Shown here piece after piece: positions 1 to 63,231 of a stretch of DNA of 63,231 nucleotides. Position 1 is the first letter of the stretch, and the number at the start of each line of letters is the position of its first letter. The translations under genes were made by a program, and so were the position numbers. The stretch spans positions 1 to 63,231 of IMG/VR virus record IMGVR_UViG_3300047388_000410. One strand, given 5' to 3'. The notes under the pieces were generated by a model. It was not told where the DNA came from, made no database searches, and saw nothing but the letters and a program-made list of their open reading frames with translations. The DNA comes from a virus.

Positions 1-654
1 TAGCGCTTTAACGATATTAGCAACGTCTTGCATTTGCTGCATTCGCCCCGCCGGCATCAGCCGCTCGTTTACTTTCTGCATCTGCTGAAGCGCGGTTTCG
101 TTAAGCACTTTCTCGATAGCTGGCGTTCTGACCATACCGAATCGAACGCAATTTACTCGTACTCCACTCGGCCCTAGCTCCACTGCTAGCATCTTCACAT
201 ACGCCTCAAGCGCCGCTTTTGCCGCGCCAATGACGCCGGTATTGCGGAGATAGAAATCGGGGCAGGGGTTGGAGAGAGCAACAAGCCGGGCGGTAGGCGA
301 AAGCTTATTTTCCCTTATAAGAAACCTAGTCCACCATAAAAAGCTATGCGCAAGATTGTGAAATGTATCTTCTAGTTGTTCAAGAGAAACATCAAGAAGT
401 GAACCGATGCTAGCACCAGTTATACAATGTACTAATACATCAATTTGACCGTTTTGGGCACAAAAAGCATCAAGAGGCAATGCACAAAGAGACAAATTAG
501 CTGCATCTTGTTTTATTAGTCTACGAATCCTTAACTCTTTATGCTCATGATTCCCGCGATGAAATCCTAATGTCTTATATCCATTATCCGTCAGCATCTC
601 CGTAATCGCCCGCCCAACGCCAGCCGTGGCGCCGAGAATGACCGCATTCTTCAT
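1..654 (-). CDS. Short-chain dehydrogenase/reductase, N-terminal 218 residues (gene continues across the window ends)
   Basis: This is an NAD(P)-dependent SDR closest in pattern to enoyl-ACP reductase III (FabL). The N-terminus has the glycine-rich motif GATAGVG (residues 8-14). Later segments KAALEAYVKMLAVELGP and PAGRM match FabL-type proteins. The start ATG at 654 has GGAG eight bases upstream. The reading frame is open to base 1; joined through the 4-base terminal overlap to 63227..63129 it gives a 250-residue protein of normal SDR length. The Lys of the active site is present, but the Tyr expected seven residues before it (FabL/FabI spacing) is Thr, and the FabG-type position four before it is Ile. 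The fold is sure; activity and substrate are not. It lies directly downstream of the sigma-like gene. Confidence 0.88.
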   Translation of the reverse strand, partial: MKNAVILGATAGVGRAITEMLTDNGYKTLGFHRGNHEHKELRIRRLIKQDAANLSLCALPLDAFCAQNGQIDVLVHCITGASIGSLLDVSLEQLEDTFHNLAHSFLWWTRFLIRENKLSPTARLVALSNPCPDFYLRNTGVIGAAKAALEAYVKMLAVELGPSGVRVNCVRFGMVRTPAIEKVLNETALQQMQKVNERLMPAGRMQQMQDVANIVKAL

Positions 655-700
655 TTATTATACTCCATATTATTGTTGACCCATACACATTCTATTATGC

Positions 701-1312
701 TCATCGCTTCTCCCTCTTCATAATAATCTCCTCTGGCGTCATCCCACCACCGTCCACCGCATTCACCATCTGCTCATGCCATGCTAGCGATTCAGGCGAA
801 CCGTTACGCAATTCAATGTTAAGTGGCGTCGGGCCAGATATATACGCCAACATCGCTTCTACGACTTCAACCTTCAGCTTCAGCCTATTTGCCAATTCCA
901 TTGCCGTCGGCTCTCTCCCCAACTCATTCGCCACTTTCACCATCATCTTTCTCAGCTTCGGCAATGTATGCATTAACCACGTCGGCAATCGCGTGGGATT
1001 CTCCAAGCGTTGGACATACGATGATAACGCACTTCTGATGCGCCACGTTGCATGCGCCGAGAATGCAGCACCCTTTTTCGGGTCGAAGGTAATACATGCT
1101 TCCACCAATCCTAGCCGCGCGACTTGCTCTAAATCCTCGCGCTCCGTGCCAATATCGTCTTGATAATATGTGGACGCTAACGACACTGCTAGTGGCTCAA
1201 ACGCCCGACACAACCCTTCAACGGCCGCGTCGTGCTCTGATCCATTTAGCAATTTAATATATTTCGCAATATGCTCCGGCTCAACGGCCGGCTTTCGTCG
1301 TTTCGTTCCCAT
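701..1312 (-). CDS. Phage sigma-70-like factor with regions 2 and 3 but no region 4
   Basis: This 203-residue protein would direct host RNA polymerase to phage promoters. Residues 59-105 read as sigma region 2 (EDLEQVARLGLVEAC, FDPKKG, then FSAHATWRIRSAL), the core-binding and -10 recognition helices. Residues 117-160 (LPKLRKM, NELGREPTAMELANRL) read as region 3. The protein then ends after a short tail, with no region 4 helix-turn-helix for a -35 box. T4 gp55 is a known sigma-like factor that works without -35 recognition, so a similar role in late transcription is inferred. The start overlaps the preceding gene by 32 bases. A possible target motif is described in the findings. Confidence 0.85.
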   Translation of the reverse strand: MGTKRRKPAVEPEHIAKYIKLLNGSEHDAAVEGLCRAFEPLAVSLASTYYQDDIGTEREDLEQVARLGLVEACITFDPKKGAAFSAHATWRIRSALSSYVQRLENPTRLPTWLMHTLPKLRKMMVKVANELGREPTAMELANRLKLKVEVVEAMLAYISGPTPLNIELRNGSPESLAWHEQMVNAVDGGGMTPEEIIMKREKR

Positions 1313-1715
1313 TATGATGCTTTCTGGCCCATCTCAGCCGCTCTCTAAACCCGCTTCGATGCTGCGCAGGAGTCGATACGATGATACGAATAGCCGACTC
1401 CATAACTCTCGGCCTACACCCCAACTGCCCCATCAGCCACAAAAACCCGCCTTCATCTTCGCCCCTATCCGCAATCCACGCCAACACGGTCGAATGCCCC
1501 TCCGCATTATCCACTAGCCACTCTAGCAAATGCCATAGAATCGGCAATGATGCGGTACGCGGATCAAGGTCCAACTCTATTACCGCGGGTGTACCGGACA
1601 CGGCCGCATTCTCGGGCACTTTATTTTCCCTCTCGCATCGATATTTCTCCAACATCTTCCAGCGAGCGGATACGGTCTTTTGTACTCGCGCCATGCGGTG
1701 TTTACGAGACTCCAT
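1281..1715 (-). CDS. Hypothetical protein, possibly the C-terminal half of the 1580..1990 protein
   Basis: I do not recognise this 144-residue protein. It is rich in Trp and Leu in its middle (ILWHLLEWLVD) and basic at the end. The frame is open upstream to 1802, but the protein only looks natural from about residue MESRKHRM or MARVQKTV, and no ribosome binding site precedes either Met. It overlaps 1580..1990 by about 136 bases in another frame. The good coding character of the upstream frame stops near 1690, just where this frame becomes good. A -1 frameshift near the CAAAAG run would fuse the two into one protein of about 240 residues. Confidence 0.55.
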   Translation of the reverse strand: MESRKHRMARVQKTVSARWKMLEKYRCERENKVPENAAVSGTPAVIELDLDPRTASLPILWHLLEWLVDNAEGHSTVLAWIADRGEDEGGFLWLMGQLGCRPRVMESAIRIIVSTPAQHRSGFRERLRWARKHHNGNETTKAGR

Positions 1716-1990
1716 AGCCAGGCTTGTATTAGCACATTGGTTGTCAAAAGTCCATCTGCTTTGTTTAGTGCGTGGGCGGGAAATTTCTTTTCTTTTGCCC
1801 ATTTGCGGATGATAGCGGGCGTAATAGGCTTCTTTTGCTTGCTCACAAAACCAAGCCGATTCATATATTCGACTATGGCATCTATGCCTTTAATCGGAAA
1901 CTCACGCTCTCCGTAATAGGCGCGTAACTTCGTGACGCACTGCTCCAACTCTAGCGCGTGCTGACCGCTACCGACGATAACTCGAATCAT
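1580..1990 (-). CDS. Hypothetical protein with a predicted helix-turn-helix
   Basis: The protein is 136 residues as read. Residues 50-85 (KPITPAIIRKWAKEKKFP) look like a DNA-binding helix-turn-helix of the replication-regulator or small-terminase sort. The last 35 residues are Pro/Arg/Cys-rich and read like an out-of-frame tail, which fits with the frameshift suspicion noted for 1281..1715. The start ATG overlaps the stop of the DUF3987-like gene (1990) by one base, so translation is probably coupled. No specific family is recognised. Confidence 0.6.
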   Translation of the reverse strand: MIRVIVGSGQHALELEQCVTKLRAYYGEREFPIKGIDAIVEYMNRLGFVSKQKKPITPAIIRKWAKEKKFPAHALNKADGLLTTNVLIQAWLWSLVNTAWREYKRPYPLAGRCWRNIDARGKIKCPRMRPCPVHPR

Positions 1991-3264
1991 TATTCGGGTA
2001 CTTCATCAAAACACCGACAACTCGGCGCATAATGCAGCATTCGCGGTCGGCCCATTGTCATATTCAGCATTCCCGCCGCGCCAAGTGTATTCAACGCCTT
2101 CACCGCATCCGTATGCGATAGATGCAACTGCCGATACAACTCGCGCTCCGTCATACACCCCTTACGCTGCAAATACGCCTCCACGCGCTGCTCAACGATC
2201 TTTTCGCTTTGCTGGCTCACGGTTTTCGCTCCTGACCAACCCCGCGTTATCCACATCATGGACTCTTGGCAATAAGTAACAACTTGAAGCGTCGCGTTCA
2301 TTTGGTCTTCGGTGATGCGGATATATGGCGCCGGGTCAACTTCGGTCATACAATATATCATACCCAACTTCTTGACATAGGTATCGAGTCGTGTTAACGG
2401 CTTCGTCTCCATATCGCTCAAATTCTGCTGCCTCAACGTATGCGCACTATACCACGCCGCGTGCATCGCTTCGGCTTCGGGAGACATGCCCACACGTACG
2501 CTCGCTCGTTGCGCCGCTACGCGCTGCCATTCGTCACGAATATCAGCAATGCGCGTCGCTAATGCAAGTACCGCAGCTTGATCTGGTGTGCCCATAATCG
2601 GTTTAGCGATCCCTGTTGCCTCGCCGCCGAAAATCACGAATCGGTTTAACATGCCACCAGAGAAGAACGTCTCTGATAGGTCCAGCCGTACATGCTCTGG
2701 CGTACCATTCAAAATGAGATTAAGGTAATAGTCTTCCGCCGTAATCGAATCCTGAGCCTTCTTAACAATCGCCGCAACTGGTAAAAGCCCAAACGCTTTA
2801 TTAAGAATCGGCTCCAACCGATTTCCACTTCGCGCTGCTGTAGCAAACAAGTCCTTGATTTCGTCATATCGTATCAACACATTCTTCTTCTGCGCCAAAG
2901 TGCGAATCAACCCCTCGGCCGATGATACCGATGTCATTTGATGATGCGCTCGGTCACGAAGCGAATTTGCAATATATTCTTCAACCAAATCACTCGCTGT
3001 TGACTTCTTCGTCCCTGTACCGCCGCAACAGAATATAAAAAAGTTCGTATACGGCCCGGTGCCTTCATCAAATCGCGCTCTATCTCCCAATTCTGCCGCC
3101 ACAAGCGCAAGCATATTAGCGAAGTGAAATGACCGTGGACTCTCGCCTAGATGGTCAACCAAGCGGCGCCACGCCTCAAACACTCCTCGCCACGCTGCCT
3201 CTGGAAATGGCGGTAACTCGCCGCTTAATAATAGCGGCTGGTGGGAATCATCCTCTTCGATCAC
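1990..3264 (-). CDS. DUF3987-like ATPase/helicase with C-terminal winged helix
   Basis: This 424-residue protein resembles DUF3987-type phage replication proteins. Residues 81-90 (GGTGTKKSTA) are a Walker A loop, followed by a VLIRYDEIKDLF segment that suits Walker B. Residues about 361-424 form a small winged-helix domain ending in CRCF. That domain is almost repeated in a separate gene on the other arm (25639..26016). The GTG start overlaps the stop of the preceding micro-gene (GTGA). As there is no other primase or helicase in the genome, this is the best candidate for the replicative helicase or primase-helicase, by inference. Confidence 0.7.
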   Translation of the reverse strand: MIEEDDSHQPLLLSGELPPFPEAAWRGVFEAWRRLVDHLGESPRSFHFANMLALVAAELGDRARFDEGTGPYTNFFIFCCGGTGTKKSTASDLVEEYIANSLRDRAHHQMTSVSSAEGLIRTLAQKKNVLIRYDEIKDLFATAARSGNRLEPILNKAFGLLPVAAIVKKAQDSITAEDYYLNLILNGTPEHVRLDLSETFFSGGMLNRFVIFGGEATGIAKPIMGTPDQAAVLALATRIADIRDEWQRVAAQRASVRVGMSPEAEAMHAAWYSAHTLRQQNLSDMETKPLTRLDTYVKKLGMIYCMTEVDPAPYIRITEDQMNATLQVVTYCQESMMWITRGWSGAKTVSQQSEKIVEQRVEAYLQRKGCMTERELYRQLHLSHTDAVKALNTLGAAGMLNMTMGRPRMLHYAPSCRCFDEVPE

Positions 3265-3431
3265 TTTCGGCTTTCTTCGTCGTATTGTCTGATGGCTTCG
3301 ATTACTAACGGAATAACGCGACGGACGATTTCAACGGCTTCAGAAATTCGCCGTTCGCGATTACAACCTTGACAATTCCAACAAGGCTCATGTCCGTTAC
3401 ACCACTTACACATAATCCTTTTTACACTCAT
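3261..3431 (-). CDS. Small zinc-binding protein (56 aa)
   Basis: The micro-protein MSVKRIMCKWC... carries Cys pairs CKWC and CWNCQGC near the N-terminus, which would bind one zinc ion, followed by a charged amphipathic helix. Its stop overlaps the GTG start of the ATPase gene and its start lies inside the end of 3406..3582, so it sits in a coupled chain. The function is unknown. Confidence 0.6.
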   Translation of the reverse strand: MSVKRIMCKWCNGHEPCWNCQGCNRERRISEAVEIVRRVIPLVIEAIRQYDEESRK

Positions 3432-3582
3432 CACATAACCAACCTTCGACTTCGCTGGTTGATATAAACGTCAGCTTGCCGCGTCGATAACACGAATCAC
3501 AGCCCTTTGACCCCGTATGCTTCGGCCACGTCGCCTTCTTCCCCGCCGTTGTAACAGAAAATCGCTTCTGTTGGTATTTCAA
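3406..3582 (-). CDS. Small zinc-ribbon protein (58 aa), TTG start
   Basis: The frame begins with TTG eight to ten bases after a strong GGAGG that lies inside the last codons of the glycosyltransferase gene, and the TTG overlaps that gene's stop. The protein has two Cys pairs (CDSC about residue 28 and CDEC about residue 50) spaced as in a zinc ribbon, with a basic N-terminus. The overlaps on both sides and the Cys pattern support a real gene. The function is unknown. Confidence 0.6.
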   Translation of the reverse strand: MKYQQKRFSVTTAGKKATWPKHTGSKGCDSCYRRGKLTFISTSEVEGWLCDECKKDYV

Positions 3583-4730
3583 ACGAAACCTCCTGCTTCG
3601 CGCTTAATAAATCCTGTAAAATTTGTATCGTACCATCCATCGCCCCATAAAGTCATTAACCTCTCAAAATATTCTTGATACTGATACTTTACCACATCCA
3701 AGCTAAACCTGTTCCTCGCATACTCCCTCAAATGCATCGGACCCCAAAGTTTATCAACATTTCGCACAGCCCACATAGCCTCGCCAAGTGTACGAACGCG
3801 GTAGCCAACTTGACCATCAGGTACGGTACTGCTAAAAACACCCCAATCGCTAGTGATGACAGGAGTGCCACAGAAAAGACTCTCGACATGAACGCCCTCC
3901 CAAGGTCCGATATATGTTGTAGGCACAAATAGTGCTCTCGCCTTCCCCATAAATTCTGCGCGTTCTTTGACACCTAAAACACCAACATATTCGATATGAT
4001 CGCCTTCAATAGTTAATTCAGCAGCCTTGATATATCCCGGTCGATAGTCGATAACACCCTGACCTGCAATCTTCAGCTTCTTCCCGAGCCGCCGTGTTGT
4101 CTCAACAGCCAACTCAATTCCTTTACGCCGCACGAGCCGTCCCATATACGCGAAGTAATCGGACTTTTGATTACGTGTCGTGAGTGGAAAATCAGTCGGA
4201 TCAAAATAATTTGGAATAACTGCATCATACGATGAACCATCATTCTGATTTAACTTGCCGTACAAATAATGCATCCACGCATATGACTCAAAAACACGAT
4301 ATGCGCTAAAAACGCCTTCATACCCTATGCCGAATTCAACGGCCATATGCTGCGGAAATGCATCAGCAATCGGCTTTTGACATACGCCGCCGATTAAACA
4401 AATAAAATCACGCGGTTGAATGCGTTTTTTAATTTCAGCAATAGCGTTATTATTTGCATGTTGCCAATACGATAGTTTGCTGTCCCATTGAATCGCAAAG
4501 AAATCTTTTGTATAATCGTTATCTCCCCACCATTTTTTATGATGCGCTTCGTCCATGATAACGATATGCTCAGTACATGCAGCTTCGTTTTGATAGCCGG
4601 CGTAGAGATAAACTTCGTGGCCGAGTGAGTGCATCATGTTACAAAAATTTCTAACCTTAGTGCCATATGCGCACATACAATAGGTACGTGTAGTTTGAAC
4701 ATGCGGCAACGATATACAATGCAACCGCAT
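3579..4730 (-). CDS. Glycosyltransferase, GT-B fold (GT1/GT4-like)
   Basis: This 383-residue protein has the C-terminal donor-binding half of GT4-type enzymes: YFAYMGRLVRRKGIELAVE, KLKIAGQG, then the EX7E-like segment HVESLFCGTPVITSDWG with a nucleotide-sugar contact Glu, and a C-terminal helix. The N-terminal half is the acceptor side. It would transfer a sugar from a nucleotide-sugar. In phages such enzymes modify DNA bases, virion proteins or host surface sugars, and nothing here decides which. The start has a GAAGG ribosome binding site. Its neighbours are a coiled-coil gene upstream and zinc micro-genes downstream. Confidence 0.8.
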   Translation of the reverse strand: MRLHCISLPHVQTTRTYCMCAYGTKVRNFCNMMHSLGHEVYLYAGYQNEAACTEHIVIMDEAHHKKWWGDNDYTKDFFAIQWDSKLSYWQHANNNAIAEIKKRIQPRDFICLIGGVCQKPIADAFPQHMAVEFGIGYEGVFSAYRVFESYAWMHYLYGKLNQNDGSSYDAVIPNYFDPTDFPLTTRNQKSDYFAYMGRLVRRKGIELAVETTRRLGKKLKIAGQGVIDYRPGYIKAAELTIEGDHIEYVGVLGVKERAEFMGKARALFVPTTYIGPWEGVHVESLFCGTPVITSDWGVFSSTVPDGQVGYRVRTLGEAMWAVRNVDKLWGPMHLREYARNRFSLDVVKYQYQEYFERLMTLWGDGWYDTNFTGFIKREAGGFV

Positions 4731-4757
4731 TTTACTTGAACCTTCGCTTTGCCGGCG

Positions 4758-5741
4758 TCATGGGAGCTTTATCTCCTTCCGCGCCTGCGCCCGTACCGCG
4801 GCCAAGTCTGCGCGAAGTTGAATCGCTTGCCTCCCCTCCTTACAGATCACCAAGCCGCCTATATCTTCGCACCAATGCGTTCGGAGACTCCCGCACTCGT
4901 CCTCCAGCCGGGCAATCTCCGCTTCCAACGGCGCCCGCACTGCGGCGGTGTAGGAGGCGGCGAGGGCGGCGGTGTCGTCAAAGGCCGCATCGCACTGAAC
5001 GCGAATGTGCGCTGGTGTTAACGGACTGACCGAAATGAATGCCAAGATGTCCCGCAGCCCCGCCGCGGTCGCCTGCGCGGCGTCGCGCTCGGCTTCTACG
5101 TCACGCATCGGGTGCTTCACGCAGACGTGAATATGCGCGGAAAGGGCCTCGTCATTCGCGTCTGGCGTGCCCGGCGGATACATCTCGCCGCAGAAGGCAC
5201 ACCTAAGCTCTTGCGTCTCGCGCACCATCTTGCGGACCCACTCCCGAGCCTCGTCCCGCTCCTCGGTGAGCCGGGCGTTGTCGGCCTGGAGTCGGTCAAT
5301 CGCTTCCTCAACATTCAGGCCAACGCTCGCGTTCGGGTCCAATTCCCAGACGCGCGCAGCCTGCTCCAAAGCAGCCATCGCCTCGGCTTTCCAAGCAATA
5401 CCGCGCTCCCGCTGCCGGATGTTCTCGGCCTCCATCTTTGCCCAGCTTGAGCGCGTCCAACGTGTCGCAGCATCGGCTGCCGCTTGCAGGTCACGTAGCT
5501 CGGCCTGCGCGGTGGCGAGTTGGGCCTCTACGTCGGCCCGGTTGTGCCGTGCCTCTTCTCGGAAGTCGGCCGCGAGGTCTTCGCGTAGTTGATTCTGGTC
5601 CTGCACTCTCGCTTTCCACTTGTCTCGCTCGGCCTCCAGCGGCGCGCGGACGGCGCGGAATGCCGCGACTGCCAGCCGCACGAATTCTTCGCTGGCACTA
5701 TTCGGGGCGACCAGCGCCCGCGCCCGCTCCTCATCTGTCAT
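4758..5741 (-). CDS. Coiled-coil protein of unknown function with a CxxC...H..H site
   Basis: The protein is about 327 residues and mostly alpha-helical and charged, with long Ala/Glu/Arg heptads. In the middle, CAFCGEMYPPGTPD followed by HIHVCVKH makes a C2H2-like zinc site inside the coiled coil. The sequence ...PLEAERDKWKAR and ...PLEAEIARLED near the two ends suggests an internal repeat. The start at 5741 is chosen because ATG overlaps the stop of the upstream gene (ATGA) with GAGGAG in front; the longer frame to 5786 is less likely. Confidence 0.65.
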   Translation of the reverse strand: MTDEERARALVAPNSASEEFVRLAVAAFRAVRAPLEAERDKWKARVQDQNQLREDLAADFREEARHNRADVEAQLATAQAELRDLQAAADAATRWTRSSWAKMEAENIRQRERGIAWKAEAMAALEQAARVWELDPNASVGLNVEEAIDRLQADNARLTEERDEAREWVRKMVRETQELRCAFCGEMYPPGTPDANDEALSAHIHVCVKHPMRDVEAERDAAQATAAGLRDILAFISVSPLTPAHIRVQCDAAFDDTAALAASYTAAVRAPLEAEIARLEDECGSLRTHWCEDIGGLVICKEGRQAIQLRADLAAVRAQARKEIKLP

Positions 5742-6037
5742 TTTAGCTCCTCGATAAACCCTGGCGTCGCCCGGCACAATACACACGCCGACTTCGCCTT
5801 CTCATGTGTATTCGGGCACTTTACAAATCCTTCTCGCGGACATCGGCCGCATACGAGCCCCGACGATATAAAGCCACCGCAGGTTTCGCACATGGTGCCA
5901 GCGGGCCAGGAGGGGCCGCCATAGGTTGATGCTACAATTTCGCCTTCAGCATCAGCTAACGCGATAGCGTAGTCATCATCAACCAGTTCGCCGTCTGGCC
6001 AATCGTTTTGAATATTGATAAGCTTCGACTCGTTCAT
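5738..6037 (-). CDS. Zinc-binding hypothetical protein (99 aa)
   Basis: The start at 6037 overlaps the stop of the MazZ-like gene (ATGA). The N-terminal half (DDDYAIALADAEGEIVA) looks like a short sheet-helix unit. The C-terminal half has four Cys pairs or near pairs (CETC, CGRC, CPNT..., CVLC), suggesting two zinc ribbons. The family is not recognised. Confidence 0.6.
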   Translation of the reverse strand: MNESKLINIQNDWPDGELVDDDYAIALADAEGEIVASTYGGPSWPAGTMCETCGGFISSGLVCGRCPREGFVKCPNTHEKAKSACVLCRATPGFIEELK

Positions 6038-6567
6038 GCCGTCCCCCGACACTTCGTATGATCTTCGCCAGGAATACGAACACGACCGCAGGAGAAGCAG
6101 AGAGGGTCGTAGCGAGGCACTTTTGGCTCGGCCGGCTTCTGTGTCGTCGTCATTGATCGCATCAATTCCGCTGCCTTCCCCTTCACCGGCCGATCGTCAA
6201 CTAGATTACCCGTAGCCTTCGCATCCAACAGAATCGCCACACACGCCATAGCATGTGCCTCGTGAGGATATCCAGATTCGGGGTCAGCGTCTTCGCCATC
6301 CAACGCTGCCATTAAATGCCGCATCGCCGCGCTATAATAAATCGTCCATTTAACTTTCTTGCTACGCCAGTTGAAAGCGCCGTATTTTTTTGCGCCAAGC
6401 TCCATGATCTTTGAGAGATATGCGATGCTAGCCGGCGGAATCGTCCAGATATTCGGCTTATCGGTGCCGAGACGGTCTTTGGGATTGGTTAAACAACAAC
6501 AATCACCGGGTTCATATTCTGGCTTACTGCAATGAGAGCAAATATAACCTTTATGACTATCAGCCAT
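6034..6567 (-). CDS. MazZ-like dATP/dGTP diphosphohydrolase (PF18909/DUF5664-type)
   Basis: The protein is 177 residues. The core from about residue 28 (NPKDRLGTDKP, then LGAKKYGAFNWR, AAMRHLMAALDGEDAD, HEAHAMACVAIL) matches the phage family typified by MazZ, a MazG/HisE-fold enzyme that removes pyrophosphate from dATP and dGTP in phages that replace adenine with 2-aminoadenine (Z). It has extra Cys clusters at both ends (CSHC...CCC and CFSC...C). PurZ, the other key Z enzyme, is not found in this genome, so a Z genome cannot be claimed. It is translationally coupled to a DUF4406 gene, another nucleotide-type enzyme. Confidence 0.75.
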   Translation of the reverse strand: MADSHKGYICSHCSKPEYEPGDCCCLTNPKDRLGTDKPNIWTIPPASIAYLSKIMELGAKKYGAFNWRSKKVKWTIYYSAAMRHLMAALDGEDADPESGYPHEAHAMACVAILLDAKATGNLVDDRPVKGKAAELMRSMTTTQKPAEPKVPRYDPLCFSCGRVRIPGEDHTKCRGTA

Positions 6568-6908
6568 TACACCCTCTCACACGCCAACAGCGTCTCAAGA
6601 CTCAAATACACTCTCGACGCTCCATTCCGTGCAATAAACCGCTGCTGTTCACGATCGGCGCCGCTCGATTCACCGGGCAGGCGCAAAAACGCATCACACG
6701 TATCGAGCCACTCAAAGTCATACGCAAGCCAAGTCTCGTACTCATGCGGATGCATCAGATGCCAGAACATGGTAAGATGCGGGATAAATGGGATGAAGCC
6801 GGCGTCGAGCAATACATTACCTGCATCAATAGCACGCTTTGTATTTGTTACCGGATCGCCTGTACTGTAGGGACCCGCGACGTAGATTCTAATCTTGCGC
6901 TTTGTCAT
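6567..6908 (-). CDS. DUF4406-like / nucleoside 2-deoxyribosyltransferase-like protein
   Basis: The 113-residue protein begins with a Rossmann-like strand and loop (IRIYVAGPYSTGD) and has PFIPHLTMFW, YDFEWLDTCDAFLRLPGESSGAD and a C-terminal strand, the pattern of DUF4406 and DUF1937 proteins. These are related to nucleoside deoxyribosyltransferases, which exchange bases on deoxyribose. Any role in phage nucleotide metabolism is inferred from the fold and from the MazZ-like neighbour. The start overlaps the upstream stop (ATGA). Confidence 0.75.
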   Translation of the reverse strand: MTKRKIRIYVAGPYSTGDPVTNTKRAIDAGNVLLDAGFIPFIPHLTMFWHLMHPHEYETWLAYDFEWLDTCDAFLRLPGESSGADREQQRFIARNGASRVYLSLETLLACERV

Positions 6909-7312
6909 TGCGGATTCTCTCCTTTCAACACTTTCAAATGTTCATAGCCTTTTCTAGCGCCTCTGGTATACCAACTTATTGTACTCGTAACTACGCCAAA
7001 CCGTTTGGCAATATCTCCATTTGATAAACCTTTAGCCCGTAATTTGGGAATGCTATTTAATTGTTCTTCGGTTAGCTTACGATTCTTGCGATCAAAAGCG
7101 CAATGACAAGAACGGCATAGACCGATATAATCGTTCATATCGTAATATCGTCTAGAAACATTAGCCCATTCAAGCCAGCCGTCTTTTCGCCCGCAGTGCT
7201 CACAAATCTTCGGCCGGCCTTTTAGGCGCTGAATGCGAGTATGCGCTCCCTTATATGAAACAGCATTACCTTTCCAACTGAAGTTTTGAGCACCACGCTG
7301 ATTAGGATTCAT
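6905..7312 (-). CDS. HNH endonuclease with C-terminal resolvase-type helix-turn-helix
   Basis: The 135-residue protein has an HNH zinc nuclease core: CEHCGRKDG (about residues 37-45), a central WANVSRRY, then LCRSCHCAFD. The C-terminal 50 residues (EEQLNSIPKLRAKGLSNGDIAKRFGVVTSTIS) form a helix-turn-helix like those of resolvases. This is a typical free-standing homing endonuclease layout. It sits between genes with four-base overlaps, so insertion has not disturbed translation. Confidence 0.82.
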   Translation of the reverse strand: MNPNQRGAQNFSWKGNAVSYKGAHTRIQRLKGRPKICEHCGRKDGWLEWANVSRRYYDMNDYIGLCRSCHCAFDRKNRKLTEEQLNSIPKLRAKGLSNGDIAKRFGVVTSTISWYTRGARKGYEHLKVLKGENPQ

Positions 7313-7494
7313 TGAGTTTGTGGGTTAGTGCCTTTTATAAGGTGCTTATGACAATCTGAAGTATGCGCAATCAGCATTGAAGCTGTTGTAAATCTTCGCC
7401 TACATTGAATACACTGAAATTCTTCGGAATCAAATAGAGTCTCTACCGTTACCGGCATTCCGCACATATGCCCTGGTACGATTATATGTGTCAT
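7309..7494 (-). CDS. Small C2H2-type zinc-finger protein (61 aa)
   Basis: Residues about 28-50 (CIQCRRRFTTASMLIAHTSDCH) have C-x2-C-x12-H-x5-H spacing close to the eukaryote-type C2H2 finger, including the aromatic after the second Cys. Both ends overlap neighbours by four bases. It could bind DNA or a protein; the function is unknown. Confidence 0.6.
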   Translation of the reverse strand: MTHIIVPGHMCGMPVTVETLFDSEEFQCIQCRRRFTTASMLIAHTSDCHKHLIKGTNPQTQ

Positions 7495-7661
7495 GCCATT
7501 AGCTCCTCTAGGCTCTTTCCTTTATTTCGCTTTTTTGGTACTGGCCCCTTCACCCACCACTTACCACTAAAACACTTCGGGCATCGCGGCGGATGCGGTT
7601 TGCGGTCGCTCATCCATATCCAACCGCACCCAACGCGCTTACAACGAAACGCCTTACGCAT
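7491..7661 (-). CDS. Small zinc-ribbon protein (56 aa)
   Basis: The Cys pattern CKRVGC...CPKC, with aromatic and basic residues, points to a zinc ribbon. The start is uncertain. ATG at 7661 overlaps the stop of 7654..7812 and gives 56 residues; ATG at 7682 or 7694 would add 7 or 11 residues. None has a clear ribosome binding site. The function is unknown. Confidence 0.55.
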   Translation of the reverse strand: MRKAFRCKRVGCGWIWMSDRKPHPPRCPKCFSGKWWVKGPVPKKRNKGKSLEELMA

Positions 7662-7812
7662 CTGGCGGCGTCCAATGCACATGTTCTTCACCATGATACT
7701 CTGTCGCTCTACCCCACTCCAACGGCCCCCAGCCTTCCCAAATGCTGATTTGATCGAGTAAATCAACAATAATAAGTTGTGACCAAAAATTCATAAAATA
7801 TATGCCCCACAT
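7654..7812 (-). CDS. Hypothetical small acidic protein (52 aa)
   Basis: The ATG at 7812 follows GGGGG by about nine bases. The upstream gene's stop (7814) is two bases away. The product is Trp-rich and acidic (IIVDLLDQISIWEGWGPLEW). It is not recognised. The dense packing and its place between two convincing genes support it. Confidence 0.5.
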   Translation of the reverse strand: MWGIYFMNFWSQLIIVDLLDQISIWEGWGPLEWGRATEYHGEEHVHWTPPDA

Positions 7813-7813
7813 A

Positions 7814-8044
7814 TTATGCATCCCCCTTCTCCGCTCTCAGCAACATCAACTGCGCTGCCAGATGCGACGCCAACATTTGCGTCAACCCTGGCGCTTCGTT
7901 AATCATAATAATTGTCATTACAATTGCAAATTGTAGTGCTTTTCGTACATCAGCCGAAAACTTATTATCCATCACACCGTATGCTGTTAGTAATCGCGTC
8001 TGTAGCTCTTTGAGCGAAATGCTTTCAATTGTGTCGTCAATCAT
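7814..8044 (-). CDS. Hypothetical protein (76 aa)
   Basis: This is a mostly helical small protein with a hydrophobic middle (LQFAIVMTIIMIN) that is either a buried helix or a single membrane segment. The start overlaps the stop of 8037..8321 by eight bases. The family is not recognised. Confidence 0.55.
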   Translation of the reverse strand: MIDDTIESISLKELQTRLLTAYGVMDNKFSADVRKALQFAIVMTIIMINEAPGLTQMLASHLAAQLMLLRAEKGDA

Positions 8045-8321
8045 TGTTCACCTCTGGTAGTGCGCGGTTGGCGCGGATGGCGTTAGCTGTAAGATGAAAC
8101 GCAATGCGCCCGGCTTCGCTTATGGTTAAACAACCAAAATGTTCTTGAATAAGCGTAATATCGTTTATAAGCGTTGCATCTCCTCTATGCCCTTTTACTT
8201 CTACTCTTTTTTCTTTGCAAACAACAGATACATGAGGCTGCGGCTTACTTTTAGTGCCACATGAAAGAACTGTACCGGGCGCTGCTAGTGAAATTCGTCT
8301 TCCATTCATTACAACCGGCAT
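8037..8321 (-). CDS. Hypothetical protein (94 aa)
   Basis: The N-terminal half looks like short beta strands (VLSCG..., HVSVVCKEKRVEVKGH) and the C-terminal half is helical (TISEAGRIAFHLTANAIRANR). It lies immediately downstream of the metallophosphoesterase with one base between. It is not recognised. Confidence 0.55.
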   Translation of the reverse strand: MPVVMNGRRISLAAPGTVLSCGTKSKPQPHVSVVCKEKRVEVKGHRGDATLINDITLIQEHFGCLTISEAGRIAFHLTANAIRANRALPEVNND

Positions 8322-9122
8322 TTAAATCTCCACTCGAATTGGATCACGAGCCTTGCTGTTAATGAAGATAAACGGCGCACTCAATGGACTCGGCGTCAGC
8401 ATTTTTACTTCCGCATACTCGCCGCGTGGAATATATCCATCGCGATGCCCTACGATACTCGACTTGCTAAACCCGCCCGTATTGACTAAGAAAATATCGC
8501 TATGAGTCAAATCGCCCTTATTCCAATCGGGCGTCGGACGGCTCAACCGTGATACGCTGACCTTCGTCGTATGGCCGATCATATATACATCAGCCCCCGC
8601 AAGTCCATGTGATACATGATACAGCTTATTCAGCGGTCCGGTCGGCAGCACGCTATTTCCCTGCCCATGATGTGCCCAAAGCACCTTACCCGCCGGCTCG
8701 ACTCGAATATACGCACTCGTCCCAAGAAACTGCGCGTCAAGCATATCAGCAAGCCATTGGTCACTCGTGCTGCCGCGGCCTTCGTAATAATGATGCCCCT
8801 CTAGCATCCCCAGCCATCGCCCCTTTGTCGGCTTCAGCAGCGTCTCGTATACCTCTTCAACTAACTCATGCGCCTTCTCGTCAATCACATCCTGTGCGCT
8901 ATCATAGAGATTGGCTCCTGCGAGACGCTGCCGATTCGACGGCGAGAGAAAGTCAATGTAATCCCCCATTCCCACAAACCACGCCTCGAATTCTAATGCG
9001 CGGTCGATGTGGCGTTTGATATGCTCAACGGCAGATGGTCCCTTTTTGCCGCTCCATTGCAAATCACCAAGCGGGCTTATTACGCACTGATGCTTCTTCG
9101 TATTGAATTTTACTAGCTCCAC
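8322..9122 (-). CDS. Calcineurin-like metallophosphoesterase
   Basis: The 266-residue protein shows the metal-binding motifs of the family in order: GDLQW (about residue 19), GMGDYIDF (about 51), LEGHHYY, HHGQG and GHTTK. Such enzymes cleave phosphodiesters in nucleic acids or nucleotides using two metal ions. The gene starts with GTG six bases after GGAGG at the end of the polymerase fragment gene, so it is coupled to DNA replication. SbcD-like or nucleotide phosphodiesterase roles are possible; no partner SbcC is present. Confidence 0.82.
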   Translation of the reverse strand: MELVKFNTKKHQCVISPLGDLQWSGKKGPSAVEHIKRHIDRALEFEAWFVGMGDYIDFLSPSNRQRLAGANLYDSAQDVIDEKAHELVEEVYETLLKPTKGRWLGMLEGHHYYEGRGSTSDQWLADMLDAQFLGTSAYIRVEPAGKVLWAHHGQGNSVLPTGPLNKLYHVSHGLAGADVYMIGHTTKVSVSRLSRPTPDWNKGDLTHSDIFLVNTGGFSKSSIVGHRDGYIPRGEYAEVKMLTPSPLSAPFIFINSKARDPIRVEI

Positions 9123-9123
9123 G

Positions 9124-9984
9124 TTATACCTCCGCGCAGTCCCAAGCTGCTTCTAATACTTTCGCTTTCGTCGGCACGCGCTTAAATTCGTACCTAGCTT
9201 TCCAAGTTTCGCCAAGCGAATATGTCACTGGTACGCGCAATGCTCCTGCGGCATACTGTCGCACCGTGCTTCCTAACGTTTGCTCTAGGAAATCCATAAC
9301 AACCCAAGCATCATCAGGATGAACACTTACCGTCAGGGAATCGTGACCGTGTATATGAATCCTCGGTGTTGGTCGCTCAGGATGCGGATTCAGCTTTCGC
9401 AAATTGATCGCATTCCTAAGCGGAAGATACCCACATTGGTTAATCAAGTCAACGGTTTCGCGCACGGGTTGATACGAATAGCCCGTACCATACAAATGCT
9501 CATCAAGCCGTTGCCAATCGCAGCGCCATATACCGCCGAAAGTTGAGCCCAGCGCCCTATACCGCATGATCTGCCGTCGCGTATCGGGAAAGTAACCATC
9601 GGGGATGGCTGGTAGCTTGGCAGCGAGTCGGGCTAAGCGTCTGCCGCATTCCTCAGGCGTCACCACATATCCTTGCTTTAACAACGAATCGGCCATGGTT
9701 TGCGGTCCCATCCCACGCATGTAGCCATGCATAGTGGTTTTACCCATAAACCGTTCTGGTTCATCATCAGTATCTTTTACATCTGCTTCTGATTTAGCAA
9801 ATGCGATACTAGCTGAATATCTATGAATATCAAATTCTGACGGATGCGCTGTAGCAATTCTAACACATTCTTTTGCAACGTCCGTACCTACAAATTCAGG
9901 AGTAGCGGCAGCTAACATAAGCTCTACTCGTGCTTCCACCTGCGATAAATCTGCTGATAACAGCAGCATTTTACGCAGCGGCAT
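9124..9984 (-). CDS. DNA polymerase family A, C-terminal fragment (motifs A, B, C)
   Basis: This 286-residue product carries the palm and fingers catalytic motifs of PolA enzymes. Motif A is [10 protein letters not shown] (Asp at residue 12), the O-helix is [14 protein letters not shown] (Lys at 82; the aromatic at the Phe762 position is His), and motif C is HGHDSLTV (Asp at 215, with Ser where most have Glu). It lacks everything N-terminal to motif A, which is encoded separately at 11436..13421. The likely start ATGCCG at 9984 overlaps the stop of the HNH gene; the frame is open to 10020. The two products must assemble for activity. See the split-polymerase finding. Confidence 0.88.
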
Positions 9985-10393
9985 TTTTTTCTTTCCGTTT
10001 GCGCCATCGAATATGCGCACATTCTCGACAACGCCTTGCTAAATAACCACGTGGAGAATGCCATTGAGTGTTTTCAAGTGTATATTCGTGTCCATGCCGA
10101 CAATGCGTTATACGCGCTCTAATAAATCGGCCTTTCTGCCAAGCGTCTTTCAAATTTTCACCAGGCGTACCAGCAAATAAATGATATGGATTGATACACG
10201 GCGGATTATCGCAAGTATGACAAACAAATAAATCTGTTTTACCGTTTACAGTTTCAAAAACTAAACGATGCATTAAAACGATACTACGGCCTTTTTCGTG
10301 TATATAGCCGTATCCAAACGGTGTTCGCGGCCCAGGCCATTCCCAGCATTCATTTTGCCGTTTACGTTTTAATGCATTCGGATTAATAGACAC
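9971..10393 (-). CDS. HNH endonuclease inserted in the polymerase locus (downstream member)
   Basis: The protein is 140 residues. It has an HNH core: [22 protein letters not shown], then [20 protein letters not shown] with the catalytic His and Asn. A C-terminal zinc-ribbon tail ([11 protein letters not shown]...CRECAHIRW) follows. This arrangement is common in phage homing HNH enzymes. It starts at GTG overlapping the end of the methyltransferase-like gene and ends inside the start of the C-terminal polymerase gene. Confidence 0.87.
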
Positions 10394-10988
10394 AAGGCAC
10401 CAATCTCCACTTCGCCCTCTCCATATACCTTCGATACGGTATACTATTCCTCAACCACTTCTCTTCGGCGTCCATACGGCACACAATAGCCCAATACGTG
10501 ACGACAATGGCTGCAGTGTTATACGCCGTCGTGTACGATATAAAGTACCCAGCAAGACAAATTATATGCCCCAAATACATCGGATGCCGCACGAAGCGAT
10601 ACACGCCGCCAGTTACTACGCCTCGATTCGCCGCGACTATACCCATACTGCGCCGTAGACTCAATAGCGCCGCAAGCGCAATCGTGAGCCCAACCATCTG
10701 CAATATCGTACCTATTACATTCCCGTCATTCGTCGGCCTCACCAGCAACGGCGCAAACGACCCCGCAATCCCCACAACCCAATCCACGACACGCGGCGAG
10801 GTAGCCTGAGACGGACGGCGGCATACGAACATTGCGGCTAATATCGTCTCCTGCACCACCATCGGCGCCACGATGTACCATTGCGGCGAGCCGCCGCGAA
10901 TGATGGCGAAATGGGCGTCAGCGAAATAGAGATATGCTATTGCGATAATGAGGTTTTCGGTGAGTTGGCGGGCGCGGGAAGCGGTCAT
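10383..10988 (-). CDS. Isoprenylcysteine carboxyl methyltransferase-like (ICMT/PEMT family) membrane protein
   Basis: The 201-residue protein has about five membrane segments (for instance [27 protein letters not shown] and [14 protein letters not shown]) and ends with the family's SAM-binding and catalytic pattern: [16 protein letters not shown], then [24 protein letters not shown]. Members methylate prenylcysteine, phospholipids or small molecules in membranes. It lies between two HNH genes inside the polymerase locus with ATGA-type overlaps, so it appears to be cargo of that cassette. Its substrate in a phage is unknown. Confidence 0.75.
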
Positions 10989-11446
10989 GCTGCTTGTTCT
11001 TTTACCGTTTGTGCTGCCCTTAAATAAGTAGTAGCGCGTTCCACTCTATCGACATCATCACCAAGTTGCCCTATGCCAGCATTGCATTTACGGCATAACA
11101 CACCACGAACAACTCCTGTTTCATGACAATGATCTACACTAAGAAGATGCGTACTACCACAAATAGCGCAACCTCCGTTTTGTGCAATAAGTATCTTCCA
11201 TAACATTTTCTCGTTTAATCCGTACTTACGGCGTAAAACAGCATCACGCGCAGACTCGTGATAACGGAGTTTTTCGCGTGCATTTAATTTTACACGATGT
11301 TTAATACCATATTGGTCGTTATAAATTTTAACTTGTTCAGGATGCGCCAATCGCCATAGTCTAGATCGTTCTTTAATTCGTTCACGATATAGTGCATAAT
11401 ATCGTCGGCGTCTAGCTTTAGCGTCTTCAGAACGCTTATACGGCAT
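10985..11446 (-). CDS. HNH endonuclease (endonuclease VII-like) inserted in the polymerase locus (upstream member)
   Basis: The N-terminal 80 residues are basic helices (AKARRRRYYALYRERIKERSR). The C-terminal domain has CAICGSTHLLSVDHCHETG and VVRGVLCRKCNAGIG, the recombination endonuclease VII-type zinc HNH fold. The start at 11446 (ATGCCG) has GGAG in front and overlaps the end of the N-terminal polymerase gene. It is related in layout to 22694..23245. Confidence 0.87.
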   Translation of the reverse strand: MPYKRSEDAKARRRRYYALYRERIKERSRLWRLAHPEQVKIYNDQYGIKHRVKLNAREKLRYHESARDAVLRRKYGLNEKMLWKILIAQNGGCAICGSTHLLSVDHCHETGVVRGVLCRKCNAGIGQLGDDVDRVERATTYLRAAQTVKEQAA

Positions 11447-13421
11447 CTTCATCTCCAGTATCCGGCAAATAATATTTACGTAATTTTCTGTCAACCTGCT
11501 GGAGATTTGCACCTTCGCCTTTCGGCGTCTTAAACGCTTTCAATCTACCAAGTGCAGTTTCTTGTTTGAACATGCAGACTTGGCGACCGTTAGTCAGCCG
11601 TTCAGCTTTAACAAATTGCGCCTCAGTATTCAATCTTCGATGACGAAGCACGAGTTTGCCAACTGTTTGTAGTAGCTCATTACCAGGGAAATTCTCCATC
11701 AGTCTCTTGACTGTGACTACATCCGTACTCACAACTTTCTGCTTCTTCTGATTCTTCCTATACTGCAACGGCAAGCGTAGCTTCTCGTATAAAAACGTCT
11801 TGAGTTTCGCCGGGCTTGGCACTTTGCCGATAATCTCGCCCTTTTTGCTGACGCCCACGATAGCCATTTCCGCCGCGCTGTTTAACGCCGCACTAATCTC
11901 TTTCGCTTCGGCTGTGACTTTTTCGTAATGGGCAGCCCGTCCTTGTTCATCACCACGAATTCCAACGCGGGACAATTCGACCAAACCCGTGTCAATAGGG
12001 GCTTCCATTTCAAGATAATATTCGTAGCGTCCTGCGCTTCTGAGCGCGGATACTCGCACATCCAACAATTCTCTTTGCACACAGTTATCGACACAGTTAT
12101 ATGCCCACAACGACTCTTTATTATGGCTCCATCTGCTAATTTCTTCTGGCGATTTCGCTTCGTGCTTCCAAAAGGGTTGACGGGTATCGAGCGATGCTTG
12201 AAACGCCAAGTCATTCCACTCTGACCATGGCCGCTGTTCGCGGTGCATTTTCATCAGGTCCCATGCGAGATGATCCAATGGCATCTGCTCAGTCGCGCAC
12301 CACCAGGCGTCGAAGGTGAAGTTTTGGCCGCCAAAATCGACGTTTGGATCAGCGTGAAACGCGGCTATCTCATTCTTGACTCTACGCCATGCGATTTCGT
12401 CTTGCCAGTATTCAATTGCCGTCGGGATACAGAGCGCGAGTTTCGCGTCCCATGAGTAGCCGATGCAGCCGAGATAGGCTTCTTCGGAGACTTTGACGCG
12501 GCGGGGTTTTGACAACTGCGGAAGGTATCCAGTGCAAGCACATCTAGCTTTACCGCGTAAGCCTTTGCACGACGACGGCATAATTTCATTATCTTTTCGT
12601 AAGACTTCCAAGTCATGCCATCGGATATTGTGATTGCACGTCCTACATTTTCCATTTGCGGCTGTGCTTTCTTTTTGCCTCGTCTCATATTCCACCTTAT
12701 ACGGCGTCTCAACATCCAAGCTGCACGCTAGCCGTTCAGTAAATATTTCGCCGTCTTTCCGCTTCTCGGCTTCGGCTCTTGCCCATCGCATCCATTCGAT
12801 TGCTTCAGCCGCGCTTGGCGCGATGATCTTTGTGCGCTCGGGCAAGCGCAACTCTCGAAACTGTCCATCCGCCGCTATGCGCTGCCAATCCATCTGCAAC
12901 GCCCATTCGAGGCTTATGTCGCCATAAAATGTTGAATTAGGGTGAACGCTCGATATCACCTTGATTTGCCGCCCGCGCCGATCCTGATAGCTGAGAATGC
13001 TGCCTCGCCATTCCTTCGTACCAGGGCGATCATACTTGCCATCCTTATTATGAAAACTGACGCGACCATTACCCGTAAGCGCATAAAGCGCATACGAGTA
13101 GTTGGTCATTCCGTTTCCAAGCGGGACTATGACATATGGGTCTTCAAGCTGCGCTAGCCGCTCATGCAACCGATCCATCGCAGCGCGCATTTCGGCTTCA
13201 GGAATTGAATTGATATTCTGCGGCTGACCCAAATCCCAACACGAAGTTATGTAGAAGTCGCTGCGGTTTAGTCCCGCCGCTTTCCACCACGGTTGCAACT
13301 TATCGCTGTACGCTGGCCCGACCATTGGGCGCCCGTAGGTTTGCTCCCAATGTCCCCAAGCGTCGATAACCAGCACGAAGCGTGCTGATCTTGAGCCTTC
13401 GTCTTTATTTAACGACAACAT
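11436..13421 (-). CDS. DNA polymerase family A, N-terminal fragment: UDG-like domain, 3'-5' exonuclease, thumb
   Basis: The protein is 661 residues. Residues 15-170 resemble a uracil-DNA-glycosylase-like domain (GRPMVGPAYSDKL, FYITSCWDLG, YVIVPLGNG, SSVHPNS), but the GEAPG catalytic motif is IDAWG, so catalysis is doubtful. The exonuclease follows, with SLDVET (236-238), GGQNFTFDAW (Asp 371) and YNCVDN (Asp 445). A Cys cluster (259, 262, 285, 294, 296) is inserted in it. The end has ALGRLKAF, NLQQVDRKLRKYYLPDTG, which in normal PolA lies just before motif A. The product stops there, and motif A onward is the separate gene 9124..9984. The start at 13421 overlaps a membrane micro-gene; 13466 is possible but unlikely. 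Confidence 0.85.
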   Translation of the reverse strand: MLSLNKDEGSRSARFVLVIDAWGHWEQTYGRPMVGPAYSDKLQPWWKAAGLNRSDFYITSCWDLGQPQNINSIPEAEMRAAMDRLHERLAQLEDPYVIVPLGNGMTNYSYALYALTGNGRVSFHNKDGKYDRPGTKEWRGSILSYQDRRGRQIKVISSVHPNSTFYGDISLEWALQMDWQRIAADGQFRELRLPERTKIIAPSAAEAIEWMRWARAEAEKRKDGEIFTERLACSLDVETPYKVEYETRQKESTAANGKCRTCNHNIRWHDLEVLRKDNEIMPSSCKGLRGKARCACTGYLPQLSKPRRVKVSEEAYLGCIGYSWDAKLALCIPTAIEYWQDEIAWRRVKNEIAAFHADPNVDFGGQNFTFDAWWCATEQMPLDHLAWDLMKMHREQRPWSEWNDLAFQASLDTRQPFWKHEAKSPEEISRWSHNKESLWAYNCVDNCVQRELLDVRVSALRSAGRYEYYLEMEAPIDTGLVELSRVGIRGDEQGRAAHYEKVTAEAKEISAALNSAAEMAIVGVSKKGEIIGKVPSPAKLKTFLYEKLRLPLQYRKNQKKQKVVSTDVVTVKRLMENFPGNELLQTVGKLVLRHRRLNTEAQFVKAERLTNGRQVCMFKQETALGRLKAFKTPKGEGANLQQVDRKLRKYYLPDTGDEDAV

Positions 13422-13528
13422 GCGCGAAATAATGATGCAATAGTAATAATAAATGCAAATAAGCAAATTCCATCAAGTTCATCGCCAATACGATGAAGCT
13501 CTTTTACGACGTCACAAGGATTAATCAT
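13409..13528 (-). CDS. Membrane micro-protein (39 aa)
   Basis: The frame MINPCDVVKELHRIGDELDG has one predicted membrane segment (ICLFAFIITIASLF) and ends in CCR. Its ATG overlaps the stop of the HAD gene (ATGA), and its end overlaps the polymerase start by 13 bases. This coupling supports it; the function is unknown. Confidence 0.5.
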   Translation of the reverse strand: MINPCDVVKELHRIGDELDGICLFAFIITIASLFRACCR

Positions 13529-13989
13529 TTTGAGCCAAGTAACTTTATCAGCCGCTCTACATGGCTGTCCTGTATGCCAAAATTCCAGTCTGTTCTTACG
13601 AAGCGAGGCGTAAGTAACGGATGATCGCCCGCGTCGGCATCATCATCCACAATCGCAAACGACTCAATATCGCACAACGTGCCGTCACCTAATCTATGTT
13701 TATTTAACCACGCCATAATCTCACTCGCCCGATGCCCATCATCTAACCTCGGCGTAAAATGATTTATAGTCAACCCGCCGACCGTGCGCAATAGCGTAAC
13801 GAAGTCAGGCACGAGGCGCCACGTAGACGAGAGCAGAATTTCACAACCAGTAACTTCAATTACACGATGCACACGCTTAACGGCTTCAGGGTCTAACTCG
13901 GCTAATCCTAACCAACCCTTCGCCTTTTGCGTTGTGAACCATTGCGCGCTATTAAGTACACCATCAATGTCCAACGCCAGAATTTTCAT
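13525..13989 (-). CDS. HAD-superfamily phosphatase-like protein
   Basis: The 154-residue protein begins MKILALDIDGVLNS, the HAD motif I DxDG, and has motif II ILLSSTWR (Ser). An acidic VDDDADAGDH segment near residue 120 serves as motif IV. It resembles phage 'Swiss army knife'/RNA-repair-like HAD domains, which may act on nucleotides or nucleic-acid ends. An AAGGA ribosome binding site precedes the ATG. It is upstream of the polymerase. Confidence 0.82.
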   Translation of the reverse strand: MKILALDIDGVLNSAQWFTTQKAKGWLGLAELDPEAVKRVHRVIEVTGCEILLSSTWRLVPDFVTLLRTVGGLTINHFTPRLDDGHRASEIMAWLNKHRLGDGTLCDIESFAIVDDDADAGDHPLLTPRFVRTDWNFGIQDSHVERLIKLLGSK

Positions 13990-14084
13990 CGCAGTCCTTT
14001 AAGTAACCACCGTGTCACTCGCCACGCCAGCCGCCGCAACGAGCAGCGGCACAGCTTCGTCAGGTAGCTTGGGACCGGACACAT
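13986..14084 (-). CDS. Possible basic micro-protein (32 aa)
   Basis: MCPVPSYLTKLCRC... is rich in Arg, Leu and Trp and its TGA overlaps the ATG of the HAD gene. That overlap is the main support. It overlaps 14060..14203 by 25 bases. It may be spurious. Confidence 0.3.
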   Translation of the reverse strand: MCPVPSYLTKLCRCSLRRLAWRVTRWLLKGLR

Positions 14085-14203
14085 GGACGATGTTCGTGGC
14101 AAAAGCGGCTTGTGCCGAAAGCGAGGCGGATACACTTATCGTCTACCGGGCCTTCGTAGCTGTTATATACGCCAACATGCACACACCGCCTCGGCTTCCG
14201 CAT
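14060..14203 (-). CDS. Small Cys/His-rich protein (47 aa)
   Basis: ATG follows CGGAAG. The product has Cys at residues 7, 24, 35 and 41 plus CHEH, suggesting a structural zinc site. It fills most of the gap between the SLOG and HAD genes. The frame is open a little further to a TTG at 14248. Confidence 0.45.
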   Translation of the reverse strand: MRKPRRCVHVGVYNSYEGPVDDKCIRLAFGTSRFCHEHRPCVRSQAT

Positions 14204-14249
14204 CTTCCGGGCGCTGGAACCGCGGCGACGATTATATACGGTTGACAAG

Positions 14250-14603
14250 TTATCGCCCTACGACTCTAGTTTCGACGCCCGCCCGAAACAGCCGACATAG
14301 CATATCTTCGGTTCCGCTGCCGCCAGGAAAAACGGCGCCCATATCAGGGTGCCATCTGTCAAGCATCGCGGCATTTCTCAACGGGCCAGCGGCTTTCCCA
14401 TATGCGTCCCAATCCGCCGGGCACTCAACGAATTCCTCGCCACGCTCTTTGGCCCATCGCGTCGATAGCTGATCCGCGCCTCTCGCCGCGCCGTTGATAA
14501 TCGTAACATGCCCATCCGGCGACGACGCGAGTACGTCATCTAGGACTTCGCAAACGCGGTCATAGTCGTTATAATTACGGCCGCCACATACGAGTACCCT
14601 CAT
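14250..14603 (-). CDS. SLOG-family protein (DUF2493, YspA-like)
   Basis: The 117-residue protein begins MRVLVCGGRNYND and contains IINGAARGADQLSTRWA and VECPADWDAYGKAAGPLRNAAML, the DUF2493 pattern. SLOG domains bind nucleotides or nucleotide-derived ligands. The strong GGAGGGG before the ATG at 14603 selects this start over the longer frame. Its role in the phage is unknown; its neighbours suggest nucleotide metabolism or sensing. Confidence 0.85.
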   Translation of the reverse strand: MRVLVCGGRNYNDYDRVCEVLDDVLASSPDGHVTIINGAARGADQLSTRWAKERGEEFVECPADWDAYGKAAGPLRNAAMLDRWHPDMGAVFPGGSGTEDMLCRLFRAGVETRVVGR

Positions 14604-14815
14604 ATAATTCCCCTCCAAGTTACCGGCGGTATTGCAGGCACAAACGAACCGATTATCTTGCCTACCCATATCGTAGCATTTAACCCTGCTGCGCCGTTTT
14701 TTGCTTCGTCTTTTGCTTCTATTTCGCTACGAAAACTATTAACCACCTTACATAATCCATCGTCGTCCTTCACAAGAACAATCCACGGATACTCTTGTGA
14801 AGGCATGGGTATCAT
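14600..14815 (-). CDS. Hypothetical protein (71 aa)
   Basis: MIPMPSQEYPWIVLVKDDDG looks like a small alpha/beta domain. The start at 14815 has AGAGGAAATC in front and overlaps the stop of the upstream micro-gene; its own stop overlaps the SLOG gene start. It is not recognised. Confidence 0.6.
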   Translation of the reverse strand: MIPMPSQEYPWIVLVKDDDGLCKVVNSFRSEIEAKDEAKNGAAGLNATIWVGKIIGSFVPAIPPVTWRGII

Positions 14816-14934
14816 GATTTCCTCTCTTCCGCTTTCTTCGCCTGACATTCTTTGACGTGTTTATAATATACGGCATCAAGAATCGCCGTGCGACACGTCG
14901 GACACATTACGAGTCGAGGGGCGGCGTTATCCAT
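14812..14934 (-). CDS. Zinc micro-protein (40 aa)
   Basis: CPTC near residue 11 and H-x3-C (KHVKEC) near residue 26 give a CCHC-type zinc knuckle, followed by a charged helix. It is joined by overlaps to genes on both sides (ATGA with the next gene). The function is unknown. Confidence 0.55.
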   Translation of the reverse strand: MDNAAPRLVMCPTCRTAILDAVYYKHVKECQAKKAEERKS

Positions 14935-15058
14935 CACTCTTAGCCTCGTGCATTAATTTTTCGATTACTTCTCCACACGGCCGACAAAACAACCACACTT
15001 TGCCATCCGCCGTAGTTTCCACCGGCTGCTCGCCGCATTTGGCGCAGGTAGGTGGCAT
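14927..15058 (-). CDS. Zinc-ribbon micro-protein (43 aa)
   Basis: CAKC and CRPC are separated by about 16 residues (VETTADGKVWLF between), a compact zinc ribbon. The ATG overlaps the stop of the LAGLIDADG gene (TGATG). The function is unknown. Confidence 0.6.
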   Translation of the reverse strand: MPPTCAKCGEQPVETTADGKVWLFCRPCGEVIEKLMHEAKSDG

Positions 15059-15420
15059 CAGCTATGTACCCTGTATTTACGGCCAACCTTAGCCGGTTTT
15101 GAACGCCAAGCAGCAACAGCAACCCGTATCTGTTCTTTTCTATGCTGTGACATAAGACTATAAAGTGTTAACATCCAACCAATCGCACGTCTACCGCCTA
15201 CCCAGCAACGCCATTGTGCTCGATAATGCGAATGCCATTCTTTACTAAAATGTCGTCTCGGCATTATGGACGAAGCGCCCATAAGCTGAGCAACCGCTGT
15301 TACTGTATCTAAATCGCTCATAGATAATTCAATACGCGGTTGTCCTGTACTTTTTGCGTGAAAATGCGCTTCTCCATCAAGTAAACCGGCTAACCAATAT
15401 ATGTGCCGAGTTTCTACCAT
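15058..15420 (-). CDS. LAGLIDADG homing endonuclease (single-motif)
   Basis: The 120-residue protein has one copy of the motif (IYWLAGLLDGEAHF, residues about 7-20), then the expected beta strands and a basic C-terminal half. With one motif it should act as a homodimer on a near-palindromic site. It resembles 29058..29528 in length and layout. It starts next to the stop of 15421..15603 and is followed by coupled zinc micro-genes, not an intron, so it looks free-standing. Confidence 0.82.
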   Translation of the reverse strand: MVETRHIYWLAGLLDGEAHFHAKSTGQPRIELSMSDLDTVTAVAQLMGASSIMPRRHFSKEWHSHYRAQWRCWVGGRRAIGWMLTLYSLMSQHRKEQIRVAVAAWRSKPAKVGRKYRVHS

Positions 15421-15603
15421 TTAGCTATGTACGCGGCCCCCTTTTGTCGGTCGCCTCTCACTATCCGGCTTATCACACTTCGACCCGAAATACACGCCCC
15501 GCGCCATCTGCGTCTTATCTGGCCCCGCAGCCGCGGCATTTGACTTTAGCGTGCTGCGGTAACGGGCGAGTTTACGCGCGGTTTTGCCTGCGCGGCCGTT
15601 CAT
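15421..15603 (-). CDS. Hypothetical basic protein (60 aa)
   Basis: MNGRAGKTARKLARYRSTL is strongly basic, as in nucleic-acid-binding small proteins. The start at 15603 overlaps the upstream stop (ATGA). It is not recognised. Confidence 0.55.
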   Translation of the reverse strand: MNGRAGKTARKLARYRSTLKSNAAAAGPDKTQMARGVYFGSKCDKPDSERRPTKGGRVHS

Positions 15604-16010
15604 GAAATAAACCCCTTGTCTTTTGCGGCCCATCGTGGAATTTTTAATACGCCGTAATCACCGGGCAAATTAACTTCGCTGCCTGGCTGTATCCACGAAC
15701 GAGGAACGCTAGTTTCGCCGCCTCGATCAAGTCTAATAAATAGCGCCTTACCTGACGGCGTAAACGTAAGCGCACGCACGCCTTCAATGTCGCTTACGTC
15801 GTTACCGTCAAGCCAAGCCCAATTTTGCTTACGACGGCGTTCGCGTTGAGCTATATCGCCAACGTCTTGATAGCCTGAAATTGCAGCACGAAGTGCAATT
15901 TCCGCTTGCTGTAAATCTAAAGCATCAACCGTACCTTTAAGCGCATCACAACCAGCGGCAATTATTCTAGTTGTTAATTCCTGCTGCACTTCGGTCATTA
16001 CGCCAAACAT
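15600..16010 (-). CDS. Hypothetical protein (136 aa)
   Basis: The N-terminal half is helical (RIIAAGCDALKGTVDALDLQQAEIALRAAI) and the C-terminal half is beta-rich (ALTFTPSGKALFIRLDRGG). AAGGATAATTT precedes the ATG at 16010. It is the first gene after the structured 190-base gap. It is not recognised. Confidence 0.6.
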   Translation of the reverse strand: MFGVMTEVQQELTTRIIAAGCDALKGTVDALDLQQAEIALRAAISGYQDVGDIAQRERRRKQNWAWLDGNDVSDIEGVRALTFTPSGKALFIRLDRGGETSVPRSWIQPGSEVNLPGDYGVLKIPRWAAKDKGFIS

Positions 16011-16028
16011 AAATTATCCTTATGGCTG

Positions 16029-16199
16029 TTTTCTCTCTTCCTTCATCCGCTCAACCCCGAGACACTTCCTGTGTCGCCGGACGTGGGAGGCACACGCCGT
16101 GGGGAGCGGATGAAGCAAGGGAGAAAAAGAACCGAGTCGCAGGGGCCGTGGCAGCCAGCCAATAGACACCCTACCGTTACCGCTGGCATAGACTCGGTT
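16029..16199. ncRNA. Candidate structured RNA element
   Basis: The gap between two leftward genes contains nested inverted repeats. Stem A is 16029-16052 with 16104-16127 (22 of 24 positions Watson-Crick, plus one GU in plus-strand RNA). It encloses short hairpins at 16061-16075 and 16082-16096. Stem B is 16130-16138 with 16191-16199 (9 of 9) and encloses a 6-bp stem at 16154-16159/16182-16187. Read leftward, stem B is followed by CTTTTTC, like a terminator. It matches no RNA class I know; tRNA, hammerhead and riboswitch signatures were not seen. It could be an sRNA, an attenuator or an origin element. Confidence 0.55.
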
Positions 16200-16209
16200 T
16201 ATTAATTAC

Positions 16210-16797
16210 TTACTCGCTCGCAAACGCCCCAGCCGGCACCGTGTTCGCCGTAACGACCGGCCCAGCCTGACCATTCGCTGCCTTGGGAGTCGCTGATACG
16301 CGATCCAGCTTCGCCGGAATCTGACCCTTCGCGGTCACATTCCGCCCAAACTCGCTGCCCTTCTTCTGCTGACCATCGCGCCCGGTGTACTCTGTCGCCT
16401 CGATCCGGCATCCGAAAAACTTGCCGGTAATCGCCTTGCACAGCGCCGCGTCGCTCTGGTCGTTCGTCGCGACCTTATTCACCTGCGCGATCTTCTTGAA
16501 AAATCGCAGCGCCGGGCTATTCAGCCGCGTCTCAGGTAGCGCCGCCATCGGGTCTTTCTTGGTCCCGACGTACAACGTGCGGGTATACTTCAGCGGGGCG
16601 CCAAGCCCCTCAGTGCTACCCTCGTACTCGCCCGTGATGGCATACAGCCCATTCGGCGCTGTCTCGGGCTTAAGCTCTACGACCTTCAGGTCATACTGCC
16701 CCGGCTCGGGTACGAAGCTATCCGTGTTGATCTGGCTATACGGCGTGACAGTATTCCACGCCTGCGCCAGTGCTGCCGCGTTAGGATCGGTACTCAT
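16210..16797 (-). CDS. Single-strand DNA-binding-like protein (DUF669 type)
   Basis: The 195-residue protein reads as an OB-fold protein: the N-terminal VPEPGQYDLKVVELKPE and YAITGEYEG strands, TRTLYVGTKKDP, then the core KAITGKFFGCRIEATEYTGRDGQ. An Ala/Pro/Asn-rich flexible tail ends in an acidic group, as in SSBs. DUF669-type proteins commonly sit beside Sak4-like ATPases, as here. The ribosome binding site AAGGGGAG precedes the ATG. A 7-bp hairpin (16819-16838) lies between it and the upstream gene. Confidence 0.7.
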   Translation of the reverse strand: MSTDPNAAALAQAWNTVTPYSQINTDSFVPEPGQYDLKVVELKPETAPNGLYAITGEYEGSTEGLGAPLKYTRTLYVGTKKDPMAALPETRLNSPALRFFKKIAQVNKVATNDQSDAALCKAITGKFFGCRIEATEYTGRDGQQKKGSEFGRNVTAKGQIPAKLDRVSATPKAANGQAGPVVTANTVPAGAFASE

Positions 16798-16827
16798 ACT
16801 TATTATCTCCCCTTTTTGCCGCAGCCT

Positions 16828-16983
16828 TTATGCTGCGGGTTTGGCTGCGTCTTGTGCAGCGAGTTTAGCAGACTCTCGACACCGTGTCAATTCGGCGTCA
16901 TCACACGTTTGGCTGCAAAACCATCCCACCGCGCCATACGGAATCGGCTGATCGCATACGGCACAATTAACTTGCTTGTCCAT
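16828..16983 (-). CDS. Small zinc-binding protein (51 aa)
   Basis: CAVCDQPIPYGAVGWFCSQTC resembles the zinc sites that recognise small modified proteins or structural knuckles, and an Ala-rich helical tail follows. GGAGAG precedes the ATG, which overlaps the end of the ATPase gene by 17 bases. The function is unknown. Confidence 0.6.
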   Translation of the reverse strand: MDKQVNCAVCDQPIPYGAVGWFCSQTCDDAELTRCRESAKLAAQDAAKPAA

Positions 16984-17851
16984 TATCGCTCTCCTGCTTA
17001 ACGGTACTCGTTGCGTTTAACTTCTCCGCCTGCGCCGCAATCCACGGTCCAAACAACTCCCTAAAATTATTCGTACACGGATTCGGCACGCGCTTTCGAC
17101 TACACAGCGTCGTAAAATCTTCCTCTTGCCTCGTCACCAGACGGTAATTATCGCTCCCATCAGTCGGTGCCACCGCCAAGTACATTTCGCCAAGAATATT
17201 GGCGATGTTCTTTAGCTTACCGATTGCCTGAACGGAGTATGACATAACTCCGCCGCCCGTGTCAATGCGCGAATCCTTAATCACCTTTCCCTGGCGATCT
17301 TTGACCACCTTCGTCTCGATATGAAAAATCACAATCAAGTTACACGGCAAATGCACCAGCCTCGCCGTCATGATACTCTGCATATCATCCATCGCGCCGA
17401 GATAGCTGCTGTCGCTCTTGAACGGCCCATAACTCCTGCGCATACGGGCGATCCATTCTAACTGCGACCAGCTATCGACTACGACCGTACGCCACATCCC
17501 CGCTTTGACTTCGCCCGTTAGCTGCTCAACGCGGTTTTCAAACGCGGTATATGCCTGCGGATTCTTAATATCTTCGTCGTAGTAACTCTCAATCTGAATA
17601 ATCGGCTTCCCCGTCTTCATACTATTAATCAACCTCACCGGCTGACCAAACTGCCCCGTATACTCTTTCGGGTCCACCACGCCCCGCTCGTGATACGCCT
17701 CCATCTTATCAAACGGGTCCATCGCCAGCACAATCATCGGCGTTTCGGCCGATGCGGCGAAATGGGTTTTGCCGCTGTTCGGTGGCCCTGCTAGGCCAAT
17801 ATGCAAGTCGGGTAGAGTAAGTTCAATACCGTTTTCAAGAGTATATTTCAT
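16967..17851 (-). CDS. Sak4-like RecA-fold recombinase ATPase
   Basis: The 294-residue protein has Walker A GPPNSGKTHFA (about residues 22-32), Walker B RTVVVDSW (about 122-129) and NLIVIFHIETK, which are the features of phage Sak4/AAA_24 ATPases that act in single-strand annealing or strand exchange. It is flanked by an SSB-like gene and a Cas4/RecB-like nuclease, giving a recombination-replication set. The ATG overlaps the stop of the membrane micro-gene upstream. Confidence 0.82.
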   Translation of the reverse strand: MKYTLENGIELTLPDLHIGLAGPPNSGKTHFAASAETPMIVLAMDPFDKMEAYHERGVVDPKEYTGQFGQPVRLINSMKTGKPIIQIESYYDEDIKNPQAYTAFENRVEQLTGEVKAGMWRTVVVDSWSQLEWIARMRRSYGPFKSDSSYLGAMDDMQSIMTARLVHLPCNLIVIFHIETKVVKDRQGKVIKDSRIDTGGGVMSYSVQAIGKLKNIANILGEMYLAVAPTDGSDNYRLVTRQEEDFTTLCSRKRVPNPCTNNFRELFGPWIAAQAEKLNATSTVKQESDNGQAS

Positions 17852-17991
17852 CGGCTATACTTCCCTGTTGTTACGCCAATCATCAAGAACGTCATAACCG
17901 CTCCCTTCCAGCCAAAAGCGTAACCGGCGAAAATAATGCTTGCAATGCTGAACACAAATACTGTTGGATTTGTTACTTCATATTTTATCAT
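17848..17991 (-). CDS. Membrane micro-protein (47 aa)
   Basis: MIKYEVTNPT is followed by two short hydrophobic stretches (VFVFSIASIIFAGYAF and VMTFLMIGV). GAAGGACGC precedes the ATG and its TGA overlaps the ATPase start. The function is unknown. Confidence 0.5.
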   Translation of the reverse strand: MIKYEVTNPTVFVFSIASIIFAGYAFGWKGAVMTFLMIGVTTGKYSR

Positions 17992-17998
17992 GCGTCCT

Positions 17999-18160
17999 TC
18001 ACCCTTCCGCAATTTTGTCCCACATTTTACGCTGCATTATTTGCTCTTTCATCATATCCCGCATTTGCCGCAATTCATTTAGCTCGGCTGTCTGTGCCCG
18101 CCGATGATCCATCAGCACAAACGCCAATAACGTCGCTTCGCGTTCGGCTTGTTTGGTCAT
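17999..18160 (-). CDS. Hypothetical helical protein (53 aa)
   Basis: MTKQAEREATLLAFVLMDHRR is a helical, charged product probably forming a short coiled coil. The start at 18160 overlaps the upstream stop (ATGA) and has AAGGA before it. Confidence 0.55.
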   Translation of the reverse strand: MTKQAEREATLLAFVLMDHRRAQTAELNELRQMRDMMKEQIMQRKMWDKIAEG

Positions 18161-18573
18161 TTTGATTCGTCCTTTTCTCGCGGCCACTCACCAAACGGCG
18201 GATCAATAAGGACTCCTTTTGCCTTATCCCATCTGGCTAATTTCCCATCAATTTCAATAAGCTCGATAGCGGACAGCGGCTTAAAATCAGCACGAACCGA
18301 ATACACATCCCCGTTTATCGTCATTTTTTCATTTTCATATGGCCGAATAACACGAGCGTACAATTCTAGCTTGGCACATTCTAACGCGCCCATCGCAGCG
18401 TTATACGCCGTATACGAAGGCGGCGAAGTGCTGCCGTATCCATTTAACCACGCATCAACAATACGAGTGATGATATAATTAAGCCCGCCGGCCGTTTCGA
18501 CACATACGTTATTAATAATCGGCTCAAGGCGTTCGTCAATACTTTTACGTTCGTCAGCTCTGATGTACGGCAT
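18157..18573 (-). CDS. Conserved phage hypothetical protein (138 aa)
   Basis: The segments GGLNYIITRIVDAWL, YNAAMGALECAKLELYARVIRPYEN and NGDVYSV form a pattern I recognise from conserved phage proteins of unknown function found near replication genes (DUF6899-like, from memory). It is mostly helical. It lies between the Cas4/RecB-like nuclease and the Sak4-like ATPase. Confidence 0.65.
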   Translation of the reverse strand: MPYIRADERKSIDERLEPIINNVCVETAGGLNYIITRIVDAWLNGYGSTSPPSYTAYNAAMGALECAKLELYARVIRPYENEKMTINGDVYSVRADFKPLSAIELIEIDGKLARWDKAKGVLIDPPFGEWPREKDESK

Positions 18574-18575
18574 GA

Positions 18576-19679
18576 TTATCGACTCCCGGTGTCAACGATC
18601 CATGGTTCATGCTTCATAAACCCATCAAGTGCGTCAACTGGCCTATCGCTTAAACACCAGTCGCTAGCGGGGCAGAATCTACATTCGCCCTTCGCCGTAC
18701 CGCGCATATCAACGCGCTCGATATCCGTCTCGCTCATCAGCCTCACAAAATCCGCCGCATACCCCTGCGCATCAACAAGCGCCCTCTCGACTCGTTGCGG
18801 CGTCGTCAGGCATTTGATAAACTCCGCCTTTGCATGCTCACTTCCGCATTGCGCATATGGCACGCCATGTTCTGCGCAGGTACGTGGCTTCGCTGGCGTC
18901 CCATCCTTCTTCAGCTTTGGCGGCGCGTCAATCTCGCCCGGCAGCTTACGCAACTCGATGGCATTAAACCATCCGCCATAACGCGCCTTGCTGCCATACC
19001 GCTGCACGACGGCATCGCTATACAATTGCACTTGTAAGCTCAACTTAAGCTGCTTCTGCCATCCCGCATCCCCAATATGCCATCCCGTTGTCTTCGTGTC
19101 AACCCAGCCAATATAGCCATCGTGGTCTTCGACAATCAAGTCGGGGCGGCAAATCAATTGCACTCTTGTACGCCGCAAATTTTCACCTGTCTCCTCTTCC
19201 TCTTTCGCGCTAGTCGGCTCAATAATTACCCACTCTCTACTAACAAACGCCTCTTCCACCGTCAACACCCTCTTCCACGGCAGCAAACTACTCGGGTGCA
19301 TTGCGATCCAGCGGTCTAAAATGCGCTCCAAATTTTTCGGCGTTAAACTTGGCTCTAGCAATTCGGCCGATAACCGTTCGTACGGCGCATCATACACATC
19401 ATGAAACGCCTTCATCGTATTCGCATAGCTGCCGCTGAACGGTCTATCGGTACGTAGATGTTCGGCTATCGCGGCATGGAATGCGGAGCCGGCAGTCGCT
19501 TTTATTGCATCGGTTATGCTGGTATAACCCAGCTTATGGCGCGTATATGCCTTAGTTCCGCAGACTGCAACGTCGGCCAATAGTGACGGACTCACATTTA
19601 TCACTCTTGGCTTCTCTACCACTTGAATCCCCCCATGACGATTAAGTCTACAATCGTCGCAATCGTTAGCATCAGCCAT
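18576..19679 (-). CDS. PD-(D/E)XK nuclease, Cas4/RecB-like with Fe-S type cysteines
   Basis: The 367-residue protein has the nuclease core CRPDLIVEDHDGYIGWVDTKT (Asp, Asp, Lys), followed by QLKLSLQVQLYSDAV. The C-terminal CRFCPASDWC and an N-terminal Cys (CGTKAYTRHKLGY) fit the four-Cys iron-sulfur cluster of Cas4/AddB-type exonucleases. A Cys-rich loop (CAEHGVPYAQC) is inserted. It would resect DNA ends for recombination or replication. ATG at 19679 is the longest start. A GTG at 19622, after GGGGGGATTCAA, overlaps the upstream micro-gene stop and may be the true one. Confidence 0.8.
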   Translation of the reverse strand: MADANDCDDCRLNRHGGIQVVEKPRVINVSPSLLADVAVCGTKAYTRHKLGYTSITDAIKATAGSAFHAAIAEHLRTDRPFSGSYANTMKAFHDVYDAPYERLSAELLEPSLTPKNLERILDRWIAMHPSSLLPWKRVLTVEEAFVSREWVIIEPTSAKEEEETGENLRRTRVQLICRPDLIVEDHDGYIGWVDTKTTGWHIGDAGWQKQLKLSLQVQLYSDAVVQRYGSKARYGGWFNAIELRKLPGEIDAPPKLKKDGTPAKPRTCAEHGVPYAQCGSEHAKAEFIKCLTTPQRVERALVDAQGYAADFVRLMSETDIERVDMRGTAKGECRFCPASDWCLSDRPVDALDGFMKHEPWIVDTGSR

Positions 19680-19747
19680 AGTAACTTGTCCCGTTTTGAA
19701 ATGGGCCGAGGCGGTTTAGACATCCTCCCGCGCCGGAGTACGGTCAT
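19616..19747 (-). CDS. Membrane micro-protein (43 aa)
   Basis: The basic N-terminus MTVLRRGRMSKPPRPISKRDK is followed by one membrane segment (LLWLMLTIATIVDLIVMGG). AGGA lies six bases before the ATG. It overlaps the longest version of the nuclease gene, which is a reason to suspect that gene's start at 19622. Confidence 0.45.
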   Translation of the reverse strand: MTVLRRGRMSKPPRPISKRDKLLWLMLTIATIVDLIVMGGFKW

Positions 19748-19783
19748 TTGTTATCCTAACGGCGCCCATTTTAAAATATAACT

Positions 19784-20251
19784 CTAGAACGCGCCTACCG
19801 CTGATCCACTAAACGGCACGAGTACGCGGCCATGATAATTCGGCTTCGGGCACTTCACCATCACCACACCGTGCTTCTTCACGAGCCGGCAAGGAATGTA
19901 ATCAGGTTGCGCCGGGCACGGATTCACAACCGTCACGGTCGGCTGATTGCCCTCGCATACGCACGTCACGGGCGGGCACACGCCGCCACCGGGCAGCGTG
20001 GTCGTAGTCGTCGTCCCATTATCACACATACACACAGCACCATTTGCACATGTACCTGTTGTGCTCCCCTGCGGACAACTACACGGACCATTATCCGCCG
20101 CACATCCCTTACCCTGCGGCGGCGGATCAATCGCTGGACAGCACGCCACACCGTCATAATGGCGATCTGCCGTGCACTGTGGCTGGTCAGCGCGGCAAAT
20201 CGCCACGCTGCCGATTACGAAACACATCCCAACAATAAGCTTAATATTCAT
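19784..20251 (-). CDS. Secreted Cys-rich protein with a Thr/Leu/Pro linker
   Basis: The 155-residue protein has a Sec signal peptide (MNIKLIVGMCFVIGSVAICRA), then a domain with about 18 Cys (CCPAIDPPPQGKGC, CSCPQG, CMCDNG), a TTTTTTLPGGG linker and a second Cys/Pro part. The Thr-run-LeuPro linker is the same kind as in 43268..44341 and 44355..44888 on the other arm. It should be exported and disulphide-rich. The start at 20251 overlaps the upstream stop. The function is unknown. Confidence 0.7.
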   Translation of the reverse strand: MNIKLIVGMCFVIGSVAICRADQPQCTADRHYDGVACCPAIDPPPQGKGCAADNGPCSCPQGSTTGTCANGAVCMCDNGTTTTTTLPGGGVCPPVTCVCEGNQPTVTVVNPCPAQPDYIPCRLVKKHGVVMVKCPKPNYHGRVLVPFSGSAVGAF

Positions 20252-20771
20252 TTTCCCATCTTTCCTCTTCAAGTTTGTCTTGATACACTTCTTTCTCTAC
20301 TCCCTCTAGCAATTCTTCCCGTCTCTTTGCGTATCCCTTCAGCTTGGCGATAACCTCCTTTTTTGTACAATCAAAATCCAGAAATACATCATATGCTTCG
20401 TTATAACTCAGCCCAAAAAACGCGGCCCCGGCGTTTTGGCCTTCAGCGTCATTAAAGTAAATATTCGCTTGATATGCCTGCGGCATTCCTTCGCCGTAAT
20501 AAAACCCATTATCATCATAATTCGTCGTATCCCATACCATCTTCAGCCCTGCGCGCCTAAACCCCTTATCCATCGCTGCATGCCCTAGTGCACATGCCGC
20601 TGTACCACAAAAATTTGCCTCCTTTTCGGGGTTATGATCTAGCGCGTGTCTGCCCCATGTAGTCATATCAAACTTCTTACCCTTCACCGGCCTAAACTTC
20701 GTCAAAATATCCGCCAGCTTCAAAAGCCGTCGCGTGTGAAGCCGCTGGGTTCGTTTATCGACTGTTGCCAT
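20241..20771 (-). CDS. Conserved phage hypothetical protein (176 aa)
   Basis: FDMTTWGRHA and FCGTAACALGHAA form a motif seen in a family of phage proteins of unknown function. The C-terminal third is a charged helix (KAKRREELLEGVEKEV-like). No catalytic motif is clear. Confidence 0.6.
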   Translation of the reverse strand: MATVDKRTQRLHTRRLLKLADILTKFRPVKGKKFDMTTWGRHALDHNPEKEANFCGTAACALGHAAMDKGFRRAGLKMVWDTTNYDDNGFYYGEGMPQAYQANIYFNDAEGQNAGAAFFGLSYNEAYDVFLDFDCTKKEVIAKLKGYAKRREELLEGVEKEVYQDKLEEERWENEY

Positions 20772-20786
20772 TGCTATTTACCTCCG

Positions 20787-20930
20787 CTAAGTTGATATAT
20801 CCACTGTACAGTCTTCATTCCAATCAAAATCCAACCACTTAAAATTACACGCTGCTACATCAATATATCGTAGCTCTTGCTTATCTTCAATATGCTCATC
20901 AACCGCCTTTTTAAACTCACCCCACGTCAT
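20787..20930 (-). CDS. Hypothetical acidic protein (47 aa)
   Basis: MTWGEFKKAVDEHIEDKQEL is acidic and Trp-rich. It starts at an ATGA overlap with the upstream membrane gene. It is not recognised. Confidence 0.55.
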   Translation of the reverse strand: MTWGEFKKAVDEHIEDKQELRYIDVAACNFKWLDFDWNEDCTVDIST

Positions 20931-21145
20931 ACTGCACACGTCCACAAACTCTCATCATCTGCCTCTTTCGTATACCACTTCATCTCTCTCGTTACGCTCG
21001 TCGGCCAACACCCGCTATAGGCCCACGACACTTGTAGCGATTGTCGGTGCTTATCAATACGAGTCGCCACCAAATAAAGCACCACCGCGGCTCCTATCGC
21101 GACAAGTATATCTAATACCAACAAATGCTTCTCTTGCTTCGTCAC
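20927..21145 (-). CDS. Small membrane protein (72 aa)
   Basis: One N-terminal membrane segment (LLVLDILVAIGAAVVLYLVA) is followed by a soluble tail with CW and WTC residues. It overlaps neighbours by four bases on both sides. The function is unknown. Confidence 0.6.
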   Translation of the reverse strand: MTKQEKHLLVLDILVAIGAAVVLYLVATRIDKHRQSLQVSWAYSGCWPTSVTREMKWYTKEADDESLWTCAV

Positions 21146-21666
21146 GCATTCACCGTTGTGTGCTTATTACCTCTCCCACTCTCCGCCCTCCGTGTTTTCT
21201 CTACCATAACCTCGCCCGTCTGTCTATGCTTCAGCCAGGCGGCTTCGAGTTTGGCGAGTGCCTTACGATAATCTATACCAAGCGTCTCGAAGCACTCCGC
21301 TGCGCTCCAATAGCCGCCTTCGCCCCGCAGCCAGCGTTTGGCTCGATTCTCATATCGCTTCAAATAAAACTCCTTATGATAATACTCCGTCCCCACGACC
21401 GGCGTCAACCGAAACGAGTCTTCGATTGCACTCATGATAAGTGCCATTTGCAGCTTTTCGGCACCAAGCCGCGGCTTCGACTCGATTACCTCTTTGAAAA
21501 ATTGCGTACCGTTTTTTCCATCTCCTACCGCTGTCCTATGCTTTCCTGTTTCCGCATATACATCATCAATCCGCCCTTCGCCCATATGATCTATGAACGC
21601 ATCTATTGTCGCCATCGCAAACCCGACGTTTGTCATGGCGCCGTTTTGACTTGGTTTGAATGTCAT
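21142..21666 (-). CDS. Hypothetical protein (174 aa)
   Basis: This is a helical protein with a basic C-terminus (KTRRAESGRGNKHTT). The middle (YWSAAECFETLGIDYRKALAKLEAAWL) resembles a DNA-binding or sigma-region-like helical hairpin, but no family is recognised. It starts next to the stop of 21666..21953. Confidence 0.6.
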   Translation of the reverse strand: MTFKPSQNGAMTNVGFAMATIDAFIDHMGEGRIDDVYAETGKHRTAVGDGKNGTQFFKEVIESKPRLGAEKLQMALIMSAIEDSFRLTPVVGTEYYHKEFYLKRYENRAKRWLRGEGGYWSAAECFETLGIDYRKALAKLEAAWLKHRQTGEVMVEKTRRAESGRGNKHTTVNA

Positions 21667-21953
21667 TAATTTACTCCTGTCGTTAATGATTGTGGCACTT
21701 GAAACACACGCCGCTTTTCTTTATTATACGCATCAAGCACAATCAGCTTACCACGAATTTGTAATACATAATTATCTAATGCCTGTGCTGGTGTATTTCC
21801 ATTGCCTATTGCACTAATAAGTATTGTATCGTCTTTCACTTCGGCACCCATAATCTCCGCATACCAGCGCTCAGTACCTACAAGCGGCGGTAAAGTACGA
21901 TAGTGAATACAAATCGGCGCATCAAGCAATTCAGATAGCTCGCATATTGTCAT
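21666..21953 (-). CDS. Hypothetical protein (95 aa)
   Basis: Alpha/beta in character (WYAEIMGAEVKDDTILISAIGNG, then a helix ALDNYVLQIRGK), it resembles small phage proteins with one double-stranded-RNA-binding-like unit. No certain assignment is possible. Confidence 0.6.
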   Translation of the reverse strand: MTICELSELLDAPICIHYRTLPPLVGTERWYAEIMGAEVKDDTILISAIGNGNTPAQALDNYVLQIRGKLIVLDAYNKEKRRVFQVPQSLTTGVN

Positions 21954-22171
21954 TCCGGCACTCCCGTCCTTTCTAACTTCCCCTTACGACACATCTCCTC
22001 TACCCACTCCATCGCATCAGCCTTCGCGACCTTATTACTCCACGCCACTTTGCCGCGCCATCGAAACCCGCCATCCGCATCGCCGCGCACGATGCGCTTC
22101 TCCAGTATCGCCGCTCGGCGCCATCGAATCGAGGCGCGTTCGAGAGCAGACTCTTTAGTAACAGTCGTCAT
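21950..22171 (-). CDS. Hypothetical basic protein (73 aa)
   Basis: Helical and basic (SIRWRRAAILEKRIVRGDAD), with WSNKVAKADAMEWVEEMCRKGK near the end. It overlaps its neighbours by a few bases. It is not recognised. Confidence 0.55.
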   Translation of the reverse strand: MTTVTKESALERASIRWRRAAILEKRIVRGDADGGFRWRGKVAWSNKVAKADAMEWVEEMCRKGKLERTGVPE

Positions 22172-22373
22172 GATTACATGGTCCTAGATGCACACGCGGC
22201 GTCCAGCGCTCGATGAAACTCGTTACGCGCCACTTGCACCGCTGCCACCGCGTCGGCGGCTTCGTCGGAAACATTTCAAACCGCTTATTCGATTTACAAG
22301 CCTCTTCGTACAACGCTTTCGCTAAATAATCATTGCGCAAAAAATCCGGCGGGCCATTCCAGCTAATTGCCAT
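22155..22373 (-). CDS. Hypothetical protein (72 aa)
   Basis: MAISWNGPPDFLRNDYLAKALYEEAC, then a basic Trp-rich segment and CNHDDC at the end. The start at 22373 is preceded by GGAG and overlaps the deaminase stop. It is not recognised. Confidence 0.5.
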   Translation of the reverse strand: MAISWNGPPDFLRNDYLAKALYEEACKSNKRFEMFPTKPPTRWQRCKWRVTSFIERWTPRVHLGPCNHDDCY

Positions 22374-22749
22374 ATACAATCCGCTCCTCTATCACCACGC
22401 GCTCTCCGGTACTATACACCACGCTCTTAAACCCCGCAAGCTGCAACATGCTATAGCATACGCTGCATGGGCGGCTCATAGCGAGTAGCCCTGTTTTGGT
22501 TAGGCGCACCACTATCATCGTCGCCCCTCGCGTCTCGTCACTTGTCATATGCAACAGCGCGTCTAACTCCGCGTGTATGCGTTGCCAGGCTGTTTGCGCT
22601 TTTGGGTGCGTTCGCATTTGATTGTAGCCTTTACTAAGTAGCTTATTCCCCTTTACAATCAAAGCTCCGACTCGCATATGATGCGTTGAACGGCTAGCCG
22701 TTCGTATCGCCAGATTTAGAAAGCGTATTCTTCTGGCTCCAAGCGTCAA
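22363..22749 (-). CDS. Deoxycytidylate/cytidine deaminase-like protein
   Basis: The zinc and catalytic motifs are clear: RIHAELDAL (His, Glu) and SRPCSVCYSML (two Cys), with VGALIVKGNKLLSKGYNQ before them. Such enzymes convert dCMP to dUMP or deaminate free cytidines. The start is uncertain: the first 20 residues overlap the end of the HNH gene, and the best in-frame codon is a TTG at 22749 without a clear ribosome binding site. The frame is open to 22944. HNH insertion may have replaced the original start region. Confidence 0.8.
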   Translation of the reverse strand: MTLGARRIRFLNLAIRTASRSTHHMRVGALIVKGNKLLSKGYNQMRTHPKAQTAWQRIHAELDALLHMTSDETRGATMIVVRLTKTGLLAMSRPCSVCYSMLQLAGFKSVVYSTGERVVIEERIVYGN

Positions 22750-23245
22750 GATACTCGGCTGCACAGCGCAATACGGCTGTACTATCTCTGAACATGCCAA
22801 GTCCAACATTGCATTGTCCACAAAGCAATCCTCGATGTTTGTTAGTGAAGTGGTCATGGTCAATAGACCAATCTTTTTTATTCCCCGGATTTGTAGTACC
22901 ACATACCGCACATTTGTATCCTTGTGCATGTATAATAGAATCAAACTCTGTTACTGTTATACCGCGCTTTTTGCATCTGCGCCTTTTATCGTACAAAAAA
23001 AGTACCTGCGGATTTTCACGTCTCATCTTTTCACGCCACAGTCGACCTTTGAGAGCAAACTTTTCTTTGAATTTCTCATAGTGCCGCTTCATTACTACTT
23101 TACGTTTTACAGGGTTTGGCGGAGTAGAATTTTGACATGTTTTGCAGCGTGATTGTGGACCGTTTGCCCTGTCTCGTCGTTTATGGAAATCGGTATGCGG
23201 CTTAACTATGCCACATTTAGGGCATTTTTTTGTCAGGAGTGTCAC
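22694..23245 (-). CDS. HNH endonuclease (endonuclease VII-like)
   Basis: The 183-residue protein has an N-terminal zinc ribbon CPKCGIVKPHTDFHKRRDR...CKTC, a basic helical linker, and the C-terminal nuclease CAVCGTTNPGNKKDWSIDHDH, HRGLLCGQCNVGLG. It is a common mobile phage enzyme. The GTG start overlaps the stop of 23242..23475. It is a relative of 10985..11446. Confidence 0.87.
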   Translation of the reverse strand: MTLLTKKCPKCGIVKPHTDFHKRRDRANGPQSRCKTCQNSTPPNPVKRKVVMKRHYEKFKEKFALKGRLWREKMRRENPQVLFLYDKRRRCKKRGITVTEFDSIIHAQGYKCAVCGTTNPGNKKDWSIDHDHFTNKHRGLLCGQCNVGLGMFRDSTAVLRCAAEYLDAWSQKNTLSKSGDTNG

Positions 23246-23475
23246 GCTGGCTTCGGCTTCGACTGCGGCTTACTTAGACAGGTATCGCAGAGATAGCTCT
23301 CCGCCTCAAAATACGGCGACACAAACTCAACCCCGCAAACGCGGCATTTACATATCATCTGCTCTCGCTGTTGTAGCTCGGTTTGGTCGTGGCAATCACA
23401 GTTGCAACGTGTATCATCGCATTGCTCATGCCATTGATAGACTTCGCATGCATCGCTCAATCCGTAATCGCTCAT
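23242..23475 (-). CDS. Cys-rich zinc-binding protein (77 aa)
   Basis: CDDTRCNCDCH is followed by CKCRVCGVEF and CDTC, so two zinc sites are likely, with a Pro/Lys tail. The start at 23475 overlaps the upstream membrane micro-gene stop (ATGA), which selects it over the longer frame to 23553. Confidence 0.55.
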   Translation of the reverse strand: MSDYGLSDACEVYQWHEQCDDTRCNCDCHDQTELQQREQMICKCRVCGVEFVSPYFEAESYLCDTCLSKPQSKPKPA

Positions 23476-23573
23476 GGGCACTGTACTCCTATCAACCTCA
23501 ACACCAAATGCACTATCGGATGCGCAATAGCCGTGAACGATGCTAATAGCCATAAAATACGGTCACGAGTCAT
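23472..23573 (-). CDS. Membrane micro-protein (33 aa)
   Basis: MTRDRILWLLASFTAIAHPIVHLVLRLIGVQCP is almost entirely one membrane helix. Both ends overlap neighbours as ATGA. The function is unknown. Confidence 0.5.
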   Translation of the reverse strand: MTRDRILWLLASFTAIAHPIVHLVLRLIGVQCP

Positions 23574-23770
23574 AACGCCCCTTGCGATCTTAAATAGTCG
23601 CCCACCGCGTCCCATACCTTACCCGCCAGTCGCGGGCTAAAGCTATTACACGACGCGCCGACAACCTTTGACTGCACTCCGTTACGCGACACGGCTACCG
23701 TGTATCGTGACTCGCGGCATTGAAAGAAGACAATACTTGGATGATTGTCCGTTGCGTCAATTTCAATCAT
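23570..23770 (-). CDS. Hypothetical protein (66 aa)
   Basis: MIEIDATDNHPSIVFFQCRES is a beta-rich small domain followed by a helix (LAGKVWDAVGDYLR). The start at 23770 overlaps the upstream stop (ATGA). It is not recognised. Confidence 0.55.
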   Translation of the reverse strand: MIEIDATDNHPSIVFFQCRESRYTVAVSRNGVQSKVVGASCNSFSPRLAGKVWDAVGDYLRSQGAL

Positions 23771-23844
23771 GCTTTTCGCTCTTCTATCAGCGCGATAATA
23801 CATGCAACAATCATACCAAGCGTCCAATTTATCACGTGTTCCAT
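23767..23844 (-). CDS. Membrane micro-protein (25 aa)
   Basis: MEHVINWTLGMIVACIIALI is a single membrane helix with a charged end. It starts at TAATG with the upstream gene and ends at ATGA with the next. It is very short but fits the chain. Confidence 0.4.
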   Translation of the reverse strand: MEHVINWTLGMIVACIIALIEERKA

Positions 23845-23957
23845 TACTTGAGCCCCCCAATATACCTCACCTGCCCGTCTCGAAACACAATCCGCCATCG
23901 AGACGAGCCGAGTACGCGAGCGATAGACGCGATACCCAGGTAAAACATATACGTCAT
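23844..23957 (-). CDS. Hypothetical micro-protein (37 aa)
   Basis: MTYMFYLGIASIARVLGSSRW is a short hydrophobic helix, then a small strand part (IVFRDGQVRYIGG). It has coupled overlaps at both ends. The function is unknown. Confidence 0.45.
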   Translation of the reverse strand: MTYMFYLGIASIARVLGSSRWRIVFRDGQVRYIGGLK

Positions 23958-24151
23958 CACTCGCCCTCACTCGCCGCCGCTTTCGGCTGCTTACGCCACG
24001 GGCTCTTTTTCGCCTTACACCGGCCGCGATGCTTACCAGCGCATTCGATCCCGGCGCAGACTGGCTGACGCGCCGGCTTGGGCTGCTTCGGCGCGGTTTC
24101 GGTTTCGCTCTCTGTCTCAGGCTCTAGCTTAACAAACGTCTCATTACTCAT
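23957..24151 (-). CDS. Small Lys/Pro/Glu-rich protein (64 aa)
   Basis: An acidic N-terminus (ETESETETAPK) is followed by CAGIECAGKHRGRC, a possible metal site, and a Lys-rich end. It is probably disordered. The function is unknown. Confidence 0.5.
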   Translation of the reverse strand: MSNETFVKLEPETESETETAPKQPKPARQPVCAGIECAGKHRGRCKAKKSPWRKQPKAAASEGE

Positions 24152-24275
24152 GACTCTTCACTCCATTCTCTTTAAGATATGCCGCGACGCCAATCCCCCG
24201 CAACACTCGATTCATCGCCGCTCGTAGCTGTCGGCGCTTTTTACCCTCGTGACCTTTGCGCAGATGCTTAGGCAT
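24144..24275 (-). CDS. Basic micro-protein (43 aa)
   Basis: MPKHLRKGHEGKKRRQLRAAM is a strongly basic product likely to contact nucleic acid. The ATG overlaps the upstream stop (TAATG), with GGAGG in front. Confidence 0.5.
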   Translation of the reverse strand: MPKHLRKGHEGKKRRQLRAAMNRVLRGIGVAAYLKENGVKSHE

Positions 24276-24409
24276 TATTGATACCTCCGCATTTCCTCTA
24301 GATGCTCTCTACGACTCACTTCCTCTGCCTCATTCATCCCCGCCTGCAACGCCACAATACCACTAACCCACGACACAATCAAGAGACTAATCAACAACGC
24401 AAATGCCAT
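24275..24409 (-). CDS. Membrane micro-protein (44 aa)
   Basis: The membrane segment MAFALLISLLIVSWVSGIVAL is followed by a charged cytoplasmic-type tail. GGAG precedes the ATG at 24409. The function is unknown. Confidence 0.5.
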   Translation of the reverse strand: MAFALLISLLIVSWVSGIVALQAGMNEAEEVSRREHLEEMRRYQ

Positions 24410-24410
24410 A

Positions 24411-24581
24411 TTACTTGCTCCTTCCATCGCCCGGATACCTACCAGGCGCATACGTAACGCCATTAATCGTTTTCGCCGCATAATACGGCATCACTTCATG
24501 CGCGATACCCAGCATCGTCACAAATGCTATGGCTGATGCGAGTATCGCAATCCGCACGCCGATAATAACCCGCTTAGCCAT
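24411..24581 (-). CDS. Small membrane protein (56 aa)
   Basis: The N-terminal segment VIIGVRIAILASAIAFVTMLGI is a membrane helix; the rest (YYAAKTINGVTYAPGRYPG) is soluble. GGTGAGGAG precedes the ATG at 24581, which overlaps the upstream stop (TAATG). Confidence 0.55.
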   Translation of the reverse strand: MAKRVIIGVRIAILASAIAFVTMLGIAHEVMPYYAAKTINGVTYAPGRYPGDGRSK

Positions 24582-24772
24582 TAGCTCCTCACCTTCCTTG
24601 CCTTGACATTCGCGCCAGGCACACAAGCCGCGCGAAATCGCGCCTCGTCAAAGCGCGGGTTGCCGTCATCGTGAAATAGGTCAACGTAAGCCTGCACGAC
24701 AATCGGCGCATCTGTATTGCCCGCCCATGATTGCGCTAGCCTTGCCGCCCGCTCATAATCTTTTTTCGACAT
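24581..24772 (-). CDS. Hypothetical protein (63 aa)
   Basis: MSKKDYERAARLAQSWAGNTDAP...DLFHDDGNPRFDEARFRAAC follows the pattern of small conserved phage proteins of unknown function that begin with KKDYERAA. The C-terminus is basic. Confidence 0.65.
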   Translation of the reverse strand: MSKKDYERAARLAQSWAGNTDAPIVVQAYVDLFHDDGNPRFDEARFRAACVPGANVKARKVRS

Positions 24773-24773
24773 C

Positions 24774-24932
24774 TCAATATCCTCCGCATGCGGCTTTTGC
24801 CGCGTCGCTACACGCTTTCGATACCGCGCTGTTATATTGCAATACTCTTGCCACTTTGCCTACCTGATACCAAAACGCCTCTAGTCTCGTCATACGCCTA
24901 ATCGGCGTCGAAAACTGATTGCGACGTGGCAT
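24774..24932 (-). CDS. Hypothetical basic protein (52 aa)
   Basis: MPRRNQFSTPIRRMTRLEAF is basic and helical, with two Cys near the end. Coupled overlaps with both neighbours support it. It is not recognised. Confidence 0.5.
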   Translation of the reverse strand: MPRRNQFSTPIRRMTRLEAFWYQVGKVARVLQYNSAVSKACSDAAKAACGGY

Positions 24933-25132
24933 TAGCAACACTCCTCACAATACCTCACGCCGCGCGCCACAATTGCATTACATCCGTGGCATTCGTGCGT
25001 CTGGTTAGGGCATCCATGCTCGTGGCACGCGACGCCATTGATAACTACCGCCTCACACTGCATATAACTAACTCGATTACCGCTCACTTCAAAACCCTGA
25101 TTCTGCAACGTGTTACGCTGGTACGTTGTCAT
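24932..25132 (-). CDS. Cys/His-rich conserved phage protein (66 aa)
   Basis: MTTYQRNTLQNQGFEV, then CHEHGCPN...HECHGCNAIV...YCEECC. The last 35 residues are a zinc module seen in many phage early proteins of unknown function. The start at 25132 overlaps the upstream stop (TGATG). Confidence 0.65.
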   Translation of the reverse strand: MTTYQRNTLQNQGFEVSGNRVSYMQCEAVVINGVACHEHGCPNQTHECHGCNAIVARGVRYCEECC

Positions 25133-25374
25133 CACTCTTGCTCCTGCGCATCGGCAATCGCTTCCTCTTGCGTTGCAAACGGCCCCATCGGCTCGCCATC
25201 GGGCAGGCAACCGGGGAAGCATGGCCACCAATACCAGCCGGGCTCAACGGGGTTTCCTTCTCCGTCAAAATTCCGCGCATGCCCGTTGACGATATCTGCA
25301 TCGTCATAAAACACTTCAACATCCGATAACGCATACGGGTCATTTTCCCTTGTCGGGTCGCTGTAAATCATCAT
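25132..25374 (-). CDS. Conserved phage early protein (80 aa)
   Basis: GWYWWPCFPGCLPDGEPMGPF is a motif I recognise from small phage proteins of unknown function with the form GWYYWxCFPGCLPD. It is near the start of the leftward arm. Its ATG lies in the arm of an inverted repeat, and no ribosome binding site is visible. Confidence 0.7.
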   Translation of the reverse strand: MMIYSDPTRENDPYALSDVEVFYDDADIVNGHARNFDGEGNPVEPGWYWWPCFPGCLPDGEPMGPFATQEEAIADAQEQE

Positions 25375-25397
25375 GCCGGCTTAGAGCAACCGGCATG
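25372..25397. repeat. Inverted repeat at the start codon of the first large leftward gene
   Basis: CATGCCGG (25372-25379) and CCGGCATG (25390-25397) are perfect 8-base arms around a 10-base loop. One arm contains the start ATG of 25132..25374. It could be an operator or an RNA hairpin that hides the start. Confidence 0.5.
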
Positions 25398-25482
25398 CCT
25401 AAACCGTTCCACATAAACATTAACCTTTTTCGCCGCGCCATGTCGCGTTTATACCACTAAACGGCATTTATGCAACGCACCG

Positions 25483-25581
25483 CTACCGATTATAAGGCAC
25501 AGTTAACGGCTTACCACATTTAACGCATTTGCTTTGATTTATGCTATACGTTCCGCAATTCGAACACTTGATTGCCGGCAT
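25483..25581 (-). CDS. Zinc-ribbon micro-protein (32 aa)
   Basis: MPAIKCSNCGTYSINQSKCVKCGKPL has two Cys pairs twelve residues apart, a minimal zinc ribbon. It is the first leftward frame beside the divergent promoter. No clear ribosome binding site is seen. Confidence 0.5.
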   Translation of the reverse strand: MPAIKCSNCGTYSINQSKCVKCGKPLTVPYNR

Positions 25582-25586
25582 ATCAC

Positions 25587-25615
25587 TTGACAGAAAATCT
25601 TTTCCATGCTATCAG
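25587..25615 (+). promoter_or_regulatory. Sigma70-type promoter for the rightward winged-helix gene
   Basis: TTGACA at 25587-25592 and TATCAG at 25610-25615 are 17 bases apart, an excellent -35 with an acceptable -10. Transcription would begin near 25622, 17 bases before the ATG at 25639. This suggests early expression by unmodified host polymerase. Confidence 0.65.
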
Positions 25616-25638
25616 CTATGGCGAAAGGGGAATTCACT

Positions 25639-26016
25639 ATGCAAACGTTACTTGATTCCGAAACGGTAGTTCAACTGCGCTCCGATCTTTACGCGCTGCG
25701 CCGCAGTATCAACAAACTCTGCGATCTACTGATTGACCATAGACCCAAACCGCCAGGTCCGCGTGCTGCGCCAATCGAAGAACGTATTGAGGCATTCATG
25801 CAGCGACGTGGCTGTATGTCTGAACGCGAGATATACCGCCAGCTACATCTATCTCACACCGACGCCGTTCGCGCTCTCAATATACTCGGCGCCGCTGGGC
25901 TAGTCAATATGACCACAAACAGCCGGCCGAGAATGTTGCATTACGCTCCACATTGCAAATGCTATGCGGTCACGCAAGATTCGCTGTCGCCTGAATCGTC
26001 ACGTGACGCCACATAA
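25639..26016 (+). CDS. Winged-helix DNA-binding protein, paralogue of the DUF3987-like C-terminal domain
   Basis: The 125-residue protein has an N-terminal short helical region (VVQLRSDLYALRRSINKLCDLL), then from about residue 46 a domain (GCMSEREIYRQLHLSHTDAV, then LNILGAAGLVNM, RPRMLHYAPHCKC) that matches the last 60 residues of 1990..3264 at roughly seven positions in ten. The ATG at 25639 has GGGG eight bases upstream. It is alone on its strand beside the control region, as a repressor or switch protein would be; that role is inferred. Confidence 0.75.
   Translation: MQTLLDSETVVQLRSDLYALRRSINKLCDLLIDHRPKPPGPRAAPIEERIEAFMQRRGCMSEREIYRQLHLSHTDAVRALNILGAAGLVNMTTNSRPRMLHYAPHCKCYAVTQDSLSPESSRDAT
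25997..26008. repeat. Palindrome CGTCACGTGACG, copy 1
   Basis: A perfect 12-base palindrome lies at the end of the winged-helix gene. Eleven bases of it recur at 26203-26213. Two such sites flanking a promoter-rich gap could be operators. Confidence 0.5.
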
Positions 26017-26202
26017 CTAACAATATCATATACTTAACTCACTTGTCACCCGCTTTTCTTCTACGTACCCGCTTCCGCCAACGCGGAGCGCTGTATATAT
26101 CTCCGCTTTGCTATGCGGTTTGCTATATTATTATTAGTATGTATGTATATGTGTGACAATATAATAATACGGCTTAAGCCCGCGAAAACGCTCACTTCAT
26201 CC

Positions 26203-26213
26203 CGTCACGTGAC
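26203..26213. repeat. Palindrome CGTCACGTGAC, copy 2
   Basis: It is identical to 25997-26007 over eleven bases and includes the 10-base palindrome GTCACGTGAC. The spacing between copies is 206 bases. Confidence 0.5.
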
Positions 26214-26243
26214 AGATTACGCGACGGCGGGCGACAAACAGGT

Positions 26244-26259
26244 GCATAAATTTTTATGC
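26244..26259. repeat. Hairpin GCATAAA/TTTATGC
   Basis: Perfect 7-base arms are separated by TT. It shares the GCATAA arm sequence with the hairpin at 26358-26375. Confidence 0.5.
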
Positions 26260-26357
26260 GCTCAAATAGCATAGAGTTTGCAATATCAATCGGTCAGGCT
26301 AAACATGGCAGATGACTGGTAAGTAGCATTACGCCAGCCATCCCGTGAGAGTCTACC

Positions 26358-26375
26358 TGCATAACGCCTTATGCA
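26358..26375. repeat. Hairpin TGCATAA/TTATGCA
   Basis: Perfect 7-base arms surround a CGCC loop. With the hairpin at 26244-26259 it forms a pair of similar sites 100 bases apart in the control region. Confidence 0.5.
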
Positions 26376-26575
26376 CCATGCGGCCTATGCTGCCCGATGC
26401 CGCTTCCGCTTTCGCAAACGTTTAGCCGGGCGCATCGACGCAGCGCATATACGCGGTACGATTCTTGCAGTGAAAATTATTTGTGGCGCTATACACAGCG
26501 TTTGATAACGCGGCTGATGTAGGGGGTGCCATAGCCGCTTTCGGTCGGCTGGGGCTTGGGCTTATCCTTTTACCA

Positions 26576-26614
26576 GAATATATAAGTTGCAGAAAAAATT
26601 TTCCCTTGTAAAAT
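26576..26614 (+). promoter_or_regulatory. Promoter-like boxes before the HNH gene
   Basis: GAATATATA (26576-26584) is one base from the repeated late motif GAATATTTA. Overlapping it, TTGCAG (26587-26592) and TAAAAT (26609-26614) are 16 bases apart like a sigma70 promoter. The predicted start near 26621 would give an almost leaderless message for the ATG at 26624. Confidence 0.4.
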
Positions 26615-26623
26615 AGTGTTACT

Positions 26624-27109
26624 ATGGCTAGACAAAAAGTTTTATGCCCCCACGGCGTTGTAGGCAAAGACAGTTGTCGCGACTGTAAAAAGAACTATGA
26701 TCGCTTATGGAAGCAGCGGAATCCTGATTATTTTAGAGCATATTATAAAAGGCAGCGGGCCGAAAAAGGCTATAAACCACGACCGGCTCGAATGTCTAAG
26801 GAAGAATACGCTATTAAGCGAAAAGTTAAGATGAAACGATATGCAGCGTTATGTTATGCGTTTATTTCGTGGTTAAAAACTGGATTAGTTTGTGTTGATT
26901 GTGCTCAACGATATCCTGAAGTTATGATGGAATTTGACCATCTGCCAAATTATGAAAAGAAAGCAACTATATCGGCTCTAGCTGGCCGTGGCTGGACTAA
27001 GCAATTACTTGAAGAATTACCGAAGACAGAATTAGTTTGCAAGGCTTGTCATCATAATCGTACTCAACAGCGGCGGAAAGAAGCCGGAATGCAAGTATTG
27101 GGCTATTAG
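26624..27109 (+). CDS. HNH endonuclease
   Basis: The 161-residue protein has an N-terminal zinc knuckle (CPHGVVGKDSCRDCKKNYDRLWK), a basic middle, then the nuclease CVDCAQRYPEVMMEFDHLPNYEKK, LPKTELVCKACHHNRT. It is a sister of 40827..41345 by layout. No ribosome binding site precedes the ATG. It stands at the left edge of the late arm. Confidence 0.85.
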   Translation: MARQKVLCPHGVVGKDSCRDCKKNYDRLWKQRNPDYFRAYYKRQRAEKGYKPRPARMSKEEYAIKRKVKMKRYAALCYAFISWLKTGLVCVDCAQRYPEVMMEFDHLPNYEKKATISALAGRGWTKQLLEELPKTELVCKACHHNRTQQRRKEAGMQVLGY

Positions 27110-27136
27110 CTAATGATTATGATATGTTATGCGGTG

Positions 27137-27145
27137 GAATATTTG
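27137..27145 (+). promoter_or_regulatory. Variant of the repeated late motif (GGAATATTTG)
   Basis: GGAATATTTG lies 29 bases before the ATG at 27166. It differs in the last base from the GAATATTTA motif found at four other gaps. Confidence 0.35.
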
Positions 27146-27165
27146 TGTTGGTGAGGAGAAAGAAG

Positions 27166-27459
27166 ATGATGGCAAATGGTGATTGTACGGGGTTTGCGCC
27201 GGGCGGGTACGTACCCGTGACAGTGACATATCCACAGCCGCCGCCCGCCGTTTGCCCCGATTGCGGGCGATGTAGGACGTGCGGGCAGCCTGGGCCGCAG
27301 ACTATGCCGGCGCCTATCACGCCTATTCACGTTTGGCCGACGTGGACCAGCAATCCAACGAATGCGGAAATATTCTGGAACAGTAAAAACGGCAATACGA
27401 CGGGATATAATGGTATCTCACTCACCATGTCAGATGCGCTAGCCGGCGAAGTGCGATAA
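27166..27459 (+). CDS. Hypothetical Pro-rich zinc-binding protein (97 aa)
   Basis: MMANGDCTGFAPGGYVPVTV, then CPDCGRCRTCGQPG, a four-Cys cluster, and a Trp/Asn-rich end. The start at 27166 follows GGTGAGGAG. The function is unknown; it is the first of the lysis-region genes. Confidence 0.6.
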   Translation: MMANGDCTGFAPGGYVPVTVTYPQPPPAVCPDCGRCRTCGQPGPQTMPAPITPIHVWPTWTSNPTNAEIFWNSKNGNTTGYNGISLTMSDALAGEVR

Positions 27460-27716
27460 TGCGCCATATTACAACCGGCTTTATTATCGGCTTTTGGGCC
27501 ATCGTGTTGATGCTATGGCTTACGGCGCTTCACGGCTGCGCTCCGCAGCAACAGTGTTATGCGATTCAGGGTGTAATTGATGGCTCAAATGTGGCGATAT
27601 TGTTTAATAATTGTACCGGGAAGTTTGATTTGGTACCGATTCCGGGGATGAAAACGACGCCTGATCCGGTGTCGAGTACGCCAAAGCGAGAGTCATCGCG
27701 TCAGCCGGGGGTGTAA
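27459..27716 (+). CDS. Small lipoprotein
   Basis: The 85-residue protein has an N-terminal hydrophobic segment (TGFIIGFWAIVLMLWLTALHGC) ending in a lipobox-like LHGC, so export and lipid anchoring are likely. The rest is short and ends in a disordered tail. It may be an outer-membrane spanin-type protein given the nearby endolysin, but no inner-membrane spanin partner is clear. Confidence 0.65.
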   Translation: MRHITTGFIIGFWAIVLMLWLTALHGCAPQQQCYAIQGVIDGSNVAILFNNCTGKFDLVPIPGMKTTPDPVSSTPKRESSRQPGV

Positions 27717-27717
27717 G

Positions 27718-27975
27718 ATGGCTAAGATTGCATATCTTGATGGGCGGGAAGAGATTATTGGACGGCTTCAGGCGCTTTTGAAAGTGGCCGAAGAAGGCGA
27801 TATCAGTGCCATCGCTATCGTGACGAATCATACTGATGGTGGAGTGGGCAAATCGTTCGGTTTCGCTAATAGCGGCGATATGTGGAAACTGGCCGGGTCG
27901 CTGATGGCAACGGCAAACGATGTTTTAAACGAGGGCACGGATACGCGGTATCAAGAAGAAGACGATGGAAGGTAA
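27718..27975 (+). CDS. Hypothetical protein (85 aa)
   Basis: MAKIAYLDGREEIIGRLQAL, then AIAIVTNHTDGG and GDMWKLAGSLMATAND. It is alpha/beta in character. The pattern is reminiscent of conserved phage proteins next to lysis genes, but it is not assigned. Confidence 0.6.
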   Translation: MAKIAYLDGREEIIGRLQALLKVAEEGDISAIAIVTNHTDGGVGKSFGFANSGDMWKLAGSLMATANDVLNEGTDTRYQEEDDGR

Positions 27976-27983
27976 CAAGTAAT

Positions 27984-28634
27984 ATGGCACTTGCAGCAGA
28001 TAAGTTAAAAGACCTAATCAGCATCATAACCCGGCTATTGCCGCAATCATCTACCGTACCACCGAGCCTCGCGGCCGACGAAGTGGGCGTGGAGTTGGAT
28101 ACGGGAAAGTTGAAAGTGGGCGATGGGTCTACACCGTGGGATAGTTTGCCGTATTTGAGTGGCGGAGGTAGTGGGGCAACGGGGCCGACTGGACCACAGG
28201 GGGCGACTGGCCCTTCTGGCGGCGGAGGTGGCAACGTACAGGTAGTAGAAAAAGTGCTCACGGCGGCTGATTTAGCCGCAATGCCAACGCCGGTTGTGCT
28301 CGTTACGCCGGCTTCGGGGAAATATATCGCACCGATTTTCGTTGTTTCGTCGTTTAATCATGTTATGGATTTCCAAGACGGCGATGATGTGTCGATTCAG
28401 ACACAGAACGGCGCTACGCGGCATTCGGTTATCGCGCAGGGTAACGTATTGGCATCTGAAAGTAATGTTATTTTCGGTGGCACCGTAACGCCAACAACAC
28501 AAACCTCATATACTGCATCTGGCGGGCATTATCCGATTGACGATCCGGTGGTGGCAGTAGCGGCGAATCCGTTTAGCCAAGGAACCGGGAGCACGTTAAC
28601 TATTACAATGGCATATTATGAGGCAAGTCTTTAG
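27984..28634 (+). CDS. Virion-surface or tail fibre-like protein with a collagen-like segment
   Basis: The 216-residue protein has an N-terminal helix, then VELDTGKLKVGDGSTPWDSLPY, a particle-attachment head common in phage fibres. [17 protein letters not shown] (Gly-x-y repeats) forms a short collagen-like stalk, and a beta-rich knob follows. It is probably a trimer. The start at 27984 is chosen after the AAGG of the upstream end; the frame is open to 27882. Confidence 0.7.
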   Translation: MALAADKLKDLISIITRLLPQSSTVPPSLAADEVGVELDTGKLKVGDGSTPWDSLPYLSGGGSGATGPTGPQGATGPSGGGGGNVQVVEKVLTAADLAAMPTPVVLVTPASGKYIAPIFVVSSFNHVMDFQDGDDVSIQTQNGATRHSVIAQGNVLASESNVIFGGTVTPTTQTSYTASGGHYPIDDPVVAVAANPFSQGTGSTLTITMAYYEASL

Positions 28635-28644
28635 ACAGTGAAAT

Positions 28645-29058
28645 ATGAAACGCAGCATCATCAAAGCGATGCTTCAGCGCCAGGAGGGATTTAAGGCGGA
28701 GTTGTATAAGGATACGAACAATAAATGGACGATAGGGTATGGCAGGTGCCTCGAAACGAATCCACTAACAGAAGCCGAAGCGGAGTTTTTGCTTGATAGC
28801 GATATCACGCGCATATGGCAGCTTTTGACGACGAAGCTGATTTTCTTCGGCGGGTTAAGCGACTCAAGGCAGCATGTACTTATTTCTATGACTTACAACT
28901 TGGGGATGAACGGATTGATGGGGTTCAAGAAGATGCTAGCAGCGGCCGAAGCGGCAAACTTCAACGCCGCCGCGAACGAAATGCTAGATTCAACTTGGGC
29001 AAAACAAGTAGGGGTGCGCGCTAAAGAATTGGCAGAAATGATGAGGAGTGGAATTTAA
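28645..29058 (+). CDS. Endolysin, GH24 lysozyme (T4-type)
   Basis: The 137-residue protein has the catalytic triad pattern of T4-like lysozymes: RQEGF with Glu14, YKDTNNKWTIGYG with Asp23 and Thr29, followed by LISMTYNLGMNGLMGFKKML. It hydrolyses peptidoglycan. No signal peptide is seen, so it needs a holin. It is followed immediately by a LAGLIDADG gene. Confidence 0.92.
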   Translation: MKRSIIKAMLQRQEGFKAELYKDTNNKWTIGYGRCLETNPLTEAEAEFLLDSDITRIWQLLTTKLIFFGGLSDSRQHVLISMTYNLGMNGLMGFKKMLAAAEAANFNAAANEMLDSTWAKQVGVRAKELAEMMRSGI

Positions 29059-29528
29059 TGCCAAGATATGGTACGATGCCTGAATGGCATAAGCAAAAAA
29101 TTGCAGCAGCAGTTTCAAAGGCGTCAAAAGGAATTCAGAGAATTGTAAAACCACAAATTAGAACAGCACCAACAGAGAAGCCAAATTTTCGTGATCTAGT
29201 TTTAGCTGCCGGATGGTATGAAGGTGAAGGGACTGTGCGTACTGACAAAGGACGGATTCAAGTCGGTATTGCACAATCTGATGAATGGATGCCAAACAGA
29301 TTAAAGGCGCTTTTTGGAGGAAGTATATACATTCTACCGCCTGGATATATGAAGCAACATTTCACCAAGGAATATAATATTAAGGAAATGCGTCGTTGGC
29401 AATTAACAGGTGTCAGAGCGCGCGGTTTTCTTATGACAATTTATCCGTTTTGTTCGCCGCGTCGTCAAACGCAAATTAAAACGGCTCTTGATAGTTGGCG
29501 ACAAACAAATTATAAGGTTGCAGCATAA
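29058..29528 (+). CDS. LAGLIDADG-type homing endonuclease (single-motif)
   Basis: After a basic 50-residue N-terminus, residues about 52-65 (DLVLAAGWYEGEGTV) form the motif, followed by FGGSIY and MRRWQLTGVRARGFLMTIYPFCSPRRQTQI. It resembles 15058..15420 in its C-terminal half. It overlaps the endolysin stop and the next membrane gene start by a base each, so it entered between lysis genes. Confidence 0.75.
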   Translation: MPRYGTMPEWHKQKIAAAVSKASKGIQRIVKPQIRTAPTEKPNFRDLVLAAGWYEGEGTVRTDKGRIQVGIAQSDEWMPNRLKALFGGSIYILPPGYMKQHFTKEYNIKEMRRWQLTGVRARGFLMTIYPFCSPRRQTQIKTALDSWRQTNYKVAA

Positions 29529-29692
29529 TGCGACGTGATAATGATTTTACTAAAACCGTATTACGAAATGTCGCTACGGCAGTAGTTGTTGCGCTGTTAG
29601 GCGGCGCGGTTAAATTATATCTCGATGTGCAAGAGCTAAAGGCGAGATTTGAATATGTAAACGGCAGCGGTTGGACGGTGCCGAAACGATAA
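29528..29692 (+). CDS. Small membrane protein (54 aa), possible lysis accessory
   Basis: After MRRDNDFTKTVLRN there is one membrane helix (VATAVVVALLGGAVKLYL) and a short helical tail. This topology fits a holin accessory or spanin-like protein. It is located between endolysin and holin candidates. Confidence 0.55.
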   Translation: MRRDNDFTKTVLRNVATAVVVALLGGAVKLYLDVQELKARFEYVNGSGWTVPKR

Positions 29693-29694
29693 TC

Positions 29695-29898
29695 ATGGCA
29701 ACGGTAGTAACAGTTAAAGTAAATCATCCACACGCAAGAGCAAATGCGATGCAGCGGCTAACATCACAACAGCAGCAGGATTTGATGGCGTATGCTAAAG
29801 CGCTAAAAGCGTCGCCAAGCGCGCCGGCAGTTGCTCCGGCAAGTTTGCAGAACGTGAAAAATTTGTCAAAACTATTAGATATGGTGAATCCAGGGTAA
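29695..29898 (+). CDS. Hypothetical protein (67 aa)
   Basis: MATVVTVKVNHPHARANAMQRL, a Gln-rich helix, then an Ala/Pro segment and a final helix. The start at 29695 follows the stop of 29692 directly. It is not recognised. Confidence 0.5.
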   Translation: MATVVTVKVNHPHARANAMQRLTSQQQQDLMAYAKALKASPSAPAVAPASLQNVKNLSKLLDMVNPG

Positions 29899-29909
29899 AG
29901 TGAATAATT

Positions 29910-30026
29910 ATGGTTGGCGGCGAGCTTTGGGAAATGCAATCACGCGAACCGAAGCGGCCGAGTTGGGTATGTCGAATGCGCCGACGCATTTTGCGTTGGC
30001 TGAAACGAAGGAGGGTATTACGATGA
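29910..30026 (+). CDS. Possible basic micro-protein (38 aa)
   Basis: MVGGELWEMQSREPKRPSWV is Trp/Arg-rich. Its TGA overlaps the ATG at 30023 (ATGA). It competes with a GTG-started N-terminal extension of the holin-like gene in another frame (29900). Only one can be right. Confidence 0.35.
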   Translation: MVGGELWEMQSREPKRPSWVCRMRRRILRWLKRRRVLR

Positions 30027-30277
30027 CAGATGTTCTGACGGCACTTTTGAACGTTGCAAAAGCGCTTGGCGGCGTGGTGGATAAGGCCGTGCCGGTTGGC
30101 GTGGGCGGGCGAACGAAATATGCGGCGATTATCGCGGTTATTGCGCCGATTGTGGGGAAGATTGCGTGCGCGGTGTATCCGGCTGCGTGCCCGATTGTGG
30201 ATTCATTAGGCGCGGCGGCTGCGGCGCTGACGCCGGTTTTTGCGGCAGCGGGACTCGTGCGCGATACAGCGAAGTAA
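30023..30277 (+). CDS. Holin-like small membrane protein (84 aa)
   Basis: VGGRTKYAAIIAVIAPIVGKIACAVYP and ALTPVFAAAGLVR give two hydrophobic segments typical of small phage holins or holin-like proteins. GGAGGG lies seven bases before ATG 30023. The frame is open up to a GTG at 29900, which would add 41 residues. Its position near the endolysin supports a lysis role. Confidence 0.6.
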   Translation: MTDVLTALLNVAKALGGVVDKAVPVGVGGRTKYAAIIAVIAPIVGKIACAVYPAACPIVDSLGAAAAALTPVFAAAGLVRDTAK

Positions 30278-30293
30278 ATAAACGAGCAAAGTT

Positions 30294-30533
30294 ATGCGCC
30301 GACCGAGCGGCGATCATTGGCAGCGAGCACTCTCGGCACTGCTCGCAAAGTTGGTGACGAAATCTATGGCACAGCGGCCGAGGGATAAGCCGTATCGCGG
30401 TGGTACGTTTGATAGCGGTCGTGAGCAATCGAGACAGTTAGAGTCGAGATGGTGCCGACGAAGCGCGGAATCCGATAGCCGTGGTGAGAGTATTAGGCAG
30501 ACGAAGGCGAAGAAGCGATGGCGAAAGAAGTAA
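30294..30533 (+). CDS. Hypothetical Arg-rich protein (79 aa)
   Basis: MRRPSGDHWQRALSALLAKL, then a very basic, Ser/Arg-rich tail ending KAKKRWRKK. It may be disordered and nucleic-acid binding. It overlaps 30518..30769 by 16 bases. The support is moderate. Confidence 0.45.
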   Translation: MRRPSGDHWQRALSALLAKLVTKSMAQRPRDKPYRGGTFDSGREQSRQLESRWCRRSAESDSRGESIRQTKAKKRWRKK

Positions 30534-30769
30534 CGTATCCGAAAGACCATAAGCCCGGCATGGCGGTGACGAAGCCGGGGAGTAGTTGTGCGAATTGTAG
30601 GTATTTGCGGCCGAATTTGTATTGTGCGAATGAGTATTTTCAGAAGTGGAATGGGGGGAATAAGATACCGACGAAAGATGCGAATAGTTATTGTAGCGAT
30701 TGGTGGGAGCCGCGCGAAGGACGTAAGACGCTTGGCGAGCAGCTAAGCGAACAAAAGGAATCGAAATAA
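30518..30769 (+). CDS. Small Cys-rich protein resembling high-potential iron-sulfur proteins
   Basis: GMAVTKPGSSCANCRYLRP, LYCANEYFQKWNGG and YCSDWWEP give four Cys with the spacing C-x2-C...C...C of small HiPIP-like phage proteins. It sits just before the terminase genes. Binding of iron-sulfur or zinc is inferred. Confidence 0.6.
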   Translation: MAKEVTYPKDHKPGMAVTKPGSSCANCRYLRPNLYCANEYFQKWNGGNKIPTKDANSYCSDWWEPREGRKTLGEQLSEQKESK

Positions 30770-31329
30770 TGCCGGGTAAACGGTCTGCGATTTACGGCGC
30801 GTTAACCGACAGCCGTGGCAGATCACGAAACGTCGAAGTATTCCAACCCAAGGTACTAGGGGTAAATGAAAAGGCTGGGTTTGCGCCTGAGCGCCTTGAT
30901 GATGTGGTGGCGAGCTTAATTGAAAATGCGGAGGGCGGCGCCGAGCTATTGAAGCAATATACGCCCATGCTTCAGCAGCTTATGATGAAACTTGGCGAAG
31001 AGATTAAGCTACTTCTTGAGCATATGGCGCCGACAACATTTAGCACGAATGGCGAAGCCGCTCCGACACGTATTACCGACGCGCTTACGGTAGCACTTGA
31101 GCTAAGTAGCAAAGTGAGTGTGGTGTTAGAGCGCGTCAACAAGATGGTCATGCAATCGAGTAAGAGCGTTGATGACGTGACGCGGCTACGAACATTTTTG
31201 GTGACGGGCGACGATGATCCTACGGGGATTGATGGGTTAGGGGAAACGGATTTGCGGCGCATTGTGGCAAACGCAGCATCAGGGTTTAAAGAATCTGATA
31301 ACTGGACGAAACCGCAGGAAGCGGAATAA
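30769..31329 (+). CDS. Probable terminase small subunit
   Basis: The 186-residue helical protein lies directly before the large terminase with three bases between. The N-terminus is basic (MPGKRSAIYG...DSRGRSRNVE) and the middle is long helices. The assignment is by position and size; no clear helix-turn-helix is visible. Confidence 0.55.
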   Translation: MPGKRSAIYGALTDSRGRSRNVEVFQPKVLGVNEKAGFAPERLDDVVASLIENAEGGAELLKQYTPMLQQLMMKLGEEIKLLLEHMAPTTFSTNGEAAPTRITDALTVALELSSKVSVVLERVNKMVMQSSKSVDDVTRLRTFLVTGDDDPTGIDGLGETDLRRIVANAASGFKESDNWTKPQEAE

Positions 31330-31331
31330 GC

Positions 31332-32984
31332 GTGCGACAGTTTGGATTGCTAGATGCCGCGAAGGCGGCCCAAATCTTAGGCTCACGATGGGAACATGAC
31401 CCGTTGCGCATTTGGGCACCTTCTGTGCGTCAGAAGATGTTTTTGGAATGCACAAAGTCTGAAGCCGCGTTATTGGGCAGCAACCGATGCGGAAAGTCTG
31501 ATGCGCTCGCAGCGATTGTATCATCGTTAGCTCGTTTTGGCAACCCAAATCCGCTCACATCATACGCGGCTGGCGGCCGCCTCGAAATCATCGACCGCGC
31601 TATGAGTATTTGGGTCGTGACGCTATCCGAGCGGCTAGGCAAAGAGGGCATTCAGCCGAAAATCGTTTCGACGGCGTATACCGCGGCCGAAACGCACCCC
31701 GCGTTCATTCCGCAAACCGAAATAGATAGCTGGAACATCAACGAGCAAACGTGGAGACTCAAAAATGGCAGCATCATCGGATTCAAAACTGCCGATGCAG
31801 GACGCGAAGTCTTCCAGTCAGCCGCGCGAGATATGGTGGCGTTTGATGAGATTTGTGAGTGGGAGGTTTATAAAGAAGCTACATTTCGCGTGCCGGGCGG
31901 GGGGAGACGGTTGCTTATTCGGCTCGCGGCGACCTTATTGCCCCCATTAGGTGTTGCAGGCGGTGTAAGTTGGTATTATCCGGAGAAAATCAAGCCGTTT
32001 TGGGCGCAAGGGAATAAGGAAAACAATATCGGCAATCCGCACCCTAATCTCGATATCTTCACCATGGGCATGCGGGATAACCCGCATATCAACCGCGAAG
32101 AGATTTTGCGCCTTGAGCAAATGTTTCCGCCGGGGAGTCTAGAGCGGCGCATTCGCGTTGATGGCGAATTGCTGCCGAGTATCGGCGGCACGATGGCCTA
32201 CCCTGCGTTCAACCGCCAAATCCATGTTGATAACCGCATCGTACCCGAAAACCTCGATCCTCGCGCGCCACTATGTCTCTGTATCGACTTCAACGTCAGC
32301 CCGTGTGTGTGGGTCATTGGGCAGCGGCTCAATGTGCAGGGGTTTGATACGTGGTTTTTCTTTGATGAAATCGTAACCGATCAATGCAATATTGGTATGA
32401 TGACGGATGAATTTCGGCGGCGGTATCCGACTCATGGGGCGATGCTGAAGATATATGGCGACCAAACCGGCGCAAACCGTAGCCCACAAAGCGGCGTCAG
32501 CAATTATTACATCATCCAAGAAGGACTCAAAGGCTACCCGGTGCCGATTGAAATGTGCCTGCCCGAGCGCAACCCGCCTGTCGTGGACCGCATCAACGCG
32601 ACGAATCGGCAGCTATCGGGGTCAGAGGGGCGCATTGGGTTAATTGTCGGCCCACATTGCGAAGAAACGATTGCGGACTTTGAAGAAGTGCTCCGCGATC
32701 CAAAAGGCGGGATCAAGAAAACGCATAATATGGACAGCCCGTATTATAAGCGGACTCACGCATCAGATGCTATAGGGTATGCAATAAGCTACACCGACCC
32801 GGTGCCGAGGTTCATTGCCGTGGGTCATGGTTTGCGCCGAGTACCTTCGCCCGGCTATCTCGGCAAAGGCGGCAATATGAGCAGTCGTGCTGGTATGCCG
32901 CCAGTGAGTTATGATGCTGATGGGCGACTGCGAAGAATGGCCGGTGGTGGGATAAGACCGCCAAAACGTTATAATAATTATTAG
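31332..32984 (+). CDS. terL: Terminase large subunit
   Basis: The 550-residue DNA-packaging motor has Walker A GSNRCGKSD (residues 49-57), Walker B MVAFDE (Asp172, Glu173) and a nuclease domain with CIDFNVSP (Asp319), YGDQTGANRS (Asp377) and SDAIGYAISY near the C-terminus. It pumps DNA into the prohead and cuts it. It starts with GTG. The stop overlaps the first copy of the late motif before the portal gene. Confidence 0.93.
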   Translation: MRQFGLLDAAKAAQILGSRWEHDPLRIWAPSVRQKMFLECTKSEAALLGSNRCGKSDALAAIVSSLARFGNPNPLTSYAAGGRLEIIDRAMSIWVVTLSERLGKEGIQPKIVSTAYTAAETHPAFIPQTEIDSWNINEQTWRLKNGSIIGFKTADAGREVFQSAARDMVAFDEICEWEVYKEATFRVPGGGRRLLIRLAATLLPPLGVAGGVSWYYPEKIKPFWAQGNKENNIGNPHPNLDIFTMGMRDNPHINREEILRLEQMFPPGSLERRIRVDGELLPSIGGTMAYPAFNRQIHVDNRIVPENLDPRAPLCLCIDFNVSPCVWVIGQRLNVQGFDTWFFFDEIVTDQCNIGMMTDEFRRRYPTHGAMLKIYGDQTGANRSPQSGVSNYYIIQEGLKGYPVPIEMCLPERNPPVVDRINATNRQLSGSEGRIGLIVGPHCEETIADFEEVLRDPKGGIKKTHNMDSPYYKRTHASDAIGYAISYTDPVPRFIAVGHGLRRVPSPGYLGKGGNMSSRAGMPPVSYDADGRLRRMAGGGIRPPKRYNNY

Positions 32985-32992
32985 AATATTTA
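32984..32992 (+). promoter_or_regulatory. Late motif GAATATTTA, copy 1 (before portal)
   Basis: TATTAGAATATTTA lies in the short gap between terminase and portal, 12 bases before the ATG. It shares TATTRGAATATTTA with the gaps at 40795 and 56124. Confidence 0.5.
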
Positions 32993-33003
32993 AGAGTTAG
33001 AAC

Positions 33004-35073
33004 ATGGCGCGACAGGCAAATATTATTACGCAATCCAAGAAGGACTTAGCGGACAAATGCACTCGCATATCGGGGCATTGGTGGAATCGTTCATGGCAAG
33101 CGCGTTGGAATCGCCGCGCGCAGAATTTGGCAAACTGGAATGCCTATCATAGTAGACAGGATTGGAGCCACAAGTTACCATGGCAGACACAGCAAACAGT
33201 TGCGGATTTTGGCATATCAATTGAGCAATCTACCGGAACGTTGGAGCGCGGACTCACTGATACCGAGGATTGGCTTACGGTTGATCCTGTTGGGATTGGC
33301 GATCCGGCGATTGATCCGGATACGATTGCGGCGTTATTAAAGTATTATTTGTATCGCCTCTGGGTACCGGGCGATGCGCCGGAAAACGCCTACAACATCG
33401 CAAATCTTATTAGTGATGGCGTAAAGCGCGGACTATTGGAGTCAATTATCACGGCAAAGGTGTATGCGAGGTTTTGTACCAAATATCAATATCGCCTTGT
33501 ACAATCGCAGCCGAAAAAAGGTAAACTTGGATATCGAGAAGATTTATCGGCATACGATCTAGTGCCAACGGGCTTACAGCAGAGTGTGACGATAGATAAG
33601 CTACAAGATTTTCGCCTCTGCACGGAAATCATCCCATGGGAAGATTGGTTTCCGGACCCGAGCCTTTTGAATAAATATATAATCCACGAAGCCACAGTGC
33701 ATGTGGCGGATTTGGGCGCCAACCCGGATTATGATCCAGAAGTTGTTAACGCGATACGCGGCACGGCAAATGCGACATACGCGGATATGTACAAACGCGT
33801 GACGCAGGATATCGTTTTTATTCAGCATGATCCTGATGAAGTACGAGTGCGGGAGTTTTGGGGCGATCTCATTGACCCTGATACCGGCGAAGTATTGGCG
33901 ACGAATGCGTTTTGGACAACGTGTAATGATAGACTGCTTCGGCCGCCGACGCCGAATCCGTTTTGGCACGGCAAACGGCCATTCGTGAGTGCGCCGCTGC
34001 TTCGCACGCCGAACAGCACGATTCATAAGGCGCTGGCTGATGACGCGGTATTGACGTGGCAATTCTTAAACGAAGTCATGTCGCTAATGTTCGATGGTGC
34101 GTTGACCGCGGTGTGGGGCAAAGGGCAGATGCGAACGGATTTCGTAGAAAATCCCGAAGACTTTGCCGAGGGCATTCCACAGGCGAGTACGTTTTTGCTG
34201 CGGCCGAATACGCCAGAAGGGTATAAAGCGTGGGAGAAACTCGATAGCGGCGAACTGCCGCAATACGCGCTTGAAATTTTCAACTTGGCTATGCGTCAGT
34301 TTCAAACCGCGATGGCGACGAATGATCTGAAGTTAGGTCAGCAGCCGTCGAAGGAGAGTACCGCTACCGCGATTGTCGAAGCCATGCAAGCAAGCGGATC
34401 GTTATTTGAGTCGATTGCTGCTCGCGTAGAAGACTCGTTTCTTGAGCCCCTGTTCGAGTTACAATGGCTCACGATTTTGCAATACGAATTTGACCACAAA
34501 TTCAGCGATCCAAATCTCGTGCAGATTCTCGGCCCCGAGCGCACGCTTGAGATTATGAAGATGACCAACCAAGAGCGGTTTACGATTTTGGCGCAATCAG
34601 CCAAATTCAAATGCCGCGGGTTACGAGGCGTCACGGCGCGAAATCGTATCATGACAAAGCTGGCGAATCTGGTGCAGCTTGCCAGCCAGCCTGGCTCGCC
34701 GCTCATGTCGATTTTCGGCCCCGGCGGGCAATACAGCACCACGCGCCTCGCAGAACAGCTTATTCGCAACTCTGGCGTTGATCCGACGACACTAGAAAAA
34801 ACTCAAGACGAAAAAAACCAAGAACAAGCGCAGCAGATGGCGCAAGACGCAATCAATCAAGCCCAAGTAATTCAACCCGCACCGATGGGCCAAAATCCCA
34901 ATACGCCGCCCGCCGCAGGTGGCCCAACCGCGCCCGGCCCGGCTGGCGGGTCGCCGCCGGCATTAGTCGATGCCAGTCAGGATCAAATGCCGACTGGCGC
35001 AGGTGCTATGGCGCCTAAAACGCCCACAGGACAAGTACCCGCTGCACCGCAGCCACAAGCAGGCGGGCTGTAA
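33004..35073 (+). CDS. Portal protein
   Basis: The 689-residue protein follows the terminase, as portal genes do. Its size and features (helical NLANWNAYHSRQDWSHKLPWQ, TVADFGISIEQSTGTLERGLTDTEDWL, central KALADDAVLTWQFLNEVMSL, FKCRGLRGVTARN, long C-terminal barrel-type helix and Pro/Gly-rich tail) match podovirus-type head-tail connectors. Twelve copies form the DNA channel. The Pro/Ala/Gly-rich last 100 residues are probably flexible. Confidence 0.82.
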   Translation: MARQANIITQSKKDLADKCTRISGHWWNRSWQARWNRRAQNLANWNAYHSRQDWSHKLPWQTQQTVADFGISIEQSTGTLERGLTDTEDWLTVDPVGIGDPAIDPDTIAALLKYYLYRLWVPGDAPENAYNIANLISDGVKRGLLESIITAKVYARFCTKYQYRLVQSQPKKGKLGYREDLSAYDLVPTGLQQSVTIDKLQDFRLCTEIIPWEDWFPDPSLLNKYIIHEATVHVADLGANPDYDPEVVNAIRGTANATYADMYKRVTQDIVFIQHDPDEVRVREFWGDLIDPDTGEVLATNAFWTTCNDRLLRPPTPNPFWHGKRPFVSAPLLRTPNSTIHKALADDAVLTWQFLNEVMSLMFDGALTAVWGKGQMRTDFVENPEDFAEGIPQASTFLLRPNTPEGYKAWEKLDSGELPQYALEIFNLAMRQFQTAMATNDLKLGQQPSKESTATAIVEAMQASGSLFESIAARVEDSFLEPLFELQWLTILQYEFDHKFSDPNLVQILGPERTLEIMKMTNQERFTILAQSAKFKCRGLRGVTARNRIMTKLANLVQLASQPGSPLMSIFGPGGQYSTTRLAEQLIRNSGVDPTTLEKTQDEKNQEQAQQMAQDAINQAQVIQPAPMGQNPNTPPAAGGPTAPGPAGGSPPALVDASQDQMPTGAGAMAPKTPTGQVPAAPQPQAGGL

Positions 35074-35076
35074 TAA

Positions 35077-35085
35077 GAATATTTA
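35077..35085 (+). promoter_or_regulatory. Late motif GAATATTTA, copy 2
   Basis: AATAAGAATATTTACTTATTTGAGG lies between the portal and the next gene, ending 25 bases before the ATG at 35111. The downstream TTATTTGAG resembles the sequence after copies 3 and 4. Confidence 0.5.
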
Positions 35086-35110
35086 CTTATTTGAGGAGTG
35101 ACTTACGACT

Positions 35111-36097
35111 ATGGCTACATTTAGAAACCGCCCTACCAGCACGGAAAATTACCGTAATCCCGATCATCAGAAGTATGTAACGGGAGATGGTTGGAAGAGT
35201 GGGGAGAGCAAGACTGGTGCTCCGGGCGAAGGGCCGAGTATGTCAAAGGCGCCTGAAGGTAAGGCCGGGCTCAAGGCCGAAACTGCTCGACCGCAAGCGT
35301 CAGCCGATATGACTGGCAATCAGTCTATGCCAGAGCAGAAGACTAAGTTGGGCGTAAGCGTCGTTTGCATTAAGCCCAATGGCGGGCAGATGGGCCAGAT
35401 CAAGGGCGGCGATGTGCATGCGTATTTGGGGCATTTTCGCTCACCTGAGGTTTTGAAGCGCGGGCATAATCAGGGAGCACCGGGCGGGCCGTTGGGTACG
35501 CCGCCTCCGGTTTCAACAGTGAATATGCCGATGGGGCAGGGTGCTAAGCCGTCGCCGATTGGTGGAGTTGGGAATCTGCAGGGAACAGGAGCTAAGCCAT
35601 CAACACCGCGTACTCCGCCTATGACGAGCGGTGGTGGTGATATGCCGACTCCGCCGCCTTCGATGCCGGGAACATCTACTGGCCCGACGTCACCTGGCAC
35701 CGCGCCGTCAATGGGCGGCGGTAGAACAAAGCCGAAATTTGATGCTGTTCTTAATCCGACACTTGCCGCACGTCAGGCCGGTGCAAATCCTGCCGGTATG
35801 GCTGCGGCGCGAAAAGCCGCATCGGCTATTCCTATTGGTCAGCGTCGCGCAACCGCTTCAGCCGCACGTCAGTCTGCACGAAATGAAAATATGGCAACGC
35901 GGCAGGCGGCAGTAGGCGAAGCCAAGAGCGGGCTCAAGAGTGCAATTGGTGATGTTAAGAACGCTCGTATGGGACTAAAGTCTGCTATCAAAGGCGGCAA
36001 CGTCAGCGGCGCTGAGTCAGCGTTTGGCGCTCTCAAGTCAGCGCGTGGTGAGCGAAAAATCGCACGTCAGGGTCTTCGTAAGGCCCGGCGAGGTTAA
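35111..36097 (+). CDS. Hypothetical virion-region protein with Pro/Gly middle and basic C-terminus
   Basis: The 328-residue protein has an N-terminal part with a YLGHFRSPEVLKRGHN motif (about 105-120), a Pro/Gly/Thr-rich middle (170-215) and an Ala/Arg/Lys-rich helical C-terminus. The GHN motif recurs in three following proteins. It may be an internal head or DNA-associated protein, judged from the basic tail. It is not recognised. Confidence 0.65.
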   Translation: MATFRNRPTSTENYRNPDHQKYVTGDGWKSGESKTGAPGEGPSMSKAPEGKAGLKAETARPQASADMTGNQSMPEQKTKLGVSVVCIKPNGGQMGQIKGGDVHAYLGHFRSPEVLKRGHNQGAPGGPLGTPPPVSTVNMPMGQGAKPSPIGGVGNLQGTGAKPSTPRTPPMTSGGGDMPTPPPSMPGTSTGPTSPGTAPSMGGGRTKPKFDAVLNPTLAARQAGANPAGMAAARKAASAIPIGQRRATASAARQSARNENMATRQAAVGEAKSGLKSAIGDVKNARMGLKSAIKGGNVSGAESAFGALKSARGERKIARQGLRKARRG

Positions 36098-36436
36098 ATG
36101 CCAAAATCCGCATCCATGATGCCGGTGAAGGCTGCACCAGTACCAACAAACGTCAAGCCTGTTAGCTTGCATCCTAACCCGATTTCCGACCCTCAGCATC
36201 CAGCGCATATCGCCATGACGCAAAACATCGGCCGCGCACTTGGGCATCTCATGACAGGCGACGTCGAAAGCGCCCGCGGCCATTTGCACGATGCGCTTGA
36301 TAACTGGCTTGAACCACATGCCGGATCACCGGCCAGTATGGACGCGAACGATGGTGGGAGTATGATGCCGTCTAGTCCCGCACAGCAAACGACAACCGAC
36401 AGCGCCCCAAAACGTAAACGAAAGAAGAAGGCATAA
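36098..36436 (+). CDS. Hypothetical virion-region protein (112 aa)
   Basis: A helical middle (NIGRALGHLMTGDVESARGHLHDALDNWL) is followed by a tail ending KRKRKKKA. The LGHLMTGDV part resembles the YLGHMAGDNV motif of 37400..37939. It follows the previous gene without a gap. Confidence 0.6.
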   Translation: MPKSASMMPVKAAPVPTNVKPVSLHPNPISDPQHPAHIAMTQNIGRALGHLMTGDVESARGHLHDALDNWLEPHAGSPASMDANDGGSMMPSSPAQQTTTDSAPKRKRKKKA

Positions 36437-36440
36437 GACA

Positions 36441-37031
36441 ATGGATAAAGTTATTCAACGTGGCGATCCTTTTAGCTATCTTGGTAAGGTTATGAAGTCT
36501 GTTACCAAGACCCAAGAAGCACATGCTAACCGCGTCAAGGTAAACGGTCATACGCGCAGCAAGCCATCGCGCGGGAGCGCAGGTGGCAGCACGGGCGCGC
36601 AGGCACCAGACGGTCAGCCAAACCCCGCAATGGTACAGCCGTTTTCGCATAAGAAGTTAGACGAAACGCGGCCGGGCGCAGCGACCATGGCATCGCGAGC
36701 TAAGTCGGGCGCGAAAAATGCCGCCACGACTGTCGCTAAGAGCGGCAGTGCGGAAGAGGGCATTACGCATGAAGCCGGTGAGTCGGCTGCGTATGAAAAG
36801 ATGGAAGATAAAACGCTAAAGGGCCTCAAGGGGTCGAAGAATAAGATTCTGACCGAAGGACATAACACGTCAATGAAACTCGGCGGCGGTGGACGATTTA
36901 AGGCTGTCGAAAAGAGTGCCGCTGCGTCGGGCGCGAAGAATCCGGCTGCGGTGGCTGCTGCCGCAGGAATGAAGAAGTATGGCAAGGCGAAGATGGCAAA
37001 GATGGCCGCCGCAGGGCGTAAGCGCTCATAA
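36441..37031 (+). CDS. Hypothetical basic virion-region protein (196 aa)
   Basis: MDKVIQRGDPFSYLGKVMKS, a Gly/Ser/Ala-rich basic middle, ILTEGHNTSMKLGGGG (about 136-150), then an Ala/Lys-rich end. It has a high content of Lys and Ala, as in DNA-binding internal proteins. It shares the TEGHN motif with its neighbours. Confidence 0.6.
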   Translation: MDKVIQRGDPFSYLGKVMKSVTKTQEAHANRVKVNGHTRSKPSRGSAGGSTGAQAPDGQPNPAMVQPFSHKKLDETRPGAATMASRAKSGAKNAATTVAKSGSAEEGITHEAGESAAYEKMEDKTLKGLKGSKNKILTEGHNTSMKLGGGGRFKAVEKSAAASGAKNPAAVAAAAGMKKYGKAKMAKMAAAGRKRS

Positions 37032-37032
37032 T

Positions 37033-37359
37033 ATGCCAACATACATCACACAAAGCGTTACATTCGGTACAACTAATACCGATAACTTATCTATCAACAG
37101 CACTACCGACGTTGTTGTTTTCGGCGGCGGAAGCAATAGTCCAAATTTTCAACTAACCGGCATTGCAGGCGGCGCAGATGGGCGTTTGCTTATGTTACAA
37201 AACTCATCGGGATTTGATTGTTTTCTTGAGGATCATGATTCGCGTTCTTCTGGAACCAATCAGTTTAATGGCTCAGGAGTTGTACGAAGCGGTAAAGCAG
37301 TATTTGTTTTGTACCGTGGCGGATTAGCGAATAAATGGTTTATGGTAGATTCAAACTAA
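37033..37359 (+). CDS. Hypothetical beta-rich virion protein (108 aa)
   Basis: MPTYITQSVTFGTTNTDNLS and repeated short strands (VVVFGGGSN, LLMLQNSSGFDCFLEDHD, VFVLYRGGLANKW) look like a beta-sandwich decoration or fibre-base protein. The start at 37033 follows the previous stop; the frame is open to 36979. Confidence 0.55.
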   Translation: MPTYITQSVTFGTTNTDNLSINSTTDVVVFGGGSNSPNFQLTGIAGGADGRLLMLQNSSGFDCFLEDHDSRSSGTNQFNGSGVVRSGKAVFVLYRGGLANKWFMVDSN

Positions 37360-37399
37360 GCAGTAGAAAAAACTCTTGACGTATGCTATGAAGGACTAA

Positions 37400-37939
37400 A
37401 TGGATTTAGCTGAAGCTGCATCCCAAGCCCGACAGCGGCAGCAAGAAGACGCTGCTCGTATGAAAAGTGCTGCAAAAAGTCCTCTCGCTTCAACTGGCGG
37501 TAAGGGCTTTCAGCGCGGAACGGGTGTGAGCGAAAAAGCAAATGAATACGTGCCATCAGCACCGAAAACTGCCGCCGATATGGGCGGCGCGCAAGACACA
37601 GGCGACGCGCCCGTTGCGTATGGGCAGGATAGTTTGAATTATCTTGGGCATATGGCGGGGGATAACGTTACGACCGAAGGACATAACAACGTACCGCTGA
37701 CAGGGCAACAGGGATTTGGAATGATCGGTAGTTTGAGCCCGTTAAACGATACGCGAGACTACTTAGGCCATATGGCCGGAAACGACGTTACCGCAATCGG
37801 CCACAACCCCGGTGTCAAGGGCACGCTAGAAGAATACAAGGCTGGTACGCTACATAGTGGAAGCAAAACCGGCCCGATTGTCAAGAACCGCAAACAGGCT
37901 ATCGCAATTGGTTTGAGTCAGGAACGAAGAGGAAAATAG
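37400..37939 (+). CDS. Hypothetical virion-region protein with two YLGHMAG...GHN motifs
   Basis: The 179-residue protein has a Gln/Ala/Arg-rich N-terminus. Residues 81-96 (YLGHMAGDNVTTEGHN) and 121-136 (YLGHMAGNDVTAIGHN) are an internal repeat, and it ends with a basic tail. The same motif occurs singly in 35111..36097 and partly in 36098..36436 and 36441..37031. GAAGGAC precedes the ATG. The function is unknown. Confidence 0.6.
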   Translation: MDLAEAASQARQRQQEDAARMKSAAKSPLASTGGKGFQRGTGVSEKANEYVPSAPKTAADMGGAQDTGDAPVAYGQDSLNYLGHMAGDNVTTEGHNNVPLTGQQGFGMIGSLSPLNDTRDYLGHMAGNDVTAIGHNPGVKGTLEEYKAGTLHSGSKTGPIVKNRKQAIAIGLSQERRGK

Positions 37940-38265
37940 TGGCCGATTTGACCGCAGAAGATGTTTCGTATTCAATTATACGAGAACGCATTACTGAAAC
38001 GCAAGGTCGGTACGAAAATATTGTTGATATTACATTTGGTGACGGTGTTAAAACTGTCCCTGCGGACGGTTTACCACTTACTCCGTCTTTGTTAGGATTA
38101 CCAAACGGCGTAATTGAAGTTATAATTATTTTTGGCACAGATTCACAATCTACATTTATAACTTTAATGCCTGCTATTTTTAATATAAATAAAAATACAC
38201 TATTTTTACAAGGTAATCAAATGCCTGTTCTAAGTACATTTCGTTTATTTATTATTGGATATTAA
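37939..38265 (+). CDS. Virion structural protein, paralogue of 42927..43268
   Basis: MADLTAEDVSYSIIRERI, RYENIVDITFGDG, TVPADGLPLTPSLLGLP, then a helix and two strands. The same order (MADxTxxDVxYxI, RYxNxV, FGD, TVPAxGxPL, LGxP) occurs in 42927..43268 after the capsid gene. Such small beta proteins are common virion or decoration components of podoviruses. It starts with GTG overlapping the stop upstream. Confidence 0.65.
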   Translation: MADLTAEDVSYSIIRERITETQGRYENIVDITFGDGVKTVPADGLPLTPSLLGLPNGVIEVIIIFGTDSQSTFITLMPAIFNINKNTLFLQGNQMPVLSTFRLFIIGY

Positions 38266-38278
38266 GAGGATAAGTAAT

Positions 38279-38671
38279 ATGGCTATCCGACGACCCCTCC
38301 CCTCCGGCATGGGCACCGATATCGCCAAAAACGGTTATCGACGTCTTCGCGGCGGATGTACTGATGAAATGGGCAGTAGCACATATCAGCATCACACAAA
38401 TGAGTACCATCGTGAGCAGCTTGGCGTATACAAAGACCCCGGCGCGGGAAATATCAAAGAAATCGAAGGCGCGGGAATCGAGAGCGGTAATCCAGGCAAG
38501 GACGACGGCAAGTCGATTCCGAAGGGTGCCGACGGTTCAACTGAGGCAATGTCTGCTAAGCATCATCGGGATACAATCAAGTACGATCTGCGCCATGCGG
38601 TGGATCACGAGAAGGATGCGATGCGGCATAAGAAGGCACTCAAAAAACTAACGATGGGTGATGGTGAATAG
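38279..38671 (+). CDS. Hypothetical His/Lys-rich virion-region protein (130 aa)
   Basis: MAIRRPLPSGMGTDIAKNGY, a Gly/Ser loop, then AKHHRDTIKYDLRHAVDHEKDAMRHKKAL, a long charged helix. The start at 38279 follows AAGAGGATAAG. It is not recognised. Confidence 0.6.
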   Translation: MAIRRPLPSGMGTDIAKNGYRRLRGGCTDEMGSSTYQHHTNEYHREQLGVYKDPGAGNIKEIEGAGIESGNPGKDDGKSIPKGADGSTEAMSAKHHRDTIKYDLRHAVDHEKDAMRHKKALKKLTMGDGE

Positions 38672-39183
38672 TGGCTGCCGATAGAACAGGCGCCGTCAAA
38701 GAAGGATTGCGCCAGTTAGAATTAGCCGCACTACCAACATCTAAAGAATGGCAATATTGGTGGAACGAACGCAGTCGATTTGTCGAAATGACATATGGCT
38801 GGGAACGAGCTATTATTGATGCTATTACTCGTCTCGTTCGTAATAACCTCACCCTTGCCCGTCAAATTCGTTTAGAAGGAGAAGCGAAGAAGATGATTCG
38901 TTATGACACGGAAGGTCAGATACACGGCGAGGAAATGCGGTCGCCGGCTGAGATTACCAGAGAAGCGTTGGTGTGGTTTATTAATGTTGCCAAACCCGCT
39001 GAACGCGATGCACCGGAATGGGCAAAGACGTTGTTTCGCGCGGTAGAAGGATGTTATCTTCAGCAAGCGCGACTTGGCATCGAGCTAAGCGGCGTGAAGA
39101 AGCGTGGCTACCTAACATTGAACCATTCCGATGTAGCGCCAAATCCACAGGCGTTTGACGAACGTTTTACGGAGGTGCTCTAA
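38671..39183 (+). CDS. Hypothetical helical protein (170 aa)
   Basis: Helical and Trp-rich (WQYWWNERSRFVEMTYGWERAIIDAI). It is located in the head gene cluster and starts with GTG overlapping the upstream stop. No family is recognised. Confidence 0.6.
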   Translation: MAADRTGAVKEGLRQLELAALPTSKEWQYWWNERSRFVEMTYGWERAIIDAITRLVRNNLTLARQIRLEGEAKKMIRYDTEGQIHGEEMRSPAEITREALVWFINVAKPAERDAPEWAKTLFRAVEGCYLQQARLGIELSGVKKRGYLTLNHSDVAPNPQAFDERFTEVL

Positions 39184-39443
39184 TGTGCGTTGTAAGTATG
39201 GTGATGGATCATTATTGGGATAAGTGGCAGACGCCACGGCATTTTCCTGAATATCCTCAACCGCTTTCACCATACAAACCGATGCCAATTTCCGACGAAG
39301 AAATTACCGAATTTCGCAAGTTGCTTGAACGAGCACGCGAATACGATAAGCGTAATAACGAACCAAATTGTGAAATGGAAGAGAAGCGGCAGCGGTTGCT
39401 GAAGTTGGCAGATGAGCTAGGCGTTAAGATTGATTTTGTATAA
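39183..39443 (+). CDS. Conserved phage head-cluster protein (86 aa)
   Basis: MCVVSMVMDHYWDKW, then FRKLLERAREYDKRNNEPNCEMEEKR and LADELGV. I recognise this pattern (MCVVSMVxDHY and AREYDKRNNEPxCE) from small proteins beside head genes of many phages; their function is unknown. GAGGTG precedes the ATG. Confidence 0.72.
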   Translation: MCVVSMVMDHYWDKWQTPRHFPEYPQPLSPYKPMPISDEEITEFRKLLERAREYDKRNNEPNCEMEEKRQRLLKLADELGVKIDFV

Positions 39444-39444
39444 C

Positions 39445-39714
39445 ATGAAAGAACAATCCGCCGAACAACTCTTTACCAGCCTTCAACGCGGCATGCAAGC
39501 GACGCAGGATTTGGGCGTCGCGATACCGATTCTTACCGAGCGCCGTGAAAATCTCATTCGTGATGCCATCAATCGTTACAATTCTCGTGAGCGTGAATAC
39601 ACGCCATTACAGGCGCTTTTATTTGTCGCTGCACTTGCAGAAAACCAACATCTCAAAGACAACTTAGAATATATTGAACGCGCCGGCCGCAAAGCCGGCC
39701 AAAAACTCTCCTAA
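39445..39714 (+). CDS. Hypothetical helical protein (89 aa)
   Basis: MKEQSAEQLFTSLQRGMQAT is helical throughout. It lies just before the scaffold gene. The start is one base after the upstream stop, without a clear ribosome binding site. Confidence 0.6.
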   Translation: MKEQSAEQLFTSLQRGMQATQDLGVAIPILTERRENLIRDAINRYNSREREYTPLQALLFVAALAENQHLKDNLEYIERAGRKAGQKLS

Positions 39715-39730
39715 CACGGAAGGATAAATT

Positions 39731-40780
39731 ATGGCCGACGATACGGTAAATGCGAAATGGGAGCAGCTACAGGAGATGCGCAAAAAGAATGCGCCGCGTG
39801 ATCCTGAAACGGGTAAGTTTGTGAAAGACGAAACGCCGCCTGTTGATGATACAGCAGCCCTTGCGGCGGCTAAGGCGGAAGCAGATGCTGCAATCGCTGC
39901 ACAAGCTGCGGAAGCCGAAAAGGCAAAAGCTGCCGAGCCCGCGAAAGTTGAGCCGCCGGCGGTTACACCGCCTACTTCTGAAGAAATCGAAATCGACGGG
40001 CAGAAAATCAGTGTCGATCCAAGCCTCGCTGCCGCATTCAAGAAGGCTGAGAGCATCAAAACCGAGTCTATTAAAGTTGACGAACGCGCGGCGCTCAAGG
40101 CCGAGCTAGCCGCCGAGTTACGCGCTGAACTAGCACCGAAGCCTAAGACCGAAGCCGAGCTAGCGGCTGAAAAGGCACTCGCTGATGCACAGGCAAAACT
40201 CAATGAGCCAAAGATGCCTGAAGCCAAACTCATGATTGACGACCCGGAAGAATATAACCGACGGATGCAGGCATACGTGGATACCGTGGCGAAGAATGCA
40301 CGTGATTCAGCCAAAGCTGAATTTTCAGCCGAACAGGCCAAAACGCGCCAGGTAAACGAAGTCTCTGAACGCGAACGTGCGCGAGCGGTATTGAATGTAC
40401 AGTTTTACGACCAGTATCCGATTCTAAAAGACTCTAAACTTATCGTAGACCGCATTCTCGAAGACCAGTTTAACGCGGTATTTGCGTCGGGCAAAATTGC
40501 CGCGCTGAAAACAGTTGAAGAAGGCGAAGCACTCAAGAAGTCCGAATTTGCCGACGCCGCAGCCAAGGCCACAAAAGAGATCGTCAAGCTGATGGCCGCA
40601 GGTAAGCGCGTCGCTCCTCCTCCTCCTCCGCCGCCAACATTAGCCGCTAGCGCACCTGCTAAGTCACCTGCGCCGCCGAAGCAAGATACCGAAAAGACTA
40701 CAAAAGAACGTTTTCCAAAGGGCTCGGTATCGGCGTCGTTGGCGGAAGTTAGGGCGCGGAAGATGGCTGCAAGCGGGTAG
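39731..40780 (+). CDS. Probable capsid scaffolding protein
   Basis: The 349-residue, very Ala/Lys/Glu-rich helical protein (long AEAEKAKAAEPAK-type stretches) has a Pro run (PPPPPPP) near residue 300 and lies immediately upstream of the major capsid gene, apart from an inserted HNH gene. Charge, helicity and position fit a podovirus scaffold that guides prohead assembly. There is no protease signature. GAAGGATAAATT precedes the ATG. Confidence 0.75.
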   Translation: MADDTVNAKWEQLQEMRKKNAPRDPETGKFVKDETPPVDDTAALAAAKAEADAAIAAQAAEAEKAKAAEPAKVEPPAVTPPTSEEIEIDGQKISVDPSLAAAFKKAESIKTESIKVDERAALKAELAAELRAELAPKPKTEAELAAEKALADAQAKLNEPKMPEAKLMIDDPEEYNRRMQAYVDTVAKNARDSAKAEFSAEQAKTRQVNEVSERERARAVLNVQFYDQYPILKDSKLIVDRILEDQFNAVFASGKIAALKTVEEGEALKKSEFADAAAKATKEIVKLMAAGKRVAPPPPPPPTLAASAPAKSPAPPKQDTEKTTKERFPKGSVSASLAEVRARKMAASG

Positions 40781-40794
40781 GCGCCATGCTATTG

Positions 40795-40803
40795 GAATAT
40801 TTA
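40795..40803 (+). promoter_or_regulatory. Late motif GAATATTTA, copy 3 (between scaffold and HNH/capsid)
   Basis: CTATTGGAATATTTA occurs here and, identically over 15 bases, at 56118-56132. It is followed by ATTTTTTGAG. The site lies 24 bases before the HNH start and could serve the capsid gene. Confidence 0.55.
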
Positions 40804-40826
40804 ATTTTTTGAGATAAGATCGTGGT

Positions 40827-41345
40827 ATGATTAATACCGCTACAGTTACTCAGCTAAACCCTTCAACCAAGCGCTGTTATAAGTGTGAGGAGACGAAGGC
40901 AACTACAGACTTTGGCAAGGATAGCAGCCGAGCCGATGGATTGAATCCGCTTTGTAAGCCGTGTAATAAGACTAAGCATACTAAGTTTAGGGCGGAGAAT
41001 CGTGAGGCTGTTAGAGCGTCATATGCAAAATGGTATGCAAAACCTGAAAACAAAGCAAAGGTACACTATAAGACTGCTAAGCATAATCAAGAACGCGCCG
41101 ATCTTCTAATTGATCGTTTTAAGTCTGCGCCTTGTTTTGATTGCAAACAGTCGTTTCCGACGTGCTGTATGGATTTTGACCACAGGCCCGGAGTTGACAA
41201 GGTATTTGAGCTAAATTACCGAGCCATGAAGTCATTTAGCCTTGATTCGATTATTGAAGAAATTGCGAAATGTGATTTGGTCTGTTCCAACTGCCATCGC
41301 ATTCGCACGAAAACACGTAATCAGGTTGGAAGGAGAAGCTACTAG
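40827..41345 (+). CDS. HNH endonuclease between scaffold and capsid genes
   Basis: The 172-residue protein has the N-terminal zinc ribbon CYKCEETKATTDFGKDSSRADGLNPLCKPC, a basic middle and the nuclease CFDCKQSFPTCCMDFDHRPG, KCDLVCSNCHRIRT. Its C-terminal half matches the layout of 26624..27109. It interrupts the expected scaffold-capsid adjacency, a usual place for mobile enzymes. Confidence 0.87.
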   Translation: MINTATVTQLNPSTKRCYKCEETKATTDFGKDSSRADGLNPLCKPCNKTKHTKFRAENREAVRASYAKWYAKPENKAKVHYKTAKHNQERADLLIDRFKSAPCFDCKQSFPTCCMDFDHRPGVDKVFELNYRAMKSFSLDSIIEEIAKCDLVCSNCHRIRTKTRNQVGRRSY

Positions 41346-41377
41346 CCAAATAGCTAGTTAGCAATTTAGGAGACTAC

Positions 41378-42337
41378 ATGGCAACTGGAATGTCTTGGAC
41401 TTTCGATGTGCCCGCGGGCGTGGCTAAAAACCATGCTTTATCCGAAGAATACTTCAAGCAGGCCATCGCCCGCACGCGCTTTTTCGAGCACGTCAGCATT
41501 AAGCCCGCCTTCGGCAAAAAGCAGGGCGAGAGCGTAACGATTCCTCTCGTGCCGACTCTGGCTGAACCGGCTTCGGCCCAGCTTAGCGAGAATAGCAATA
41601 TTCCCGAGCTACCGTTTAACTACAAGGTACAGACGGTCGTGGTTAAGGAATTCGGTCAGGCGGTGCCGTATAGCGGACTGCTTGAAGACCTTGACCATTA
41701 TGATCCGGAAGACTGGATTTCGCAGCGCCTTGTGGATCAGCAGAAGCTAGTGCTGGATGCGACGGCCGCAGCCGCATTCAAGACAGCCGCAACGGTTATG
41801 ACGCCGGTTTCGAGCGCAGTGGTCAGCACGGCCACTAACGGCTCACCGGGCGCGGTCGCCGGTAGCAACATCAACTTCTTCCTCATCGAGACGGCGAGAG
41901 ATTATCTCGTCGGCACTCTACTCGCGCCGGGCGTTAAGGACGAAACCGATTATGTTTGCATCGGCAACACGTTCGGCCTTCGTGGTATTAAGCGCGATCC
42001 GCTATTCATTGGCTGGGCGGCTTACAAGGACCCCGAGCGCAAGTGGAACGGCGAAGTGGGGATGATTGAAGATACCACGTTCGTTGAGTCCAACCACGCC
42101 ACCGCGCTAACGTCTACATGGACGCAGGCGGGGAGCGGGGTACTCGGTGAAGCGGTGATGTTTGGTCGTGAGGCGGTTGCATTCGCGGAGGCCGTTACGC
42201 CCGAGCTACGCGCCGGCATTCCTACCGATCTAGGCCGACAGCGCCTCATTGGCTGGTACGGCGTATATGGCTTCCAGCTTCTATGGTCAAGTGCCCTACC
42301 TGGTGAGGGCAAGGTTATTCACTTCGCGTCGCTGTAA
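41378..42337 (+). CDS. Major capsid protein (N4gp56-like family)
   Basis: The 319-residue protein begins with VAKNHALSEEYFKQAIARTRFFEHV, then GESVTIPLVPTLAEPASAQLSENSNIPE, VKEFGQAVPYSGLLEDLDHYDP, and ends with MFGREAVAFAEAVTPELRAG, IGWYGVYGFQLLWSSALPGEGKVIHFASL. This order matches the N4gp56-type coat proteins with the HK97 fold. GGAGACTAC precedes the ATG. It forms the icosahedral shell. Confidence 0.85.
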   Translation: MATGMSWTFDVPAGVAKNHALSEEYFKQAIARTRFFEHVSIKPAFGKKQGESVTIPLVPTLAEPASAQLSENSNIPELPFNYKVQTVVVKEFGQAVPYSGLLEDLDHYDPEDWISQRLVDQQKLVLDATAAAAFKTAATVMTPVSSAVVSTATNGSPGAVAGSNINFFLIETARDYLVGTLLAPGVKDETDYVCIGNTFGLRGIKRDPLFIGWAAYKDPERKWNGEVGMIEDTTFVESNHATALTSTWTQAGSGVLGEAVMFGREAVAFAEAVTPELRAGIPTDLGRQRLIGWYGVYGFQLLWSSALPGEGKVIHFASL

Positions 42338-42364
42338 GGCAAAAAGGAATAAAGGAAAACTATC

Positions 42365-42901
42365 ATGGCACGACAGAACGGTCAGGCTACTTTCGAGACG
42401 CCTCTCAGCAACGGCGCTTTTGGCGATAACGGCGACAGCACGACTACACAGCGAGCGTTCACCGCTTGGGAGCGGATGACGGTGGTTGAGGTTGGATGTA
42501 AGGCTGAAGCAGGCGTGGCAACGACCGGTGATACGGCACTGCCGGGAGTAGCCTTTGCATACACCGTATCAAAGCGCACGGGTGGCGATGTTGGGAACGA
42601 TGTTGTTATTCCTGTCTTCACGGCGGCTTTTGCGGCCGAGGGCGGAGTAGGCGGTGATCCGAGCGTTAATGGCTTCGATAACGCAAACCAGATTCCTAAC
42701 GGGATTATCACGAACACGCTTGGACTGCTCACAGGCGGAAAGTGCCTCAGAGCGTATACGGAAGTGACGCTTGACAAGGGCGATCAGCTTGTGTTTAAAG
42801 TTACAAGCGCAGGGACTGCGGGCAGCAAGGTTGTGTTTTATGCCAAGACGTATCTCGATGGCGCGGGTCTGGTCGAAGCGGCTGACGTTGATAGCAACTA
42901 A
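42365..42901 (+). CDS. Probable capsid decoration/structural protein (178 aa)
   Basis: Beta-rich with Gly/Thr/Asn turns (TTTQRAFTAWERMTVVEVGCKAEAG, VFKVTSAGTAGSKVVFYAKTYL), it follows the capsid gene. GGAAAACTATC precedes the ATG. A decoration or auxiliary head role is inferred from position and composition. Confidence 0.55.
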   Translation: MARQNGQATFETPLSNGAFGDNGDSTTTQRAFTAWERMTVVEVGCKAEAGVATTGDTALPGVAFAYTVSKRTGGDVGNDVVIPVFTAAFAAEGGVGGDPSVNGFDNANQIPNGIITNTLGLLTGGKCLRAYTEVTLDKGDQLVFKVTSAGTAGSKVVFYAKTYLDGAGLVEAADVDSN

Positions 42902-42926
42902 CGTAATGTCGGAAAAGGAGTGGTAA

Positions 42927-43268
42927 ATGGCTGACATTACGAAAGACGACGTAATATACGTCATCGAACCATATCCCAAGGGTTCACTGCTTACCGATAA
43001 GCCTCCGCGGTATAGTAATCTCGTAAGCGTATCGTTCGGAGACAGCGCGCTAACGGTTCCGGCAACGGGTATTCCGCTCAGCGGCATCGGGCTTGGCTTT
43101 CCAGAAGATCAGGTAGAGTATGTGATTGTAATTGACTCGACTGATGCGGGAAGCGTGTATTTTACCTACGATTCGACTAATAATAGTTTGAAGTCGGCAG
43201 ATACGAATTATGATAGCGGCTCTGCGCCTCCTGCAACGACACTAGTTGTTCTTGCTCGCGGGTATTAA
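42927..43268 (+). CDS. Virion structural protein, paralogue of 37939..38265
   Basis: MADITKDDVIYVIEPYPKGS, RYSNLVSVSFGDS, TVPATGIPLSGIGLGFP, then YFTYDSTNNSLKS and a final strand. The TYDSTNNxLK part is common in small podovirus virion proteins next to the capsid gene. Its partial repeat upstream of the scaffold suggests duplication within the head cluster. GGAGTGG precedes the ATG. Confidence 0.7.
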   Translation: MADITKDDVIYVIEPYPKGSLLTDKPPRYSNLVSVSFGDSALTVPATGIPLSGIGLGFPEDQVEYVIVIDSTDAGSVYFTYDSTNNSLKSADTNYDSGSAPPATTLVVLARGY

Positions 43269-44341
43269 TGAAGAAAATTCTTCTAACGTTTGCAATTTCG
43301 CTGCTTTTGTTTGGCAAAGCATTTGCGCAAACAACCACGACCACTACGCTTCCGACGTGCGCGAATGGCGGTATCAAGTGTGGAAAACAATGCCCAACTG
43401 GCGGTGCGAGTTGCAACCCTAGTGGCGGGCAGCTTTATACCGGCATGTGCGTTGGCAATTCGCTGCAGGGCGAGTGCCAATATGTCGCATGCAGCGGTGG
43501 CGCGAAATGCGTAAGCACTCCATTCGGCAAGCACGGTTGCCTTGGTGATAGTGAATGCAAGCCAGGAGAAGCGTGTATTAGTGATAGCGGCATTGAAGCC
43601 TGCGGTACGGGTTTTAGCGTATGTATGCAGTTATGCCCGGTTTCGACAACCACGACCACTACGACTACTACAACGACAATTAGTAGCACGACGACGACTT
43701 CGGCTCCGTCAACTACGACCACGACTGTACCGATTGGTTCGCTGGGTAATTACGGCGTTGTGGCTTCGTCTACGATTACGAACACCGGCTTTACGGTTGT
43801 TCAGTGCAAAATGGCACTTGACCCTGGATCATCTATCACAGGCTTTCCGCCTGGCACAGATGGCGGTGAAGATATTAGCAATCCGGCATCGCTTCAGGCA
43901 CAGACTGACGCGACGACACTTTATAACTACCTTGCCGGGCTGTCATCTACCGCTACCGTATCTGGTGATATCGGCGGCACGACCAAAGGACCAGGCGTCT
44001 ATACCGCTTCATCTACGCTTTCAGTAACGACGGCTGATTTGACACTCGATGGTGGTGGCGATCCAAATGCGCTCTTCGTTTTCCAAATCGGCTCAACGTT
44101 TACAGTTGCAAATGGTAAGCAGATTGTACTGATTAACGGCGCGCTGGCAAAGAACGTGTATTTCCAAGTCGGCAGTAGTGCAACATATGGCACAACTTCT
44201 GTTATTCACGGAACCACGGTCGCACTAGCATCTGATACAGTAAACACCGGCGCCACGGTTATCGGGCGACTTATCGCACGAACCGGCGCAGTAACGCTCG
44301 ATGACAACGCAGTAACATCACCAACAGGCACTTGCCCATAA
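43268..44341 (+). CDS. Secreted Cys/Thr-rich protein with a C-terminal DUF3494 (ice-binding-type) domain
   Basis: The 357-residue protein has a Sec signal peptide (1-20), a short TTTTTTLP run, a Cys-rich domain (31-125, about 16 Cys), a Thr linker (127-153), then residues 157-357 with the DUF3494 beta-solenoid: NYGVVASSTITNTG, GPGVYTASSTLSVT, NALFVFQIGSTFTV, AKNVYFQVGSSATYGTTSV, and NTGATVIGRLIARTGAVTLD. Known DUF3494 proteins bind ice or act as cell-surface adhesins. Finding one in a phage late operon is unusual. It could act outside the host cell or on the virion; that is not decided by the sequence. The ATG overlaps the upstream stop (TAATG). Confidence 0.85.
   Translation: MKKILLTFAISLLLFGKAFAQTTTTTTLPTCANGGIKCGKQCPTGGASCNPSGGQLYTGMCVGNSLQGECQYVACSGGAKCVSTPFGKHGCLGDSECKPGEACISDSGIEACGTGFSVCMQLCPVSTTTTTTTTTTTISSTTTTSAPSTTTTTVPIGSLGNYGVVASSTITNTGFTVVQCKMALDPGSSITGFPPGTDGGEDISNPASLQAQTDATTLYNYLAGLSSTATVSGDIGGTTKGPGVYTASSTLSVTTADLTLDGGGDPNALFVFQIGSTFTVANGKQIVLINGALAKNVYFQVGSSATYGTTSVIHGTTVALASDTVNTGATVIGRLIARTGAVTLDDNAVTSPTGTCP
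43646..43727 (+). repeat. ACN-rich low-complexity repeat encoding the Thr linker
   Basis: Runs of ACG, ACC, ACT and ACA codons encode about 20 Thr in 27 residues between the Cys-rich and DUF3494 domains. Mixed Thr codons suggest selection on protein, not simple slippage. Confidence 0.7.
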
Positions 44342-44354
44342 CGAGGGGATGAAA

Positions 44355-44888
44355 ATGGGACTTAAGAAGATTTTGCTAGCACTTGCGATTACGGTTACAC
44401 TTGCTGGCGTTGCATCTGCACAGACAACCACAACCACGACTTTGCCGACGTGCGCGAATGGTGGTATTAAATGTGGTAAGACATGCGGCGATAGTACTAG
44501 CCCTGGTGATGGGACGTGTGGTCTAAACTTCACCGGCATGTGCGTTGCGAAGTTAAACGACACGACCGGGTGTCAGTATATGCGGTGTAGCGGCAATACG
44601 CCAGCGTGTGTGTCGGGGCCGTTTATTCTTCCTGGCGCCGGATGCAGCAGCGATGTTACCTGTGGGCCGGGCGGAATTTGCGTAAGCAGCAGCGGTATGG
44701 CTGGTTGTGGTGATGGGTTTGCGCAGTGTATGACGGCATGCACGACCAGCACGACCACAACGACAACTTCTACCACGACCACGACAGCCGCGCCGACGAC
44801 TACGACTACAGCGGCTCCAACTACGACAACAACTAGCACGACAACGACTACTACTACTACGACCAGCACTACGACCACGACGGCCTAA
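44355..44888 (+). CDS. Secreted Cys/Thr-rich protein, tandem paralogue without the DUF3494 domain
   Basis: The 177-residue protein has a signal peptide (MGLKKILLALAITVTLAGVASA), then QTTTTTTLPTCANGGIKCGKTC, nearly the same start as the previous gene, the same Cys-rich domain with matching CxxDxTCGPGxxC and CGDGFAQCMTAC parts, and a C-terminal Thr/Ala/Pro tail (130-177) that ends the protein where DUF3494 would begin. GAGGGG selects ATG 44355. It is probably O-glycosylated or an extended surface protein; the function is unknown. Confidence 0.75.
   Translation: MGLKKILLALAITVTLAGVASAQTTTTTTLPTCANGGIKCGKTCGDSTSPGDGTCGLNFTGMCVAKLNDTTGCQYMRCSGNTPACVSGPFILPGAGCSSDVTCGPGGICVSSSGMAGCGDGFAQCMTACTTSTTTTTTSTTTTTAAPTTTTTAAPTTTTTSTTTTTTTTTSTTTTTA
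44742..44885 (+). repeat. ACN-rich low-complexity repeat encoding the Thr tail
   Basis: About 48 codons are nearly all Thr, with Ser and AlaAlaPro breaks (AAPTTTTTAAPTTTTT). It is the longest homopolymer-like region in the genome. Confidence 0.7.
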
Positions 44889-44904
44889 ACGAAAGGAAGC
44901 CACG

Positions 44905-45387
44905 ATGGCAACATTAAGAGAAGTTGAGGAACGAGACAGCAAGGGTAACACGATTCGCGTGAATCCGTCTGTCACGTTCAAAGCCGATCAAAACGAGCGC
45001 ATTATCGCCGGTCGGCATGACTTTCGGCTTGTGCCGAACGAGATGTACCATACGCCAGTTACCGCGCAGGTACAAAACGGCAAGATTCTCTTTTTCGAGG
45101 GCACTCCTGATACGACTAATAGCCGCCGCGCAGCGAAGGAAATCAAGCAGTCTGAAGTGCCGCCGTATATTATCGAAATGCTGAAGAAGAACCCGATTCG
45201 AGTACGTGAAGCGCGGCCGACGGTATATGAAGTCAAGATCGCGACCATTGGTGACGTTGAAGTGACGCAGACAGAAGAACTAACGCCCGACGCAAGTGGC
45301 AACGTCAACATTGAGCCCGTTGCGCCGAAGCTAACCCGCGCTCCTAAGCCCCAGCCCTATCACGTCGAGGCCGATACTTCGGCCTAA
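44905..45387 (+). CDS. Hypothetical structural protein (160 aa)
   Basis: The protein has an N-terminal helix, a KILFFEGTPDTTNSRR segment, a helix (EVPPYIIEMLKKNP), then strands and an acidic/Pro tail. It sits in the head completion region. It is not recognised. Confidence 0.6.
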   Translation: MATLREVEERDSKGNTIRVNPSVTFKADQNERIIAGRHDFRLVPNEMYHTPVTAQVQNGKILFFEGTPDTTNSRRAAKEIKQSEVPPYIIEMLKKNPIRVREARPTVYEVKIATIGDVEVTQTEELTPDASGNVNIEPVAPKLTRAPKPQPYHVEADTSA

Positions 45388-45396
45388 AGGCTTATC

Positions 45397-45744
45397 GTGG
45401 CGACGGTCGCACTCAAGTCTAACCACGTCCAGCATAGCGTTCTTCAGTCGCTTTGGACGATGGGCAGCGGGGATACCGGCGTACCCGATCAACTGTCACG
45501 CTATCCTAATCATAGTGTGCAGATGACGGGGACGTTTGGTGGCGCTACTGTTGTGCTTCAGGGCAGCGATGATGGTATAACGTGGTTTACGTTGCATGAT
45601 GTGAGTGGTGCGGATATCAGCCGCACGTCGAATGGGCGTTTTGACACGATTGCTATTGTACCGCAGCACATTCGCCCGTCTAGCACGAGCGGCAGCGGAG
45701 TGTCAGTTAAGGTTATCATCACGAGTCGGAGTTTCGGGCGTTAA
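45397..45744 (+). CDS. Small beta-rich virion protein (115 aa)
   Basis: SVQMTGTFGGATVVLQGSDDGITWFTLHDV is a pattern shared by many small phage head or tail surface proteins with an immunoglobulin-like or jelly-roll fold. GTG start. A decoration or head-completion role is inferred. Confidence 0.65.
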   Translation: MATVALKSNHVQHSVLQSLWTMGSGDTGVPDQLSRYPNHSVQMTGTFGGATVVLQGSDDGITWFTLHDVSGADISRTSNGRFDTIAIVPQHIRPSSTSGSGVSVKVIITSRSFGR

Positions 45745-46290
45745 ATGGCAAACGACATGACAACCGAAGAAGTCATTGCGCTTGGTAAGGCGCTTGGGCG
45801 GCAGTTTGCCGGCGTCGCAAAACTCGGTGAAATTTGCGATAAGATTGGCGCATTAGCAGGCGGCGAGGCTGAATTACAGCGAAACGTTGATGCACTGAAA
45901 GTTGAAATAGAAGGGCATCTAAAGGAAATTGAATCACTAAAAGAGCAAAAAGCCGCTGCTCAGCAGGAGGTAAAAGAGGCTCTTGCCGCGCGGGAGGGTG
46001 CGAGGCACGCGGTAAGCGATGCGGCTGTTCGGCAGAAAGAAGCCGAAGCAAAGATAGCTGCGATAAACGAAGAACACGCAAAAACCGTTGCTACGGCGCA
46101 AATTCAAAAAGACGGCATGCATAATCAGATAACCGAAATGCATACTCGTATACAGAAGATTGAAGCCGATCATAAAGCGCGTGTTGATGCGCTGAAAACC
46201 GAACAGGCAAATATTGCCGAAAAAATTGCCAGTCTCAAAGATTATCACGATTCTTTTAAGTCCCGTATCGCCCCGCTCTTGACGGCCTAA
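45745..46290 (+). CDS. Coiled-coil protein (181 aa)
   Basis: From about residue 35 to 170 it is a continuous heptad-rich helix (KVEIEGHLKEIESLKEQKAAAQQEV and so on). Such proteins occur as tape-measure-like, fibre chaperone or scaffold parts in phages. The end of its coding region takes part in a possible RNA pseudoknot. Confidence 0.6.
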   Translation: MANDMTTEEVIALGKALGRQFAGVAKLGEICDKIGALAGGEAELQRNVDALKVEIEGHLKEIESLKEQKAAAQQEVKEALAAREGARHAVSDAAVRQKEAEAKIAAINEEHAKTVATAQIQKDGMHNQITEMHTRIQKIEADHKARVDALKTEQANIAEKIASLKDYHDSFKSRIAPLLTA

Positions 46291-46328
46291 CAGGCGTCTT
46301 GCCGCCCCGAGCGGGTTAGGGAGACGCC
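46272..46328 (+). promoter_or_regulatory. Possible RNA pseudoknot overlapping a ribosome binding site
   Basis: CCCGCTC (46272-46278) pairs with GAGCGGG (46309-46315), and GGCGTCT (46293-46299) pairs with AGACGCC (46322-46328). The two perfect 7-bp stems interleave as an H-type pseudoknot. The AGGGAG of the next gene (46318-46323) lies in its last loop and stem, so it could control translation of 46333..46572. Confidence 0.4.
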
Positions 46329-46332
46329 GTAG

Positions 46333-46572
46333 ATGGCCTTACCATACAAAGCAGAACAGCTCGTCAGCAAATTAGAAGTCGAGTACAATGTTGATGGCAA
46401 CCCCATCTACGTTGGCATTGGACCGGCTGGCGGAGCTACCAGCGATCCTGTTTGGCGGATTGCACATATTATTTATGATCTTAATGGTAATCCCATTGAG
46501 GTTATTTTTGCTGACGGGACGATTGAGAGTAATAAAATTTGGGATAACCGGGCCGGCTATTCATACAATTAG
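46333..46572 (+). CDS. Hypothetical virion protein (79 aa)
   Basis: VEYNVDGNPIYVGIGPAGG, DPVWRIAHIIYDLNGNPIEVIFADG is a short beta protein pattern seen as fibre-associated proteins in phages. It directly precedes the first collagen-like fibre. It may be a fibre chaperone or attachment unit. Confidence 0.6.
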   Translation: MALPYKAEQLVSKLEVEYNVDGNPIYVGIGPAGGATSDPVWRIAHIIYDLNGNPIEVIFADGTIESNKIWDNRAGYSYN

Positions 46573-46578
46573 GCTATT

Positions 46579-48360
46579 ATGGGCGTACAGTTAAACATAT
46601 TCGACGGTACATTAGAGCCCGATAAGCATCCGGGGCCGGCAGGGGCCACCGGGGCCACTGGTCCGGTTGGCCCGGGCAGTGGAGCAACCGGCGCGACGGG
46701 TGCAACCGGGTCAAGCGGGACTGCGGGCAGCAATGGTGCAACGGGGGCAACAGGAGCCACGGGGCCATCGGGCGCTGGGTCAACTGGTGCGACTGGTTCT
46801 TCGGGGCCGACGGGCGCTACTGGCCCGACCGGCCCACAAGGTAATACAGGCGCAACAATTACCCCATCATGTGCTACAGCACCAGAATTATTGTGCCTTG
46901 GCGGACGCGTTGGTACAGCAAATAACCCAACAATCAGTAGTGATATTGATGGTATTATTACAGGTTCTGGTACAGCGAGTAAAAATCTTCTTATTCATTC
47001 AAATCCATCGCTTGACGGGTACACGGAGTTCGACGGCCAGCTTCGCATCAAGGCCGGTACGCCGTTTGGTGTTGGAAGTCAGGTTATCGGCGAAAGTGCG
47101 GGCGGCGCGTTACAGATTCTCGGGCTATCGCCGTCAACCGCAACGTCGGTCGTTGGTGGTGGTCTGCGGGCGATTGCGCTCGACCCCGATTCCATCGCGA
47201 CGCCGATTCTCGTTCAAGACTCAACGTATGCATCGTTGATTATCCCTGGACAGATTCATCTTGCGTCTCCCGGTGGCAATGCGTTCATATTTGCCATCAT
47301 CGCTGGCGCGACCATCATGATCACTGACAGCACTAATAAGCTAAAAGTCGGGTTGTTCAGCGACAACAACACCATCGTTGCTGACGGCACTACACAGACG
47401 CTCGACGAGCAGGTGTCATTTGAATCCGAGCCGGTGTTGCAGTCGAATAACGGCGGCGTACTGACGATCAACGATTCAAAAGTCGTATGGGATAACTTCT
47501 CGCTCGCGACCGATGGAACGCCGGGCGGCAGCGTCACCGTTATTGATCATGCAGTAGCCATATCGGCGCCGACCATCGGCGATTTCTGTGTCATCACGAA
47601 TCGCCGTGGGTTGTGGTTCAAAGACTATTTCGACTCGGGCGGCATCGTTGTTCGAGGGACCGCTACCAATCAGATCGCGGTAGACGTAGAGGATTTACCT
47701 CCTCATCCAGTGAACCCTGGCGTGTTGATGCTTTCGCTGCGTTCCGTTGGTGCGGGCGTCCAGATGCGCCACGTCGGCGCCGCGGTATTCGGGGCCAATG
47801 CCGCTCCTACTGGTGCATATATCCTAGAGGTCATCGGCAATGCTCACATTAGCGGTAAACTAACTGTAGACGGTGCCATCGACCCGACTGATATCACCTA
47901 CTCTAGCCAACTCATTTCTACTATCGTTACGGGCACTGCACCAATGGTAGTGGCTTCCACTACCGGAGTAACCAATCTTAACGCCGATATGGTAGATGGA
48001 TTACATGCAACGGCATTTGCTTCTGCTGCGACGTTAATTCCATTATCCGCTCAGTCCAACGATATCGTTGACACGACCGTCACCGGAACGGCTGGCTTCT
48101 ATCGTGTTCACGTCTACTTAGTCGATTCCACTGCTGCCTTGGCCGCTGGTACTGTGTCCTGCAACATCAAGTTCAACGACGGATCAGCCGCTCAGACTAT
48201 AACCGTTGGCCCCATCGCACTGGCAACCCTTGGCTCCATGACACAGGCTACAATCTTCGTAAACCTAGCTTCGGGCAATCTTACCTACGGCACTGTCCAT
48301 ACCGGATCGTTTTTAGGATCGCAATATGGGTTGTTTATCACTTGGGAGAAGGTGGCATAA
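46579..48360 (+). CDS. Collagen-like tail fibre or appendage protein
   Basis: The 593-residue protein has a short head ([18 protein letters not shown]), a collagen-like stalk of Gly-x-y triplets (residues 18-96, [13 protein letters not shown] type) and a long beta-rich body with repeated strand segments ([11 protein letters not shown]..., [15 protein letters not shown]), ending with a small domain. It is likely a homotrimer for host binding. It lacks an enzyme signature. Confidence 0.8.
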
Positions 48361-48536
48361 TGGACTTTGACGCAGAAATTAAACGCCTCGAAGACGGCAT
48401 TAAGCAAATGCAAGAACAGGCGCAGAAACTCGCAACAAATATCGTTCTTGCCCAAGGTGCGCTTTTGCAGACCAAGGCGCTTAAAACGCAGCATGAAGAA
48501 CAGTGTAAGGATTGCGGATTAAAGACGGAGAAGTAA
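48360..48536 (+). CDS. Small coiled-coil protein (58 aa)
   Basis: [22 protein letters not shown] is one heptad helix, with CKDCGLK at the C-terminus. The ATG overlaps the fibre stop (TAATG). It may assist fibre assembly. Confidence 0.6.
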   Translation: MDFDAEIKRLEDGIKQMQEQAQKLATNIVLAQGALLQTKALKTQHEEQCKDCGLKTEK

Positions 48537-48537
48537 A

Positions 48538-49629
48538 ATGGCATTCGTTTCCACTACAGATCAGCTAAAAACGCTCGCGCTCGAATTGGCGCAGGAGCCG
48601 ACAGACGGCTCTAGTCAGTTTGATGCAAGAGCTGTTGACTACATGAACGAGATTTATCTCGTGCTGACGCAGGGCGGGACGATTGGGGTACGAGATTTAG
48701 CTACTAGTGCCGGGCTTTATACGCACGTTGTCGATATCGCCACTTCTGATTGGCTATGGTTGCGAAAATTTCCGCCATTTTGTTTCAACACCACGCCTGC
48801 GATGATCGGCGCGAATACGAGTGTGGCGCTAGGTGGACCGCCGCCCATTACGCTGCAAACTGTTACGTTAACGTTCAACAGCACTACTGTTACATTCAAC
48901 GGTATTGCGCCGCCGCTTGACGTAACAGGATGGCGCATTAAGCTACTAAACCAAACGCCCGGTATCGAAATTCCGCCCATCACCGTACCGCGTATCGAAG
49001 CGCATACAGCCGGTGCATTCACCGCAACCATCGATTGCCCATGGCCGCAAGATACCGAAACCGCAAACGGCAATTTCGTATTATGGCAGGCGGAATACGA
49101 GCTACCATCAGATTTTGCGCGCTTCGCTGAATCTCCATTCGTCTTCGGCGGCTGGCCGGTCAGCTATCCGCCACGTCTCGCCATCGGCAGTGCCGAACAG
49201 GTATTCGACCAATTTCCGTTGATGGAGTCAAATCAGGGACCGCCGAATGCCGCCGCTCGTATCTCACCCACAACCATCATGATGAATCGGTGGGATACGC
49301 AATCGTACCGCATAGAGTTTAGCTATATCATTCAACCTGACGCGCTCGTTACCGGCCAAATGCCGCCGCAAGAGCCACTATTGCCTGTTCGTCATCGGCC
49401 CGTGCTGTCGTATGGCGCGGCGATGTATATCATGCAGGATAAAGCCGATAGCAAAACATCCATGCTGGCATCGCAAACGCGCGAATTAATCATGCGTATG
49501 ACACAAGAGTATCGCAAAGAGCTTCAATCGGGGTCTGAGTTAAACGGCCGTCATCTTTTTCGCCAGCAACGATTCCGCACGGGGCGATACGGGTTACTGC
49601 GCACATCATCAGGCTTGCCGTTGTTCTAA
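48538..49629 (+). CDS. Probable head-tail adaptor/connector protein
   Basis: The 363-residue protein has an N-terminal helical part (DQLKTLALELAQEPTDG...FDARAVDYMNEIYLVLTQGG) like adaptor proteins of podoviruses (P22 gp4/T7 gp11 role). A beta-rich insert lies in the middle, and a conserved C-terminal helix (RPVLSYGAAMYIMQDKAD...TRELIMRMTQEYRKEL) follows. It precedes a large tail protein, as gp11 precedes gp12 in T7. Confidence 0.7.
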   Translation: MAFVSTTDQLKTLALELAQEPTDGSSQFDARAVDYMNEIYLVLTQGGTIGVRDLATSAGLYTHVVDIATSDWLWLRKFPPFCFNTTPAMIGANTSVALGGPPPITLQTVTLTFNSTTVTFNGIAPPLDVTGWRIKLLNQTPGIEIPPITVPRIEAHTAGAFTATIDCPWPQDTETANGNFVLWQAEYELPSDFARFAESPFVFGGWPVSYPPRLAIGSAEQVFDQFPLMESNQGPPNAAARISPTTIMMNRWDTQSYRIEFSYIIQPDALVTGQMPPQEPLLPVRHRPVLSYGAAMYIMQDKADSKTSMLASQTRELIMRMTQEYRKELQSGSELNGRHLFRQQRFRTGRYGLLRTSSGLPLF

Positions 49630-49639
49630 GGCATAACCT

Positions 49640-52600
49640 ATGCCCTTCGGCTCCCCTCCAGGCGAATCGTCAGAACTAGTCGTTGGCGATTTCGGTCTAG
49701 ACTTCACTGAAAACTGGCTGCTCATTCGGCCAAATAGCCTTATCTTGGCCGAAGGCATCACCGAAGAAGACCGTAACGTCAGAAAAGAAGCCGGCGCCAA
49801 GCCGTATAACACCGACCACGTTGCCGGAGCGCCGACATTCACCGGTACATGGTCAGCAGGGCGATTCTGGACCGGCGCAATGGCGTTGTATGCAGTAGAT
49901 AATCTGACGCCGTTTGTAAGGGTTGTCGGGAATGCGACAGGTTCAGCCGGGCCGACGACGCCATATGGACCAACCGCAGGCACCGGAACAATTCACTCTG
50001 GCGGCACAACGGTTACTAGTGCATCAATCGCAACGGCATTTACAACACAATTACATGTTGGTGATTTCATTACTGCGGCTGGGCAAACACGCCAAGTCCA
50101 GTCGATTCAAAGTAATTCACAGCTAACAACGTTTACTGCGTTTTCACCCGCATTAAGCGGCAATAATGCTTTTACGTTTCAGTCTGCGCCACGAACGCAA
50201 ATCAGCGTCGGCGCACCAGTCATAGCCGGGCATACGATTGTTATCGGTATGACGGTATGGGGCGGAGCAACGAATGCTAATCCAGCAACCAAAACGCAAT
50301 TCGTCACAACCGATACGCAAGGAAATACGTATACACAAACCGTAACTGACAACCCCAATAACCCAACACTTTCAACCGTTATCATCACCGGCCAAATCAC
50401 AACTGCACTAGGGCCGGCTGATAAAATCAACATCGTCAACGCGACGCCGTTTGTGAATATTTCAGCGAGCGCGGTGGAGTATACTGCCGCGGTATTGCAG
50501 CAAACTGGAACGGCAAATGGTACGATATCTGGAATGCACGCTGGTACCGCAGTTTCGTTTACCGCAAATAGCGCCTTGACACTGCCGATACTTATTGTTG
50601 GGATTGCATCAGCACTCGATGATCCCAGCACGGTAACATGGGCGCCAGGAAGCGGATTTACAGCACGTCAGGAAGTGCTTGCGGCTCAACCTCATCCCGG
50701 CATGGACCTTCTTGCTAACCAAGTTGAATTCAACGACCGCGTACAGACAACACAACCAACTATTATTGCGTTGTTTGATTTTCATTCATTCAAAGATACA
50801 CTAGGACCAGGCACCGTAACGACAGTATCAGGTAGTAGAACCGTTAACGGCGCCGGTACGACTTTTAACGGCTCGCCCGATAACGGCTTAGTTGGGTTTC
50901 GTATTGGTGATATTATTGAAGTTAACGGCGAGCGACGCTATGTAAAAGAAATCATCTCAGCGACGCAACTAACGACAACCGATCCGTGGACGTTATCAAA
51001 CGCTGGACAGGCGTATCATATCATCGTCAATCAACGTCTCATTACGGCTTCAACAGATGGTAATATTTATAAAGATAAGCCCACTGGCGAAGATACAGGC
51101 GAGCTAGTCGGCACAATCATTTTCACCGGCCTAAACCAATCCGTCCAACAAGGCCGCTTCGTTCAAGGCGGCAGCGAAATCGCCACTAATCCACGCAAAC
51201 TATTCTTCGCCAACGGTATCGACGCGCCAGAAGTTTTAACTGGCAATGATGTAACCATGCACATGATTGCCAAGCCGCCGTTGGATTGGACGACACCGAC
51301 TATCAATCCTGGCAATCAGCCTATCAACTTCGTCGTTCACGCAAACCGCATGGTTGGATTTGGTAACGAGAATTTTCCTCATGCTATATACATGAGTACG
51401 CCGTCAGACCACGAGGATTTTCAAACGAGCACGGGCGATCCAAATGCCTCAACGTTAGTGTTTACAATTCCTTCGCGCGTCGGCCTGCGCCTCATGGCCG
51501 GTGCAAACTATAACGGCGTATTATATCTATGGGAGTATCCGCGCGGGTTATATTATCTTGACGACTCTAACGGCGACGCATTTACATGGACAGTGCATAC
51601 CACGAGCCAAGCGCTCGGCTGCGCGCAAAGTCAATATGCCGTGTTGCCGTGCGATACCGATGTACTCTTTCTCACTGCTTCGGGCGAAATTCATGCGCTC
51701 TCGGCCGTTAATACTCTCGGCGGCACGTTATCTTCTGACCTTGGATATAAACTCGGCGTCGCCCGCTTTCTACGTAACAACCTTAACCTAAAACGCTTAA
51801 ATCAATGCGTCAGCGTGTGGTATCCCTTCAAACGCATCGCGACATTCAGCCTCCCCGCAGTCGGCAGCGAAGTTAACAACCTAACGATCCATTTTGATTT
51901 CGGCAATCTCGATATTGGCGGCTTACCGCGGTTTCATTACAGCTTCCGCGATACACCAACGGCTTATGCGATACGCCAAACGCAAGCTGATTTTATTGAT
52001 AAGCCAATTTTCGGTGAGTCGAGTACCGTATTTCTTACTGAGCAAGTAGCGCGTAACAAAGACGGCACCGCATACAACTCAATTATTCAAACCTCCCATA
52101 ACGACATGGGCGGCGTGAGACAAGTCAACGCGCCATTCGGCAGCGCATCTGTATATCGCACTCGGCGCAAAGTATGGCGCAACGTAGAATTCATTATGGA
52201 GCCGGTTGCCGCGGGTACGGCAACAGTAGAAGTATTAGTGGATCGGCTATTGCGCCAAACGCTTACCGTTGATTGCACCGTGCGCCGGCAACGTTTTACT
52301 CTCATGTGTGGCGATGGATATACGATTAGTTTTAATTGGCAAGTTAACGGACTGGATCAAGATTATAAACTTCTCGCCATCTACGTCGGCTTTGAAGTCG
52401 GCCAAGAGGATACCGCGCGGGCTGTGGGCGAGCCGCCGCCTGGGCCGACTGGGCCTACTGGGCCTCAAATTAGCTGGCTACTTACCACAACAACCTCTGG
52501 CACCGGCACAGGCAGCGTTTCGCCGCCTGGTGGCACGTTTGCCGATGGAACAGTGGTTACACTCACGGCTACTCCTGGTGATGCTGATAGCGAATTCGTC

Positions 52601-52750
52601 ATGTGGACGGGCGATTTAACTGGTAGTACCAATCCCGATAGCATAACCATGAATAGCGATAAAACAGTTAATGCAGTATTCAACCTCAAACCCCTCTTGT
52701 CAATTTCCGAATCCGGCACAGGCACAGGTGTCGTGACAAGTGACGTATAA
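49640..52750 (+). CDS. Large tail tubular/nozzle-like protein, C-terminally cut within an InlB-type repeat
   Basis: The 1036-residue protein follows the adaptor, where the nozzle (T7 gp12-like) is expected. Two inserted domains near 115-180 and 380-440 share a repeat (GTGTIHSGGTTV, VGDFITAAGQTRQV...). The core has FLTASGEIHALSAV, LGVARFLRNN and VSVWYPFKRIATFSL. Near 930 a [11 protein letters not shown] link leads to a bacterial InlB-like repeat (TSGTGTGSVSPPGG...MNSDKTVNAVFN). A second repeat starts, but the frame ends at SGTGTGVVTSDV and continues in another frame at 52750. See the finding on the split repeat. Confidence 0.75.
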   Translation: MPFGSPPGESSELVVGDFGLDFTENWLLIRPNSLILAEGITEEDRNVRKEAGAKPYNTDHVAGAPTFTGTWSAGRFWTGAMALYAVDNLTPFVRVVGNATGSAGPTTPYGPTAGTGTIHSGGTTVTSASIATAFTTQLHVGDFITAAGQTRQVQSIQSNSQLTTFTAFSPALSGNNAFTFQSAPRTQISVGAPVIAGHTIVIGMTVWGGATNANPATKTQFVTTDTQGNTYTQTVTDNPNNPTLSTVIITGQITTALGPADKINIVNATPFVNISASAVEYTAAVLQQTGTANGTISGMHAGTAVSFTANSALTLPILIVGIASALDDPSTVTWAPGSGFTARQEVLAAQPHPGMDLLANQVEFNDRVQTTQPTIIALFDFHSFKDTLGPGTVTTVSGSRTVNGAGTTFNGSPDNGLVGFRIGDIIEVNGERRYVKEIISATQLTTTDPWTLSNAGQAYHIIVNQRLITASTDGNIYKDKPTGEDTGELVGTIIFTGLNQSVQQGRFVQGGSEIATNPRKLFFANGIDAPEVLTGNDVTMHMIAKPPLDWTTPTINPGNQPINFVVHANRMVGFGNENFPHAIYMSTPSDHEDFQTSTGDPNASTLVFTIPSRVGLRLMAGANYNGVLYLWEYPRGLYYLDDSNGDAFTWTVHTTSQALGCAQSQYAVLPCDTDVLFLTASGEIHALSAVNTLGGTLSSDLGYKLGVARFLRNNLNLKRLNQCVSVWYPFKRIATFSLPAVGSEVNNLTIHFDFGNLDIGGLPRFHYSFRDTPTAYAIRQTQADFIDKPIFGESSTVFLTEQVARNKDGTAYNSIIQTSHNDMGGVRQVNAPFGSASVYRTRRKVWRNVEFIMEPVAAGTATVEVLVDRLLRQTLTVDCTVRRQRFTLMCGDGYTISFNWQVNGLDQDYKLLAIYVGFEVGQEDTARAVGEPPPGPTGPTGPQISWLLTTTTSGTGTGSVSPPGGTFADGTVVTLTATPGDADSEFVMWTGDLTGSTNPDSITMNSDKTVNAVFNLKPLLSISESGTGTGVVTSDV

Positions 52751-53568
52751 TGCCGCCAATTAATTGCCCTGGTACTTGCTCACTACGCTATGCAACTGGT
52801 ACAGTTGTACAGCTTACCGCTACACCTAATGGCACTGACGTTTTCGATCATTGGGAAGGCTCAGGAGTGCCGCCAGTTACGGGCACTGGCACTATCAAAA
52901 GCGGCACAGGCGTTGAGGTAGACGGGACGAGTACGTTGTTCACAAGCCAAGTCAATGTAAACGACTTCATCATTGCCGATGGTCAAACGCGCCAAGTTAC
53001 TGAAGTCGATAGCAACACGAAGTTGAAAGTTACGTCACAGTTTTCGCCAACTATCAACAGTGCAGCGTCGTTTGAAATCGCTGCACCAACAACATCAAAT
53101 CCAATCAGCGTGACAATGAATCACGACCGTAGTATTAACGCTGTGTTCAAAGTCGGTGTTGCTAACGGCGCATTATTTGCACATAGTGCCGAAACTGGCG
53201 GTGCTGGTTATGACACCACAAACAAATTCGGCGTTATATCTGAAGTTGCTGGTGGATTAATTACATCTAACTCTGCCGGCGTAGTGCAGGTTCGCGCTCC
53301 GGCAGCGTTTACGATTACATTCTTATATGTTCAGCTTGTTACCGTACTCGGTACAGGCAAGAGCATCACATTTAAAATAAACGTAAACGGTTCAACAAGT
53401 AACGCGATATCAGTCACGGTAAGCGGTAATAACCTTAACGGCTTCTCAACAAACGGACCATTAAGTATCGCACAAGATGATTTGATTTGTATCGAAGCTG
53501 CGACATTCAATAGCGTATCAAACGGCACAGTAGACCATTTTGCCATCGGCATACAGAGTGTGTTATAA
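52750..53568 (+). CDS. Tail/fibre protein beginning with the other half of an InlB-type repeat
   Basis: The 272-residue protein begins MPPINCPGTCSLRYATGTVV, exactly what should follow GVVTSDV in the preceding protein. It contains one more copy of the GTGTIKSGT...VNDFIIADGQTRQV domain inserted between INCPGT...HWEG and MNHDRSINAVFK of the repeat, then a beta-rich C-terminal domain (about 140-272) of lectin-like or jelly-roll type. The TAATG stop/start allows re-initiation after 49640..52750. Confidence 0.75.
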   Translation: MPPINCPGTCSLRYATGTVVQLTATPNGTDVFDHWEGSGVPPVTGTGTIKSGTGVEVDGTSTLFTSQVNVNDFIIADGQTRQVTEVDSNTKLKVTSQFSPTINSAASFEIAAPTTSNPISVTMNHDRSINAVFKVGVANGALFAHSAETGGAGYDTTNKFGVISEVAGGLITSNSAGVVQVRAPAAFTITFLYVQLVTVLGTGKSITFKINVNGSTSNAISVTVSGNNLNGFSTNGPLSIAQDDLICIEAATFNSVSNGTVDHFAIGIQSVL

Positions 53569-54359
53569 TGGCTAGAATAACATTTCGCGATATGGGCACG
53601 GCGGACTCTAATCTTGTTTTTGCTCCATTTATGTCAACACGATTCACCAGCGCCGTCATTAGTCCAGGCACTAACTGGTCACCGAGAAACTTTACTATCG
53701 ACCAGTTTACCGCTACCGCGCCCGCTGCACCAGGAGTAGGCACAGCGGTTGATTTTCAAACTAACGTAGGTGACAACGTTCCTGTAGGTGATGTTGGTAG
53801 CGCTGTTTCGTTAAACGGTACGAATACGCAAGTACGCGGTACTATGGCCGCACCGGTTGGCATCGTTGGCTCACGAAATCCTACTGCATTTACTATTCGT
53901 GAAATCAAAACCGGCATGCCGACAAGTCAAGTCACGCATAACGGCATATCATATACATGTACAAATCCAAATCAAGACGTGAGTTTATATTCATGGGGTC
54001 AAGCGACAGCGGGTATTTTTACACCAGGGAATCCAGTATTCCTCAAACCCTGTTCTGCGCGGCTCAGTAGCACATTAACTCAAACATTTGAAATCGTATG
54101 GCCCGTTACCGGTACATTTAAATATTTCGTTTTCGTTACTCCCGGTAGCGGCATTACTTGGGATGGTAATATTACTCTTACGCTTCAAATCGACGGCGGT
54201 AGCAGCATTTCATTTACGCCGACGAATGGTGTGGACGTGTTTACCGATTATGTGCAGACCTTAGCTGTTACATCGGGGCAGCTTGTATATTGGCAGGCTA
54301 CGCGCAACTCGGGATCATTTAACCCAGCTATTACGTTTACCTGGGGTTTCGGCACGTAA
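53568..54359 (+). CDS. Beta-rich tail/fibre protein (263 aa)
   Basis: It is Thr/Gly/Asn-rich with repeated strands and a C-terminal part ([37 protein letters not shown]) suggesting a carbohydrate-binding type sandwich. It lies between the tail protein pair and a collagen-like fibre with TAATG links. It is not assigned. Confidence 0.65.
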
Positions 54360-55705
54360 TGTCATTCCGCAAACAACGTTTGCCGGGATTCATTGAAGTA
54401 GCGACTGGCAACACAGGTGCCGGCGGAGTTACCGGCGCAACTGGCCCAGCGGGGGCTACCGGCGCAATAGGCGCAACAGGAAGCACGGGACCTATAGGTA
54501 TAACTGGCGCCACCGGCCCTTTTGGCTTAACAGGAGCTACCGGTTCGCCCGGCGAAGACGGTCTAAACGGCGAAGACGGGGCGCCGGGAATGCCGGGCAC
54601 GACTGGTCCTACTGGCCCTCAAGGGGTAACGGGCTCAGACGGTGCTACGGGCTCGTCAGGACCACAAGGTGCCACCGGACCAACCGGCCCCGCTGGGCCG
54701 GCTTCGACACAGGGCGACACGGGTGCTACTGGAGCCACTGGGGCTACAGGCGCCGGTCCAACAGGCGCAAGCGGCCCAACCGGTCCAACAGGGCCGTCAA
54801 GTGTCGGGGCAACTGGACCGCCGGGCGTAGACGGCATTGATGGCGAAGATGGTGCCCAAGGGCCACAGGGGACTACGGGGCCAACCGGCCCACAAGGCAG
54901 CACGGGCGCAACCGGAGTACAAGGGAGCACAGGTGCAACAGGTGTTCAAGGTGCGACCGGCGCTACGGGACCACAAGGAGCTACGGGAGCCGGGGCAACG
55001 GGAGCGACCGGGGCGACTGGTGCGCAAGGCGCAACAGGAAGCGGCGGAACAAACTCTAACGCTGCCTCAAAATTCCTTGGCTGGCTTCAAATGGCAACGA
55101 CAGCAACGGGAACAGTCATTAACGCAGTTGGACTTATATCTCGTACACAAACTGGCACAAACTCACTTGTAACGGATTCAACTGGGCGTTATTTAAAAAA
55201 CGTAAGCAGCACTGCACTTAATACAACCGCCGGTTTGGATTTTATTTCTGGCGACGCTGAAACCGAAGCGCAGTTTGGACCTGATATTACATTCGTCATG
55301 AAAACTGGTCCTGCAAGCACGGACGTTACTAACGTGCGCATTTGGGTTGGCATATTTAGCGTTGATCCAAGCGGGTCTGCTGATCCAGCCGGCCATCGTC
55401 TTGCATTTCGTTTTGATACAGGCGCGGGTGATACTGTATGGCAAGCAGTATCAAAAGACGGCACAACACAAGGAATAAGCTCAACAGGAACTTCAGTTAC
55501 CGCTGATACGCGATACGTTATGCGTATTGATGGGAGCAATGCAGCATCAGTAGACTATTATATCAACGGATCACTTGTTGCAACACGTACAACAAATTTG
55601 CCCGGCGCTTCAACAGCTTTAGCCGTTGCACAGACAATTACTAACTTAAGTGCAGGTACAGCTCGTGCTATTCTTTGGGCACGTTATCAAATAAACCAGA
55701 ACTAA
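54359..55705 (+). CDS. Collagen-like fibre with a C-terminal lectin-like domain
   Basis: The 448-residue protein has about 210 residues of Gly-x-y triplets ([19 protein letters not shown] type, with [16 protein letters not shown]) in a long stalk. From about 235 a ConA-like sandwich follows ([61 protein letters not shown]). Its design suggests a trimeric receptor-binding fibre. It is the strongest receptor-binding candidate. Confidence 0.82.
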
Positions 55706-55718
55706 AAGGAGAACCCCC

Positions 55719-56099
55719 ATGGCCGCAAACAAAATCGTCCGCTTCGGACCCACCGCGTTGAGCGCTTCGCTCACGACGAACCTCTTTAACCCGCCTGTGT
55801 TGAGTGGCGGCGTCGGCGTACCGACAGATTCAACGACAACATATTTTCTCATTAAGCGCATCCGCATTGTCAACAAAACCGGCTCACCGGCCACATTTAG
55901 CTTGTGGCTTGGCGCATCAGGCGCTAATGCTGCCGGAACCGAAGTCATCGGTAACGCAAAATCCGTAGCCGGAAACGATGCCTTCGATTGGACTAGCTCG
56001 CCGGGCCTACGTCTCGATACAACGGATTTTCTCGTCGGGGGCGCATCAGGTGCCAATGCGTTAACTCTTGAAGGTGAAGGTGAAATTGGGATTGCTTAA
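55719..56099 (+). CDS. Small beta-sandwich virion protein (126 aa)
   Basis: IKRIRIVNKTGSPATFSLWLGASGANAAGTEV and VAGNDAFDWTSSPGLRLD form a pattern found in small phage structural proteins. It follows the receptor fibre. AAAAGGAG precedes the ATG. Confidence 0.65.
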   Translation: MAANKIVRFGPTALSASLTTNLFNPPVLSGGVGVPTDSTTTYFLIKRIRIVNKTGSPATFSLWLGASGANAAGTEVIGNAKSVAGNDAFDWTSSPGLRLDTTDFLVGGASGANALTLEGEGEIGIA

Positions 56100-56123
56100 A
56101 GGCAAATCTGCCTCAACCTATTG

Positions 56124-56132
56124 GAATATTTA
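56124..56132 (+). promoter_or_regulatory. Late motif GAATATTTA, copy 4 (before the acetyltransferase genes)
   Basis: CTATTGGAATATTTA is identical to copy 3 over 15 bases and lies in the 41-base gap before 56141. The predicted transcript would start almost at the ATG. Confidence 0.55.
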
Positions 56133-56140
56133 CTATTTGG

Positions 56141-56572
56141 ATGACTACATACACGGAAGTTAATGCCGACGATCACGAAACCCTAACCTTCCTATGCGAA
56201 CACGCCATAGGGAATGTTAACCTTTATCATTTACCAGTCAAGATGTGGGTCGCGAAAGACGAAACAGGCATCGTCGCGTTGCTGATGCTCAAGACCGTCC
56301 CATACCTTTCGCTCGACATGATCGTTGCGCACCCCGATTCTCGGCCCTTCATGCGCATCATCAAACTCTGGCGCATGGCCGAAGCGTGGCTCAAAGCACA
56401 AAAAGTCCCGATGGTCGCAGTATCGGTATTCAACACCCTTCAGCATTACCAATCCATCCTTCGTCGCATGGGGTTTGAGAAGATTGGTGAAGAAGCAGAT
56501 GATGACGGAAATGCAATAGAGACGATTTACGGCAAAACGTTTATCGAAGCCACGGAAAGGCTGAGTGCATAA
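56141..56572 (+). CDS. GNAT-fold acetyltransferase-like protein 1
   Basis: The 143-residue protein has the order VALLMLKTVPYLSLDMIVAHPDSRPFMRIIKLWRMAEAWLKAQ, VSVFNTLQHYQSILRRMGFEKIG, which matches the GNAT fold core and C-terminal part. Proteins of this type occur between tail and ejection genes of podoviruses. Substrate and activity are unknown; the acetyl-CoA loop is weak. Confidence 0.7.
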   Translation: MTTYTEVNADDHETLTFLCEHAIGNVNLYHLPVKMWVAKDETGIVALLMLKTVPYLSLDMIVAHPDSRPFMRIIKLWRMAEAWLKAQKVPMVAVSVFNTLQHYQSILRRMGFEKIGEEADDDGNAIETIYGKTFIEATERLSA

Positions 56573-57099
56573 TGGCAACGATTCGATTCATGAAACCCGA
56601 AGACGAGCGCCCGTTGCGTAAGCTAATGATGAAATATCTCAAATCAACATACGATGAAGGCGGCGATATTCCTCCGACGCTCGAAAACGCGGCAACATCA
56701 ATACATCATGGTATCGAAGGTGCCGCGCTTGGTGATCCATGCCTTGTAGCGGAAGAGAACGGTAAGATTGTTGGTTACACTATCTGCCGCGGTATCATAA
56801 CTCCCGGCCTCACGACACGATACAAATCCATTCGCTCATGGGGCACATATGTTATTCCTGAATATCGTTGTAAAAATATTGCTACGATGCTGCTTATCAC
56901 CGCCGGGCGTGTTGCAAAAATTGCCGGCTATGACGAATTTATTGGCCTAGCACATGGTACGAATTACGAAGAAAACAGCAAACACATTGCCCGTAAAATT
57001 CGTGGCATGAAAGAAGTTGGAAGAATACTCGTTATGAAACTGACTCGGCCGGCAAAGGATGCTGAAGAGTCCGAACCGCGTAAGGATGAATTACACTAA
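56572..57099 (+). CDS. GNAT-fold acetyltransferase-like protein 2
   Basis: The 175-residue protein has IRFMKPEDERPLRKLMMKYL, CLVAEENGKIVGYTICRG, SWGTYVIPEYRCKNIATMLL (the acetyl-CoA loop with R-x-x-N-x-A in place of R-x-x-G-x-G/A), and FIGLAHGTNYEENSKHIARKIRGMKEVG. It overlaps the first GNAT gene by one base, so the two are coupled. Confidence 0.72.
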   Translation: MATIRFMKPEDERPLRKLMMKYLKSTYDEGGDIPPTLENAATSIHHGIEGAALGDPCLVAEENGKIVGYTICRGIITPGLTTRYKSIRSWGTYVIPEYRCKNIATMLLITAGRVAKIAGYDEFIGLAHGTNYEENSKHIARKIRGMKEVGRILVMKLTRPAKDAEESEPRKDELH

Positions 57100-58382
57100 T
57101 GTCGAATTCTGTTTCAGGCGCTCAGCAAGGCATCGCTGGGGCCGTTGCGCAAAAACGCGGCATCGCTGCATCACGGCGCGATTTATACCGCCGTGAAGCT
57201 ATGGCCGAACCCGGCGCGCGTCAACAGCAATTCCGCCAAGGTACGATGAATATGCTGGACGAGGCGAGAGGCGTGGTGGAAAATGCCGTGGGCCAAGGTC
57301 AAGAGTTAAATCCGCTTATTTACCAAATGCTAGGACTTCAACCGCAATATGAAGACCATAGCGCCGATTTACAATCAGCACAGGGCGAATTGGATACCTC
57401 ACAAAAGCAGCTCGACGAAGCGAATAAAACTATCGCCAATCTACGCGCTATCCCCGCTGGCCGCCGCTCACCTGCTCAGCGCAAACAGCTTCGGATGCTC
57501 AATAAGCAGCGCCCGAATATGCTCAAGAGTCTTCAAACGGCCCAAGACTCCTTTGGTCGCTTGCAGACAATGCCGAAGACGATTACGGGTCTCTCGCGCA
57601 TGGACCCGAGTCAGATTCCGGCGAATTCACCATTCAGCGCCGCGAATCCATTGAATCAGCTACAATCCAGCGAGGCCCAACGCGCATTACAATATACCCA
57701 AGCCGGCAGTGGTGCTCCCGGCGCTACGGGCCAATCTGCGGCAATCGACCCGACATTAGTACATAAATGGAGCGTAGCGGAAGATCAACTTAGAGCGTCA
57801 CTGACGCAGCGTTTCGGGCCAGATTACGAATCCAGTAGCGTCGGTCAGATGGCATTAAGCAATCTGAACCGTCAGAAAAATGAATCTTTTGCAACATGGA
57901 ATCAGCAACTGCAAGAGAAATATTCCAACGAAGCATTTACAAACGCGGCGAATTTGAATGCGCTGCTCGGGCAGAATATTAATCTGATGCGCGAACCTTC
58001 AACTGCCGCATCCGGTTATGGTGCGCTGCTTTCAAATCTCGGTGGCGCTCGCGAAACCGAAGCGCAAACCCAAAATCAGCTAAATCTCGGTCGCGCGCTA
58101 TTAACTATGGGTCCTGTTAATCCAGCACCATCCGTTGGACTCGCTGCCGCAGGAGCCGGCAATAACGTATTACAATGGGCCACGTCGCCAACTCCCGACG
58201 GCGGGCCGTCGCCAGCGGGTCAGTTTATGAATTGGGCAACGGGTACTCAAAATCCCGCGTATCAAAGCGGCATGGAAGGCCAACCGGCAACCGGCAATCC
58301 TGCATTCGCCAATCTTGGCGCTACCGGCGATGCTACAGCCTCCGGCATGGAAGGCGGCCCAATAGCCGGCTTTGGCGGATAA
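57099..58382 (+). CDS. Probable internal virion/ejection protein (427 aa)
   Basis: Helical and Gln/Ala/Asn-rich with a coiled part (HSADLQSAQGELDTSQKQLDEANKTI) and Gly/Pro/Ala-rich ends. Its place before the transglycosylase gene matches the T7 gp14/gp15-like ejection cluster. It is not recognised by motif. Confidence 0.6.
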   Translation: MSNSVSGAQQGIAGAVAQKRGIAASRRDLYRREAMAEPGARQQQFRQGTMNMLDEARGVVENAVGQGQELNPLIYQMLGLQPQYEDHSADLQSAQGELDTSQKQLDEANKTIANLRAIPAGRRSPAQRKQLRMLNKQRPNMLKSLQTAQDSFGRLQTMPKTITGLSRMDPSQIPANSPFSAANPLNQLQSSEAQRALQYTQAGSGAPGATGQSAAIDPTLVHKWSVAEDQLRASLTQRFGPDYESSSVGQMALSNLNRQKNESFATWNQQLQEKYSNEAFTNAANLNALLGQNINLMREPSTAASGYGALLSNLGGARETEAQTQNQLNLGRALLTMGPVNPAPSVGLAAAGAGNNVLQWATSPTPDGGPSPAGQFMNWATGTQNPAYQSGMEGQPATGNPAFANLGATGDATASGMEGGPIAGFGG

Positions 58383-58386
58383 ATAA

Positions 58387-59823
58387 ATGGCTGACGACGA
58401 TACCACACCACTCCCCGCTCAGGCCCAAACCGGCCTTCCCGGCGCCGCAGAAAACGCGGCCGATATCACTACCGCGCCTCCCGCGGCCGACGTACTCGGC
58501 CCGGCGGCATATGGCGACAAAGGCTGGCAACAGTATCAGGATTTGCAACGTGCCGGGCAGCAATCCGGGCAACCCGCACCGCCGCCTGTGCCCGTGCCGT
58601 TACCTGGCGACCGTAACGCCAGCGGATTAAATTATCTCCTCGGCGGCGGTGGTGCCGCGGCCCCTAGTCCACTCGTCAATCTTTTCGGCGGCCCTGGCAC
58701 GGCAGAACGCGCGCAAAACGTTGTACTCCAACAGCAACAGCAAGCGCAACAGATTCAAATGCGCAAACAGCAAATTGCGGCGAATGGGCTTACATTCTTA
58801 GAGTCAATGCGTAAACAAAACGTCCCTCTTGCATTACGCGCCCCGATGATCCAGCAATGGGCCGCGCAACAGGGATTGCCGATTGATCCGATTCAGGCGG
58901 CGTATATCGCCCAATGGGGCAATGATCCGCAAAAATACGAATCGCATCTCCTAGAGCAAATTCGTGGCGGGGGTCCTGCGGCAACTGATGCCGCGCATAA
59001 ATGGGAAGAATTATTCAGCAGCGATTACAACCGCATGATTGCCGCGAGCGATGCGGCACGAGTTGATAAAGCCGCCGCTGATGCCGAAGTCGCCAAAGCA
59101 ACATTGGCACAACGTACAGCACAACTCGGTCCGGTAGGCAAAACAGCATATGAAAATGCTGCCCTTCAAGCAGCTAATGAAGGCAAACCAAGAGGCTCAG
59201 ACGAATTCAATAAGCGCGTTGCTGATATTCTTAATCAGCAAAAAGTTGCTGAAACAAAAGCTACGACTGCCGCGCGTACCGCAGCCGGCCCTGTACCTGT
59301 CGGCACCGCCGACAAACTCGCCGGTTATGATGTTGCATTAGACATTATTGACCAACTAAAAAAGATGTACGAGAAAGGTTCTCCAACTGACCAAGAACGC
59401 CAAAGTTGGCTCAATCGAGTAAAACAGGAAGTGCAATATAAATGGGGCTTTGAAATGCCCGATAATCTTGATGAAGATACTGCGCTTCGTTCACTCGGCG
59501 CCATTACTGCCGGTCGCGCCTTTATTCAAGGCCGTCCGAATCAGCAACTCATGACAGAGATTTGGAAACATACCGGCCAAAATCCGCTCGTTTCTCCCGA
59601 TCAAATGCGTGACCGGCTTAAGATTATGGAACGACAGGTGCGGCTGTCAAAAAATAGTCTCGTTAATTATACTAAAAGCGGTCGTGGCGAATTAGAAGCC
59701 TCACCGGCCGGCGCAGGTAGCCCCGGTGAAACTGGTGCTCCGCCCGAGCCGAATGCACCGCCAACTATATCAAAACCGTCACCTTCAGGTCGTATTAGCG
59801 CCGCTGATTTCCTTAGTCAATAA
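58387..59823 (+). CDS. Probable internal virion/ejection protein (478 aa)
   Basis: It has a Pro/Ala/Gly-rich N-terminus, then long helices with QQQQQAQQIQMRKQQIAANG and AADAEVAKATLAQRTAQLG, and a small C-terminal Pro-rich end. It is located between the 427-aa protein and the transglycosylase-like protein. The assignment comes from position and composition. Confidence 0.6.
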   Translation: MADDDTTPLPAQAQTGLPGAAENAADITTAPPAADVLGPAAYGDKGWQQYQDLQRAGQQSGQPAPPPVPVPLPGDRNASGLNYLLGGGGAAAPSPLVNLFGGPGTAERAQNVVLQQQQQAQQIQMRKQQIAANGLTFLESMRKQNVPLALRAPMIQQWAAQQGLPIDPIQAAYIAQWGNDPQKYESHLLEQIRGGGPAATDAAHKWEELFSSDYNRMIAASDAARVDKAAADAEVAKATLAQRTAQLGPVGKTAYENAALQAANEGKPRGSDEFNKRVADILNQQKVAETKATTAARTAAGPVPVGTADKLAGYDVALDIIDQLKKMYEKGSPTDQERQSWLNRVKQEVQYKWGFEMPDNLDEDTALRSLGAITAGRAFIQGRPNQQLMTEIWKHTGQNPLVSPDQMRDRLKIMERQVRLSKNSLVNYTKSGRGELEASPAGAGSPGETGAPPEPNAPPTISKPSPSGRISAADFLSQ

Positions 59824-59824
59824 T

Positions 59825-61942
59825 ATGGCCGACCCTACTGCGATTGATACTGTTGCTGATGCTATTGCTAACGTTGGCGAAAAAAGCAGCGGCTACGATC
59901 AAGTTGGCGTACCGGATAAATCTGGCGACCGTCCATATGGCAAATATCAGATCATGGGCAATAACATTCCCTCATGGTCTGATGAAGCCGGACTTGGTAA
60001 ACTGACACCAGACGCCTTTGTTAATAATCCTGATGCGCAAGAGCAAGTTGCTAAACATCGCATCGGCAAGTATCTCGATCAATATGGAAACGCTCGTGAT
60101 GCCGCGTCATTATGGCATAGTGGCGTACCATATGACCAAGCGGTAAACGAGAAACGGCAAGATTCGCTTGGTACGAAAACCGCAGATTACGCCACACGAG
60201 TCTCAAACGCCGCTGATACGATTGTTTCGTTGCCAGATGGTAGTGAAGTCAATTTAGGCGTCAATCCATCGCCCGAATTACGCGAACAAGTCAAAGCCAA
60301 GATACGTGAGAAATTTCCAGAATTAGGCGGTGTTCCGCAGGCTACGGAACAGCCGCCATCTGTGGAACAGCCTAAACCGCCGCCTACTGTCGAGAAACCC
60401 GCTTGGTATAGTGGCCTAGCCGATGAAGCCGGTGAGCAGTTTGCAAATGCTGTAAGTAATGCCATAGAATCAGGCAAGAGCCTTGTTCAAAAACCCGACT
60501 CCGCCGGCCAAGTCATCCACGACCTTCTCGGCCTTCTTGAACCATGGACTGTAACCGGTTCTATGACAGGTGAAGCGGCTAAAAAGGCCGCAGCAGCCGG
60601 TGGATTAGGTTCAACAGCCCAAGGTATTGCCGAAACAGGCGGTACGGTAGCCGGGGCACTCGCTACACCCGCTCCGCCGGGTTTCGGGCTCGTTTCTAAA
60701 GCCCTAGAACGCATATTAGGCGCCGCAAAGGCCACTGTACCAGAAGCCATTGCCGCGGCCCGCGCCGAAGCACCAGAAGCCGCCGCAGCGGCAGAGAGAG
60801 TCGGCGGCATCAACACTGCGCCTAGCGAGGCTACAACCGCGGCTAAAGAAGTTTTGACACCTAGCGGAGCCGCTACCGAAACCATTGGCAGCACGGCCAA
60901 GCAAACCCTAACGCAGCGTGCCAAGCAGCTTGAAACGATGGCCGGCGGGGTATATGATACCGCAGTCGAAAACGCGCAAAACGCTAATAAGGTACTCGAT
61001 CCGGCTACGAAAGAATATAAAGCCCTCACTCCTCATCTAGCCGACGTTCGTGCAAAACTTGGTACGCTGCCCGCTGAAGCCGAAGAAGCCGTTGCGAATC
61101 TTGAAGAGAAAATCAAAGCCGGCAAGCCGCTTGACCCCAATGATCTTGCCGCGTATAAAGAAGCCGTCGATACCACATTTCCTGGCAAGATGAAATCAGG
61201 CACTGAAGTACGCGACGCATTGCGTAGTATGTTTTCGTCCGAAGATCAAAAATGGGCCGAAGCGGCTGATGCGCTTTGGCGAGACGAATTACGCGGAAAG
61301 GGTATGACGCAATCTTCGCTTGGCAGTCTTGTCAAAGTCATAAAAAAATCCGACCCGACTGCGGTAGTTGAAAAGTTATTTGGCCGCGGCACAGGACCAC
61401 TTTCCGATAGCCAAGCTGCCGTTGGACGCGCGGTCATGCGGAATCTTGAATTAGACGATCCAAAAATTGCCGGACAGGTAAAAGATGCGCTATTTAATCG
61501 TGTTGTCGATTCGGCAACCGATTCAGCCGGCGCATTTAACCCGCAACAGCTTGTTGATTCATATGAAAATCTAAAGCCGCTGCATTCAGTCATCAGCACG
61601 CCTGATAAAAACGCCTTCTTTACTGTTTTGCGCAATCAGCTAGCTGAAAATGCAAAAGCTGCCGTCAAGACAAAGCCTGGCATGCTTGCGCGCATGACAG
61701 CCGAAGGCATTGCAATCGGTATTGGCGAACAAGTTGGTGCCGCTATGGGCCATCCATATCTCGGCATGGTTGCGGCGCACAAAATCTTGCGTCCCGATAA
61801 AATTGCTGAAATGCTTGCTAGCCCTAAAACAACGCGACTATTAACTCGTGCGCTTCAGACGCCGTTTGAATCAGCCGGTGCACCGATGATTATGCGAAGT
61901 CTTGATGATGCGTTGAGCGAGAAGCCAAAGAAAGCCGCCTAA
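59825..61942 (+). CDS. Large virion protein with N-terminal lytic transglycosylase-like domain
   Basis: The 705-residue protein begins MADPTAIDTVADAIANVGEK. The first 120 residues (EKSSGYDQVG..., RPYGKYQIMGNNIPSWSDEAG, ASLWHSGVPYDQAV) match the lysozyme-like fold used by phages to open peptidoglycan during DNA ejection. The rest is Ala/Glu/Lys-rich helices typical of an ejection protein (T7 gp16 role). The start at 59825 follows the upstream stop; the frame is open to 59726 but implausible. Confidence 0.78.
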   Translation: MADPTAIDTVADAIANVGEKSSGYDQVGVPDKSGDRPYGKYQIMGNNIPSWSDEAGLGKLTPDAFVNNPDAQEQVAKHRIGKYLDQYGNARDAASLWHSGVPYDQAVNEKRQDSLGTKTADYATRVSNAADTIVSLPDGSEVNLGVNPSPELREQVKAKIREKFPELGGVPQATEQPPSVEQPKPPPTVEKPAWYSGLADEAGEQFANAVSNAIESGKSLVQKPDSAGQVIHDLLGLLEPWTVTGSMTGEAAKKAAAAGGLGSTAQGIAETGGTVAGALATPAPPGFGLVSKALERILGAAKATVPEAIAAARAEAPEAAAAAERVGGINTAPSEATTAAKEVLTPSGAATETIGSTAKQTLTQRAKQLETMAGGVYDTAVENAQNANKVLDPATKEYKALTPHLADVRAKLGTLPAEAEEAVANLEEKIKAGKPLDPNDLAAYKEAVDTTFPGKMKSGTEVRDALRSMFSSEDQKWAEAADALWRDELRGKGMTQSSLGSLVKVIKKSDPTAVVEKLFGRGTGPLSDSQAAVGRAVMRNLELDDPKIAGQVKDALFNRVVDSATDSAGAFNPQQLVDSYENLKPLHSVISTPDKNAFFTVLRNQLAENAKAAVKTKPGMLARMTAEGIAIGIGEQVGAAMGHPYLGMVAAHKILRPDKIAEMLASPKTTRLLTRALQTPFESAGAPMIMRSLDDALSEKPKKAA

Positions 61943-62124
61943 TGCGATACCTTCTCTTACTCGCCATGTTCGCCGGCTGCGATTCCTTCACTAACGAACA
62001 TCTCGAATCGTGCCTTAACGCCTGCGAACGTGCTTATGAGCATAACGTATTGACCAGTCACGATTCACCCACCATCGTTGCCGACGACGAAGCCTGTCGC
62101 ACGCTCTGCACGAAAGGCCAATAG
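61942..62124 (+). CDS. Small lipoprotein (60 aa)
   Basis: The signal MRYLLLLAMFAGC ends in a lipobox, and a short Cys-containing chain follows (CLNACERAYEH, CRTLC). It is the second small lipoprotein of the late arm. It may be an outer spanin partner to an unrecognised inner spanin or a superinfection factor. Confidence 0.65.
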   Translation: MRYLLLLAMFAGCDSFTNEHLESCLNACERAYEHNVLTSHDSPTIVADDEACRTLCTKGQ

Positions 62125-62127
62125 CCC

Positions 62128-62409
62128 ATGGCAACAAGAAATACTGCCGATTGGTCGCAATGGCGCGGATCAGTTACCGAGGCACTAAAAGATATCCGTC
62201 AACGCCAAGAAGAACACAAAGCTGCACTCGACTCGTTTGGCGCGAGGTTTGAAGCTGCGCTCAAAGAACACGTTAAAGCAAGTATTGATCGTACTGCCGC
62301 TCTTGACCGCCGCGTATCTAAACTCGAAAGAGCTTATTCAAGACTTGCTGTCTACGCGGTTATCGGCGCCGCCGCAGTTAGTGCCTTTGTCCACAAGCTA
62401 ATCGGCTAA
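62128..62409 (+). CDS. XhlA-like protein: coiled coil with C-terminal membrane helix
   Basis: The 93-residue protein has a coiled-coil region (LKDIRQRQEEHKAALDSFGAR, RRVSKLERAYSRL) and one C-terminal membrane helix (LAVYAVIGAAAVSAFVHKLIG). This is the topology of XhlA/hemolysin-type holin helpers. It is the last gene of the rightward arm; its stop overlaps the stop of the convergent gene. Confidence 0.65.
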   Translation: MATRNTADWSQWRGSVTEALKDIRQRQEEHKAALDSFGARFEAALKEHVKASIDRTAALDRRVSKLERAYSRLAVYAVIGAAAVSAFVHKLIG

Positions 62410-62669
62410 CTCAACGGGCCGTAATAGCAGCGAGGATTATCACAACGCTCGCGTCCGCACTCACGACACTTGACATGACATGGGCAAGTGCAAATATCGT
62501 CGTAAAACTTTGTTCGTACCTGTGATTGGCACTTTTCATGTTCACCAATATAACACTGCGGAAACCGATAATGCGCCTCGACAAACGATATCGTCACATT
62601 CTCTTTCGCTTCTTCGCGTTGAATCCAGCCGCGTAAGAGCCACGAGAGGAATTGTTTAACGCGGTCCAT
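62406..62669 (-). CDS. Cys-rich zinc-binding protein (87 aa), last gene of the leftward arm
   Basis: An amphipathic N-terminus (RVKQFLSWLLRGWIQREE) is followed by a Cys/His cluster (CTCPCHVKCRECGRERC). The start overlaps the HNH gene stop (TAATG). The stop overlaps the convergent late-arm stop by four bases. Confidence 0.6.
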   Translation of the reverse strand: MDRVKQFLSWLLRGWIQREEAKENVTISFVEAHYRFPQCYIGEHEKCQSQVRTKFYDDICTCPCHVKCRECGRERCDNPRCYYGPLS

Positions 62670-63151
62670 TAACTTACCCTCGCAAATTCACCAAAATATT
62701 TAGAAGCAGCATTAGCGTAAGCAATTGCTGCATCTTCTATATCTATAAAATATCCAACTGATACCATACGTCTTTCTACCATAATACGAACCTGCCATCG
62801 TTTATTTCGTTTATTCCAAATTACTCCCTTATATCCGCTAGTATTGCGCTTAGAACGTCTAGAATTGGCGCCGTTTTGTGAAGGCGTTGCTAAGCGTAAA
62901 TTATTACGCTGATTATTTAATCCATTACCGTCTTTATGATCCACTTGCATACCTAACGGCGCGTTAAGTATAATACGATGCATGTTAATAGTATGTGTAA
63001 TATGCCAATCGTTTTTATCGTACTCTTTTCTCGCTGCATAAAAACTGCCGTTTTTACCCGGTTTTACGTACCATTTCCAGGCAGATAACCACTGAAAATC
63101 TGCGTCATCTACAACAGCTTGATACCCATTATTTAATTGGATAAAACGCAT
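62669..63151 (-). CDS. HNH endonuclease with AP2-type DNA-binding domain
   Basis: The 160-residue protein has the HNH core HRIILNAPLGMQVDHKDGNGLNNQRNNLRLATPSQN. A C-terminal AP2-like domain (SGYKGVIWNKRNKRWQVRIMVERRMVSVGYFIDIEDAAIAY) recognises DNA. This is a common homing enzyme layout. Its start overlaps the C-terminal end of the SDR gene by 23 bases. Confidence 0.9.
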   Translation of the reverse strand: MRFIQLNNGYQAVVDDADFQWLSAWKWYVKPGKNGSFYAARKEYDKNDWHITHTINMHRIILNAPLGMQVDHKDGNGLNNQRNNLRLATPSQNGANSRRSKRNTSGYKGVIWNKRNKRWQVRIMVERRMVSVGYFIDIEDAAIAYANAASKYFGEFARVS

Positions 63152-63231
63152 TGTCCATCAAAGTAAGTGTAGAGCCACCAGTGGCATCTATGATTGCGCC
63201 ATTTACCCAATACATATCATCACTAATTAGC
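63129..63231 (-). CDS. Short-chain dehydrogenase/reductase, C-terminal part (joins 1..654)
   Basis: The frame ...LISDDMYWVNGAIIDATGG then STLTLMD and a short tail is the C-terminal end of an SDR (pattern SDDxxxxxGxxIxxDGGxSL). With the 4-base overlap of the window ends (63228-63231 equals 1-4), codon GCG CTA of 1..654 continues directly as ATT AGT GAT, giving a 250-residue protein with no stop. Without the overlap the frame would end after two codons. Confidence 0.85.
   Translation of the reverse strand, partial: LISDDMYWVNGAIIDATGGSTLTLMDNAFYPIK
63228..63231. repeat. Four-base terminal overlap (tagc at both window ends)
   Basis: The last four bases equal the first four. On its own this could be chance (1 in 256), but collapsing it restores an intact gene, so it is read as the closing overlap of a circular map or a circularly permuted genome. 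Confidence 0.75.

Follow-up and report, generated by a model that had tools for sequence, protein, structure and literature searches.

The DUF3494 family (Ice_binding, PF11999) is best known for the binding of ice. Its members are spread over bacteria of all habitats, suggesting that other substrates are bound in warmer places (PMC6892780). Viruses are already known to carry DUF3494 genes, which have been reported as auxiliary genes; three PF11999 genes in virus contigs from the Arctic are listed as possibly cryoprotective auxiliary genes (PMC11515562), and one antifreeze protein is listed in Southern Ocean viruses (PMC8407431). Viral genes of this family have so far been read in terms of cryoprotection of the host. 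A search of the open-access literature, with subscription papers and preprints outside its scope, found no paper that brings DUF3494 together with phage, and in a search of the same literature for ice binding with phage tails or virions the term surfaced only in a reference list. Four tblastn queries against 50,697 named phage records gave no DUF3494 match.

We have studied a DUF3494 gene in a complete viral genome, comprising the whole of an IMG/VR record of 63,231 bases that is classed there as linear, and which we call the window. A preliminary description of this DNA had placed a DUF3494 domain at 43740-44341, in a protein with a signal peptide and a Thr linker that is encoded between capsid and tail genes. 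The span is seen to be the C-terminal domain of ORF 43268-44341 (+ strand); the gene lies where it was said to lie, and the linker is present in the sequence at 43643-43726. Two close relatives, the IMG/VR records L005 and L006, are both fragments and have the same gene order, with a major capsid protein (MCP) that is 92% (L005) and 86% (L006) identical to that of the window. The features of the region are as follows.

31332-32984: terminase (PHROGs)
33004-35073, + strand: portal protein, early in the head operon (PHROGs)
41378-42337, + strand: MCP (phrog_1357, E = 1.3e-11)
42927-43268, + strand: small gene bounding the slot on the left, also present in L005 and L006
43268-44341, + strand: whole ORF of 357 amino acids, with signal peptide, Cys-rich module, poly-Thr linker and DUF3494 (translation, PF11999)
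43268-43327, + strand: predicted Sec signal peptide MKKILLTFAISLLLFGKAFA, cut before QTTTTTT
43328-43642, + strand: QTTTTTTLP and Cys-rich module (alignments; homologues only in L005 and L006)
43643-43726, + strand: Thr-rich linker in which all four Thr codons are used (sequence, codon count)
43727-44338, + strand: DUF3494 beta-solenoid, running to the C-terminus (profile, phmmer, AlphaFold2, Foldseek)
44349-44888, + strand: tandem paralogue of 179 amino acids, with signal peptide, Cys module and long Thr tail, without DUF3494
44905-45387, + strand: conserved gene bounding the slot on the right, with 54-56% identity in L005 and L006

ORF 43268-44341 is the third gene after the major capsid gene, inside the head operon, and its start codon is overlapped by the stop codon of ORF 42927. 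Its strand, its position in the operon and the conservation of the slot in both relatives place it in the late head module, the DUF3494 part being found in the window only.

Several other features of the genome may be recorded here. The small head-module genes at 37939-38265 and 42927-43268 (both +) are paralogues lying about 5 kb apart, and both match one single gene in L005, and likewise in L006. A small ORF that separates the scaffold-like gene from the MCP (40827-41345, +) appears HNH-like by eye, with no Pfam match; it lacks a counterpart at this place in L005 and L006, and so a homing endonuclease may have been inserted here. ORFs of similar kind are found at 22694-23245 (-) and 26624-27109 (+). 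The window also encodes collagen-repeat tail fibre proteins (46579-48360 and 54359-55705, both +), an Mtd_N domain (27882-28634), and a 676-amino-acid ORF (11436-13466, -) that matches uracil DNA glycosylase in its N-terminal part only.

The C-terminal part of the protein encoded by ORF 43268-44341 is a full-length DUF3494 domain. Residues 164-350 match PF11999 over the full model (1-208) with E = 3.6e-49 and a score of 167.7 bits, compared with a curated cut-off of 28.7, and control genomes gave no match to this profile. A phmmer search of the PDB found 6eio (E = 9.7e-50). AlphaFold2 folds the domain into a beta-solenoid with one helix (residues 206-223); pLDDT is about 98 for the most part, with block means of 91-99 nearly throughout and dips to 78 near residue 195 and 83 at the C-terminus. 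The nearest structure by Foldseek is again 6eio (TM 0.88 by target length, rmsd 0.9 Å), with 30 more chains of its family matching with E below 1e-10. The domain assignment in the preliminary description is thus upheld by both profile and predicted structure. PHROGs gave no match to the domain, and therefore seemingly has no family for it. Assigned by sequence register rather than from coordinates, the strands presumed to form the ice side are rich in Ser and Thr; they resemble those of 6eio but differ in places. The 6eio strand SITFDT becomes SDTVNT in the window protein, where Asp replaces Ile, and STLTTT becomes STFTVA, with fewer Thr. Two cysteines lie at the ends of the domain, near residues 180 (VVQCKM) and 356 (in the C-terminal GTCP), and a closing disulphide is possible. 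The base composition of the domain agrees with that of the rest of the phage. Chimeric assembly is unlikely, given the unbroken frame across the linker and the fitting composition.

The N-terminal part of the protein suggests export. The start, MKKILLTFAISLLLFGKAFA followed by Q, is signal-peptide-like as first described, having a best 10-mer hydropathy of 2.7, two K/R residues and an AxA site, where the remaining head and tail genes that were checked reached 1.4 at most. Signal peptides were called by hydropathy and the AxA rule for both window proteins, each of which has a predicted one at its N-terminus, and by eye for the proteins of L005 and L006; all four members of the family begin in this way. 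The Cys module that follows (approximately amino acids 30-124) contains 13 cysteines, and in an alignment of the four proteins the 13 cysteine columns are invariant. AlphaFold confidence is low in the module (30-40), and below 50 for all of residues 1-137. Searches of Pfam and PHROGs with the module were empty, and weak matches in a PDB profile search (E = 0.04-0.35) were set aside. No copy was found in IMG/VR outside L005 and L006, nor, within the limits of a pattern search, in GTDB contigs, in 148 genomes belonging to a single phylum or in 9 others. Mixed Thr codons are used in the Thr stretches, which are therefore not accounted for by simple slippage of the DNA. A further Cys-rich protein of the exported type, the third in the window, has a TTTTTTLP stretch and no Pfam match; it is encoded in a minus-strand block at 19784-20272 (-). 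We considered the TTTTTTLP linker as a pointer to the host, but the motif is concentrated in a few genomes and identifies no host.

The slot between ORF 42927 and ORF 44905 is occupied in L005 and L006 by one exported-type Cys-rich protein each, having a Thr tail and lacking DUF3494, and no DUF3494 was found anywhere in these partial records. The Cys module is conserved in them at 41-46% identity, with frame and cysteines kept. In the window the slot holds two such genes in tandem (43268 and 44349). Their Cys modules share 55% identity, and the first gene alone bears DUF3494. The 13-cysteine module and the tandem paralogue at 44349-44888 are additions to the preliminary description. The most direct reading of these sequences is that the phage's own protein was duplicated, and that DUF3494 was fused to one copy; the reverse order, in which both relatives lost the domain, needs more steps. 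We sought further relatives by means of the MCP, the portal and ORF 44905, and these searches returned the same two phages together with sequences that were either fragments falling short of the slot or distant. Within this phage group the fusion is found in one phage only.

How do phages in general use DUF3494? IMG/VR was searched by alignment, giving 68 loci with 75 DUF3494 ORFs. Only 5 of the 75 have a signal-peptide-like start by the rule applied, and four of those are the near-copies L150-L153. The domain is seen to come in two modes in phages, either of exported type or without a signal peptide, and several of the latter are in virion proteins. Examples of both are listed below.

L154, 9356-12196: tail sheath fusion (phrog_279, E = 7.8e-31)
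L156, 8951-12202: tail sheath fusion (phrog_2839, E = 1.7e-27)
L110, 5447-12427: baseplate J fusion (phrog_6, E = 8.5e-23; Baseplate_J, E = 9.3e-12)
L002, 7309-11788: tail region with DUF3494 in an uncultivated phage
L102, 6090-7034: exported-type DUF3494, flanked by a scaffold-like ORF and the MCP (phrog_9953, E = 4.9e-54)
L150, 4169-5590: exported-type, lipoprotein-like DUF3494, flanked by a terminase-like ORF and the portal gene

The 142-kb record L002 carries five copies, and by eye two of the ORFs adjoin a baseplate-J-like gene. The DUF3494 ORF lies a few genes downstream of a portal or connector-like gene in L108, L120 and L133, and directly 3' of the head maturation protease in L098; position suggests a capsid-adjacent role for ORFs of this type, among whose partner genes many have no PHROG match. 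At least two phage groups unrelated to the window have an exported-type DUF3494 in a head gene cluster: L102, whose protein consists of a signal peptide, DUF3494 and a Pro/Ser/Thr tail, and L150-L153, whose portal matches phrog_7376 (E = 7.3e-81). The window protein belongs with the exported type, since it begins with a predicted signal peptide and Pfam and PHROGs recognise no virion domain in it. In a tree of 111 DUF3494 domains most virion copies group in viral clades, whereas the window domain forms a long branch (0.69) beside bacterial sequences, without firm support. A grouping of the window domain with the virion clades is unsupported by this tree.

Given the observed anatomy, fold and slot of the window protein, with its duplication and fusion, we favour on balance a late, phage-encoded, Sec-exported adhesion protein that is made with the capsid, one of whose two tandem copies has gained DUF3494. 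The phage group would have a small exported protein of its own, comprising signal peptide, disulphide-type Cys module and Thr tail, and one tandem copy would have acquired the solenoid as its outermost domain. The host would export the product of ORF 43268-44341 in late infection. The Cys module would fold extracytoplasmically and might tie the protein to the envelope or another extracellular partner; such anchoring is a guess, because searches of Pfam, PHROGs and the PDB found no homologue of the module with established function. The Thr stretch would act as a flexible stalk, and the solenoid would bind an extended flat surface such as ice, an ordered polysaccharide or a mineral. Infected cells, debris or released particles would thereby be held at a surface; alternatively, ice damage to the infected cell might be lessened during a slow infection in the cold. 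Some points count against an exported adhesion protein. Proteins encoded in head operons are usually parts of the virion, and an exported protein cannot enter a capsid that is built in the cytoplasm before lysis. Moreover, a host cell that lyses soon after late expression has little time in which to benefit. The confinement of the fusion to one phage of the group and the low AlphaFold confidence of the Cys module count on the same side.

The alternatives differ in what the domain would bind, and for whom. An exported domain that inhibits recrystallisation could enable the infected cell to survive freeze-thaw until the phage is released. The nearest solved structure, 6eio, is an ice-binding protein of an Antarctic consortium, 46% identical in the Foldseek alignment, the presumed ice-side strands are Ser/Thr-rich in both, and the Arctic virus PF11999 genes have been proposed as cryoprotective auxiliary genes (PMC11515562). 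However, the closest matches to the window domain include soil actinobacteria (Streptomyces, Kitasatospora) not known to be cold-adapted, the strands have been changed relative to 6eio, with Asp for Ile and fewer Thr, and late expression would be a poor moment for protecting the host; we regard such a role as possible but doubtful. DUF3494 is a component of virion proteins in many phages, so that a surface adhesin is no worse a fit than ice binding, and since the family is widespread, including bacteria that are not from the cold, our preference is for a less specific reading, an exported protein that binds surfaces. The window domain is probably a borrowed module for sticking to surfaces. A wider generalisation would be that DUF3494 is a general adhesion module of phages with a ligand other than ice, acquired repeatedly; most phages having it would carry it within virion proteins, while some lineages, including that of the window, would carry it on an exported protein, expressed together with the capsid, that coats particles or debris on release. 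We consider this rather unlikely as a whole.

Less likely still is that the protein accumulates beyond the inner membrane and attaches to capsids on lysis by means of its Cys/Thr module, which by analogy might give the particle a sticky shell such as Hoc and Ig-like decorations provide from inside. The exported-type gene is found in the head operon of three lineages, and DUF3494 is both fused into virion proteins (tail sheath in L154 and L156, baseplate J in L110) and encoded after portal or connector-like genes (L108, L120, L133) or the protease (L098). Yet no capsid-binding module was recognised in the window protein, most virion DUF3494 domains fall in clades of their own with the window domain outside them, and we know of no precedent for a Sec-exported capsid decoration. 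It is very improbable that a secreted host gene has been swept in as a passenger with no phage role. Proteins with the TTTTTTLP Thr linker do recur in some bacteria (among 99 sampled genomes, two have 7 and 9 sites), but the Cys module was not found in the bacterial genomes sampled, it persists in both relatives, in the same slot, at 41-46% identity and with an intact frame and cysteines, and the Thr tract is maintained with mixed codons.

The exported adhesion protein that we favour may be compared with systems already described. EfcIBP (6eio) has the same fold as the window domain, with 46% identity (Foldseek) and Ser/Thr-rich strands in both; EfcIBP is however bacterial, with ice binding demonstrated in the literature, while the window domain is part of a phage fusion to a Cys module and its ice binding is putative. 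The Arctic and Southern Ocean genes are on viral contigs like that of the window, but the accessible parts of those reports (PMC11515562, PMC8407431) give annotation lists without architecture, slot or virion fusion. Phage S-SKS1, mentioned in these reports, gave no PF11999 match in our profile search. L102 and L150-L153 have an exported-type DUF3494 in the head cluster like the window, but lack the Cys module, and differ further in the Pro/Ser/Thr tail of L102 and the lipoprotein-like appearance of L150. As far as we have checked, neither the exported fusion with a Cys module nor the repeated use of DUF3494 in virion proteins has been described. The presence of the domain in sheath and baseplate proteins and in head-linked exported-type proteins points to a wider function in surface attachment, and the phage set provides testable proteins with which to ask what DUF3494 binds outside icy habitats. 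The Ig-like decorations of virions (extra domains of the tail sheath, and Hoc; PMC9230969, PMC10385173) are likewise a promiscuous, surface-binding add-on domain; these have the Ig fold and are built in, whereas the window protein has a DUF3494 solenoid and is of the exported type. DUF3494 may thus be a new type of phage surface domain, to be placed alongside the Ig-like ones.
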